Source of the DNA: Lentimicrobiaceae bacterium
GTDB lineage: Bacteria > Bacteroidota > Bacteroidia > Bacteroidales > F082
Direction: 5' to 3'
Length of the DNA: 38,428 bases
NCBI GenBank assembly: GCA_015061335.1
Contig: SUWT01000013.1
Span: 1 to 38,428, forward strand
The position numbers were made by a program, and so were the translations under genes. The notes below the pieces were generated by a model. It searched no databases. It was not told the DNA's origin and saw only the letters and a list, made by a program, of their open reading frames with translations. Position 1 is the first letter of the stretch; each line of letters opens with the position of its first letter. Below, piece after piece: positions 1 to 38,428 of the stretch.

Positions 1-1
1 C

Positions 2-85
2 GCATTTTGGAATGCTCTGACAAAATCTCAGAACCCTCATGGAAAAATCTTCAAATATGTTAATAATCCAGAGTTTTGCTCATAA
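2..85 (+). CDS. 3' end of an unidentified protein (partial)
   Basis: The frame starting at base 2 is open from the window edge to a TAA at 83-85 and would encode the last 27 residues of a protein (…FWNALTKSQNPHGKIFK…NPEFCS). A hairpin that can terminate transcription in both directions follows at once, which suits a convergent gene end facing rpsP. The composition looks protein-like, but I do not recognise the family from so short a tail. The frame starting at base 1 also stays open to base 63, so the frame choice is tentative. Confidence 0.35.
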   Translation, partial: AFWNALTKSQNPHGKIFKYVNNPEFCS

Positions 86-130
86 AAAAAGAAACTGCCT
101 AACTTTTTGTTGTTAGACAGCCTCTTTATT
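84..130. terminator. Bidirectional intrinsic terminator between the partial gene and rpsP
   Basis: An imperfect inverted repeat pairs GAAACTGCCTAAC (91-103) with GTTAGACAGCCTCTTT (112-127) around a short T-rich loop. Read on the - strand it ends in a run of T (from the A7 at 84-90), giving a standard rho-independent terminator for rpsP, whose stop is at 147-149. It can also serve the gene arriving from the left. The 16-mer AAAGAGGCTGTCTAAC on its - strand recurs exactly in the terminator at 38304-38319. Confidence 0.8.
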
Positions 131-146
131 GTCAAGATTTAGAATC

Positions 147-689
147 TTATGCTTCAGCTTCTGTTGTTTCTTCTGCTGGAGTTTCTTCTGTAGCTGCTTC
201 TGCATTTTCTGCTGCTTCAGCTGCTGCAGCTTCTGCTCTTTTCTTTGCTAACTCAGCGATACGTGCTTCATTAACTTTAGCTTCAGCTTCTAATCTTTCT
301 TTTTGGATAGCTCTTTTTTGTTCTGCTTTAGCTTTCACTTCTTCAGCTGCCTTAGCTTCTTTCTCTTTCATCCAGTTTTGGAATTTTACTTCTGCTTGTT
401 CAGCTGTCATAGCGCCTTTCTTAACGCCAATTAATAAGTGTTTCTTTAACAAAACGCCTTTTTGTGAGAGGATTGAACGTACTGTGTCTGTTGGTTGAGC
501 ACCTTTGTTTAACCAATCTAAAGCTTTGTCAAAGTTGAGGCTGATTTGAGCTGGTTGTGCTACAGGATTGTAGGTACCAATTTTTTCAATGAAACGACCA
601 TCACGTGGTGCGCGAGCGTCGGCAATTACAATATGATAAAATGGTTGACCTTTTTTACCATGTCTTTGTAATCTCATTTTTGCTGACAT
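147..689 (-). CDS. rpsP: 30S ribosomal protein S16
   Basis: S16 is a primary 16S rRNA-binding protein of the small subunit. The first ~85 residues are textbook S16: [20 protein letters not shown] at the start, then [14 protein letters not shown] and later [12 protein letters not shown]. The protein has 180 residues against about 80-90 for the core family. The remainder (from about residue 90) is a charged, Lys/Glu/Ala-rich helical extension ending in a low-complexity [22 protein letters not shown] tail. Long Ala/Glu tails on S16 are usual in Bacteroidota. The start is supported by an unusually good AGAAGGA about 4 bases before the ATG, rare in this phylum. A TAnnTTTG promoter lies upstream and a terminator downstream, so it is probably a single-gene transcript. 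Confidence 0.97.
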
Positions 690-733
690 AATTCCTTCTT
701 TTTAAATGATTTATAAATAAAATTATTTAACCT

Positions 734-756
734 AAACCTACCCGAGGTTTGCGGGT
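734..756 (-). promoter_or_regulatory. Structured leader of rpsP (overlapping hairpins)
   Basis: Four short blocks lie in the order a-b-a'-b': AAACCT (734-739), ACCCG (740-744), AGGTTT (745-750) and CGGGT (752-756). In the - strand leader RNA, ACCCG can pair with CGGGT, or AAACCT with AGGTTT, but the two helices interleave. They are either mutually exclusive or a very tight pseudoknot. The region falls at the predicted 5' end of the rpsP mRNA. Autoregulation of S16 is inference only. Confidence 0.35.
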
Positions 757-757
757 G

Positions 758-765
758 CAAAAATA
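758..765 (-). promoter_or_regulatory. rpsP promoter, -7 box TATTTTTG
   Basis: On the - strand, TATTTTTG is an exact match to the Bacteroidota TAnnTTTG box, about 70 bases upstream of the rpsP ATG. A T-rich stretch at 783-787 (TTTTTCG on the - strand) is a poor match to the TTTG -33 element. Transcription would start near 751-754. Confidence 0.55.
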
Positions 766-816
766 ATAATTATTTCTTTACGAAAAACACCTTCTGAAAA
801 ATATTTTTTATCAAAA

Positions 817-1287
817 TCAAATGTTTTTCAACGCATTGCCTGATAACCTATATGTCGTCCATTCGTCCATAGGAACCGCACCAAACGACTTATAGAACTT
901 AATTGAAGGTTCATTCCAGTTCAAACAGACCCATTCGTAGCGCTTACAGCCTCTTTCATTGGCTAATCTTCCTAAATATTGGAATAATGCTTTGCCATAA
1001 CCTTTGCCTCTCTTCTCAGGAATTACGAATAAATCTTCCAGATAAAGTCCCTTCTTTCCCATAAAAGTGGAAAAATTGTGAAAAAATAATGCAAATCCAA
1101 CAGGAACATCGTCCTCACAGGCAAAAATGACTTCTGCTTCTTTCTTGACAAAAACTGAATCGTAAATTGTGGATTCGTCACAAATCACCTCGTCTAATAA
1201 TTTCTCGTATTCTGCAATTTTTTTTATAAAGTCTAGAACCAAGCCTGCTTCATGAGGTTCTGCGAAACGTATTTTTAATTCACTCAT
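817..1287 (-). CDS. GNAT-family N-acetyltransferase
   Basis: This is a 156-residue single-domain GNAT enzyme. The acetyl-CoA-binding motif A is visible as LYLEDLFVIPEKRGKGYGKALF (about residues 84-105), with the R-G-x-G-[YF]-G-x-A pyrophosphate loop. Motif B follows as CKRYEWVCLNWNEPSIKFYKSFGA, the pattern of small polyamine or diamine acetyltransferase-like GNATs (SAT/PaiA type). The acceptor substrate cannot be told. The ATG at 1287 is preferred over an in-frame TTG at 1293 because it lies 2 bases after the TGA (1292-1290) of the upstream hexosaminidase gene, an arrangement typical of translational coupling. Confidence 0.88.
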   Translation of the reverse strand: MSELKIRFAEPHEAGLVLDFIKKIAEYEKLLDEVICDESTIYDSVFVKKEAEVIFACEDDVPVGFALFFHNFSTFMGKKGLYLEDLFVIPEKRGKGYGKALFQYLGRLANERGCKRYEWVCLNWNEPSIKFYKSFGAVPMDEWTTYRLSGNALKNI

Positions 1288-1289
1288 AA

Positions 1290-3611
1290 TCAATTAATTT
1301 TTAATTCATCAATAAAAATCCATGCTGGATAACCATAACCGGAATGTCCTTCCGGACACATAAATGGCTCTATAACAACGTTTATAAATCTTGCATTCGT
1401 CTTTGCAAAATCGATACTGAAATTCATAACGCCATCTTCTGCGATAGTCTCGATAGGAAATTCTTGATAATGTATCTCTTCATATTCTTTACCATCATCA
1501 GAAACCAAAATCTTCACTGATCTGGCATTGAAGATCCAATCGCCTTTTGTGAGATTGCAGTTGAATCTTAAATTGCTTATTTCTTGGTTTTCAAGCAAGT
1601 CAATTGTTGCATCTAAATTCTCACCGAAGAAAGCAATCCAACGTCCTGTCTTGTAATTCTTACCTCCAGAAAGTCCATCGACTAATGTCTGTGCTCCTTC
1701 AAAACGATAGTTCTCGTGTGGCTGATTTTTCAGAGTTATAGGTTTCATCGACGACTTGCTGAGCTCGATGTCGGTTCTGAATTCTTTGCCGACACTTGTT
1801 TTTCTCTTAACAATAGCTCTTAAGTTAGCGCTTTCTGTAAGTTTCAAAGCTTCAGTATATTTAGTTCCGTTTGTCAAAGGATCTGTTCCGTCTAATGTAT
1901 ATAAGATATCGCCTTCACCGAACTTCGACATTGTTACGTCAATGCATTTTGCTTCTACATTTGGAACTATATCAACATCGATGTCGAAAATATGTTTTGC
2001 GTAGTTCCAACCTTTAAGGTCGTATAATTGAACCATTTTATAAGCACGATTGCGGAAGTCTTCGTAATTTTTCTGTTCAGGCAAAACCCATTGTACTTCT
2101 GTCAAAGCGTCCATTCTTGGCAATACTCTGTAAAATACAGTGTTCATGTCTTTGATGTACTCAACCCAGAGGTTTGCTTGTGGTCCTAAGATATGTTTTG
2201 CTTCTTCTTCAGTTAATTCTGATGGAATTGGTTCGAATTCATAGACTCTGTTTACCGGGATATAACCACCTATTGCGATTGGTTCGTCGTCGGTGTTATC
2301 TGTCTGATAATAATCGAAGTAGAGGTGGGAGCAAGGAGTCATGATGACATCGTGATGTTGTTTCGCACCTTCTTTACCACCGTCGATGCTTCTCCAGCTC
2401 ATGACAGTTACATTTGGTCCGAGACCGCCTTCGAGGATTTCGTCCCATCCGATGACTTTACGTCCGTGTGATTCAACGAATTTCTCCATTCTTGTCATTA
2501 CGTAGCTTTGGAGATAATTCTCTGCTGTGAAATGCTCATCGTCTTTAAATCCTAATTCTTTGATCTTGGCTTGACATTTCGGACATTGTTCCCAACGAGT
2601 CTTAGGACATTCGTCGCCGCCGATGTGAATGTATTCACCTGGGAATATGTCCATAATTTCTGTCAGGACATCTTCCAAGAAACGCATCGCATCTTCATTA
2701 CCGGCGCATATAACATCTTCTGAAACGCCCCATTGACGCCAAACTTCGTATGGACCGCCAGTACAACCGAATTCCGGATATGTAGCCAAAGCCGCCAATT
2801 GATGTCCTGGTAAGTCAATTTCCGGAATCATTGTGATATGACGTTCTTCGGCATATTTTACTAAATCACGAAGTTCGTCTTGTGTGTAGAAACCGCCGTA
2901 ACGTATTGTATCGTAAGTCTCTGTCTTGCCGATTTTTGTCCCTGAACGCCATGCGCCTACTTTTGTCAATTCCGGATATTTTTTGATTTCCACGCGCCAT
3001 CCTTGGTCGTCGGTGAGATGGATATGGAACTTATTCATGTTATGCAATGCCATCACATCGATGAATTCCTTTATGGAGTCGAGGTCGAAGATATGTCGGC
3101 TCACATCTAACATCATACCTCTGTAAGCGAAGCGAGGATAGTCGTAGATTTCACCTGCCGGCATACTTATATTTTCACCTTTCGCATCAAAAGGGAGACT
3201 CTTTCTTAAAGTCTGAATGCCATAAAAAACACTTTGAGCATTACTTCCGATAATGTGTATATTATCCTTATTTACAATAATTTTATAAGAATCATCATTG
3301 GTAAATATATTTGGATCTACAACTAAATTAATTGCATTATTCTTTGATTCGTTTGCCTCTTCCACTTTCAATGAATATCCTAAAATCTCTTCAAGATATT
3401 CAGATAAAAAGTTTGCCTCTTTTATCAATTCTGATTGTGAACTCGGATAAGTGATAGAGATTTTCTTGGAAAGGACGAATGGAGTCTCTGTACTTTCGGT
3501 AATAGTTTTTGGTAGTGGAATTACTCTGTAATCAGCTTGTTTTAAATCAATGGAGCATGATATTAAAGTCATTGCGATAATACCTGCAGTGATAATTTTT
3601 CTTAATCTCAT
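1290..3611 (-). CDS. Glycoside hydrolase family 20 beta-N-acetylhexosaminidase, lipoprotein
   Basis: A 773-residue exo-enzyme that should release terminal beta-linked GlcNAc or GalNAc from glycoconjugates. It begins with a lipoprotein signal (basic MRLRK, hydrophobic stretch, lipobox LISC), so it is probably anchored in the outer membrane or periplasm. Domains in order: GH20b (about 30-155), the catalytic barrel (about 160-520) opening with YRGMMLDVSRH and holding the catalytic Asp-Glu pair in HIGGDE (near residues 332-333) with WDEILEGG behind it, a chitobiase C-terminal beta domain (about 545-620, YTLDGTDP), and an F5/8 discoidin-like sugar-binding domain (about 630-773). The family normally contains the first two domains; the added C-terminal modules are common in Bacteroidales mucin and host-glycan degraders. 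It shares an operon with the GNAT gene. The C-terminal module layout resembles the GH29 fucosidase at 18080. Confidence 0.95.
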   Translation of the reverse strand: MRLRKIITAGIIAMTLISCSIDLKQADYRVIPLPKTITESTETPFVLSKKISITYPSSQSELIKEANFLSEYLEEILGYSLKVEEANESKNNAINLVVDPNIFTNDDSYKIIVNKDNIHIIGSNAQSVFYGIQTLRKSLPFDAKGENISMPAGEIYDYPRFAYRGMMLDVSRHIFDLDSIKEFIDVMALHNMNKFHIHLTDDQGWRVEIKKYPELTKVGAWRSGTKIGKTETYDTIRYGGFYTQDELRDLVKYAEERHITMIPEIDLPGHQLAALATYPEFGCTGGPYEVWRQWGVSEDVICAGNEDAMRFLEDVLTEIMDIFPGEYIHIGGDECPKTRWEQCPKCQAKIKELGFKDDEHFTAENYLQSYVMTRMEKFVESHGRKVIGWDEILEGGLGPNVTVMSWRSIDGGKEGAKQHHDVIMTPCSHLYFDYYQTDNTDDEPIAIGGYIPVNRVYEFEPIPSELTEEEAKHILGPQANLWVEYIKDMNTVFYRVLPRMDALTEVQWVLPEQKNYEDFRNRAYKMVQLYDLKGWNYAKHIFDIDVDIVPNVEAKCIDVTMSKFGEGDILYTLDGTDPLTNGTKYTEALKLTESANLRAIVKRKTSVGKEFRTDIELSKSSMKPITLKNQPHENYRFEGAQTLVDGLSGGKNYKTGRWIAFFGENLDATIDLLENQEISNLRFNCNLTKGDWIFNARSVKILVSDDGKEYEEIHYQEFPIETIAEDGVMNFSIDFAKTNARFINVVIEPFMCPEGHSGYGYPAWIFIDELKIN

Positions 3612-3711
3612 TAATTTATAGTTTTATTGAACAAAATTTCAGTTTGCGAAATTAAGAAAATGCTTTTAATTATGCTAATATTTTTTTTATTTTTACACCC
3701 AAATTTCTATT

Positions 3712-5325
3712 ATGAAGAAGAATGATGCATTTAAATTTTTTATAAGACTTTTATGTTTTGCGTTTTTGATAATATTCATCACAACTTGTAAGTCGGAACA
3801 AGAATCTATTAAGAGTAAAGGTGTAGATTATATATTTGAGAATCATCTGGATAATACATCTTATTTTGTCAAGATAGATTCTCTTGATGATTCGAGAGCT
3901 GAAGGAAGATTATATATCATTGATGATGATCTTACTATGATAGCTAAACCAATTTCAATCATTTTTCATAAAAGGAAATGTTATGTTGAACTATCAGAAA
4001 ATGAGAGATATACTTTAAAGTTTAATACAAAGAGTAATGATGTCATTACTGGAAAGTTTACGAAAAAAGGAGAGACTTACAAGGGCACTTTTACTCTTTA
4101 TCCCTACAATATCGATGACTATCAATTTTATGAATCTAAAAGATATAAAGAAGAAATTTTTGATGTGGAAATAATATCAGATGTTAAATATGCGAATGTG
4201 AAAGGTCATTGGATGTCTATACCAGATGATACATTAGATGTAGGGCATATAGTTAAAATGGGGCTTTTTAACGCATTGAAAAAGAAGGATTTGGAACTTG
4301 ATATGGATATATATTTACCCAAAAACGACACCCTTTCAAAAAGACCTTTGATAATGCTTATTCATGGCGGTGCATTTTTTATTGGTGATAAAGCTTCTGA
4401 ATCTTATAAAAAATGGGGAACTCATTATGCTTCATTGGGATATGTATGTGTATCAATAAATTACAGAATGGGATTTCGGGCGACTTCAAAGGCGATAGAA
4501 AGAACTGCGTATCAAGCCACCCAGGATGCTCATGCGGCGATGAGATATCTAATATCTAAAAAAGATATTTATCGCATTGATCCTGATTGTCTCTTTGTTG
4601 GCGGAGCTAGTGCTGGTAGTATAACGGCTTTGAATCTGGCGTTTATGCGTAATGAAAATAGACCGAAATCTTCTTATTCTAGTTTTTTGTATGAAGATCT
4701 TGGTGATCTTGAAACATCAGGAAATGATATTTATAACAAATTTAAAATCAAAGCTGTAGCTAATATGTGGGGTACGGTCTCTGATTTAAATATGTTGAAT
4801 AATTCCAATGCCTCTATCATTTCATTTCATGGTGATGCTGATGTTGTTCTGCCATATGGTTATGGCTATCCTTTTAGAGCCATAGGTGAGTTCAAGAAAG
4901 TCTTTTTCGATGAGATGTATGGTTCTTCTTATATACATCAAAAAGCAAATGAACTGGGGATACGTTCTAAGCTGCATACTTTCCATGGTGAGGGTCACGC
5001 ATTGCATTTGGATGAAAATCGTAAATTGAATAAGAATTTCTATTTTATTCAGGATGAGATAGCAGATTTCTTTTATGATGAATTAATATCTAATTCTATA
5101 TGTATAAGCCAAGATACATTTGATTCTCAGTTGTTTATTATAGATACAACAGATGTAGCCATTTCAGATTGGAACGTCATAGGAGGTGTGCTGATTGAGC
5201 AATCAAAAGGTAAAGTTAGAGCATCCTGGTTTGATGATGAGTTGCATAAAGAACTTAGAGTATCTGGTTATTATAGAAATGGTACAAGTTTTGAAGATGT
5301 TTATACAATTAAATCCGTACAATAA
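3712..5325 (+). CDS. Alpha/beta hydrolase (esterase-like) lipoprotein
   Basis: A 537-residue protein with a lipoprotein signal (hydrophobic FFIRLLCFAFLIIFITTC, Cys at about 26). Residues 30-165 form an unrecognised beta-rich N-terminal region. The alpha/beta-hydrolase core follows (about 180-460): oxyanion motif HGGAF, nucleophile elbow GGASAGS (Ser near 300), candidate acid Asp in SFHGDADVV (near 375), and His in HGEGHALH (near 428). The layout resembles the carboxylesterase/BD-FAE group acting on ester decorations of glycans or small esters, but the substrate is not determined. The last ~75 residues are another unrecognised beta-rich region, not a clear T9SS sorting domain. The gene ends two bases before sbcD, so the two are probably co-transcribed. 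AT-rich codon use matches sbcC. Confidence 0.82.
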   Translation: MKKNDAFKFFIRLLCFAFLIIFITTCKSEQESIKSKGVDYIFENHLDNTSYFVKIDSLDDSRAEGRLYIIDDDLTMIAKPISIIFHKRKCYVELSENERYTLKFNTKSNDVITGKFTKKGETYKGTFTLYPYNIDDYQFYESKRYKEEIFDVEIISDVKYANVKGHWMSIPDDTLDVGHIVKMGLFNALKKKDLELDMDIYLPKNDTLSKRPLIMLIHGGAFFIGDKASESYKKWGTHYASLGYVCVSINYRMGFRATSKAIERTAYQATQDAHAAMRYLISKKDIYRIDPDCLFVGGASAGSITALNLAFMRNENRPKSSYSSFLYEDLGDLETSGNDIYNKFKIKAVANMWGTVSDLNMLNNSNASIISFHGDADVVLPYGYGYPFRAIGEFKKVFFDEMYGSSYIHQKANELGIRSKLHTFHGEGHALHLDENRKLNKNFYFIQDEIADFFYDELISNSICISQDTFDSQLFIIDTTDVAISDWNVIGGVLIEQSKGKVRASWFDDELHKELRVSGYYRNGTSFEDVYTIKSVQ

Positions 5326-5327
5326 TA

Positions 5328-6566
5328 ATGAAGATAATTCACACAAGTGATTGGCATATAGGTCAAACCTTACATCAATTTTCTCGTGATAATGAGCATC
5401 AGTTTTTCTTTAATCAATTGAAAAATATTATATTAGAGGAAAAACCCGATGCTTTGTTGATTTCGGGTGATGTTTTTCATTCTGCGACGCCTACTATTCA
5501 AGCTCAGAAACTATATTATCATTCATTGATAGAATTTTCTCGCCTTGATCCGGATATGCAAATTATTGTAACTGCTGGTAATCATGATTCTCCTTCGAGA
5601 TTGGAGGCTCCTCGTGAGCTTTGGTCTGCATTTAATGTTACTGTTATAGGTAATTTGGATTTTTATAAAGATGATAAAAAACATGAACTAAGTTACGACG
5701 CTTCGAAGATTCAAATTCCTATTAAAAGAAATGACAGAATTATCGCTTGGGTGTTGGCGGTTCCGTTCTTAAATGCCGGAAATTATCCTTCTCTGGAAGT
5801 CGATGATAGCTATTCGAACAGGGTCTTCTCTTTTTACACAGACTTAAAGGAAAACTTAAAATCAAATCTGCAATATATTGATAACCATCCGATAATTGCG
5901 ATGGGTCATTTTATGTTGAATGGTATAAATAATAATGCTAACATTTTGATTGGTGGACTTGAATCTGTCGATTCGAATGACATTTCTATTATGCAGGATA
6001 TTGATTATTGGGCTTTGGGACATGTACATCATCCTCAGTTTGTCGCTAATAATGTCAGATATTCAGGATCTCCATTTGCATTAACATTTAATGAGATTTA
6101 TCAACATTCTGTAACTGTCGTTGAGATTGAAAGTCATAATGTAGAGGTTAGAATTAGAGATATAGAGCCTTTGATCCAAATTATCGACTTCCCTTCTAAA
6201 CCGCACTCTTACAATGATGCTGTCTCCATCGAGGAACTTATTGATAAAATACCAGAAATACTTGATAATGAATGTTATGTAAGACTTCATCTTAAATCAG
6301 AAATGTCTCTTTCTAGTGCTACTAACGCAAGAATAATGGAAATGTTTGAGGGTAAGAAGGCAAAATATTGTGGTGTGCAGGTGTATCTTCCATTAATTGA
6401 AGATGAGAAGTCGGCAAATTCAATTAGAACATTAGATGAATTTAAAGCAATATCTCCGTTTGAATTGGGTTGCTCGGTCTATAAAAAGAAAAATAATACC
6501 GATATGCCAGACGAAATGAAAGTTTTGTTTAAAGAGGTTTGTGATGAAAATACGAGCAAACATTGA
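5328..6566 (+). CDS. sbcD: Exonuclease subunit SbcD (Mre11-type nuclease)
   Basis: Calcineurin-like metallophosphoesterase subunit of the SbcCD complex, which cleaves hairpins and processes double-strand ends in the cytoplasm. All phosphoesterase motifs are present in order: HTSDWHIG (Asp8, His10), LLISGDVFHSATP, VTAGNHDSPSRLE, MGHFML and GHVHHPQ. Its 412 residues are normal for SbcD, with the C-terminal capping domain at about 270-400. The ATG is 2 bases after the hydrolase stop, and sbcC follows 29 bases later. The TGA stop (6564-6566) lies inside a half-copy of the intergenic repeat AAACATTGACGCGTCT, so the last few codons (…SKH) are probably repeat-derived. Confidence 0.97.
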   Translation: MKIIHTSDWHIGQTLHQFSRDNEHQFFFNQLKNIILEEKPDALLISGDVFHSATPTIQAQKLYYHSLIEFSRLDPDMQIIVTAGNHDSPSRLEAPRELWSAFNVTVIGNLDFYKDDKKHELSYDASKIQIPIKRNDRIIAWVLAVPFLNAGNYPSLEVDDSYSNRVFSFYTDLKENLKSNLQYIDNHPIIAMGHFMLNGINNNANILIGGLESVDSNDISIMQDIDYWALGHVHHPQFVANNVRYSGSPFALTFNEIYQHSVTVVEIESHNVEVRIRDIEPLIQIIDFPSKPHSYNDAVSIEELIDKIPEILDNECYVRLHLKSEMSLSSATNARIMEMFEGKKAKYCGVQVYLPLIEDEKSANSIRTLDEFKAISPFELGCSVYKKKNNTDMPDEMKVLFKEVCDENTSKH

Positions 6567-6573
6567 CGCGTCT
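6558..6573. repeat. Solo half-copy of the AGACG hairpin repeat at the sbcD stop
   Basis: AAACATTGACGCGTCT is the right arm of the hairpin element found in fuller form at 10000-10044, 10061-10102 and 11296-11341. Its reverse complement, AGACGCGTCAATGT(TT), is identical to the left arm of those copies. No left half is found upstream. The repeat supplies the TGA of sbcD. Confidence 0.7.
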
Positions 6574-6595
6574 ATGAAATTATATTTTATTGATT

Positions 6596-9500
6596 ATGAA
6601 AATTGAAAAAATTATAATACAAAACCTTAACTCCATAGAGGATGCAGAGATAAACTTCACCAATGGTGTCTTGGAGAAAGAACCGCTTTTTTTAATCTGC
6701 GGAGAAACGGGCTCTGGCAAAACAACCATTTTAGACGCTATAACATTGGCTTTATATGACAAAGCATCTCGTTATGAGAATGTTAAGAATAATGAGAAGA
6801 CAGAAAATGGAAATAATAGCACTAAAAATACCACCAATATTTTGAGGAAAGGAAAAAACGATGGGAAAGCCGAGCTGCATTTCTCTGTTAAAAACACTCA
6901 TTATATTGCAACATGGTTAGTACATAAAACAAAATCAAATACTTATACTACATCTAACAGACGAAAGCTGGAAGTTGTAGATGATGGAATCAAGATAGTG
7001 TTATCTACAAAAATTGAAGAAGTTAATAAAAAAATCGAGGAACTGATTGGGCTTACATACGATCAGTTTATTCGTTCTGTTATGCTTGCGCAAGGTGAAT
7101 TCAGTACCTTTCTGAAGTCAAAGAGAAATGAGCAGTCTGAAATATTGGAAATGCTTACAGGGACTGAAGTTTATTCAAAGATTGCCGATGCCGTAAAAAC
7201 AAGAAAAGGTGAGGCTTTTTATAAGAAAAAAGAAGCGGAAACTTTATGTAATAGCTTGAAAGATAAACTATTGTCTGAAGAAGAAGTGGAGGAACTTAAT
7301 TATAGCCAGAAGCTATTGTCGCAAAATATAAGTCTGAAAGAGAATGAGTTGAAAAAGATCGAATCGTCGATTTCATGGATTAAAAGGAACAATGAATTAA
7401 GGAAAGAATACGATGATATTAAAGCTTTGTACGACAAGGTTATGGAACAGATAAATTCGCAGCAATACAAAGATAATCAATCTGTTGTTGATGATTACTT
7501 CAAGACTTCTAAGGAGAGAGAGTCCCTTAAAGAACTTTTGCGTCTTGAATCTGAATTGTTGAAGATCAATAAAAATCAGGATGATGACGTGCGTGCTTTT
7601 TTGAATCTTAATGATTCTCTGCAGAAAGAAAAGGATAATAGAGAAAAACTGATACTTCAAATTGATGATGTAAGGGATTGGATTGAAAATCATAAGGATA
7701 ACAAACTTGTTTCTGATAATCTTAATCTGATTGTTGGTCTTCTGAATGAATTGTGCCAGATTTCTAATCTGTTGCTTTCAAAAGATAAGGAGTTGTTTGA
7801 AAATGAGTCTGAGAAAAAGGCGACGGCATCTCAATTGCAGTCCCTTTCTCAATCTTTTGAAGAACTTAAGAAGTCAAAGCAAAAGGCTGAGATTAATCTT
7901 GAAAACTTACTTGAAGAGTTCGATTCTGATGAGTATAAGAAGCTGATAGAGGAACAGCAGAAGTTGAATGACGATAGAAAATCTTACTCAGAGAGAAATG
8001 CCAAATTAAATACTGTAAAAACAGTTTTAGAACAATATTTGGAATTAGGTAGAAATATTGAAAATGAAAAGATTAAATGTAATAACCTAAAGTTTTCATT
8101 TAATCAGAAAAATGATGCTCTCTTACTCGCTAAATCGGCTTTTGAGACAAAAGATACGGAGTTTCAGAAGCAAAAGAATATGGTTGAGGATTGGGCGAAA
8201 GAGTATCGTTTGAAGTTGAAGGAAGGCGAACCTTGTCCTGTCTGCGGAAGTAGAGAACATTATTACAAAGATGAGAATATTGTCCATACTTTATTCACAA
8301 GTATCGAAAATGAATGGAGCAATTCTAAAGATTCATTTGAAAAAGCGAAAGATGATCTGAATAAAACCGAAGCTGAGTTAAATGCTGTCATAAGAAATAT
8401 TGACGCTGAAGAGAAACGTTTGGAATTATTGTTAAATAATCTTAATAAACTTTGTAATAATAATCCTGTTTTTGAAATAGAGCGCATCGATGTTAATATT
8501 CTGAAGTACAATAATTTGATTCTGAATATTGATAAAAGAATAGCTGAAATTAATGCTATGTTGAATAATATAGCAATAGCAAAGAAGAAAATTGATGAAG
8601 CCCAGAACAACAAGAGACAGATTGATGATAAATACATTTCAGTTGAGAAATCGCTTATTTCAAAACAAAATGAATATCAACAGATTGAATTATCTTTGAA
8701 TACGATTAAGACAGTGATTCAAGAGCAAAGGATTAAATTTGATGAAAAAGAAATCGCTGTAAATGAATATGTTAAGATTGACAATTGGAAACAATTATTT
8801 TTAAGTTCATCAGATGGATTCATAAATCATATCAAGGTAATATCGTCTGAATGGCAAGGAAAGCTTGAATTGCTTAATAATATTGAAAAGCAAATAATTA
8901 ATCTTGATAATATTATAGAGCAGTGTGAGAAATATGTTTCTATCACCTTGCCATTAATCAATTATGATAGAAATTTCGCTTTTGAAAGCTCCATTACACC
9001 ATTGCAAAGTTTAATTCCTTTGTATTCTGCTGTTTATGAAAAGATTAAGGAAAGATTGACGGAAAAGAACAGGATAGAGGGAAACTTGAATTCTGTTAAA
9101 AAAGATATAGATGTATTTATTGACAATAATGTTAATATAGATTTTGAAAGATTGAAATATTTATCAGAAATAAATGATATTCAATATCTTGTACAGAAAA
9201 ATAAGACCTTGGATGATGAATCTATCAAATGTAAAAATACATTGGCAATAAAGTCTGAAGAAATTGATTCTCATAATAATAATGAATCAAAACCTGCCGA
9301 TGACCTAAATCTTGAAGAATTGCAATTGAGTTTGATTTCTTTGACAAATGAAAAGAAAAGGGAAGAAGAAACACTTTCTGAAGTGAAAATGAAATTGGCA
9401 CTTAACGCACAAAACTCAGCTGATTCTCTTGATTATCACAAAGATTTGGAGGAAAAAGAAAGAGTTTATCATCTATGGGAACAACTTGCGAAGGCAATAG

Positions 9501-9973
9501 GCACAACTGATGGAGATAATTTCCGTGATGTTGCTCAAGCATATACGATGGGAATTTTGTTAGAAAGAGCGAATTATTATTTAAAGCAAATATGCACTCG
9601 ATACCTATTGTCATCATATCCTGATTCGCTTGCAATTATGGTTCAAGATATGGAAATGGGTGGAGAATTACGTTCAGCTAGCTCCTTGTCAGGAGGAGAA
9701 ACTTTCTTGGTTTCCTTGTCTTTGGCATTAGGTTTGACTTCACTTAATGATGAGAATTTTAATATTGATATGCTTTTCATTGATGAAGGTTTTGGAACTC
9801 TTGACAACGAGTCACTTGATATGGTGATGAATACTTTGGAAAATCTTCATTGTCTTGGCAGAAAAGTTGGAATTATATCTCATGTAGATACTTTAAAAGA
9901 AAGAATACCTGCTCAGATTCAACTTGTTAGAGAAGGCAAATCGGCAAGTAGGGTTGAAATAATTAGGAATTAG
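6596..9973 (+). CDS. sbcC: Exonuclease subunit SbcC (SMC-like ATPase)
   Basis: Rad50-like partner of SbcD: a 1125-residue ATPase whose two half-domains clamp DNA for the nuclease. The Walker A motif CGETGSGKTT is near residue 37. The Q-loop region is QFIRSVMLAQGEFSTFLKS. Long coiled-coil arms (about 210-960) are interrupted by a zinc-hook CPVC near residue 546. The ABC signature SSLSGGETFLVSLSLAL and Walker B MLFIDEGFGTLD are near the C-terminus. The ATG at 6596 is preferred over an in-frame TTG at 6590 because the protein then begins MKIEKIIIQNLNS, the usual family start. The final codons (ATT AGG AAT TAG) lie in an AATTAGG heptamer array, so the terminal Ile-Arg-Asn and the stop are repeat-supplied. 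Confidence 0.97.
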   Translation: MKIEKIIIQNLNSIEDAEINFTNGVLEKEPLFLICGETGSGKTTILDAITLALYDKASRYENVKNNEKTENGNNSTKNTTNILRKGKNDGKAELHFSVKNTHYIATWLVHKTKSNTYTTSNRRKLEVVDDGIKIVLSTKIEEVNKKIEELIGLTYDQFIRSVMLAQGEFSTFLKSKRNEQSEILEMLTGTEVYSKIADAVKTRKGEAFYKKKEAETLCNSLKDKLLSEEEVEELNYSQKLLSQNISLKENELKKIESSISWIKRNNELRKEYDDIKALYDKVMEQINSQQYKDNQSVVDDYFKTSKERESLKELLRLESELLKINKNQDDDVRAFLNLNDSLQKEKDNREKLILQIDDVRDWIENHKDNKLVSDNLNLIVGLLNELCQISNLLLSKDKELFENESEKKATASQLQSLSQSFEELKKSKQKAEINLENLLEEFDSDEYKKLIEEQQKLNDDRKSYSERNAKLNTVKTVLEQYLELGRNIENEKIKCNNLKFSFNQKNDALLLAKSAFETKDTEFQKQKNMVEDWAKEYRLKLKEGEPCPVCGSREHYYKDENIVHTLFTSIENEWSNSKDSFEKAKDDLNKTEAELNAVIRNIDAEEKRLELLLNNLNKLCNNNPVFEIERIDVNILKYNNLILNIDKRIAEINAMLNNIAIAKKKIDEAQNNKRQIDDKYISVEKSLISKQNEYQQIELSLNTIKTVIQEQRIKFDEKEIAVNEYVKIDNWKQLFLSSSDGFINHIKVISSEWQGKLELLNNIEKQIINLDNIIEQCEKYVSITLPLINYDRNFAFESSITPLQSLIPLYSAVYEKIKERLTEKNRIEGNLNSVKKDIDVFIDNNVNIDFERLKYLSEINDIQYLVQKNKTLDDESIKCKNTLAIKSEEIDSHNNNESKPADDLNLEELQLSLISLTNEKKREEETLSEVKMKLALNAQNSADSLDYHKDLEEKERVYHLWEQLAKAIGTTDGDNFRDVAQAYTMGILLERANYYLKQICTRYLLSSYPDSLAIMVQDMEMGGELRSASSLSGGETFLVSLSLALGLTSLNDENFNIDMLFIDEGFGTLDNESLDMVMNTLENLHCLGRKVGIISHVDTLKERIPAQIQLVREGKSASRVEIIRN

Positions 9974-9988
9974 GAATTAGGAATTGGG
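9961..9988. repeat. AATTAGG heptamer array (4 units) at the sbcC stop
   Basis: Three exact AATTAGG units followed by AATTGGG, then a degenerate AATGATG that runs into GGTAGAGACG of the hairpin element. The sbcC TAG (9971-9973) is the TAG of the second unit. Confidence 0.9.
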
Positions 9989-9999
9989 AATGATGGTAG

Positions 10000-10044
10000 A
10001 GACGCGTCAATGTAACCTGCAAATAGAAAAACATTGACACGTCT
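10000..10044. repeat. AGACG hairpin repeat, copy 1
   Basis: An imperfect inverted repeat. The left arm AGACGCGTCAATGT pairs with the right arm ACATTGACACGTCT (one mismatch in 14) around an 18-base loop beginning AACCTGCAAATA. It is preceded by GATGGTAG and a heptamer array. It matches copies at 10061-10102 and 11296-11341 almost base for base, loop included, so it is a dispersed element and not just a terminator. Confidence 0.85.
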
Positions 10045-10058
10045 TAGGAATTAGGAAT
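10045..10058. repeat. Two heptamer units (TAGGAAT) between hairpin copies
   Basis: TAGGAATTAGGAAT, a short array in phase with the AATTAGG family, joins hairpin copies 1 and 2. The whole 9974-10120 spacer before rmuC is made almost entirely of these repeats. Confidence 0.75.
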
Positions 10059-10060
10059 AA

Positions 10061-10102
10061 ACGTCAATGTAACCTGCAAATAAAACAAACATTGACACGT
10101 CT
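10061..10102. repeat. AGACG hairpin repeat, copy 2 (left end shortened)
   Basis: Starts at ACGTCAATGTAACCTGC and ends at ACATTGACACGTCT. It keeps the loop but lacks the first bases of the left arm. It lies 18 bases before the rmuC start codon, so it would form a stem in the rmuC leader if transcription reads through from sbcC. Confidence 0.85.
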
Positions 10103-10120
10103 CAAAAAAAATAAAATAAT

Positions 10121-11311
10121 ATGACTTATTTATTCTTTATAATCGGATTTGTAATTGGCTCTTTATTAGTCGGTTTTATCTTAAAATCAAAGAACAGCAG
10201 TCTTAAAACACAAATTGATTTCATGAAAGAACAGGAAATCAAAAATGATGAGTTCAGAAACAAGCAGTTTGAGATTCAGATAAATGCATTGAAATCGGAG
10301 TTGCAGAACACTACGGAAAGATTGTTGGCGCAAAGAGAAGAATCTTTGGTGAGAGCCAATAATGTTCAGTTAGATGCGGTTCTCAATCCTTTGAAGAACG
10401 AGATTGAAGGAATGCGCAAGTCGATGACAGACAACATCAAAACGACTTCAGAAAACAAGGCGAGTCTGGAGAAAGCGATAGAAGAGCTTATGAAACGTAC
10501 GCAAGATATTGGTAATGACGCTAATAATCTTGCCAAAGCATTGAAAAACGAAACAAAGACGCAAGGCAATTGGGGTGAGTTGATCTTAGAAAACATACTT
10601 GAGAAATCGGGACTGACAGAAGGCGAGCATTATGAAAAGCAGACGACTCTGAAAGATTCATGCGGGAATATGCTTTTCCATGACGAGACGGGCAAACGCC
10701 TGATTCCTGATGTCGTCATTCATTATCCTGACAATAAAGATGTCGTTATAGATTCAAAAGTCTCTCTGACGGCATTTGTCGATTACTGTAATGCGTGCAA
10801 TGAAAATGAAAAATCGTTGGCGTTAAAGCGACATCTTCAAAGCATGAGAGCGCATTATAAGGAATTGCAGAAGAAGAACTACGCATCATATATCAAAGCA
10901 CCGCGTGTGAGTTTGGATTACGTAATTATGTTTGTTCCTAATGAATCGGCTATGCAACTTGCTATTTATGAAGATAATAGTCTTTGGCGTGAGGCTTTTG
11001 AGAATGGAGTTTTCATCACGAGCGAACAGAATCTGCTTGCGTTGTTGAGAATGATACAACTCGCTTGGACGCAGGTGAGACAGGCACGTAACCAGCAGGA
11101 GATTTTTGAAGCGGTGCAGAAACTCTTGGACAGAGTTAATGAATTCATGAAACGTTACGAAGACTTGGGCAAGAAGATAGAAAGTCTGCAAGGCAGTTAT
11201 GACTCGGTAAAGAACAAGTTATATGATGGCAATCAAAGCGTTGTGAAAGCAGCGAATAAGATTGTTGGAATGGCTGGAATTAGGATTGATGGTAGAGACG
11301 CGTCAATGTAA
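10121..11311 (+). CDS. rmuC: DNA recombination protein RmuC
   Basis: RmuC limits recombination-dependent inversion between short inverted repeats and carries a restriction-like nuclease fold. The 396-residue protein starts with one membrane anchor (YLFFIIGFVIGSLLVGFIL). A coiled coil follows (about 25-150), then the RmuC domain with GNWGELILENILEKSGL and the PD-(D/E)XK-like core PDVVIH…VVIDSKVSL (about 195-215). The C-terminus is helical. The final residues (GIRIDGRDASM) do not resemble the family. They are encoded by a GGAATTAGG unit plus the left arm of hairpin copy 3, which also gives the TAA. The gene lies 147 bases after sbcC on the same strand. A protein linked to inverted-repeat recombination thus sits among inverted repeats; I infer nothing causal from that. 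Confidence 0.95.
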   Translation: MTYLFFIIGFVIGSLLVGFILKSKNSSLKTQIDFMKEQEIKNDEFRNKQFEIQINALKSELQNTTERLLAQREESLVRANNVQLDAVLNPLKNEIEGMRKSMTDNIKTTSENKASLEKAIEELMKRTQDIGNDANNLAKALKNETKTQGNWGELILENILEKSGLTEGEHYEKQTTLKDSCGNMLFHDETGKRLIPDVVIHYPDNKDVVIDSKVSLTAFVDYCNACNENEKSLALKRHLQSMRAHYKELQKKNYASYIKAPRVSLDYVIMFVPNESAMQLAIYEDNSLWREAFENGVFITSEQNLLALLRMIQLAWTQVRQARNQQEIFEAVQKLLDRVNEFMKRYEDLGKKIESLQGSYDSVKNKLYDGNQSVVKAANKIVGMAGIRIDGRDASM

Positions 11312-11341
11312 CCTGCAAATAAAACAAACATTGATACGTCT
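11296..11341. repeat. AGACG hairpin repeat, copy 3, spanning the rmuC stop
   Basis: The left arm is AGACGCGTCAATGT, the loop AACCTGCAAATAAAACAA and the right arm ACATTGATACGTCT (two mismatches between arms). It is preceded by GGAATTAGGATTGATGGTAG, the same lead-in as copy 1. The left arm is translated as the end of RmuC, and TAA 11309-11311 is the arm-loop junction. Confidence 0.85.
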
Positions 11342-11345
11342 AAAG

Positions 11346-11388
11346 AAATCCCTCAAAGACTTATTCAATGAGGGATTTGTTTTCTTTA
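11346..11388. terminator. Bidirectional terminator between rmuC and the 178-residue gene
   Basis: A perfect 10-bp stem, AAATCCCTCA (11346-11355) with TGAGGGATTT (11369-11378), has a 13-base loop and is followed by GTTTTCTTT on the + strand. On the - strand a weaker T-containing tail (TCTTTA) follows. It lies between two convergent genes. Confidence 0.8.
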
Positions 11389-11410
11389 TATGACGTTGCT
11401 ACCATATTCT

Positions 11411-11947
11411 TTAATTCAAGCCTAACATCTTATATCCCATGGCGTTCAGCTCTACTGCCATTCCCATAAGATACATCTGATGAAGACTTTCCATATATGC
11501 TTCCAAGGCTTCTTTGGTTCCAGGTTCCACGTCTTCTTTACGTAATATAGTATTGGTTATTGAAGCACATTCTGCAACAATCTCCGTCATTTTCTTACAA
11601 CCTTCTTCGTCAAGTTTAAGAACGTCTTCAAGAATATATTCGTCCATCTCGTCGAAGCCGCGTTTGTCACGGATTCCTTCGTATAACGACAAAGGATTTA
11701 AGGCTCCGTATATCTCCCAGTCTTCGTCCCAGAATTTTGCCATCGCCATTCCTAAGAACATAACCCAACCTAAGGAGACCATAGGATATTCGTTAAATTC
11801 TCTCACGCCGTCAGGAAGATAAGCGTGTAACATATCCTGCCATCTCTCTTCAACATCAGGGCAGATGGGGAAACGCTCGCCAACGACATTCTCCTGCCTT
11901 AGATATTGCAATAATATTTGTTTTAGTTTATCGCCGTAGTTGTTCAT
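11411..11947 (-). CDS. Conserved hypothetical protein, 178 residues
   Basis: I do not recognise a named domain. The protein is acidic and mainly helical by composition, rich in Glu, Met and aromatic residues. It has a central hydrophobic stretch (MVSLGWVMFLGMAMAKFW, about 55-72) and no signal peptide, so it is probably a soluble, cytoplasmic helical protein. GC content and codon use resemble conserved chromosomal genes, not AT-rich accessory DNA, and it has its own TAnnTTTG promoter about 120 bases upstream and a terminator downstream. I believe similar proteins occur widely in Bacteroidales, but that is recollection. The only nearby same-strand neighbour is the galactose operon beyond a + strand lipoprotein gene, so context gives no function. 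Confidence 0.8.
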   Translation of the reverse strand: MNNYGDKLKQILLQYLRQENVVGERFPICPDVEERWQDMLHAYLPDGVREFNEYPMVSLGWVMFLGMAMAKFWDEDWEIYGALNPLSLYEGIRDKRGFDEMDEYILEDVLKLDEEGCKKMTEIVAECASITNTILRKEDVEPGTKEALEAYMESLHQMYLMGMAVELNAMGYKMLGLN

Positions 11948-12068
11948 GATGAAATATTAATTGTTATTGTTTTTTATCAATTTGTTATATAACGCCAATC
12001 TTTTTATTTTGTTTTGTGATGAGGAGTGTTTGGATAAAGTGTTATGAGCATATAATGTGAATATTTTA

Positions 12069-12076
12069 CAAAGTTA
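12069..12076 (-). promoter_or_regulatory. Promoter -7 box TAACTTTG for the 178-residue gene
   Basis: On the - strand, TAACTTTG matches TAnnTTTG exactly and lies about 120 bases before the ATG at 11947. No convincing TTTG -33 element is seen at the usual distance, only TTTAG-like sequence. Confidence 0.45.
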
Positions 12077-12221
12077 CGAAATAATGCTAAAGTAAAGGAA
12101 AAATATCAAAATAATTATGAAATTTTATTTCCCACAAAGATCTTTAAAGAAGTTTTAACAAATCGTTGCCAACATTTATGTCATTACTTTGTTTTTCAAT
12201 CAACATTTAAAAACAAATGCT

Positions 12222-12677
12222 ATGAAAAAGACTATTTTATTATTTGGATTATTTATCCTATCATTACCTTTGATTTTTACAAGCTGTAATGATGATGACT
12301 TCTCAGATGAAGTGATAATAACTGATAATGTCATTACCTTAGGCAATGCTATTTCTCCGATTACGTCTGTTTATAGTAAAACCGAAAACGACGATACTTT
12401 CATTATTGTCAACACCAATGCGATGCAGCTTATTTTGGAATTAGACAACAAACAAAGTATCCCGACAGGAAACATGCCGCTTACGCTCAACGGCGATTAC
12501 AGTGGAGAGATAACGATGATTTGGTCGGGAGTGGAATATCTTCTTACGGGAGATCTAAGCATCTCATTATCAGGTGATGTTTATACTATAGTGGCTTCAG
12601 GGAACGCCGCCTTGGATTATTACACCTTTATGCCGTTCAATTTGTATTACAAAGGAAAAGTCACTTCCACTAACTAA
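12222..12677 (+). CDS. Small lipoprotein of unknown function
   Basis: A 151-residue protein starting MKKTILLFGLFILSLPLIFTSC with a clear lipobox (FTSC, Cys about 22) followed by NDDD. The acidic +2 residues are typical of Bacteroidota lipoproteins, some of which are surface exposed. The mature part is Thr/Ser/Asn-rich and predicted beta-strand, with no motif I recognise. The ATG at 12222 is chosen over an upstream in-frame start at 12189 because it places the basic signal N-region directly before the hydrophobic core. A TTACTTTG sequence at 12184-12191 may be part of its promoter. It appears to be a single-gene unit ending in a hairpin at 12701-12749. Confidence 0.8.
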   Translation: MKKTILLFGLFILSLPLIFTSCNDDDFSDEVIITDNVITLGNAISPITSVYSKTENDDTFIIVNTNAMQLILELDNKQSIPTGNMPLTLNGDYSGEITMIWSGVEYLLTGDLSISLSGDVYTIVASGNAALDYYTFMPFNLYYKGKVTSTN

Positions 12678-12700
12678 GGATTTTTCATATACAATTTTTG

Positions 12701-12757
12701 AGACGTATCGATTATATATTGATTATATTTATGTGTAATTGATACGTCTTTGTTTTT
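12701..12757 (+). terminator. Hairpin after the lipoprotein gene, related to the AGACG repeat
   Basis: AGACGTATCGATT (12701-12713) pairs with AATTGATACGTCT (12737-12749) with one mismatch, followed by TTGTTTTTT. It works as a terminator on paper. The arm AGACGTATCRAT is also close to the right arm of hairpin copy 3 (reverse complement AGACGTATCAATGT), so it may be a diverged member of the same element with a different loop. Confidence 0.7.
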
Positions 12758-12780
12758 TAGCCTTCATATTATTTCAAAAA

Positions 12781-12837
12781 AGAGACGCCATAATATTGAC
12801 GTCTCTACCGAAAGCTAACAGCTTATTGCTGACAGCT
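12781..12837 (-). repeat. Composite repeat: AGCTGTY heptamer array plus AGAGACG hairpin
   Basis: Read on the - strand: AGCTGTC, AGCAATA and AGCTGTT units then AGCT (12837-12813), then TTCGGTAGAGACG and an imperfect hairpin whose outer arms are AGAGACG (12806-12800) and CGTCTCT (12787-12781), followed by a T run. The order heptamer array, GGTAGAGACG, hairpin is the same as at 9961-10044, although the heptamer sequence differs. It lies just downstream of the MFS permease stop and may double as the terminator of the galactose operon. Confidence 0.75.
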
Positions 12838-12843
12838 ATTTTA

Positions 12844-14133
12844 TTATTCCACTGGAATGTCTTTATTAACATTCTTCGATCCTACTAAAGCGTAGAACAA
12901 CAAGAAAGCGAGACCTGCTGCTACTACCCAGTAACTTACTAAATAGTTGCCGCTTAAGTCAACGACAAAGTTTTGTACGAATGGCAAGATGCCGCCGCCG
13001 CAAACCAATGCCATGAAGATACCTGATGCTTTTTCTGTGTATTTGCCAAGACCTTCAACAGCTAAGTTGAAGATGCCGCCCCACATGACTGATGTGCAGA
13101 GACCACATAATACTAACAATGCTGCATTGACCGGAACTTCTGCTATACCAAAACCTTCTGTGCCTTTGAATACAGGAAGTCCGACAACTGTTGATGGGTT
13201 TAAGAATATTGCCAGGACAACGAAAATCAAACCGATGCCTGATACTGTTGTCAACATTGTTTTTGCAGAAACCTTAGCACCTAATGCTGCACCGGCTAAA
13301 CGACCTACAAGCATTAAGAACCAGTATGTTGCTGTTACTGTGCCGGCAATAGCTTCTGCTCCTGTTGCAACATTCAATCCGCCGTTTTGTAACCATTTTT
13401 GTAAAACATTAGGGATACCGACTTCAACACCGACATAGATGAAAATCGCTACTGCTCCTAAAATGAAGTGACGGAATGACATTGGACCATATTGTGATTT
13501 TTCGTCTTTTTCAATTTTCTGAACAGGATTTTCAGGAATATCTGTCAAGAATATTACTACAAATGCTAATGCAAAGATACCTAAAGCGATAAACATCAAT
13601 GGGAATACGTCGCTGATGACAGCATTCTTGATACCGTTAGGAATTAAAACACCTGTTAAGAAGATACATGCTGTACCCATCAATGAGTTGAAAGAACCAC
13701 CAACTTGAATGAGTTGGTTGCCTTTGTTACCGCCGCCGCCGAGTTTGTTAAGCATAGGGTTGACAACGATGTTCAACATACACATTGAGAAACCAGCGAT
13801 GAATGCGCCGAGAAGATAGATGCCGAAAGCTGTGTTGCTGTCGATCAATCCTGAAAGTGTTTGGATGCCAACGCCGACGAAACCTACTGTAACAGCTGCC
13901 AATGCGGTTTTCTTATAACCGTATTTTTGTAACATGTTACCTGCTGGGATTCCCATCACTGCGTAAGCGATGAAGTTAGCCAAAACGCCTAATGTTCCCA
14001 TCCAGTTTGCTACGCTAAATTGATTCTTTAAAATGTCACCCATCGGTGATGCTAAGTTGGTGACGAATGAAATCATACCGAACAAAAGAATCATCACGAT
14101 GATTGCTAAGAAATTACCTTTTTTCTTTTCCAT
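12844..14133 (-). CDS. MFS hexose permease (FGHS / glucose-galactose type)
   Basis: A 429-residue, 12-helix major facilitator of the fucose-galactose-glucose:H+ symporter family, in the inner membrane. The N-terminal half shows FVTNLASPMGDILKNQF in helix 1 and the MFS loop 2-3 motif IPAGNMLQKYGYKKT. A cytoplasmic linker (PENPVQKIEKDEKSQYG) separates it from the second six-helix bundle. Bacteroides homologues are annotated as glucose/galactose transporters and sit with galM and galK as here. As the last gene of the operon, only 12 bases after galM, it most likely imports galactose or glucose for the pathway encoded upstream. Substrate choice is inferred from neighbours. GC-richer codons than in flanking accessory genes suggest good expression. 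Confidence 0.9.
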   Translation of the reverse strand: MEKKKGNFLAIIVMILLFGMISFVTNLASPMGDILKNQFSVANWMGTLGVLANFIAYAVMGIPAGNMLQKYGYKKTALAAVTVGFVGVGIQTLSGLIDSNTAFGIYLLGAFIAGFSMCMLNIVVNPMLNKLGGGGNKGNQLIQVGGSFNSLMGTACIFLTGVLIPNGIKNAVISDVFPLMFIALGIFALAFVVIFLTDIPENPVQKIEKDEKSQYGPMSFRHFILGAVAIFIYVGVEVGIPNVLQKWLQNGGLNVATGAEAIAGTVTATYWFLMLVGRLAGAALGAKVSAKTMLTTVSGIGLIFVVLAIFLNPSTVVGLPVFKGTEGFGIAEVPVNAALLVLCGLCTSVMWGGIFNLAVEGLGKYTEKASGIFMALVCGGGILPFVQNFVVDLSGNYLVSYWVVAAGLAFLLFYALVGSKNVNKDIPVE

Positions 14134-14145
14134 TGTTTTATTTTT

Positions 14146-15204
14146 TTATAATGTTGAAAATTTAAATTTGATTACTTCTTTATATTCTTCTCCTGGACGT
14201 AAGACTACCTTAGGGAAGTTGGTTTTGTTTGGAGAGTCGGGGAGTGCCTGACATTCCATCGCCACGCCTTCATAGTCTTCGTAGCTCTTGCCGCATTTAC
14301 CTTCCGGGCAGCCGCTTAGCCAGTTGCCTGTGTAAATTTGAAGTCCTGGCTGTGTGGTGAACACATCGACTTTGATACCTGAAGCATCGTTGCTTAATGT
14401 AGCGGCTTGGCGTATCACACCTTTATTATAATTGTCGAGAACCCAGCAGCTGTCGTAGCCTTTGCCGTTGACCAAAGCAGGGAAGTCGGCTTTGATGTCA
14501 CGACCGATGAGTTTAGTCTCGGTGAAATCCATTGGAGTTTCTTTAACAGTAGCGATCTCGCCTGTTGTAATCAACTCGTCTGTCGCAGGAAGATAGTTCT
14601 GAGCATAAATCTTAAGATTATGATCTAAGATATTGCCGTTGCCTTCGCCTTTGAGATTGAAATAGACGTGGTTGGTTAGATTCACTATTGTAGGTTCGTT
14701 GCTTTCGGCTCTTAATGTGAGAGTGAGTTCGTTATCGTCGCTCCAGTGATATTCTGCTTTAGCGAGGAGCTCTCCGGGATAACCGCATTCTCCGTCTTCA
14801 GAGAAATATGTAAATTCCACATTGCCGTTATCGTTTATCTCTCCGCACCATAATTGATTTGCGAAGCCGTCGTTACCTCCGTGAAGGTGATGTTTGCCGT
14901 CGCCAGTATTGAGTACCAACTGATATTGTTTTTCGTCGATGCTGAACTTGCCTTCGCATATTCTGTTGGAGAAACGTCCCGGTACCTTACCTGCGCATGG
15001 TCCGTCGCCGATATATGATTTTAAATCTTTATAACCGAGAACTACGTCGGTCATTTTTCCTTCTTTGTCCGGAACTACGATGGAAACGATGCCGGCACCG
15101 ATGTTACATAATGTCACTGTCGCGCCATTAGCGTTGGTAATTTTATAAACATAGATAGCACCGCCATCTTCCAATGTTCCGTGTTCTATTCTTTCGATGT
15201 TCAT
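14146..15204 (-). CDS. galM: Aldose 1-epimerase (galactose mutarotase)
   Basis: GalM interconverts alpha and beta anomers of galactose or glucose so that galactokinase receives the alpha form. The 352-residue protein shows the family's key parts: NRICEGKFSIDEKQYQL with GKHHLHGGNDGF (catalytic-site His near residues 105-110), NLTNHVYFNLKG (second essential His near 180), and the C-terminal VAMECQALPDSPN with the catalytic Glu, followed by LRPGEEY. No signal peptide is present, so it is cytoplasmic. It lies between the nucleotidyltransferase gene (115-base spacer containing inverted heptamer arrays) and the MFS permease gene (12-base spacer). Confidence 0.95.
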   Translation of the reverse strand: MNIERIEHGTLEDGGAIYVYKITNANGATVTLCNIGAGIVSIVVPDKEGKMTDVVLGYKDLKSYIGDGPCAGKVPGRFSNRICEGKFSIDEKQYQLVLNTGDGKHHLHGGNDGFANQLWCGEINDNGNVEFTYFSEDGECGYPGELLAKAEYHWSDDNELTLTLRAESNEPTIVNLTNHVYFNLKGEGNGNILDHNLKIYAQNYLPATDELITTGEIATVKETPMDFTETKLIGRDIKADFPALVNGKGYDSCWVLDNYNKGVIRQAATLSNDASGIKVDVFTTQPGLQIYTGNWLSGCPEGKCGKSYEDYEGVAMECQALPDSPNKTNFPKVVLRPGEEYKEVIKFKFSTL

Positions 15205-15214
15205 AGTTTTATTA

Positions 15215-15316
15215 GTTTAATGTTTAAAGTTTAAGGTTTAGAGTAGTTTAAAGTCTATAAGATTAAAGTGATAAGTTTATTTTAGACCTTAAACATTAAG
15301 CCTTAAACCTTAAACC
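15215..15316. repeat. Inverted GTTTAAG / CTTAAAC heptamer arrays
   Basis: The left array at 15215-15242 reads GTTTAAT, GTTTAAA, GTTTAAG, GTTTAGA. The right array at 15287-15316 is the inverted form: CCTTAAA, CATTAAG, CCTTAAA, CCTTAAA, CC. The arrays face each other across about 44 bases and can fold into a long imperfect hairpin. The right array ends 3 bases from the nucleotidyltransferase stop; the left starts 10 bases from the galM ATG. Each unit contains TAA on at least one strand. Confidence 0.85.
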
Positions 15317-15319
15317 AAA

Positions 15320-16222
15320 TTATTTCCATAAAACATTAGGATAAACTCCTCTGTCAACTAAATTCTGAATCTTAGCTACTACATCAGGTTTGTCTTCTTT
15401 GTAAGTCACGCCAAACCAGACGGCGTCGCTTGACAAGACTTTCAGTTTTGCTTCGCCGCTGTTGATGAGTTTGTTGACCATCAATGGAATGAAGAACTCA
15501 GCCTTGATGTTGGTCTTTGCCTGTGTATCCAAGAATTCTTTGAAACCTTCTGTTGAATGTGTGAAGAAGTCGGGAGTGAAACCGAAGAAGTTCATTGAAA
15601 CTAAAGTCTCTAAGTCGAGTGGGTGAGAGCCTTCTTCATCGGTATAAGCTGCGCCGTCTTCTGTCTTTGCTATCGAAGTACGCTCGACGATAGTCTGTAA
15701 ATAATGGTTTTCGTCCTGAGTGCAGACGCCTCTTGAAACAGTTCCGAATTCTGATAATGTGTTTCTCAATTTATAAGCCACCATGCTGTATGCACCGTTT
15801 TTACCTTCGCATTCGGTGAGATATTTTGCCATCACTTCGTAAGCCTCTTTGCCGTAGAAATCGTCGGCATTGATTACAGCGAAAGGCTCTTTAATGACAT
15901 CAGCTGCCATCAAAACAGCGTGGCATGTTCCCCAAGGTTTCACTCTGCCTTCCGGTAAAGAATAACCTTCAGGAAGACATTCCAATCCTTGATAAACATA
16001 TTCTACAGGTATTCCGAAACGTTCTGTGTTGTTTACTTTTTCAAATGCTTCAGCGAAGTCTTTACGAATGACGAAAACGACTTTGCCGAAACCGGCTCTT
16101 TTTGCATCGAAGATTGAATAATCCAAGATAGCTTCGTTGTTAGGACCAACGCCGTCCATTTGCTTCAAGGCTCCGTAACGAGAACCCATTCCAGCTGCTA
16201 ATACTAATAATGTTGGTTTCAT
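15320..16222 (-). CDS. Sugar-phosphate nucleotidyltransferase
   Basis: A 300-residue cytoplasmic enzyme of the NTP_transferase family (GT-A fold), which makes NDP-sugars from NTP and sugar 1-phosphate. The signature is at the N-terminus: LVLAAGMGSRYGALKQMDGVGP, a variant of the usual LAAGxGTRLxPxTxxxPK. The metal-binding Asp region is AVINADDFYGKEAYEV (about 110-125). FVIRKDF, YSMVAYKLRNTLSEFGTVSRG and the C-terminal VTYKEDKPDVVAKIQNLVDRGVYP complete a family often seen beside sugar kinases in Bacteroidales. The sugar is not known. The position between galK and galM, with no galT in the operon, suggests it may activate galactose 1-phosphate or glucose 1-phosphate with UTP. That is inference. 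Confidence 0.87.
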   Translation of the reverse strand: MKPTLLVLAAGMGSRYGALKQMDGVGPNNEAILDYSIFDAKRAGFGKVVFVIRKDFAEAFEKVNNTERFGIPVEYVYQGLECLPEGYSLPEGRVKPWGTCHAVLMAADVIKEPFAVINADDFYGKEAYEVMAKYLTECEGKNGAYSMVAYKLRNTLSEFGTVSRGVCTQDENHYLQTIVERTSIAKTEDGAAYTDEEGSHPLDLETLVSMNFFGFTPDFFTHSTEGFKEFLDTQAKTNIKAEFFIPLMVNKLINSGEAKLKVLSSDAVWFGVTYKEDKPDVVAKIQNLVDRGVYPNVLWK

Positions 16223-16237
16223 TGTTTTATTTTATTT

Positions 16238-16268
16238 GTCAACGGACAACAGACAACAGTCAACAGTC
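16238..16268. repeat. GTCAACA heptamer array (4.4 units)
   Basis: GTCAACG, GACAACA, GACAACA, GTCAACA, GTC. On the operon's sense (-) strand this reads TGTTGAC and related units, with a TGA in the GTCAACA-type units. It lies 16 bases upstream of the nucleotidyltransferase ATG. Confidence 0.85.
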
Positions 16269-16303
16269 TTTGTCCAATTTCTATTGTTAATCTGTTTGGC
16301 ATT

Positions 16304-16365
16304 GGGCTATGAGCTGTGAGTCGTGAGCTTTTGTCATGCTCATTGCTCGATGCTCATGGCTCAAA
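16304..16365. repeat. Inverted GAGC-type heptamer arrays
   Basis: The left array GGGCTAT, GAGCTGT, GAGTCGT, GAGC (16304-16328) faces the right array GCTCATT, GCTCGAT, GCTCATG, GCTCAAA (16338-16365). The two are reverse-complement related and separated by 9 bases, so the pair can fold as an imperfect hairpin. It is the middle of three heptamer families in the galK-nucleotidyltransferase spacer. Confidence 0.85.
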
Positions 16366-16382
16366 GTAAGTTGATTTTCATT

Positions 16383-16450
16383 GATGTAATTAATACATCT
16401 CTACAATTCCTAATTCCTAACTCCTAATTCCTAATTCCTAACTCCTAATT
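16383..16450 (-). repeat. Composite repeat: AATTAGG array plus short TAGAGATG hairpin at the galK stop
   Basis: On the + strand: GATGTA-ATTAA-TACATC hairpin (16383-16399), then TCTAC, then ATTCCTA x2, ACTCCTA, ATTCCTA x2, ACTCCTA, ATT (16406-16450). On the - strand this is a TAGGAAT/TAGGAGT array followed by TGTAGAGATG and a hairpin, the same order as the composite at 9961-10044. The galK TAA (16451-16449) overlaps the array by two bases. Confidence 0.85.
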
Positions 16451-17597
16451 ATTTGATACGTCTCGCTCCATCAGAAATCACTACATCATAAACCTTAGGC
16501 TCGCGATTGAACTTGGCGAGATATTCTTTCTTTGCTGTAGCGATGAAGTCGTCGTATAATTCTTCTTTAACTAAGTTGATGGTACAACCGCCGAAGCCGC
16601 CGCCCATGACGCGAGAACCGGTGACGCCGCATTTTTTGGCTACGTCGTTCAAGAAATCTAACTCTTCGCAGCTCACTTCATATTCTTTGCTCATGCCGTA
16701 GTGAGTGCCGAACATTCTGTCGCCAACAGTTTCATAGTCGCCTTTCTCCAAAGCATCGCATACGTCGAGGACGCGTTGTTTCTCGCCGATGACATAAACA
16801 GCACGTTTGTAGTCTTCTTCAGAGATTTCAGCTTTCACCTCGTCTAACATTTCCATTGTGGCGTCGCTGAGATAATTCACTTCTTGATGTTTTGCCTTGA
16901 TATGAGCGCAGGCGTTTTCGCACGACTCGCGACGTTTGTTATATGCCGATGATGCCAACTCGTGTTTTACGACAGTGTCCAAGAGAACGACTTTATAACC
17001 TTCAGGATTGAATGGAAAATATTCAAATTCCATGGTAGCGCAGTTGAGGCGCATGAGATGACCTTTCTTTCCGAATACAGAAGCGAACTGATCCATGATG
17101 CCGCATTTCACTCCGCAGTAGTTATGTTCTGTAGATTGACCTATTCTTGCTAATTCAAAGCGGTCGATGTTGAGATTAAAAATTTCATTCAAGGCATTGG
17201 CGAAAGTGCTTTCCAAGGCGGCTGATGACGACATGCCGGCACCGAGAGGAACATCGCCTACGAAAACAGTGTCGAAGCCTTTAGGTTCGAAGCCGCGTTT
17301 CTTCATCTCGCGACAGACACCGAAGATATAACGAGCCCATGACTCTTGAGGAGCGTCTTCTTCGTTCATACCAAACTCAACTTGTCCTTCATAATCTACT
17401 GAGTAAGCACGGACTTTATCTGTTCCATTTGGATTGATAGCTGCGTATATTCCTTTGTCGATAGCACCTGGAAATACGAAACCGCCGTTATAGTCGGTAT
17501 GCTCGCCAATGAGATTTACACGACCAGGGGAGGTGTAAACCATATAGTTATCGCCAAATAATGACTTAAATTTTTCTTCTATGATTCTTGTATCCAT
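16449..17597 (-). CDS. galK: Galactokinase
   Basis: GalK phosphorylates alpha-D-galactose to galactose 1-phosphate with ATP, the first committed step of the Leloir pathway. The 382-residue GHMP kinase carries the galactokinase signature PGRVNLIGEHTDYNGGFVFP (about 24-43), the ATP loop PLGAGMSSSAALEST (about 107-121), the catalytic-Asp region CGIMDQFASVFG, and the C-terminal GHMP motif VTGSRVMGGGFGGCTINLV. Length and motifs are standard and the end DGARRIK is family-like. It is first in the operon galK, nucleotidyltransferase, galM, MFS permease, behind a promoter at 17646-17653. The 226-base spacer after it is unusually long for a Bacteroidales operon and filled with repeats. Confidence 0.97.
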   Translation of the reverse strand: MDTRIIEEKFKSLFGDNYMVYTSPGRVNLIGEHTDYNGGFVFPGAIDKGIYAAINPNGTDKVRAYSVDYEGQVEFGMNEEDAPQESWARYIFGVCREMKKRGFEPKGFDTVFVGDVPLGAGMSSSAALESTFANALNEIFNLNIDRFELARIGQSTEHNYCGVKCGIMDQFASVFGKKGHLMRLNCATMEFEYFPFNPEGYKVVLLDTVVKHELASSAYNKRRESCENACAHIKAKHQEVNYLSDATMEMLDEVKAEISEEDYKRAVYVIGEKQRVLDVCDALEKGDYETVGDRMFGTHYGMSKEYEVSCEELDFLNDVAKKCGVTGSRVMGGGFGGCTINLVKEELYDDFIATAKKEYLAKFNREPKVYDVVISDGARRIK

Positions 17598-17645
17598 GAT
17601 GATTAGGTTTTTTATTTCAAAAATTCCACAAATTTATTTAATCCT

Positions 17646-17653
17646 CAAAAGTA
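17646..17653 (-). promoter_or_regulatory. galK operon promoter, -7 box TACTTTTG
   Basis: On the - strand, TACTTTTG matches TAnnTTTG and lies about 50 bases upstream of the galK ATG. No convincing TTTG -33 is present. No obvious operator palindrome is seen in the 117-base gap. Confidence 0.5.
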
Positions 17654-17714
17654 CGAAATTTTATTTTACGAATGACACCTTATATTAATAAAATTTGAAT
17701 GAAAGAAGACTACA

Positions 17715-17975
17715 ATGTCGGTTACTACAAAATCGAGAGCATTGCGCCAACGGGCATTAGATGAATATCTGCAGAGTGGTGGATTAATGTATCACACACG
17801 CAAACTATATGGGAAATCGCTAACAACTTACTCGACAAAATCGTCAGAACGTTTGCTCAGCAAGAAAAGTTACGCAGCTGATATGGCTTTTATCTCTGAT
17901 AGAGAGGATGTGGTGACATCACAAAATTTAGGATGGAGACTGGAGAATGTGGTTCTGCTCGAATTGGCTTTGTAA
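17715..17975 (+). pseudogene. Remnant of a DUF4143 AAA-type ATPase
   Basis: The 86-codon frame is not an intact gene. Its second half (SYAADMAFISDREDVV…QNLGWRLENVVLLEL) closely resembles the C-terminal core of AAA ATPases with DUF4143, where the pattern is Y-Y-x-x-D-x-A-F followed by GRLLENxVxxEL. The first part (RQRALDEYLQSGGL) resembles the DEYxxYGGxP segment that precedes the C-terminal core. Between them, family-like sequence (TIWEIANNLLDKIVRTFAQ) appears in a different + frame around 17798-17855. The ATPase domain itself is missing. So it has lost its 5' part and has internal frameshift or deletion damage. It lies alone between galK and the fucosidase gene. Confidence 0.72.
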
Positions 17976-18046
17976 ACCACATTATTATGTGAAATAGAAG
18001 GTTTATTTTTTATTCGCAAACTAAATATATCAGCTGTATTTTTTCT

Positions 18047-18054
18047 TACCTTTG
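18047..18054 (+). promoter_or_regulatory. Fucosidase promoter, -7 box TACCTTTG
   Basis: Exact TAnnTTTG match 25 bases upstream of the fucosidase ATG at 18080. No clear TTTG at -33 is seen. Confidence 0.55.
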
Positions 18055-18079
18055 TAAAAAATCGTAAATAAGCATTAAT

Positions 18080-20113
18080 ATGAAAAAATCATTATTCTGC
18101 ATATTGATAATCAGTATATTATTGTCTTGCACTAACATCAGCAATCACATTCCTGCTGCGATAGAACCTATTCCTTCTCAACAGCAAATCGAGTGGCAAA
18201 AACTTGAAACTTACGCCTTTATCCATTTTGGTTTAAATACTTACAACGACCTTGAATGGGGCTACGGCAACACTCCGGCTTCTACCTTTAACCCGACAAA
18301 CCTCGACTGCGAACAATGGGTCGCGACTTTGAAACAATGTGGCATGAAAGGCGTGATTCTTACGGCGAAACATCACGACGGATTCTGCCTCTGGCAAACA
18401 AAGACTACCGATTACAGCATCGCTAACTCTCCTTATAAAAACGGTAATGGCGATATGGTGAAAGAGCTCTCCGACGCCTGCAAAAAACATGGTCTTAAAT
18501 TCGGTCTTTATCTCTCGCCTTGGGATAGAAACAATGCGGAATATGGTCGTGAGGATTATGTGGAGACTTACCACAAACAAATCGACGAACTTACAAGCAA
18601 TTACGGTGAGTTGTTTGAGTTCTGGTTTGATGGCGCTAATGGCGGCAACGGATATTACGGCGGAACAAATGAATCGCGTTCCATCGACGCAAGAAAATAT
18701 TACGATTATGAACGTGCCCGCGACACTATATTGAAACGTCATCCTGATGCCATGATTTTCGGAGGTACTTGCCAGACAATACGTTGGGTCGGTAACGAAC
18801 AGGGCTGGGCTGGCGATACGGATTGGTGTATGATAAATCCGGGATTGTCCGACAACACAAAACATCTCAACCACGGTTCTGAAAACGGAACTCATTGGAT
18901 TCCTGCTGAAGTCGATGTCTCTATCCGCCCGGGTTGGTTTTATCACAAAAGAGAAGATCATCAGGTGAAGTCGCTCGCACATCTCACTGATATTTACTAC
19001 CGTAGCGTTGGGCATAACGCAAATCTCCTTCTTAATTTCCCTATCAGTCTCGACGGAAAAATTCCTGCTTTAGATTCTTTGAGAGCGATGGAATGGCATG
19101 ACGTCATCAACAACGATTTCAAAGAAAATCTCTTAAAAGACGCTAAGATAAAAGTCGATAACGAAAGAGGAAATAAGTTTAAGGCTGAGAATGTAACTGA
19201 TGACAATTGGGACACATATTGGGCAACGGAAGACGATTATAACTTCGGAACTATCTCATTTACTTTTGATAAGCCTGTGAAGATGAATAGGGTAGTGCTT
19301 CAGGAATATATCCCGCTCGGACAAAGAGTCAAGGATTTTTATATGGAAGGAGAACTCGATGGCAAGTGGTTCAAGATTAACGCTTTCGATACTTTATCGA
19401 CAATAGGTTATAAACGAATCGTTCGTTTCAATACAGTAGAACTTGATAAGTTGATAATTTATTTTGAGGAAAGTCGCGGTCCATTATGTATCAATAACAT
19501 AGAAGCATATTGCGCGCCAATACTTCTGACCGAACCGACAATTTTCCGTAATTATGAAAATATCGTGACAATAGAATCTTCCGACAAAGACGCAGAAGTC
19601 TATTACACAATCGACGGAACTAAACCTGATGAAAATTCTTTAAGATACGAAAAGCCATTTACATATAATAATAAAGGTGTCGTCAAGGCAATTGCATACG
19701 ATCCTATTTCAAAGAAAACGAGCGATGTGGCGATGAAGGAATTGGATTTGCCGAAGGAATATTATAAAACATCATCGAACAGTAGGATATTTGACGGTAA
19801 TACTAATTCTGTGATTTATCTTAATATTGATGAGCCAATTATAATTACATTTAATGAAAAACAAAACATCTCGGGATTCAGATACACTCCTAATCAAGCT
19901 CGCGATGCTTCAGGACATATAGTCGATTATGAATTATATGTTGATGGAAAATTGATTATGAAATCATCTTTCGGAAATATCAAAAACAATCCGATAGAGC
20001 AAGTTGTTAAGTTTGAAAGTATCAAAGGAAAAGAAGTGAAATTCATTCCAAAGAGCAATACTGATAATGCGAAGAATTGCTGTATAGCTGAATTTTCGGT
20101 AATAGCTGATTAA
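18080..20113 (+). CDS. GH29 alpha-L-fucosidase, lipoprotein
   Basis: A 677-residue retaining exo-fucosidase expected to remove alpha-linked fucose from host or dietary glycans. The signal is lipoprotein type (FCILIISILLSC, Cys about 17). The GH29 barrel runs from about 35 to 345 with FIHFGLNTYNDLEWGYG, ILTAKHHDGFCLW (substrate-binding His pair), FGLYLSPWDRN, and FEFWFDGANG with the nucleophile Asp near 184. An F5/8-type C domain follows (about 355-470), then a chitobiase-type beta domain (YYTIDGTKPDENSLRYEKPF, about 485-550), then a second F5/8-like region to the end. This layout is common in Bacteroidales fucosidases of the broad-specificity subgroup. Its stop TAA overlaps an AATTAGG array shared with the convergent thioesterase gene. 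Confidence 0.95.
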   Translation: MKKSLFCILIISILLSCTNISNHIPAAIEPIPSQQQIEWQKLETYAFIHFGLNTYNDLEWGYGNTPASTFNPTNLDCEQWVATLKQCGMKGVILTAKHHDGFCLWQTKTTDYSIANSPYKNGNGDMVKELSDACKKHGLKFGLYLSPWDRNNAEYGREDYVETYHKQIDELTSNYGELFEFWFDGANGGNGYYGGTNESRSIDARKYYDYERARDTILKRHPDAMIFGGTCQTIRWVGNEQGWAGDTDWCMINPGLSDNTKHLNHGSENGTHWIPAEVDVSIRPGWFYHKREDHQVKSLAHLTDIYYRSVGHNANLLLNFPISLDGKIPALDSLRAMEWHDVINNDFKENLLKDAKIKVDNERGNKFKAENVTDDNWDTYWATEDDYNFGTISFTFDKPVKMNRVVLQEYIPLGQRVKDFYMEGELDGKWFKINAFDTLSTIGYKRIVRFNTVELDKLIIYFEESRGPLCINNIEAYCAPILLTEPTIFRNYENIVTIESSDKDAEVYYTIDGTKPDENSLRYEKPFTYNNKGVVKAIAYDPISKKTSDVAMKELDLPKEYYKTSSNSRIFDGNTNSVIYLNIDEPIIITFNEKQNISGFRYTPNQARDASGHIVDYELYVDGKLIMKSSFGNIKNNPIEQVVKFESIKGKEVKFIPKSNTDNAKNCCIAEFSVIAD

Positions 20114-20143
20114 TTAGGAATTAGGAATTAGGAATTAGGAATT
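20112..20143. repeat. AATTAGG heptamer array (4.6 units) shared by two convergent gene ends
   Basis: Four exact AATTAGG units and a partial AATT. The fucosidase TAA (20111-20113) overlaps the first two bases. The thioesterase TAA on the - strand (20130-20128) lies inside the third unit, so its last five residues (LIPNS) are encoded by the array. Confidence 0.92.
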
Positions 20144-20532
20144 AATATTTTGTCAAATATCTCGTGTGTCTTTAATCTGCCATTGACAATGCAAACGCAT
20201 TCTACGACTGCTTTTACACAAAGTTTCTCATCCTCGGCACGATAAATGTCTTGCTGAAAAATATATCTTATACCTTCTTTCTTAACATTTAATCTGCTAT
20301 AAAACATATCACCGCCTTTCAACGATGTCTTGTATTCTAATACTATACGCGCTACTACCGGAACAATACCTTGCTCTTGTAAAGTGGAAAATTTTATTCC
20401 CCTGGATTCTAAAAATTCATGACGCGTATGCTCCGTATAATGCTGATAATTAGCATTATTAACAATACCTTGCGAATCACATTCGTAATCACGAACCTTC
20501 ATCTTCAATTCATATATATAATCAGTTTTCAT
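20128..20532 (-). CDS. Hotdog-fold acyl-CoA thioesterase (YbgC/4HBT type)
   Basis: A 134-residue 4-hydroxybenzoyl-CoA-thioesterase-like protein that should hydrolyse a CoA or ACP thioester in the cytoplasm. The N-terminal active-site motif is intact: VRDYECDSQGIVNNANYQHY, with the catalytic Asp and following helix as in YbgC and FadM. Strands containing VPVVARIVLEYKTSL, GDMFYSRLNV and AVVECVCIVNG follow. The natural acyl substrate is not known. The gene starts 5 bases after the ABC ATPase stop and so appears to be the last gene of the transporter operon. The terminal residues LIPNS and the stop come from the heptamer array, so the ancestral C-terminus was probably slightly different. Confidence 0.88.
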   Translation of the reverse strand: MKTDYIYELKMKVRDYECDSQGIVNNANYQHYTEHTRHEFLESRGIKFSTLQEQGIVPVVARIVLEYKTSLKGGDMFYSRLNVKKEGIRYIFQQDIYRAEDEKLCVKAVVECVCIVNGRLKTHEIFDKILIPNS

Positions 20533-20537
20533 AAAAA

Positions 20538-21293
20538 TTAATATATTCTCTCATCAAAAAAAACTAACGATTCATTTAAATTAAAATATTCTCTTATTTT
20601 CTCGCTCTTAAGAAGCTCTTCTTTTTTAAAAGATAATAATTCTTTCCCCTTGGAAATCATCCAAATATCATCGGTATATCTCAATAATAGTTCTAAATCG
20701 TGCGAACTGAAAATTATTGTGGTATTACGCTCCTTTGAAAGTTTTCTCATGATGGAGAACAATTCAATCTTACTTGGATAGTCAATAAATGCTGTAGGTT
20801 CGTCCATAAAAATTATGGGCGTTTTCTGTGCTATCGTTTTTGCGATCATAACCTTTTGTTTTTCACCATCACTTAATGCATTGAAATATCTGTCTTTCAA
20901 ATGAATAATATTCACTATCTCAAGTGATTCTTTAATTATGTTATTATCTTCATCGGTAATTCTTCCAAAGAAATCTGTATATGGAGAACGACCGCTGGCA
21001 ACTACGTCATACACTTTTAAAAACATATCATCTGGTCGTTCTGTCAAAACTAAACCGATCATCGTTGATTTTTCCTTTGATGTATATGACGATAATTCTC
21101 TGTTATACAGCTTTATACTTCCACCTATGGGTTTGATATTTGCAGTAAGAGTTTTAAAAAGTGTGGATTTTCCTGCTCCATTAGGACCTATCAATGCTAT
21201 CAAATCTCCTGAGTTTAAACTGACATTAATCGGCGGCAAAATAACATTGTCTTTATAACCTATGAGTAAATCTTTTGTTTTTAAAACTTCCAT
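20538..21293 (-). CDS. ABC transporter ATP-binding protein (FecE/BtuD type)
   Basis: A 251-residue ATPase of an iron-chelate, heme or cobalamin importer. It carries Walker A IGPNGAGKSTLFKTL (about 34-48), a variant signature NALSDGEKQKVMIAKTIAQ in which LSDGE replaces LSGGQ, Walker B PIIFMDEPTAFIDYP and the switch His in IIFSSHDLE. The start at 21293 (MEVLKTKDLLIGYK) is preferred over the in-frame ATG at 21341 because it fits the family N-terminus and leaves a 23-base gap after the permease gene. It works with the permease and binding protein upstream. The substrate cannot be told from the ATPase. Confidence 0.9.
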   Translation of the reverse strand: MEVLKTKDLLIGYKDNVILPPINVSLNSGDLIALIGPNGAGKSTLFKTLTANIKPIGGSIKLYNRELSSYTSKEKSTMIGLVLTERPDDMFLKVYDVVASGRSPYTDFFGRITDEDNNIIKESLEIVNIIHLKDRYFNALSDGEKQKVMIAKTIAQKTPIIFMDEPTAFIDYPSKIELFSIMRKLSKERNTTIIFSSHDLELLLRYTDDIWMISKGKELLSFKKEELLKSEKIREYFNLNESLVFFDERIY

Positions 21294-21316
21294 ATCATTA
21301 AATATCAAATATTTAT

Positions 21317-22339
21317 CTATCGTCTTCTTAAAATAACCCAAATAACAATAGGAGCTCCTATAAACGCTGTTACCGCATTGATAGGTAGATTTCCTTCAAA
21401 ACCCGGAACTCTGGCAACCAAATTACATAATAGACTAACCGTCATGCCTATTACCATAGTTCCTGGTATCAGAATTCTGTGGTCACTGGTCTTAAATATA
21501 AATCTTGTTAGATGTGGAATCGCTAATCCTAAAAATGCTATAGGTCCACAATATGCTGTAACAATTGCTGTTAAATATCCAGAGATAAGTATGATAATAA
21601 TATTGTTTCTTTTTATATTAACCCCTAAATTCTCGGCGTAAAAATCACCTAATATCATTATATTCAAGCTTTTAGCTAAAAATAAACTGGCAAAGAGTAC
21701 CGGCAATATCGAGATGGTATAAAAAGACAATTTGCTGATTCCTACCGAAGAAAATGTTCCCATTCCCCATATCACAAAAGCATGAATGTCATCTTTGATA
21801 CTGAAAAATTTTAGAATATCAGTCATGGAGCCCGCCAAATATGAAATCATTAAACCTATTATTATTAATGTTGTCATGTTTTTTATTTTACTGCTGAAAC
21901 CTAGTATAAGCATTAGCACTGAGGTCGCTCCTAAAAATGCCGCTAAACTAACTCCGATATTTGACCAAAATCCTAATGATGATAATGCATTTCCTCCTAA
22001 AATGCCTGTAAATAAGATGGTTATGGCTACTCCCAAACCTGCTCCACTACTGATACCTAACATCGAAGGATCCGCAAGTGGATTCCTGAATAATGTCTGC
22101 ATCAAAAGTCCTGCTACTGATAATGCAGCTCCCGACAATAGTGCCGTAATAGCCTGAGGTAACCTATAATTAAATACTATGGTCGATACCGTTGAATTAT
22201 ATTCCGGTTCAAAAAAAATTGAAAATAATTCTTTAAAAGGAATGAGAACCGAGCCAATAAACAAATTAAGAATAAATAATACTATTCCTATAAATATTAT
22301 TAAAGATAATTTACTGATATATACTATTTTAGATTTCAT
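21317..22339 (-). CDS. FecCD-family ABC transporter permease
   Basis: A 340-residue inner-membrane permease of the BtuC/FecCD/FhuB family, which forms homodimeric channels for iron-siderophore, heme or vitamin B12 uptake. About ten hydrophobic helices can be counted. Family landmarks include the early YRLPQAITALLSGAALSVAGLLMQTLFRNPLADPSMLG segment (about 58-95) and the coupling-helix region GPIAFLGLAIPHLTRFI. The ATG overlaps the stop of the binding-protein gene as TAATG (22341-22337), a one-base overlap, so translation is coupled. A single permease gene suggests a homodimer. Confidence 0.95.
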   Translation of the reverse strand: MKSKIVYISKLSLIIFIGIVLFILNLFIGSVLIPFKELFSIFFEPEYNSTVSTIVFNYRLPQAITALLSGAALSVAGLLMQTLFRNPLADPSMLGISSGAGLGVAITILFTGILGGNALSSLGFWSNIGVSLAAFLGATSVLMLILGFSSKIKNMTTLIIIGLMISYLAGSMTDILKFFSIKDDIHAFVIWGMGTFSSVGISKLSFYTISILPVLFASLFLAKSLNIMILGDFYAENLGVNIKRNNIIIILISGYLTAIVTAYCGPIAFLGLAIPHLTRFIFKTSDHRILIPGTMVIGMTVSLLCNLVARVPGFEGNLPINAVTAFIGAPIVIWVILRRR

Positions 22340-23478
22340 TACTTAATTAATCGCTTGAAGTATTTTGGAACGTAATTCTCCCACTCATCTTTTAACAATT
22401 CCGGATGAAAATGATATATAAAATCTGCCAAAAGAATATCTGGCTCATACTGTGAGTGCTCAAAATATCCACAGTCTCTGACATCACAAACTAATAATTG
22501 TCTTTCTTTAAATGCTTTAAACAATGGATATAACTCATTCTCTTCAGCTAATCTCTCGTATGTGAAAGGAACGTCATACGAATTAATTACTCTCCAATAA
22601 TCAGCTTGCTGAGCCTTTAGAAGAACACTTTCTGCATCTATATGTAAGCTCCCTGTTGATTTGTTATCTTTCCAGATATAATCAGCTCCTGCATCTTTAA
22701 AGATTTGGGCTATATAACTGTTACCTCCTGGTACATACCATTGATTTTCAAATGGTAAATCGGAAAAAACACTAGGCTTGTCTTCTGTCTCCAAACATAA
22801 ATTAGAGAGTGTCTCATATCTTCTTGCCACTTCGTTAAACCATTCCTCTGTTTCATTCTCCTTTCCACATAACAATCCCACAACCTTCATCCATTCAGCA
22901 CGTCCTAGTGGATGACTCTCAAGATAATCAGGAAATGGAAGCATTATAGATCCACTTAATTCTCCTAAATTTGAATAATCAACAGTAGAATAGGGGGTGT
23001 ATAAAATTATATCAGTCTGTAAATGAATTACTTTCTCAGTATCAACCTGATTTGAAGTCCCTAAATCTAATATCTTTCCCTCTGAAATTAAATTTAAAAT
23101 CTCATCATTTTCAGTATAATCGCTTTCCAAAACCCCTTTTATTATATCAATTTCTCCGAGCTTCTGAAAAATAGACCATTGCGTGGAAGAAAAAGCTATT
23201 GCTGACTTTATAGGTGTTCTTATAATCGGCTTTTCTTCTAATTCTTTGGGAATCACTATGCTATCATTAAACAGATAAAAGTCGGACTTTTGGGAAACTG
23301 AATTGGCGATCACTATCTTATAGCCTGAATTATACGAATATAATTCAAAATTCTTTGCATAACAAACCAAATTCAAAGCGTTTTTGTCATTCTTATCTTT
23401 ATTCTCTACCTTTGATTGATTGTTACAGGAAAAAAGAATGTATGTTATTGATAATAAGATTATTATAAATCTATACAT
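22339..23478 (-). CDS. Periplasmic binding lipoprotein of an iron-chelate or corrinoid ABC importer
   Basis: A 379-residue substrate-binding protein of the BtuF/FepB class (PF01497-type fold). The N-terminus is a lipoprotein signal (FIIILLSITYILFSC, Cys about 18), so it is tethered in the periplasm. The first lobe starts near IRTPIKSAIAFSSTQWSIFQKLGEID. The family pattern continues with ILDLGTSNQVDTEKVIHLQTDIILY and a second lobe with GNSYIAQIFKDAGADYIW and the LLKAQQADYWRVI helix. The two-lobe arrangement with a rigid linking helix is typical. The ligand is not evident: siderophore, heme and cobalamin are all possible. No TonB receptor gene or cobalamin riboswitch is visible nearby. It starts 2 bases after the small Cys-rich gene. 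Confidence 0.88.
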   Translation of the reverse strand: MYRFIIILLSITYILFSCNNQSKVENKDKNDKNALNLVCYAKNFELYSYNSGYKIVIANSVSQKSDFYLFNDSIVIPKELEEKPIIRTPIKSAIAFSSTQWSIFQKLGEIDIIKGVLESDYTENDEILNLISEGKILDLGTSNQVDTEKVIHLQTDIILYTPYSTVDYSNLGELSGSIMLPFPDYLESHPLGRAEWMKVVGLLCGKENETEEWFNEVARRYETLSNLCLETEDKPSVFSDLPFENQWYVPGGNSYIAQIFKDAGADYIWKDNKSTGSLHIDAESVLLKAQQADYWRVINSYDVPFTYERLAEENELYPLFKAFKERQLLVCDVRDCGYFEHSQYEPDILLADFIYHFHPELLKDEWENYVPKYFKRLIK

Positions 23479-23480
23479 GA

Positions 23481-23651
23481 TTATTTATACTCTTCGATGA
23501 TTACTTTTAGGCATTCTTCACAAAGACAATCTTCATATCTTGTTCTTAGAAATTCTCTTGCATTCTCAGATAGCATATATCTCGAACACCAACACTCTGA
23601 ACTATGATGACATTCAAAAGTTCTACCACATTTAGGACATGTCTTTGTCAT
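23481..23651 (-). CDS. Small cysteine-rich CWC protein
   Basis: A 56-residue protein of the cysteine-rich CWC type: CPKCGRTFECHHSSECWCSRY near the start and CLCEECL near the end, eight Cys in total with paired CxxC, CWC and CLC motifs. These could bind zinc or another metal. The family's function is unknown to me. The ATG at 23651 is used: an upstream TTG in the same frame (23675) would add only eight residues not shared by the family. It is the first gene of the ABC importer operon and overlaps none, ending 2 bases before the binding protein's ATG. The link with a metal-chelate importer makes a role in metal handling plausible but unproven. Confidence 0.85.
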   Translation of the reverse strand: MTKTCPKCGRTFECHHSSECWCSRYMLSENAREFLRTRYEDCLCEECLKVIIEEYK

Positions 23652-23691
23652 TGCATGATTAATTTTTAGATTCAAACCTTTTTTTCGCTGT

Positions 23692-23699
23692 CAAAAATA
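23692..23699 (-). promoter_or_regulatory. CWC-ABC operon promoter, -7 box TATTTTTG
   Basis: On the - strand, an exact TAnnTTTG match about 40 bases upstream of the CWC ATG. It is divergent to the promoter at 23743-23750, and a 16-bp palindrome lies just upstream of it. Confidence 0.55.
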
Positions 23700-23701
23700 C
23701 A

Positions 23702-23717
23702 AAAAAGCTAGCTTTTT
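23702..23717. promoter_or_regulatory. Perfect 16-bp palindrome, candidate operator
   Basis: AAAAAGCTAGCTTTTT is identical to its reverse complement. It sits 2 bases upstream of the -7 box of the CWC-ABC operon, where a bound dimer would cover the promoter. It is about 25 bases away from the opposite promoter's box. The position suggests a repressor site, but no regulator gene is adjacent. Confidence 0.45.
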
Positions 23718-23742
23718 AAGATAAAAAATCAAAAAAAATAAT

Positions 23743-23750
23743 TATCTTTG
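23743..23750 (+). promoter_or_regulatory. Promoter of the mutL operon, -7 box TATCTTTG
   Basis: Exact TAnnTTTG match, 28 bases upstream of the ATG at 23779. The box is the same octamer as in the SRP RNA promoter at 36769. The -33 region is T-rich (GCTTTTTAAG at 23711-23720) with no exact TTTG. Confidence 0.6.
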
Positions 23751-23778
23751 TAGTCTTAACTGTTAATTTTTTTCAAAA

Positions 23779-24105
23779 ATGAAATTTTCCTTTTTTCATA
23801 CTCCTAAACCGAGGAGTTTCAACTACATACCTAGATATTATAATCCTCAACAAGAGGCACTTGAAAAAAAGAAAGCGGCCATGGGACTTGACTCAAATTT
23901 ATCAGAGCGGGAGAAACGTAGATTGAGAATCAGAACTGCTTATGGTTACGGCACCGATGACGATGAAAATAATACCAATAAATTTGGTTATAAAAGCATA
24001 CGTCCGATAATCTTTCTCGGACTTATCGGATTTTTTGTATATGTGATTTTCGGAACGCCTCTGCTGGAAAACTTTTTTACAGCGTTTTTAAATATGGGTA
24101 AATAA
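23779..24105 (+). CDS. Small membrane protein upstream of mutL
   Basis: A 108-residue protein with a basic, aromatic N-terminal half (KFSFFHTPKPRSFNYIPRYY, then LSEREKRRLRIRTAYGYG) and one hydrophobic helix at about 75-95 (IIFLGLIGFFVYVIFGTPLL). It has no signal peptide, so it probably has a cytoplasmic N-terminus and a single inner-membrane span. I recall a protein with the same layout next to mutL in other Bacteroidales, but it has no known function. It starts 28 bases after a strong -7 box and ends 17 bases before mutL, which it most likely shares a transcript with. Confidence 0.82.
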   Translation: MKFSFFHTPKPRSFNYIPRYYNPQQEALEKKKAAMGLDSNLSEREKRRLRIRTAYGYGTDDDENNTNKFGYKSIRPIIFLGLIGFFVYVIFGTPLLENFFTAFLNMGK

Positions 24106-24122
24106 CATATAAAATAGCAAAT

Positions 24123-25928
24123 ATGTCCTTAGATATTATAAAATTGCTTCCCGATTCTGTTGCTAATCAAATAGCTGCAGGAGAAGTCATTCAGCGTCCA
24201 GCATCAGTGGTGAAAGAATTACTCGAAAATGCCCTTGATGCGGGTGCTACTCATATCGACTTGATTGTCAAAGATGCAGGAAGAACAATGATAACGGTCA
24301 TTGATAACGGTTGCGGAATGTCAGAAACCGATGCTAGACTTTGTTTCGAACGTCATGCCACATCAAAAATCACCAAAGCTGAAGATCTTTTTGCTATTCG
24401 TACTATGGGATTCAGAGGCGAAGCTCTGGCAAGTATAGCTGCAGTAGCTCAAGTTGAACTTATGACACGCCGTAAAGAGGATGAACTGGGAACAAAGATT
24501 ATTATCGAAGGATCTGTCGTTAAAGACCAATTGCCAAAACCTATGGCTGTGGGAACGAATTTTACAATTAAAAACCTGTTCTTTAACATTCCAGCACGCC
24601 GTAATTTCCTGAAATCTAATGAAGTGGAAATGCGACATATTACCGACGAATTCTTCAGAGTATCAATGATGAACCCCGATGTTTGCTTTACACTCACCAG
24701 TAACGATAAGGAAATTTTTCATCTTCACCAAGGTTCACTAAAACAAAGAATAGTCGCCCTCTACGGAAAAGACTATAACCAAAGATTGTTGCCTGTACAA
24801 CAAGAAACAGAAACAACTATAATTAATGGGTTTATTGTAAAACCTGAATTCCTTAAAAAAACTAGAGGTGAACAATTTTTCTTTGTAAATAAAAGATTTA
24901 TCAAACACTCTTATCTACATCATGCTATCGAAAATGCTTATCAGGAACTGATACCTAAGGATTGTTATCCAGGATACTTTATCGACATTGAAATTGATCC
25001 AAAAGAAATCGACATCAATATCCATCCGACTAAAACGGAAGTTAATTTCCAGGACGTAAAACTTATTTATGCAATCATTCATTCTGCAGTCAGAAAATCA
25101 ATAGGTCAAAATAATCTGGCTCCTCTCATCGACTTCGACGTAAATCCTGGCTTGGAACTTGACTTCGGAGAGGCAAGCAAAATGAATCGACCTATAGTTG
25201 AACCTAAAATAGATTACGATCCGTCCTTTAACCCTTTTAAAATAAACCCTCAACGTCATAACCAAGGCAATTGGAGAATAATGTATGAGGATAATGTGGA
25301 AACTGTATCAAGTAACTTGAATAAAATCAGTAATATAGATGATGAATCTCTAATATGCAACGAAAATAAAAATCTTTATCTACAACTTCAGCAATCTTTC
25401 GTCGTCACAACAGTAAAATCAGGCTTGCTTATTGTTGACCAAAACCTCGCACATAAAAGAGTGCTCTACGAAAAATTTCTGAAAGAACTTGATAATACCA
25501 CCGAAGCATCTCAACAAGAATTGTTTCCTCAGCATATATCATTGAACATCAATGATGCATCACTACTTAAAGAAATATTGCCTGAACTGGAAAAAATAGG
25601 TTTCCGAATTCAACAAATGAATAATACAACTTTCGTTATTAACGGAACACCAGCTGATAGTAAAAGTAATGATGCCGTATCACTATTAGAAAAGATTCTG
25701 GATATGTATAAAACAAATCTTACAGATCTTAAGTTAGATAGAAAAATAAATTTGGCACGTACTTTGGCAACACAATTAGCAATAAAATCAGGACAGCCAC
25801 TGACAACAACCGAAATGCAGGACCTTATCGACAGACTCTTCGGTTGCGATGTGTCAGAAGTCTCTCCTGATGGTAAAAAAATATATATGATATTAAATGT
25901 TAATGAGTTAAAAACACGTTTGAACTAA
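24123..25928 (+). CDS. mutL: DNA mismatch repair protein MutL
   Basis: MutL links MutS mismatch recognition to strand removal. The 601-residue protein has the GHKL ATPase: IAAGEVIQRPASVVKELLEN (catalytic Glu about 36), DNGCGM, RHATSKI and GFRGEALASIAAV. The transducer domain follows (about 200-330, EIDINIHPTKTEVNF), then a linker and a C-terminal dimerisation domain (about 410-601). The endonuclease motifs of nicking MutL proteins are not intact: DQHAx2Ex4E appears as DQNLAHKRVLYE near 439, and the CPHGRP-like motif near the end appears as SPDGKK. It is therefore predicted not to nick DNA itself. It follows the small membrane protein gene and leads into rhomboid genes 6 bases downstream. Confidence 0.97.
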   Translation: MSLDIIKLLPDSVANQIAAGEVIQRPASVVKELLENALDAGATHIDLIVKDAGRTMITVIDNGCGMSETDARLCFERHATSKITKAEDLFAIRTMGFRGEALASIAAVAQVELMTRRKEDELGTKIIIEGSVVKDQLPKPMAVGTNFTIKNLFFNIPARRNFLKSNEVEMRHITDEFFRVSMMNPDVCFTLTSNDKEIFHLHQGSLKQRIVALYGKDYNQRLLPVQQETETTIINGFIVKPEFLKKTRGEQFFFVNKRFIKHSYLHHAIENAYQELIPKDCYPGYFIDIEIDPKEIDINIHPTKTEVNFQDVKLIYAIIHSAVRKSIGQNNLAPLIDFDVNPGLELDFGEASKMNRPIVEPKIDYDPSFNPFKINPQRHNQGNWRIMYEDNVETVSSNLNKISNIDDESLICNENKNLYLQLQQSFVVTTVKSGLLIVDQNLAHKRVLYEKFLKELDNTTEASQQELFPQHISLNINDASLLKEILPELEKIGFRIQQMNNTTFVINGTPADSKSNDAVSLLEKILDMYKTNLTDLKLDRKINLARTLATQLAIKSGQPLTTTEMQDLIDRLFGCDVSEVSPDGKKIYMILNVNELKTRLN

Positions 25929-25934
25929 TTTTTT

Positions 25935-26624
25935 ATGAGTGATTTTAGACCTAGCGGATTCTCTGTCTTACCTACAGTTGTCAAGAATTTACTGATATTG
26001 AACGTATTATTCTTCCTGGCAACTATCGCTACTGATGTAGTACTTCATATCGACCTTAAAGATTATCTTGGACTTCATTATATCGGAGCCTCTGATTTTC
26101 AACCATTTCAACTGGTTACATATATGTTTATGCATGGTAGCTTCGCTCATCTTTTCTTTAATATGTTTGCACTCTGGATGTTTGGTAATACTCTGGAAAA
26201 TATCTGGGGTCCTAACAGATTCTTACTCTTTTATTTCGTATGCGGAATAGGCGCAGGTCTCACTCAGGAATTAGTACAGTATATTCAATATGTGACGACT
26301 TTGGAAGGTTATGACAGTGTCAGATTGGCAGCTAATCATGTCATATCAATGAATGAATATCTTAACATGATGACAACAGTGGGTGCCTCCGGTGCTGTTT
26401 ACGGCATATTACTGGCTTTCGGAATGATGTTTCCTAACTCAACATTGTATATTTATTTCGCAATACCTATTAAAGCTAAATGGTTCGTTCTAATCTATGG
26501 CATAATAGAACTGTTCTCCGGATTCACATCTGTTGATAATGTCGCTCATTTCGCACATATAGGAGGCATGCTGTTTGGCCTTGTCCTAATACTTTACTGG
26601 AAGAAAAAAGGAAATTTATATTGA
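25935..26624 (+). CDS. Rhomboid family intramembrane serine protease (first of two)
   Basis: A 229-residue inner-membrane protease with six hydrophobic segments. Rhomboid landmarks are complete: HGSFAHLFFNMFALWMFG (oxyanion-side His and Asn), catalytic Ser in VGASGAVYG (near residue 152) and catalytic His in AHFAHIGGMLFG (near 208). Such enzymes cleave single-pass membrane substrates within the bilayer; the target here is unknown. It starts 6 bases after mutL and overlaps the second rhomboid region closely (TGA 26622-26624, next ATG 26627). The tandem pair after mutL is, as I recall, common in Bacteroidales. Confidence 0.95.
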   Translation: MSDFRPSGFSVLPTVVKNLLILNVLFFLATIATDVVLHIDLKDYLGLHYIGASDFQPFQLVTYMFMHGSFAHLFFNMFALWMFGNTLENIWGPNRFLLFYFVCGIGAGLTQELVQYIQYVTTLEGYDSVRLAANHVISMNEYLNMMTTVGASGAVYGILLAFGMMFPNSTLYIYFAIPIKAKWFVLIYGIIELFSGFTSVDNVAHFAHIGGMLFGLVLILYWKKKGNLY

Positions 26625-26626
26625 TT

Positions 26627-27508
26627 ATGAGACCATTCCAAATGAATATTTTAGACAGCCTAAAGTCTTTCTTCTTGCAAAAGACAGCTCTGTCAAGACT
26701 AATGCTTATTAATATCTCCATCTGGATTGTTTGCCTGTTTATAAGCGTGTTCACTTGGCTATTTAATCTTGGAGACATCTCATTCGTGACCAAACTCTTC
26801 GCCATACCTGCCGACATGACATCGCTAAGCCAGAAACCTTGGACTATATTCACTTATATGTTTCTTCAAGAAGAATTTTGGCATCTATTCTTTAATATGT
26901 TAATGCTTTATTACGGAGGACTAATATTCCTTCAATACCTTTCACAACGTCAATTATTATGGACATATATTGTAGGCGGAATATTAGGTGCTCTCTTTTT
27001 CGTAGGAGCTTTTAACTTCTTCCCTGTATTCGAAAATACAAAAAATATGGCTTTTGCACTCGGATCATCCGCTTCAGTACTCGCTATACTTGTAGCCGCA
27101 GCAACATACCAACCCGACTATAGAATCAACCTCTTCCTCCTTGGTACCGTGAAAATGAAATGGGTCGCTATAACGTTCGTTATCATAGATTTTCTAAGTA
27201 TCTCTAATGGTAATGCCGGCGGACATATAGCTCACTTAGGCGGTGCGCTGTGGGGATTCTTATATGCTTTTATGTTGAAAAATAATTTCGACATCTACGA
27301 CATCTTTAAACATAAACCTAAAATAAAAATTAAATCTAAAAAAACTGAAAACTTACATCAACGACCAAAATCAGATGAACAATATAATGCTGAACGAGCT
27401 AATAATCAAATGGAAATTGATAAAATTCTAGATAAAATATCTAAAAACGGCTATTCTAGCCTTAGTGATAATGAAAAGGAATTCTTATTCAGACAAAGTA
27501 AAAAATAA
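26627..27508 (+). CDS. Rhomboid family intramembrane serine protease (second of two)
   Basis: A 293-residue paralogue of the preceding protein. The His/Asn motif is EEFWHLFFNMLMLYYGG, the serine is in ALGSSASVLAIL (GSSAS in place of GASGA), and the histidine is in HIAHLGGALWGF, so the catalytic dyad is kept. After the last helix comes a basic, Lys-rich cytoplasmic tail of about 70 residues (KIKIKSKKTENLHQRPKSDEQ… then a short acidic helix), absent from the first copy. The ATG at 26627 is preferred over an in-frame TTG at 26621. Its stop overlaps the next gene by one base (TAATG). Confidence 0.92.
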   Translation: MRPFQMNILDSLKSFFLQKTALSRLMLINISIWIVCLFISVFTWLFNLGDISFVTKLFAIPADMTSLSQKPWTIFTYMFLQEEFWHLFFNMLMLYYGGLIFLQYLSQRQLLWTYIVGGILGALFFVGAFNFFPVFENTKNMAFALGSSASVLAILVAAATYQPDYRINLFLLGTVKMKWVAITFVIIDFLSISNGNAGGHIAHLGGALWGFLYAFMLKNNFDIYDIFKHKPKIKIKSKKTENLHQRPKSDEQYNAERANNQMEIDKILDKISKNGYSSLSDNEKEFLFRQSKK

Positions 27509-28623
27509 TGAGCATCAATAAACACCAAATAGATAAAAAAAGAAATAAATCCTTCTTGAATATATTAGGTAAATTTCTTGTGAGTGCTATTGGTTTAGTC
27601 GCTTTCTTATCTGCTTTGTTGTGTGCAATTTGTCCATTTATCAATCCCTCAACATTTGTTTGGACTTCATTCTTTGGTTTGGCATTCTGGATTATATTAA
27701 TAGCTAATATACTAGTTCTCATCATATTAATATCACTCAAAGCCCGGAGAACATTGTTAATTCCCATACTGGCTTTATTGCTGTCTATACCAGGATTTAT
27801 TAAATCCTTTTCTTTTGGAGAAACATCAAATGAAAATGCAAGTATTAAAATCATGACATTTAATATCTCTAACTTCAGAGATATTAAAATACCTAGAAAC
27901 ACTCCATCACAAGTCGAAGATAAAATTATCAATATCATCAATAGTTGTAATCCCGACATAATATGTCTGCAGGAAAGTGGTAAAATAGATGATATTAAAG
28001 CTAAATCATTAGCAAAAAAAACAAATACAAATTACTTTAGCATTGATAACAAAAATTTGATATTGTCAAAATTTCCTCTAGAGAACATAGAATTTTTTGA
28101 TGATGACAAATTTTATAATTTCGCAGATCTTCAGAAAGTCATCATAGATGATTCTACATGCTTCTTTCTGGTTAACTGTCATTTTAATTCCTTTAAGATT
28201 TCCAAAGAAGAAATAGAATATATCAATGATACAAAAAATCTGATAAAAGAATCTGATATTTACGGCAAATCCATAATATCCAAATTGAAAAACGGTTTTG
28301 AAAAAAGATCTGAAAGTACAAAACTCCTTTTGGAAAACATCCCTAAAGACCATAATCCCATAATAATCTGTGGTGATTTCAATGATACTCCATTGTCTTA
28401 TACATATAACCAGATGAAAAATAATGGACTTAAAGATGCTTTTATCTCTACATCATTCGGTATTGGTAAAACATATTCTGGTTCACTTCCCTTACTGCGT
28501 ATAGATTACTTCTGGCATAACAGTCTTATACAACCAATTGATTATAAGAGGATTAAACAAACAACATCTGATCATTATCCATTGTTAATGTCGTTCAATA
28601 TACTTAAACAAGATGAACTTTAA
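27508..28623 (+). CDS. Membrane-anchored endonuclease/exonuclease/phosphatase-family protein
   Basis: A 371-residue protein. Residues 1-105 hold about three hydrophobic segments (FLVSAIGLVAFLSALLCAI, FFGLAFWIILIANILVLIIL, LLIPILALLLSIPGFI). The rest is an EEP fold: IMTFNISNFRD, ICLQESG with the metal-binding Glu, VNCHFNS, IICGDFNDTP with the catalytic Asp/Asn, and TTSDHYPLLMSF with the terminal catalytic Asp-His. The active site probably faces the periplasm, where it could be a nuclease, phosphodiesterase or lipid phosphatase. It overlaps rhomboid 2 by 1 base and uvrB by 11 bases. Confidence 0.9.
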   Translation: MSINKHQIDKKRNKSFLNILGKFLVSAIGLVAFLSALLCAICPFINPSTFVWTSFFGLAFWIILIANILVLIILISLKARRTLLIPILALLLSIPGFIKSFSFGETSNENASIKIMTFNISNFRDIKIPRNTPSQVEDKIINIINSCNPDIICLQESGKIDDIKAKSLAKKTNTNYFSIDNKNLILSKFPLENIEFFDDDKFYNFADLQKVIIDDSTCFFLVNCHFNSFKISKEEIEYINDTKNLIKESDIYGKSIISKLKNGFEKRSESTKLLLENIPKDHNPIIICGDFNDTPLSYTYNQMKNNGLKDAFISTSFGIGKTYSGSLPLLRIDYFWHNSLIQPIDYKRIKQTTSDHYPLLMSFNILKQDEL

Positions 28624-30622
28624 ATTAGTATCCGACTTTAAACCTACTGGCGACCAGCCTCAGGCAATAGAACAATTAAAAAAAGGTATCCTAAATGGTG
28701 ATAAATACCAGACACTTCTTGGTGTGACAGGATCCGGAAAAACTTTTACTATTGCAGGAATGCTTGCTGAAGTAAATCGTCCCGCTCTGATACTAAGCCA
28801 TAACAAAACCCTTGCCGCACAATTATATAGTGAGTTTAAACAATTTTTCCCTCATAATGCTGTAGAGTATTTTGTATCATATTATGATTATTATCAACCA
28901 GAAGCTTTTATTCCACAAACCAATACATATATTGAAAAAGATCTCTCTATCAATGATGAGATAGAAAAACTACGCCTTAGCGCTACATCTTCTTTACTTT
29001 CAGGAAGACGCGATATCATAGTGGTGTCTTCCGTATCTTGTATATACGGAATAGGAAATCCTGAAGACTTCGAAAATAACGTCATATATGTGGAATGTGG
29101 TAAAAGAATTGACAGAGACATTCTTTTGATGCAACTTTCTAATTCTCTCTATAGTCGTAATGACATTGAATTTACACACGGAAAATTTAGAGTTAAAGGT
29201 GATACTGTTGATGTGTTTCCTGCATATTCCGACATAGCATATAGAATAATTTTTTGGGATGATGAAATTGAAGAGTTGGAGTCTTTCGATCCTATCAGCG
29301 GAAACAGAATAGAAACTCTCTCTAGTCTGACCTTATTTCCTGCAAATATTTTCGTTACCTCTAAAGATAAAATCAAATCTGCCACAAACGAGATCCAACT
29401 TGATATGTTTAAGCAGCTTGATTATTATCGTGAAATTGGTAAAAACGAAGAGGCGAAAAGACTGGAAGATCGTGTTTCTCACGATGTTGAAATGATCAGA
29501 GAGTTAGGTTATTGCAGCGGTATTGAAAATTATTCCCGCTATTTTGACGGCAGAGAACCAGGAACACGACCCTTCTGCCTTATTGATTATTTCCCAGATG
29601 ACTTCATAACGATAATCGATGAAAGCCACGTCACTGTACCTCAAATAAGAGGTATGTATGGAGGTGACAGATCTAGAAAACAAACATTGGTTGAATACGG
29701 ATTCAGATTACCTTCCGCTTTAGATAATAGACCTCTTAAATTTGATGAGTTTGAAGCACTTACAGGACAAACTGTATATGTTAGCGCAACACCTGCTGAT
29801 TACGAATTACAAAAATCTGAAGGCGTATATGTAGAACAACTGATACGCCCAACAGGATTACTCGACCCAATAATTGAAGTGCGTCCTTGTAAAAATCAAG
29901 TGGATGACCTTATCGATGAAATAAATAGGGTAGTGGAAAACTCTCAAAGAGTACTTGTAACTACTCTTACTAAAAGAATGGCCGAAGAGTTAACTCGTTA
30001 TCTTAATAATCTCAATATCAAAACAAGATACATACACTCTGATGTCGATACATTGGAACGAATTGAAATTATGACAGGTCTAAGAAGCGGAGTGTTCGAT
30101 GTGTTGGTAGGTGTAAACTTATTAAGAGAAGGTCTTGATCTTCCTGAAGTTCAACTTGTCGCCATAATGGATGCTGATAAAGAAGGATTTCTGCGCTCAG
30201 AAAGATCATTGACACAAACTGCAGGTAGAGCGGCACGTAACGCTGATAGCAAAGTAATAATGTATGCCGATAAAATCACAGACTCTATGCAAAAAACAAT
30301 AGACGAAACTGCTCGTAGAAGAGAAATACAAACTGATTATAATATAAAACACGGTATTACACCTAAAACTATCATAAAATCTATAGACACATCTCTTACG
30401 AAAACACTTGGTAAACAAGAAAAAGATTATAAAACTGTTGAAGAAAAAGTAAAATCAGTGGCAGAAGATGCTAACTCAACTTATTATTCACCCAAAGAGT
30501 TGAAGAAAAATATACAAGAAGCCAAAAAAGAAATGGAAAAAGCTGTTAAAAATCTCGATTTTATCCAGGCTGCTAAATATAGAGATATTATAATAGCATT
30601 AGAAGAAAGAAGTAATAAATGA
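28613..30622 (+). CDS. uvrB: Excinuclease ABC subunit UvrB
   Basis: UvrB is the damage-verifying helicase-like subunit of nucleotide excision repair. The 669-residue protein has the standard motifs: Q-motif GDQPQAIEQL, Walker A LGVTGSGKTFTIA (about 37-49), the beta-hairpin region YYDYYQPEAFIPQTNTYIEKD, DESHVTVPQI (motif II), SATPADYE, and helicase motifs V and VI (GVNLLREGLDLPEVQLVAIMDADKEGFLRS, QTAGRAARN). The C-terminal UVR motif (EMEKAVKNLDFIQAAKYRDII, about 636-656) contacts UvrC. Its ATG lies 8 bases before the stop of the EEP gene, so the two are translationally coupled. A weak hairpin follows the stop. Confidence 0.98.
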   Translation: MNFKLVSDFKPTGDQPQAIEQLKKGILNGDKYQTLLGVTGSGKTFTIAGMLAEVNRPALILSHNKTLAAQLYSEFKQFFPHNAVEYFVSYYDYYQPEAFIPQTNTYIEKDLSINDEIEKLRLSATSSLLSGRRDIIVVSSVSCIYGIGNPEDFENNVIYVECGKRIDRDILLMQLSNSLYSRNDIEFTHGKFRVKGDTVDVFPAYSDIAYRIIFWDDEIEELESFDPISGNRIETLSSLTLFPANIFVTSKDKIKSATNEIQLDMFKQLDYYREIGKNEEAKRLEDRVSHDVEMIRELGYCSGIENYSRYFDGREPGTRPFCLIDYFPDDFITIIDESHVTVPQIRGMYGGDRSRKQTLVEYGFRLPSALDNRPLKFDEFEALTGQTVYVSATPADYELQKSEGVYVEQLIRPTGLLDPIIEVRPCKNQVDDLIDEINRVVENSQRVLVTTLTKRMAEELTRYLNNLNIKTRYIHSDVDTLERIEIMTGLRSGVFDVLVGVNLLREGLDLPEVQLVAIMDADKEGFLRSERSLTQTAGRAARNADSKVIMYADKITDSMQKTIDETARRREIQTDYNIKHGITPKTIIKSIDTSLTKTLGKQEKDYKTVEEKVKSVAEDANSTYYSPKELKKNIQEAKKEMEKAVKNLDFIQAAKYRDIIIALEERSNK

Positions 30623-30646
30623 TATTTAGTTTCAATTAAATATCAT
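30620..30646 (+). terminator. Weak hairpin after uvrB
   Basis: TGATATTTA and TAAATATCA form a 9-bp AT-rich stem around a short loop, beginning at the uvrB stop codon. Only a short T-rich run (TCTTT) follows, so it is at best a weak terminator. Confidence 0.45.
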
Positions 30647-30695
30647 CTTTACTCAATTTATTGTACAAAATCTTCTATATTTATTTTTAACATTC

Positions 30696-30732
30696 CCTTT
30701 AACTTATTAGATACGCCCGTTAACTTATTTGT
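30696..30732 (+). promoter_or_regulatory. Direct repeat of period 22 bp, candidate regulator site
   Basis: CCCTTTAACTTATTAG and CCCGTTAACTTATTTG are aligned 22 bases apart, two helical turns. Spacing and core (CCGTTAA-like) recall the pair of 9-bp direct repeats with 12-13 bp spacers bound by LytTR-type response regulators. It ends 27 bases upstream of a TAnnTTTG box, as expected for an activator site. The factor assignment is inference. Confidence 0.35.
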
Positions 30733-30759
30733 ATAAGTAACAATAATTAAATAGTTGTT

Positions 30760-30767
30760 ATTTTTGT
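30760..30767 (+). promoter_or_regulatory. Promoter -7 box TATTTTTG of a short transcript
   Basis: An exact TAnnTTTG match. It overlaps the perfect 12-bp palindrome TTTTGTACAAAA (30764-30775). A TTTG at 30729-30732 is 27 bases upstream, longer than the 21-base spacing seen at the SRP RNA promoter. The predicted transcript runs to the terminator at 30892-30922, roughly 150 bases. Confidence 0.45.
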
Positions 30768-30799
30768 ACAAAATTGGTTGGTTGTTTTTAGGATCAAAC

Positions 30800-30868
30800 A
30801 TGCTGGTATCGCAAATTTGTTTTTTTGTTGTTTTTGGTTTGTTTCATATCAGCAGCTTTTCGAACTAG
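30800..30868 (+). CDS. Candidate 22-residue hydrophobic peptide
   Basis: An ATG-to-TAG frame of 22 codons starting MLVSQIC, with a hydrophobic middle (FFVVFGLF) and a polar end (HISSFSN). An AGGA lies 6 bases before the ATG, a good Shine-Dalgarno distance in a phylum where such sites are uncommon. A promoter box is 33 bases upstream and a strong terminator 24 bases downstream. It could be a small membrane peptide, a toxin or signal precursor, or a chance frame in a non-coding RNA. It resembles nothing I know. Confidence 0.25.
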   Translation: MLVSQICFFVVFGLFHISSFSN

Positions 30869-30891
30869 AGAAAATTTGTGTTTGACCAAAG

Positions 30892-30922
30892 AAAAAAAGT
30901 CGGTTCTTCGCCGACTTTTTTT
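30892..30922 (+). terminator. Strong intrinsic terminator ending the short transcript
   Basis: AAAAAAAGTCGG pairs with CCGACTTTTTTT around a short loop, followed by a continuing T-rich tract. No established gene ends nearby (uvrB stops 270 bases earlier), so it implies an independent short transcript. Because of the flanking A run it could also act on the - strand. Confidence 0.85.
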
Positions 30923-31074
30923 CTTTATATACTTTTTTCTACAATTTTCCACACTTTCTACAAAGTGATAATTTATTTAATAATATACAATATACTGATA
31001 ATCAATATTTTTTTCTAAATATACTTATAAGGTATAATCATTGTAGTACTTATATCTGTATTAATGTTTTATTT

Positions 31075-32238
31075 ATGAAGGTATTTACTAACATTCTTAA
31101 TTTTATTGCCAAAAACAAAAAGATATTATTCATTTTGATTTTATCATTGATTATCATTTTCTTTGTCATACAACATTTAAGAGAAGAAGAAACTCAAGAA
31201 GAATATCCTGTTGTAACAATAGAGAAAGTAAGACAGCAAGATGTTTCTATTTATGGCGAATATGTTGGACGTATCAGAGCCCAACAATTTGTTGAAATAA
31301 GAGCACGTGTTGAGGGTTATCTCGAAAAAATGTTATTTGAAGAAGGTACATTCATTTCAAAAAACCAACTTCTTTACGTCATTAGTCAAGATAGATATAA
31401 GGCTAAAGTTGATAAAGCAAAGGCTCAATATAATAAAGATAAGGTTCAAGCCAGAAAAGCAGAACGAGATTTAGAAAGAATACGTCCTTTATATTCACAA
31501 AATGCTGCTAGTCAGTTAGATCTGGATAATGCCATAGCAGCTTACGAAACCGCCAAGGCATCTGTGTTAATGAGTCAGGCCGATTTATATCAAGCTGAGA
31601 TTGAACTTGGTTATACTACTGTTACATCTCCTATATCTGGTTATATCAGTGAAAGTAAAGCTGATTTAGGAACATTGGTCGGACCTTCATCAAAATCACA
31701 TTTGGCTACTATCATTAAAATGGATACCGTACTTATCGATTTTAGTATGACAGCTTTAGATTATCTTAAATCTAAGGAAAGAAATGTTGAGTTAGGCCAA
31801 CAAGATACTAGTCGCTCATGGCAACAACATGTTACTATTACATTGGCAGATAATACCATATATCCTTATAAAGGATTGGTAGATTTTGCTGCTCCACAAG
31901 TAGATGAACATACTGGTACTTTCTCTGTACGTGCTGAAATAAAAAACCCTGATAGAATACTATTACCTGGACAGTTTACCAAAGTTAAAGTACTGCTTGA
32001 TATACGAGAAAACGCTAAGGTAGTGCCTCTCAAAGCTGTTGATATAGACAAGGGTGGCGCTTATATATATGTGATGAGAAAAGATTCTACAGTTGAAAGA
32101 AGATTTATAGAAATAGGTCCTGAATTCGACAATTATGTAGTTGTAGAAAGGGGCTTGAGCGTTGGAGAATTTATAGTCACTGAAGGTTATCATAAACTAA
32201 ACCCTGGTGATAAGGTTAACTTTTATAGTAATTACTAA
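31075..32238 (+). CDS. RND efflux periplasmic adaptor (AcrA/MexE type)
   Basis: A 387-residue membrane-fusion subunit that bridges the inner-membrane RND pump and the outer-membrane channel. It has an uncleaved-looking N-terminal anchor (ILFILILSLIIIFFVIQHL, about 18-36) without a lipobox Cys. The order is beta-barrel and lipoyl half (EYVGRIRAQQFVEIRARVEGYLEKMLFEEGTFI), alpha-hairpin (YKAKVDKAKAQYNKDKVQARKAERDLERIRPLYSQNAAS), second lipoyl half (TVTSPISGYISESKADLGTLVG) and the membrane-proximal beta-roll. It is the first gene of an adaptor, pump and channel operon, 21 bases before the pump. No TetR, MarR or two-component gene lies beside it. Confidence 0.93.
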   Translation: MKVFTNILNFIAKNKKILFILILSLIIIFFVIQHLREEETQEEYPVVTIEKVRQQDVSIYGEYVGRIRAQQFVEIRARVEGYLEKMLFEEGTFISKNQLLYVISQDRYKAKVDKAKAQYNKDKVQARKAERDLERIRPLYSQNAASQLDLDNAIAAYETAKASVLMSQADLYQAEIELGYTTVTSPISGYISESKADLGTLVGPSSKSHLATIIKMDTVLIDFSMTALDYLKSKERNVELGQQDTSRSWQQHVTITLADNTIYPYKGLVDFAAPQVDEHTGTFSVRAEIKNPDRILLPGQFTKVKVLLDIRENAKVVPLKAVDIDKGGAYIYVMRKDSTVERRFIEIGPEFDNYVVVERGLSVGEFIVTEGYHKLNPGDKVNFYSNY

Positions 32239-32259
32239 AATTTACACTAGCATTTAATC

Positions 32260-35200
32260 ATGAAAGTATCATTTTTTATAGATAGACCTATCTTTTCAAT
32301 GGTTATCTCTATTTTGATAGTGATAGTCGGTTTCATAGGATTGACTATGTTGCCAATAGATCAATATCCGCAAATTACACCTCCTGTAGTAAAAATAACA
32401 GCTTCTTATCCAGGAGCAAGTGCTCTTACCGTAGCCCAAGCTGTAGCAACTCCTATAGAACAACAATTGAATGGAACGCCTGGTATGTTGTATATGGAAT
32501 CAACTAGCTCTAACTCAGGAAGTTTTTCGGCTTCAGTAACTTTTGATATAAACACTGATCCCGAATTAGCAGCTGTTGATATTCAGAACCGTATCAAACT
32601 CGCTGAGTCTAGATTGCCAGCTGAGGTTATACAAAATGGCATCAATGTTGAACGCCAATCTCCTAGTCAATTGATGACAATATGTTTGACATCTTCTGAC
32701 CCTAAATTTGATGAAATCTATCTGAGCAACTTCGCTACTCTTAATGTTTTAGATCTTATCAGACGTATCCCTGGTGTAGGTAGAGTCTCAAATATAGGAA
32801 GCCGTTATTACGCTATGCAAATCTGGGTACAACCTGATAAATTAGCCAGCTTCGGATTAACTGTCGCGGATATTCAAAATAGTTTAAAAGATCAAAATAG
32901 GGAATCTGCTGCTGGTGAATTGGGTAAGGCCCCTGTTTCAGGAATTGATATTACTACACCAATCACAACTCAGGGTCGTCTTTCTACAGTAGGACAATTT
33001 GAAGAAATAGTAATTAGAGCAAATCCTGATGGCTCATTGATACGTCTTCGCGATGTCGCAAGAATATCTCTGGAAGCTCAGTCCTACAATACAGAAAGTA
33101 GTATAAATGGAGAAAATGCAGCAGTTATGGGTATTTATATGCTCCCAGGCGCTAACGCCGTAGAGGTCGCCAATATAGTAAAAGAAACAATGGAAGAAAT
33201 TAGCAAAAATTTTCCTGAAGGACTGAGCTACGAAATTCCATTCGACATGACAACTTACATATCCGAATCTATATCAGAAGTATATAAAACATTATTCGAA
33301 GCACTTATACTTGTCATTATAGTAGTATTCCTTTCTCTTCAAAACTGGAGATCAACTTTGATACCTCTGATAGCAGTTCCTATATCACTCATTGGAACAT
33401 TCGGATTTATGTTAATTTTCGGATTCTCTTTAAACTTATTGACATTATTAGGTCTGGTACTTGCAATTGGTATCGTTGTTGACGATGCTATTGTTGTGGT
33501 AGAAAACGTTGAACGTATCATGGAACAAGAACGTCTTTCTCCTTATGAAGCAACTAAAAAAGCTATGAATTCTCTCGTCAGTCCGTTGATAGCTACATCA
33601 TTAGTCTTAGCAGCAGTGTTTGTTCCCGTCAGTTTTCTCGCTGGTATATCAGGTATATTATACAGACAGTTTACAATTACTATTGTTGTATCTGTTATGA
33701 TATCTACAATAGTCGCTCTCACTCTCAGCCCTGTCATGTGTTCCCTAATATTAAAACCTAAGGAAAATAATAATCCTAATTTCTTATTTAGATCCATAAA
33801 TAATCTTTTGTGTAGAGGAGAAGAAAAATATGGCAATATCATATCAGTATTGATTAAAACCAAAAAAAGAGTCATTTTTTGGTTTGGAATGATCTTAATT
33901 TCTATCTTCATACTACATAAAATTATACCATCAAGTTTCTTACCTATAGAAGATCAAGGCTACTTTAAAGTAGAATTAGAGCTGCCTGAAAATGCTACTA
34001 TAGAACGTTCAAGAATAGTTGCAGAACGTGCTGTTGATTATTTGATGCAACTCGATGAGGTTGAATATGTTCAGACTGTGGTGGGTTCGAGCTCAAGAAT
34101 AGGGACAAGCCAGTCTGCAACAGAATTAACGGTAATTCTTAAATCTTGGAAAGAACGTGATAATACTACAATTGAAGAAATAATGTCCAGAGTTAAAGAA
34201 GAATTTTCCAAATATCCTGAAGCTAAGGTTTATCTTTCTTTGCCACCACTTATTCCTGGTTTAGGATCATCTGGAGGTTTTGAAATGCAGTTAGAAGCAC
34301 GCTCTGATGCGACATTCGAAAACCTAGTAGCTGCCACCGACACATTAATGTTCTATGCATCAAAACGTAAGGAATTGTCTGGATTATCCTCTTCTTTGAA
34401 ATCCGATATCCCGCAACTATATTTTGATGTGGATAGAGATAAAGCAAAACTGGCTGGAGTACCAATAGCCGATATCTTTTCAACCATGAAAGCTTATACT
34501 GGCAGTGTTTATGTGAACGATTTTAACTTGTTCAATAGAGTCTATCGTGTTTATATACAGGCCGATGCATCTTATAGAGAATCGCAAAACGATATAAATC
34601 TATTCTTTGTAAGAGGTGCTAATAAAGCAATGATACCATTAACATCTCTTGGAACTACATCATACACTACTGGACCAGGAAGTATTACAAGATTTAATAT
34701 GTTTAATAGTACTGTCATTAGAGGACAAGCAGCCCAATCATATAGTTCTGGTGAGGCAACAAAAATAATGGAAGACTTAGTTGATAAACATCTGCCTTCT
34801 AATATACAAATGGAGTGGAGTGGATTATCATATCAAGAAAAACAAGCAGGTGGTAAAACTGCAATGGTATTGTCATTAGTATTTATATTTGTATTTTTAT
34901 TCCTTGCTGCATTATATGAAAGTTGGTTAATTCCAATAGCAGTACTTCTGTCTTTACCTGTTGCTGCTTTAGGTGCTTATTTGGGAATTTGGATATGTGG
35001 ACTCGAAAATGATATTTATTTCCAAATTGGATTAGTCATGCTCATTGGTTTAGCTGCAAAAAACGCAATCCTTATTGTTGAATTCGCTAAAGAAATGGTT
35101 GATAGGGGAGAAGATGTCGTATCTGCAGCTATAAGTGCTACTCGTCAGCGCTTTCGTCCAATTTTAATGACATCATTAGCCTTCATTTTGGGACTGATAC

Positions 35201-35364
35201 CATTAGTTTTTTCTGTAGGACCTGGATCTGCCAGCCGTCAAGCTATAGGAACAGGTGTTTTCTTCGGTATGATCTGCGCTCTTGTTTTCGGTATCATGCT
35301 TGTGCCATTCTTCTTCGTATATGTTTATAAACTGAAAAATATATTTAAAAGACGTAAATCATGA
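32260..35364 (+). CDS. RND multidrug efflux transporter (HAE1/AcrB type)
   Basis: A 1034-residue proton-driven pump of the inner membrane. It begins FFIDRPIFSMVISILIVIVGF and has the repeated layout of six helices plus a large periplasmic porter domain in each half. The proton-relay Asp pair is in IGIVVDDAIVVVENVERIM (about 405-425). The second half repeats with LIGLAAKNAILIVEFAKEM, and the end is GMICALVFGIMLVPFFFVYV. Porter-loop sequences such as YPGASALTVAQAVATPIEQQLNG and the motif RIPGVGRV are typical of hydrophobe/amphiphile exporters, not of heavy-metal (HME) pumps. Substrates (drugs, bile salts, dyes) are inferred from family only. Its TGA overlaps the channel gene's ATG (ATGA, 35361-35364). 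Confidence 0.96.
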   Translation: MKVSFFIDRPIFSMVISILIVIVGFIGLTMLPIDQYPQITPPVVKITASYPGASALTVAQAVATPIEQQLNGTPGMLYMESTSSNSGSFSASVTFDINTDPELAAVDIQNRIKLAESRLPAEVIQNGINVERQSPSQLMTICLTSSDPKFDEIYLSNFATLNVLDLIRRIPGVGRVSNIGSRYYAMQIWVQPDKLASFGLTVADIQNSLKDQNRESAAGELGKAPVSGIDITTPITTQGRLSTVGQFEEIVIRANPDGSLIRLRDVARISLEAQSYNTESSINGENAAVMGIYMLPGANAVEVANIVKETMEEISKNFPEGLSYEIPFDMTTYISESISEVYKTLFEALILVIIVVFLSLQNWRSTLIPLIAVPISLIGTFGFMLIFGFSLNLLTLLGLVLAIGIVVDDAIVVVENVERIMEQERLSPYEATKKAMNSLVSPLIATSLVLAAVFVPVSFLAGISGILYRQFTITIVVSVMISTIVALTLSPVMCSLILKPKENNNPNFLFRSINNLLCRGEEKYGNIISVLIKTKKRVIFWFGMILISIFILHKIIPSSFLPIEDQGYFKVELELPENATIERSRIVAERAVDYLMQLDEVEYVQTVVGSSSRIGTSQSATELTVILKSWKERDNTTIEEIMSRVKEEFSKYPEAKVYLSLPPLIPGLGSSGGFEMQLEARSDATFENLVAATDTLMFYASKRKELSGLSSSLKSDIPQLYFDVDRDKAKLAGVPIADIFSTMKAYTGSVYVNDFNLFNRVYRVYIQADASYRESQNDINLFFVRGANKAMIPLTSLGTTSYTTGPGSITRFNMFNSTVIRGQAAQSYSSGEATKIMEDLVDKHLPSNIQMEWSGLSYQEKQAGGKTAMVLSLVFIFVFLFLAALYESWLIPIAVLLSLPVAALGAYLGIWICGLENDIYFQIGLVMLIGLAAKNAILIVEFAKEMVDRGEDVVSAAISATRQRFRPILMTSLAFILGLIPLVFSVGPGSASRQAIGTGVFFGMICALVFGIMLVPFFFVYVYKLKNIFKRRKS

Positions 35365-36725
35365 AAAATAAATTCATACTCATTATAATATCATTAATAC
35401 TATCTTCATGTAAAATAGGTCATAACTACTCAAGACCTGAACAGGAATTACCTCAATCTTTTAATAATATCTATTATGATTCAATATGTTGGGCTGATAT
35501 CGAATGGTGGAATATTTTTGCCGATACCAATCTTATTGTCCTGATAAACTCCACTTTGGAGAATAATAAAGATATGAAAATAGCAGCTGGAAAGGTAAAA
35601 GAATTAGCAGCACGAAAAAAAATTGAATATTCAGATTTCTTTCCTCAAGTAAATGCTATGGCATACATGCAAAATGAACATCTTAATTATGCTGGTAATG
35701 ATTATAATAAAGATCCTGAAATTGGAATAAAAGCTAATATTAGCTGGGAATTGGATCTGTGGGGAAACCTCCGTTGGGCAAATGATGCTAGTATAGCTGA
35801 TTATTTATCATCTGTAGAGGCACAAAATGCTTTAATGATGAGCCTTGTCGCAGAGGTGGCTGTAAATTATTTCGAACTAATAGCACTCGATAATGAGCTA
35901 CATATCGTTAAACAAACTTTATATGCACGTGAAGAAGGTGTTAAACTAGCTAAAATACGTTTTGATGGTGGTTTGACGAGTGAGACATCTTATCAACAAG
36001 CTCAGTTAGAATATGCTAAGACTGCTACAATGGTGCCGAGTTTAGAAAGAAAAATAGCTATAAAAGAAAATGAAATTTTAAAACTATCTGGTAGTTATCC
36101 AAGAACATTACAGAGAATTAATTCCCAGAAAAATTTATTATTGCCCGATTCTATACCTCTTGGAATTCCTTCCGACTTACTAGAAAGAAGACCTGATGTC
36201 AGAATGGCAGAACAAAAATTAATTGCAGCAAACGCTAACGTAGGTGTCGCCTATACTAATATGTTCCCTAGACTAGCTTTGTCTTCTGACTTAGGTCTTG
36301 AAAATAATCAATTTGATAATCTGTTCTCTTCTCCTATGTTTTTCATCAGCGCCAATCTGTTGTCTCCAGTCTTTAATATGGGAAAAAATAAGGCAAAATA
36401 TAAAGCACAAATGGCAGTATATGAGCAAGAATGTTATAAATATGAAAAGGTCGTACTTGATGCCTTCTATGATGTTATTAATGCTTTAGTCGAATTTGAT
36501 AAAATTAAAGATATTTATCAAACTAGAATGTTGTTGGAGAAATCTGCAAAAGCAACTATGGAATTGGCTCAACTTCAATATATTAATGGTGTGATAGCAT
36601 ACCTCGATGTCCTTGATGCTCAAAGAAATTATCTTGATGCCCAAATTAATTTAAGTAATGCCTATCGTGATAAACAAATAACAATGGTCAATTTATATAA
36701 AGCATTAGGAGGTGGTTGGAAATAA
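35361..36725 (+). CDS. Outer-membrane efflux channel (TolC/OprM family lipoprotein)
   Basis: A 454-residue outer-membrane factor of the NodT group. The lipoprotein signal is FILIIISLILSSC (Cys about 17), followed by KIGHNYSRPEQELPQSF, the customary CxxGPxYxxP-like N-terminus of OprM proteins. Two homologous halves give the coiled-coil tunnel and beta-barrel: ISWELDLWGNLRWANDASIADYL in the first, and DLLERRPDVRMAEQKLIAANANVGVAYTNMFPRL in the second, with the end LDAQINLSNAYRDKQITMVNLYKALGGGW. It overlaps the pump gene by 4 bases, so all three parts are made together. Nothing resembling a terminator is found directly behind it; the SRP RNA promoter comes next. Confidence 0.94.
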   Translation: MKNKFILIIISLILSSCKIGHNYSRPEQELPQSFNNIYYDSICWADIEWWNIFADTNLIVLINSTLENNKDMKIAAGKVKELAARKKIEYSDFFPQVNAMAYMQNEHLNYAGNDYNKDPEIGIKANISWELDLWGNLRWANDASIADYLSSVEAQNALMMSLVAEVAVNYFELIALDNELHIVKQTLYAREEGVKLAKIRFDGGLTSETSYQQAQLEYAKTATMVPSLERKIAIKENEILKLSGSYPRTLQRINSQKNLLLPDSIPLGIPSDLLERRPDVRMAEQKLIAANANVGVAYTNMFPRLALSSDLGLENNQFDNLFSSPMFFISANLLSPVFNMGKNKAKYKAQMAVYEQECYKYEKVVLDAFYDVINALVEFDKIKDIYQTRMLLEKSAKATMELAQLQYINGVIAYLDVLDAQRNYLDAQINLSNAYRDKQITMVNLYKALGGGWK

Positions 36726-36743
36726 TAAAAAAAATCAACTTTT

Positions 36744-36776
36744 TTTGTTACTGTATAAAAAAAAGTTGTATCTTTG
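36744..36776 (+). promoter_or_regulatory. SRP RNA promoter (TTTG -33, TATCTTTG -7)
   Basis: TTTG at 36744-36747 and TATCTTTG at 36769-36776 are separated by 21 bases, matching both elements of the Bacteroidota promoter. The RNA begins about 5-7 bases downstream. This is the best promoter in the window and a guide to spacing for the others. Confidence 0.8.
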
Positions 36777-36780
36777 CAGT

Positions 36781-36875
36781 GGGTAAGTCTTATACGACCA
36801 GCTCCTGTTGAATCCCCCAGGACCGGAAGGTAGCAAGGGTAAATGGTTGAGCGGTGCGATATTTGCTTACCTTTT
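36781..36875 (+). ncRNA. ffs: Signal recognition particle RNA (small bacterial type)
   Basis: About 95 bases holding the conserved SRP domain IV core: CCCCCAGGACCGGAAGGTAG followed by CAAGGG, with the GGAA tetraloop and the asymmetric and symmetric internal loops that bind Ffh. The ends pair (GGTAAG 36782-36787 with CTTACC 36866-36871) and a T6 run follows, so the terminal helix also acts as terminator. This is the Alu-less 4.5S-like form. It guides co-translational membrane targeting. A GTG-started frame overlaps its 3' part but is not a credible gene start. Confidence 0.95.
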
Positions 36876-36886
36876 TTAATTTAGAT

Positions 36887-37363
36887 ATGTTAATAGAACC
36901 TACATATACAGCTAAGCAATACTGGAGCACAATCCTGCTCGCTGGAATTTTAATTTCTATAATATCAATTATAATTTATATCTCTTTATATTGGTTTCTT
37001 TACGTACCACATTCTTACTTATTTTCCTTAATATATTTCATACCATTGCTTGGTTCCGCAATCACTATTTCTTTCTTTAAATATAAGTATGTGTGGAACG
37101 AGTTCACATACTCATCCGCATTTAAAATGTCATTCTTCACCTCTCAGATCTCAAATGTTCTGTTTTGCATATTCCTTTTTATCATATATAATTTAGGATT
37201 AGAATCCAGAATAGATTTATTTAATACTAATGACCACTATAATTTACAAAAACTAATGTCTCCCTTCGCTATATCAATATCAATGTTTATAATAAATCTT
37301 TTCCTATCTGTTTTTTTCTCATTTATAATTGCTATCTTTGCAAAAAGAAAAAAGACAATCTAA
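36887..37363 (+). CDS. DUF4199-type membrane protein
   Basis: A 158-residue protein with four hydrophobic helices (about 15-38, 44-62, 82-105, 125-150) and short loops. Size, helix layout and the position directly before a DPM1-like glycosyltransferase agree with the DUF4199 family, a Bacteroidota-specific group of unknown function. The ATG at 36887 is chosen because an upstream in-frame GTG (36854) lies inside the SRP RNA. The glycosyltransferase ATG follows 2 bases after its TAA, so the two proteins are probably made together and may act together at the inner membrane. Confidence 0.8.
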   Translation: MLIEPTYTAKQYWSTILLAGILISIISIIIYISLYWFLYVPHSYLFSLIYFIPLLGSAITISFFKYKYVWNEFTYSSAFKMSFFTSQISNVLFCIFLFIIYNLGLESRIDLFNTNDHYNLQKLMSPFAISISMFIINLFLSVFFSFIIAIFAKRKKTI

Positions 37364-37365
37364 TA

Positions 37366-38301
37366 ATGGATATTTCAGTCGTTATACCTCTTTTAAATGA
37401 AGATGAATCTCTTCAGGAACTAGAAGCATGGATTAGACGTGTCATGAATGAAAATAAGTTCTCATACGAAATTATTTTCGTCGATGATGGCTCTACAGAT
37501 AATTCATGGAATGTTATTAAAGATATTTCTAATAAAAATGAGAACGTCAAAGCAATTCGTTTTAGACGTAATTATGGCAAATCACCAGCACTCAACGAAG
37601 GCTTTAAAATCGCTCAAGGTGATGTGGTTATAACAATGGATGCCGACCTCCAAGATAGTCCAGATGAAATACCTGAACTTTACGATATGGTTAAAAATCA
37701 GGGTTTTGACCTTGTATCAGGCTGGAAGAAAAAACGTTATGATTCAAAATTCGCCAAAAATATCCCGTCAAAGTTCTTCAATTTCACAACAAGACTTATG
37801 ACAGGAATAAAATTGCACGACTTCAATTGTGGTCTTAAAGCTTATAAAAACGATGTTGTGAAAAATATTGAAGTCTATGGCGAAATGCATCGTTATATAC
37901 CTGTCATAGCTAAAGCAGAAGGTTTTAGAAATATTGGCGAGAAAGTAGTTCAACATCAAAAAAGAAAATATGGAACAACAAAATTTGGAATGAGCAGGTT
38001 CATCAGAGGGTATCTGGATCTTCTGACAATTACATTCATCTCTAAATTTGGTAAAAGACCTATGCATTTCTTCGGCGGCATAGGAACGGTTATTTTCCTT
38101 GCCGGTTTTATTATGGGTGTATATCTGGCATTTCAAAAAATATTTAACTCTGTATATGGAATGACAGACAGACCTTTATTCTATCTCGCACTTATATGCA
38201 TGATAATAGGAACACAACTATTTCTGACCGGATTCATAGCCGAACTGATACAAACCAATTCCTCAAGAAAGAAACAATACGGAATAGCAGAAAAAATATA
38301 A
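37366..38301 (+). CDS. Family 2 glycosyltransferase, dolichol-phosphate-mannose-synthase-like
   Basis: A 311-residue inner-membrane GT2. The GT-A domain shows ISVVIPLLNEDESLQELEAW at the N-terminus, IIFVDDGSTDNSW (nucleotide-binding Asp residues), GKSPALNEGFKIAQGDVVITMDADLQDSPDEI (the DxD-like metal site, about 80-105) and an acceptor-loop region FNCGLKAYK. This is the DPM1/GtrB/ArnC subgroup, which moves a sugar from an NDP-sugar to polyprenyl phosphate. Two C-terminal hydrophobic segments (FFGGIGTVIFLAGFIMGVYL and LFYLALICMIIGTQLFLTGFIAEL) anchor it, as in GtrB. The sugar is unknown. It follows the DUF4199 gene by 2 bases and ends at a terminator. Confidence 0.93.
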   Translation: MDISVVIPLLNEDESLQELEAWIRRVMNENKFSYEIIFVDDGSTDNSWNVIKDISNKNENVKAIRFRRNYGKSPALNEGFKIAQGDVVITMDADLQDSPDEIPELYDMVKNQGFDLVSGWKKKRYDSKFAKNIPSKFFNFTTRLMTGIKLHDFNCGLKAYKNDVVKNIEVYGEMHRYIPVIAKAEGFRNIGEKVVQHQKRKYGTTKFGMSRFIRGYLDLLTITFISKFGKRPMHFFGGIGTVIFLAGFIMGVYLAFQKIFNSVYGMTDRPLFYLALICMIIGTQLFLTGFIAELIQTNSSRKKQYGIAEKI

Positions 38302-38302
38302 T

Positions 38303-38340
38303 AAAAGAGGCTGTCTAACAAGTTTAGACGGTCTCTTTTT
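38303..38340 (+). terminator. Terminator after the glycosyltransferase gene
   Basis: AAAAGAGGCTGTCTAA (38303-38318) pairs imperfectly with TTTAGACGGTCTCTTTT, ending in T5, immediately behind the stop codon. Bases 38304-38319 equal 16 bases of the rpsP terminator's - strand. The remaining 88 bases hold only a loose CCTTATT/AATAAGG inverted repeat near the window end and no gene that I can support. Confidence 0.85.
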
Positions 38341-38428
38341 ATGTATCGAGACAAAATTGATATAAGAGTACGTTTTGCGAATCAACACCTTATTCTGTAT
38401 ATTTTTTTATAAAAAATAAGGCTTTTCC

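Follow-up and report, generated by a model that had tools for sequence, protein, structure and literature searches.

Heptanucleotide arrays in the window

The window is a 38,428-nucleotide stretch of contig SUWT01000013.1 from a Lentimicrobiaceae bacterium, whose genome we call G000. We placed its tandem arrays by TRF and by our own period scan. Both methods find 4.4 AATTAGG units on the forward strand at 9961..9991, and these form the end of an SbcC-type gene (6590-9973; Pfam AAA_23 and SbcC_Walker_B): its final codons and its TAG stop (9971-9973) come from the array, and the protein ends EIIRN*. Directly past it lies a GTAGAGACG-tagged hairpin (9996..10044; arms 10000-10013 and 10031-10044; an extra arm at 10089-10103), and then a short forward AATTAGG array of 2.1 units (10044..10058; TRF). 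A second GTAGAGACG hairpin, at 11292..11341 (arms 11296-11309 and 11328-11341), is preceded by one AATTAGG-like unit; neither hairpin is assigned a strand.

A forward GTTTAAR array (15215..15240) is the left arm of an inverted pair whose partner lies on the reverse strand at 15282..15316 (both TRF); the arms are 31 nt long and 81% complementary. The pair and its centre make up a block of ~115 bp, other copies of which occur at ~74-80% identity in G000 and in G009, a sister species with proteins 82% identical to those of G000. A forward CAACRGW (GTCAACA) array at 16240..16268 (TRF) is followed by a TTTGTCC tail, also present 3' of several other CAACRGW arrays. Degenerate GAGC-type heptamers follow at 16304..16364, unassigned to a strand and scored in part by TRF (16336-16364). 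By eye they run forward (GAGC) and then reversed (GCTC); an inverted-repeat search gave no pair there. In place of the CAACRGW and GAGC-type stretches, G009 has a GTTTAAA inverted pair. A reverse-strand AATTAGG array of 6.6 units (16405..16450, CCTAATT on the forward strand; TRF) adjoins a CTCTAC motif, and G009 has an AATTAGG array at the corresponding place. The last array, 4.7 forward units of AATTAGG (20112..20144; TRF), lies between two convergent genes; two of the three stop-codon letters of a fucosidase gene (18080-20113) come from it, as does the entire stop codon of a thioesterase gene (20128-20532, minus strand).

The original prediction had listed five unrelated 7-bp repeats here. 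Those of AATTAGG, GTTTAAG and GTCAACA were recovered by TRF and by our scan; the GAGC type and the AGCTGTY type are weak. The latter, forward AGCTNNN units at 12813..12837, is degenerate and visible by eye only, being scored by neither method and falling below every threshold used.

Period 7 and its distribution

Period 7 had been expected to exceed its neighbours, and in this genome it is far commoner than 6 and 8. In a G000 sample of 603,909 bases (the window and 40 further stretches, 23% of the 2.58-Mb genome; score of at least 12), periods 4 to 15 gave 1, 0, 7, 90, 11, 7, 3, 1, 7, 4, 62 and 1 arrays, respectively, the 62 of period 14 representing 2 × 7. Two second-order Markov control sets averaged 0 arrays of period 7 and no more than 1 of any period. 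The window itself contains 3 exact period-7 runs with 10 or more matches; 30 simulated sequences gave 0.0. Array density was 171 per 100 kb of non-coding and 2.7 per 100 kb of coding DNA (genes called with our own simple ORF caller), figures biased upward because contigs known to carry AATTAGG supplied the window and 21 of the 40 further stretches (~400 kb).

Elsewhere the preference is broad. In G009, period 8 is strong too, with 47 arrays against 75 of period 7. Period 7 ranks first in six of eight other members of the genus; the remaining two, from 20-kb samples, are G008 (a tie, two arrays each of periods 7 and 9) and G015 (one of period 7, two of period 8). Another genome, G011, has 16 arrays in 100 kb. 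Twenty stretches of other Bacteroidota yielded 15 period-7 arrays, nine of them from one single stretch, and at most two of any other period. CAACRGW, the sole family searched for more widely (three units in tandem), was found in records of Nostoc, Anabaena, Microcoleus, Tychonema and Moorena as well as in Bacteroidota, with taxa drawn from 80 of at least 114 matches. Around these seeds, period 7 dominates both in the Bacteroidota loci and in 35 cyanobacterial loci.

A Bacteroidota parallel to the heptamer repeats of cyanobacteria, with many units in one region, had been suggested, and the unit counts, the genus and the CAACRGW loci uphold it. As in filamentous cyanobacteria, units are 7 nt long and a genome holds several families; the class is multi-copy, dispersed and, in G000, mainly non-coding, and the CAACRGW family of the window occurs in many cyanobacterial records among the matches listed. 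The differences are that our arrays are in Bacteroidota, have dozens of units and some inverted pairs, include in-frame inserts in genes that were compared with relatives, and show a modest excess of both-strand stops. Calothrix PCC7601, for example, is described as having three STRR families in one genome (Rehm 2015, PMC4692102). The GGGAATC and GGGGAYT arrays of Xanthomonas and Nostoc, reported in the same paper, are likewise over-represented intergenic heptamers that vary in length and sequence among close relatives, but they are G-rich, quadruplex-forming and, by inspection, stop-free.

Unit vocabulary and dispersal

Among 108 arrays of G000 there are 44 distinct units, many seen once. AATTAGG accounts for 16 of 90 arrays, and AACAGAC, joint second, for seven. 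The vocabulary is large in each species (G000, G009 and genus members) and partly species-specific. Of 32 orthologous gaps between G000 and G009, 20 have arrays in neither species, seven in both, none in G000 only and five in G009 only, a count inflated because the G009 stretches were picked around its AATTAGG hits. Four of the seven gaps with arrays in both have, by eye, no unit in common.

Arrays with the same unit seldom share surroundings. The mean longest flank match is 6.45 for same-unit and 6.12 for different-unit arrays, and matches of at least 11 occur in 3.8% and 1.5% of such pairs. Because common flanks are rare, it is mostly the array itself that appears to disperse; the recurrence of the GTTTAAR pair as a block of array plus centre runs against this. 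Unit order, measured as 21-mers shared between arrays, is above shuffled expectation in G000 (129; shuffled mean 87, maximum 118) and G009 (130; mean 73, maximum 108), with no excess in other genus members (49; mean 60). With sharing this weak, arrays may also be born independently.

Could the arrays, then, arise purely by local replication slippage, each from its own flanks, with a polymerase footprint that favours 7 nt and with shared units due to convergence? The footprint idea is that of Mrazek 2007, as cited in MacGregor 2015 (PMC4679880) and Rehm 2015 (PMC4692102), and heptanucleotides are, by the same second-hand account, first in abundance among long repeats in most of the genomes surveyed. 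The many units that occur once, the dissimilar flanks and the weakly shared unit order all fit. Against it, units recur beyond an even draw from ~1,170 heptamer classes (our own arithmetic; AATTAGG is the case in point), the vocabulary also appears within genes whose aligned relatives lack arrays, and whole gaps switch to another unit found elsewhere. On balance we think slippage alone unlikely. The Borg tandem repeats (PMC9879509) make a useful comparison: they too evolve fast, lie both between and within ORFs and add disordered peptide, but as described they are locus-unique, perfect and derived from local sequence, whereas ours are imperfect with units common across loci.

Stop codons and gene boundaries

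The arithmetic behind an all-frame stop holds: about three stop-bearing heptamer units close all frames. The argument has already been printed for TAACTGA repeats (MacGregor 2015, PMC4679880). By inspection, that consensus units bear stops holds on both strands for AATTAGG and GTTTAAG; GTCAACA has one on the reverse strand only, and AACAGAC, among the commonest units, has none on either. Among distinct units, with expectations from shuffled units, a stop on at least one strand is found in 37/44 in G000 (0.71 expected), 20/24 in G009 (0.69), 19/27 in other genus members (0.73) and 50/61 in named Bacteroidota (0.70). Stops on both strands are found in 17/44 (0.27), 12/24 (0.24), 11/27 (0.20) and 20/61 (0.23), respectively, a modest excess over all distinct units (0.33-0.50 against 0.20-0.27; p 0.006-0.09) that counts against a pure sieve, because a sieve does not predict it. 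In Cyanobacteria the figures are 27/42 on at least one strand (0.58 expected) and 8/42 on both (0.19).

Position relative to genes is also skewed. Counting arrays no more than 15 nt from a gene boundary in co-directional gaps gives 69 near the upstream stop and 36 near the downstream start (p 0.0017). An ORF stop falls inside 39 of 219 arrays, where random windows of equal length lead one to expect ~26, and an ORF start inside only four, where ~28 are expected; by these counts, arrays shun starts more strongly than they favour ends. The supposed excess at gene ends is thus present near stops but weak against random windows. TAACTGA direct repeats, reported from marine Beggiatoaceae, Cyanobacteria and five Bacteroidetes (MacGregor 2015, PMC4679880), resemble these arrays: they are heptamer arrays lying between genes and at ORF ends, with other heptamers alongside in Bacteroidetes, and one orientation stops all frames while the other is translatable inside ORFs. 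They differ, in that account, in having one unit, placed mostly just 5' of start codons; the arrays here comprise dozens of units, avoid starts, and include inserts in conserved enzymes compared with relatives.

One might see in all this cassettes that selection keeps at gene ends, where they would block read-through or out-of-frame translation from either strand. Arrays do provide the stop codons of several genes (SbcC type, MATE and others), they lie nearer to stops than to starts, both-strand stops are over-represented among Bacteroidota units, and in the units YTAR tetramers are enriched and RTAY depleted. Selected cassettes nevertheless seem improbable to us, given the small gene-end excess, the prominence of stop-free AACAGAC, the lack of a stop excess in Cyanobacteria and the existence of GGGAATC and GGGGATT families (Rehm 2015, PMC4692102), stop-free by inspection. 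Stops as a defining or selected property are not supported.

Arrays within genes

Twenty-five of 252 arrays sit within ORFs. The original expectation that those inside genes would be the stop-free ones agrees with the counts: 2 of 15 in-gene arrays have a stop on the coding strand, and 54 of the 67 arrays in G000 co-directional gaps have one on the sense strand (Fisher p 1.7e-6). Part of this contrast follows from the definition of an open frame, which excludes in-frame stops. Five host genes of in-frame arrays were checked against relatives. The inserts are missing from relatives of a methyltransferase, a BirA-like ligase, a MATE protein and a cobalamin adenosyltransferase; the fifth, an ABC ATPase, was compared with distant relatives only. 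The methyltransferase loop has four residues in seven other aligned relatives, and differing array inserts in G000 and G009. In named Bacteroidota, array peptides of TrpG, BioA and AtpG coincide with gaps in solved homologues. The array-bearing conserved genes have open frames and may still encode working proteins. Rickettsia palindromic elements (PMC10969869) offer a precedent for short DNA in-frame in unrelated genes, but they are given as ~150 bp in defined families, while the arrays are roughly 20-100 nt with many units.

Because arrays lie mostly between genes, and at times in-frame in conserved genes, their stops look more like a survival filter than a purpose.

Possible RNA roles and possible mobilisation by hairpins

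The arrays might act as RNA, either as terminators or, as has been suggested for TAACTGA, as sites for a repeat-binding regulator of the S1, Csp or Csr type. Some arrays form near-perfect inverted pairs (in other members of the genus, 7 of 11 adjacent pairs do), which suits this, as does the better folding of array gaps than array-free gaps in G000 (mean z -2.2 and -1.1). The better folding is confined to G000, however, the order being reversed in G009 (-2.0 and -2.4) and other genus members (-0.9 and -1.7). Sister species also differ in vocabulary, and one site can hold different units in each, which is unlike a conserved binding site; we give the RNA reading little credence.

The GTAGAGACG hairpins beside some arrays are look-alikes of GTAG-tagged REPs, a known superfamily (PMC3733652), and candidate members only; that source gives GTAG repeats for Proteobacteria, Cyanobacteria, Chloroflexi and PVC, and CGTC repeats for Bacteroidetes. 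Arrays could in principle ride on such hairpins, with a REP/RAYT (Y1) transposase or else a reverse transcriptase moving them. Intergenic AGAGAYGY sites have an array no more than 60 bp away in 10/29 cases in G000 and 12/19 in G009 (control positions 0.13 and 0.23). Many arrays, though, have no adjoining GTAGAGACG hairpin. A profile search for Y1_Tnp (PF01797) found no match in G000, which is 91.8% complete, and matches in 5 of 14 control genomes; a search of nine genomes for RVT_1 (PF00078) found none in G000, G011 (listed as 100% complete) or G015, and matches in the other six, array-poor ones included. Mobilisation of this kind is very improbable.

Origin and consequences

We regard the arrays of the window, with a probability of roughly 0.6, as local members of a class of heptanucleotide repeats (STRR/LSSR) that is spread through the genome and turns over fast, its arrays being slippage-grown, copied and sieved by selection. 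Arrays would grow and mutate through polymerase slippage, in a favoured register of 7 nt and sometimes 8, and new arrays elsewhere would be copies of existing ones, made, for example, by template switching at microhomology. Selection would then let stop-bearing arrays persist between genes and at gene ends, allow stop-free arrays of frame-keeping length to persist within genes as well, and remove arrays at start codons. The stop codons would chiefly act as a filter on array location rather than serve a selected function. The observation first made on this DNA is confirmed, together with its period and its Bacteroidota parallel; a selected function of the stops is the part that is not supported. 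Heptanucleotide repeats are a known class, long noted without a demonstrated mechanism. The swapping vocabulary, the dispersal of mostly the array itself and the in-frame inserts in conserved genes go beyond the original prediction.

A bolder version, possible but doubtful, is that arrays of 7 (or 8) nt are free-standing modules from a species-specific pool, copied by an unrecognised DNA-writing process common to Bacteroidota and Cyanobacteria. Such a process would overwrite or lengthen sites, repeatedly the same tolerant loops; core enzymes (ATP synthase gamma, TrpE/TrpG, BioA, the BirA-like ligase and the methyltransferase) would gain low-complexity peptides, and stop content and period 7 would set entry into genes. 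If arrays are indeed copied into genes, they would be a general route to new loop peptides in Bacteroidota, and perhaps in Cyanobacteria, comparable with the Rickettsia elements and of far greater sequence variety. Exchanged arrays in orthologous gaps, like the in-frame inserts, provide events that can be compared, so whether arrays are copied, locally grown or selected can be tested by comparing strains. For annotators, peptides such as QQTTDN, STVNGQQ and SQLSAVS, or a C-terminal IRN, can stem from arrays.

Period and unit vocabulary

Short tandem arrays with a 7-nt unit are the leading repeats of the Lentimicrobiaceae genome that contains the window (G000; 2.58 Mb in 143 contigs, 92% complete, the window being contig C87). 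Five unrelated 7-bp repeats had been proposed within 10.2 kb of the window. TRF and our own scan locate them as claimed, but two are weak: the four AATTAGG arrays, the GTTTAAR inverted pair and the CAACRGW array are clear, while the GAGC-type stretch is degenerate and AGCTGTY lies under every threshold. Exact period-7 runs of array quality number three in the window, against 0.0 in simulated sequence. That period 7 is commoner than 6 or 8 is borne out by the genome at large. Among 603,909 sampled bases of G000, 90 arrays have period 7 and 62 have period 14, which is twice 7; every remaining period from 4 to 15 has at most 11. Period 7 also leads in six of the eight other genus members sampled, the exceptions being G008 (a tie, 2 vs 2) and G015 (1 vs 2 of period 8), each represented by 20 kb. 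Period-8 arrays are frequent in the sister species, G009 (47 vs 75 of period 7; stretches L107-L126), but not in G000 (11 vs 90); the relatives' stretches were partly picked near known matches, and array densities in them are not estimates. Several G009 contigs (C5, C51, C66, C77 and C79) have an AATTAGG array almost directly at one end; the arrays are therefore likely to break assemblies, and may be undercounted.

The 90 arrays of G000 comprise about 40 consensus units, many of them singletons. The commonest are AATTAGG (16 arrays), AACAGAC (7), AAACTTT (7), AAAATTG (6) and AACAGTC (5), and AATTAGGAATTAGGAATT has 63 matches across the whole genome (reversed control, 0). Units drift stepwise within arrays: among 660 differences between successive units in G000, G009 and the other genus members, C stands against G in 3 and A against T in 134. 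Pyrimidine-purine steps are rarer in units than in shuffled units (z = -1.7, -2.8 and -4.3), and palindromic 4-mers show no excess in units.

The window also holds several copies of GTAGAGACG / AGACGYRTC hairpins (9996-10103, 11292-11341 and 12700-12806). These resemble GTAG-tagged REPs (PMC3733652); the part of that survey drawn on here gives no GTAG repeats for Bacteroidetes. A Bacteroidales small SRP RNA (RF04183; 36774-36876, plus strand, 86 bits) is the sole Rfam match at gathering threshold within the window.

Distribution

Twenty stretches from 20 other Bacteroidota genomes, each comprising the first bases of contig 1 (two of the genomes had known AATTAGG matches), contain 15 period-7 arrays and at most two of any other period; the 15 fall in five stretches, nine of them in one. 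Three AATTAGG units in tandem occur in 16 of 392 Bacteroidota genomes (G000 counted) and 14 of 179 genera, and the reversed control gave 0 among the matches listed. Three CAACRGW units occur in at least 114 stretches, 80 of them listed, from Bacteroidota, many Cyanobacteria and scattered others. Around these seeds, with the seeds themselves excluded, period 7 again ranks first in the 80 listed: 70 arrays at 31 Bacteroidota loci (next period, 11), 74 at 35 cyanobacterial loci (four being runs of N; next, 15) and 16 at 14 other loci (next, 4). Phylum was assigned by us from record titles, unclassified records being counted as 'other'. Three CAACRGW units occur in 46 stretches of a viral collection described as comprising 2.9 million contigs, so the arrays look chromosomal rather than virus-carried.

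Turnover between sister species

DNA of G009 is 85-86% identical to the sugar gene cluster of the window, and the median identity of reciprocal-best proteins between the two genomes is 82% (54 pairs found). Thirty-two orthologous gaps were compared: 20 lack arrays in both genomes, seven have them in both, five in G009 only and none in G000 only; the G009-only excess is not evidence, because the G009 stretches were picked around their own AATTAGG matches. By eye, four of the seven gaps with arrays in both genomes have no unit in common. In the window gap 16223-16448, an AATTCCT array and a CTCTAC-tagged sequence are present in both, and G009 has a GTTTAAA inverted pair instead of the CAACRGW array and GAGC-type stretch. 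Opposite the AATTAGG array at 20114, G009 has a different repeat.

Arrays inside genes

Twenty-five of 252 arrays lie within ORFs of at least 70 aa (15 of 108 in G000, 6 of 83 in G009 and 4 of 61 in other genus members); several of them (stretches L058, L076 and L142), sitting at the end of an ORF or in a short one, may not be genuine inserts. Five of the genes concerned were compared with relatives. Alignments covered 9 of 16 loci for a methyltransferase, 8 of 20 for a BirA-like ligase, 9 of 16 for a cobalamin adenosyltransferase and 6 of 20 for an ABC ATPase; the MATE gene was compared with one relative among 14 loci. In the methyltransferase (Pfam Methyltransf_32), seven other aligned relatives have four residues between FVESSIE.Y, or its equivalent, and LDVLIALHAC. 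Here G000 has ACQQTTDNRQQTSSELAHST, encoded by a CAACAGA array. The insert of G009 in this loop is a different one that derives from octamers, and a heptamer insert lies elsewhere in its gene. The ligase (Pfam BPL_LplA_LipB) has linker arrays of differing units in G000 and G009, and none in six other aligned relatives. The MATE gene of G000 has 33 nt more than that of G009, has 7- and 8-nt arrays shortly before the second MatE half, and has had its C-terminus rewritten by AATTAGG (ELGIRN*). The adenosyltransferase of G000 has four residues more than eight aligned relatives, with no match in G009. In the ABC ATPase, a shorter sequence stands in place of the loop that follows the Walker A region, as judged from distant relatives only. 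Two ORFs in stretch L122 of G009 (arrays at 4448-4481 and 13030-13057) have similar end residues and different heptamer arrays, apparently at equivalent loop positions; according to Pfam, the first ORF contains a T9SS sorting domain.

Open-frame array peptides occur, too, in named Bacteroidota: in TrpE- and TrpG-type proteins of a Chitinophagaceae MAG, in ATP synthase gamma of a Bacteroidaceae MAG (preceded by an ORF that we take to be the end of AtpA), in two oxidoreductase proteins of a Muribaculaceae MAG (Fer4_20/Pyr_redox_2 and DHODB type), and in BioA of Parafilimonas terrae DSM 28286. Three of these proteins were aligned to solved structures, and the array peptides face gaps in the PDB homologues (6 residues in TrpG, 8 in BioA, 12 and further ones in AtpG).

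MacGregor 2015 (PMC4679880) and Rehm 2015 (PMC4692102) have already described heptamer arrays, their occurrence in Bacteroidetes and the all-frame-stop argument; these, with a review covering RPEs and with papers on GTAG REPs and on Borg repeats, are the nearest literature. Searches of the open-access literature showed no report of heptamer arrays inserted into conserved genes of Bacteroidota, and searches there with array and peptide strings returned nothing on the subject (the papers returned, all for one 10-mer, being judged by title). Nor did we find a precedent there for swapping between sister species from a vocabulary of many units, combined with in-frame inserts in such genes checked against relatives.

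Stop codons and gene ends

The original prediction saw in these units, nearly all with a stop codon, a class that stops translation in all frames, tolerated at gene ends. Against shuffled units, both-strand stops are over-represented in Bacteroidota. These occur in 17 of 44 distinct units of G000 (expected fraction 0.27; p = 0.09), 12 of 24 of G009 (0.24; p = 0.006), 11 of 27 of other genus members (0.20; p = 0.013) and 20 of 61 of named Bacteroidota (0.23; p = 0.09), the three genus sets not being independent of each other. The excess is clearer when intergenic arrays alone are counted: 17 of 36 (0.31), 12 of 20 (0.27), 11 of 26 (0.20) and 19 of 46 (0.25), respectively. It suggests that stops there are not purely incidental. 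Stops on at least one strand are little enriched over shuffled units, and Cyanobacteria show no both-strand excess in distinct units (8 of 42 vs 0.19 expected) or with intergenic arrays alone (8 of 41 vs 0.18).

Non-coding DNA of G000 contains 171 arrays per 100 kb, its coding DNA 2.7. In-gene arrays hold a coding-strand stop in 2 of 15 cases in G000, 0 of 6 in G009, 1 of 4 in other genus members and 10 of 41 in named Bacteroidota (seeds included); arrays in co-directional gaps hold a sense-strand stop in 54 of 67, 48 of 50 and 24 of 31 cases in the three genus sets. This contrast is as predicted by a sieve against arrays destructive inside genes, and is partly guaranteed by the open-frame definition. 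At gene ends there is a small excess: with arrays inside ORFs omitted, an ORF stop lies inside 39 of 219 arrays, against about 26 in random windows. ORF starts lie in 4 of the 219, against about 28 in equal-length random windows, an avoidance partly built in, since every ORF start by definition follows a stop codon. All 252 arrays together contain 69 ORF stop codons and four start codons, a few arrays containing two. In the window, arrays supply the whole stop codon of the SbcC-type and thioesterase genes and two letters of that of the fucosidase gene. In stretch L140 of another genus member (G023), arrays at 2468, 5096 and 7766 each hold the stop of an ORF, the three ORFs having almost identical end residues (VTRKIIKN*); these are perhaps related genes terminated by arrays.

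Origin and dispersal

Arrays with the features observed here, namely a 7-nt period, a unit vocabulary, turnover between species and presence in frame within genes, may arise by slippage in 7-nt register and would then be copied between loci. The slippage step is the proposal of Mrazek 2007, as cited in passages of MacGregor 2015 (PMC4679880) and Rehm 2015 (PMC4692102). A selected function of the stops, which the original prediction offered as an alternative, came out weaker on testing than slippage and copying, as did terminators and transposase- or reverse transcriptase-based mobility. Y1/RAYT mobilisation was rejected, G000 (92% complete) having no Y1 transposase match. Templating by an RVT_1 reverse transcriptase was rejected after an RVT_1 profile search that had no match in G000. 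A general hairpin or terminator role was rejected as well: gaps with arrays fold better than those without in G000, and the opposite is seen in G009 and other genus members.

In G000, the 30-bp flanks of same-unit arrays are barely more similar than those of different-unit arrays, which suggests that in most cases the array alone reaches a new place. In G000 and G009, arrays have unit order in common a little more often than shuffled arrays do; other genus members show no such surplus. Adjacent arrays (at most 200 bp apart) are inverted partners in 4 of 32 pairs in G000, 6 of 24 in G009 and 7 of 11 in other genus members, and direct partners in 6, 2 and 1 of the same pairs; the rest are unrelated, and random pairs give about 5-13% for each kind. 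There are two exceptions to dispersal of the array alone. AATTAGG arrays are often near AGAGAYGY hairpins, and the GTTTAAR inverted pair is repeated as a block of about 115 bp. In stretch L075 of G000, two tandem copies (8087-8280) of a roughly 94-bp block that includes a GTTTAAA array show no visible difference; a related block lies at 6424, and each block adjoins a 417-aa ORF.
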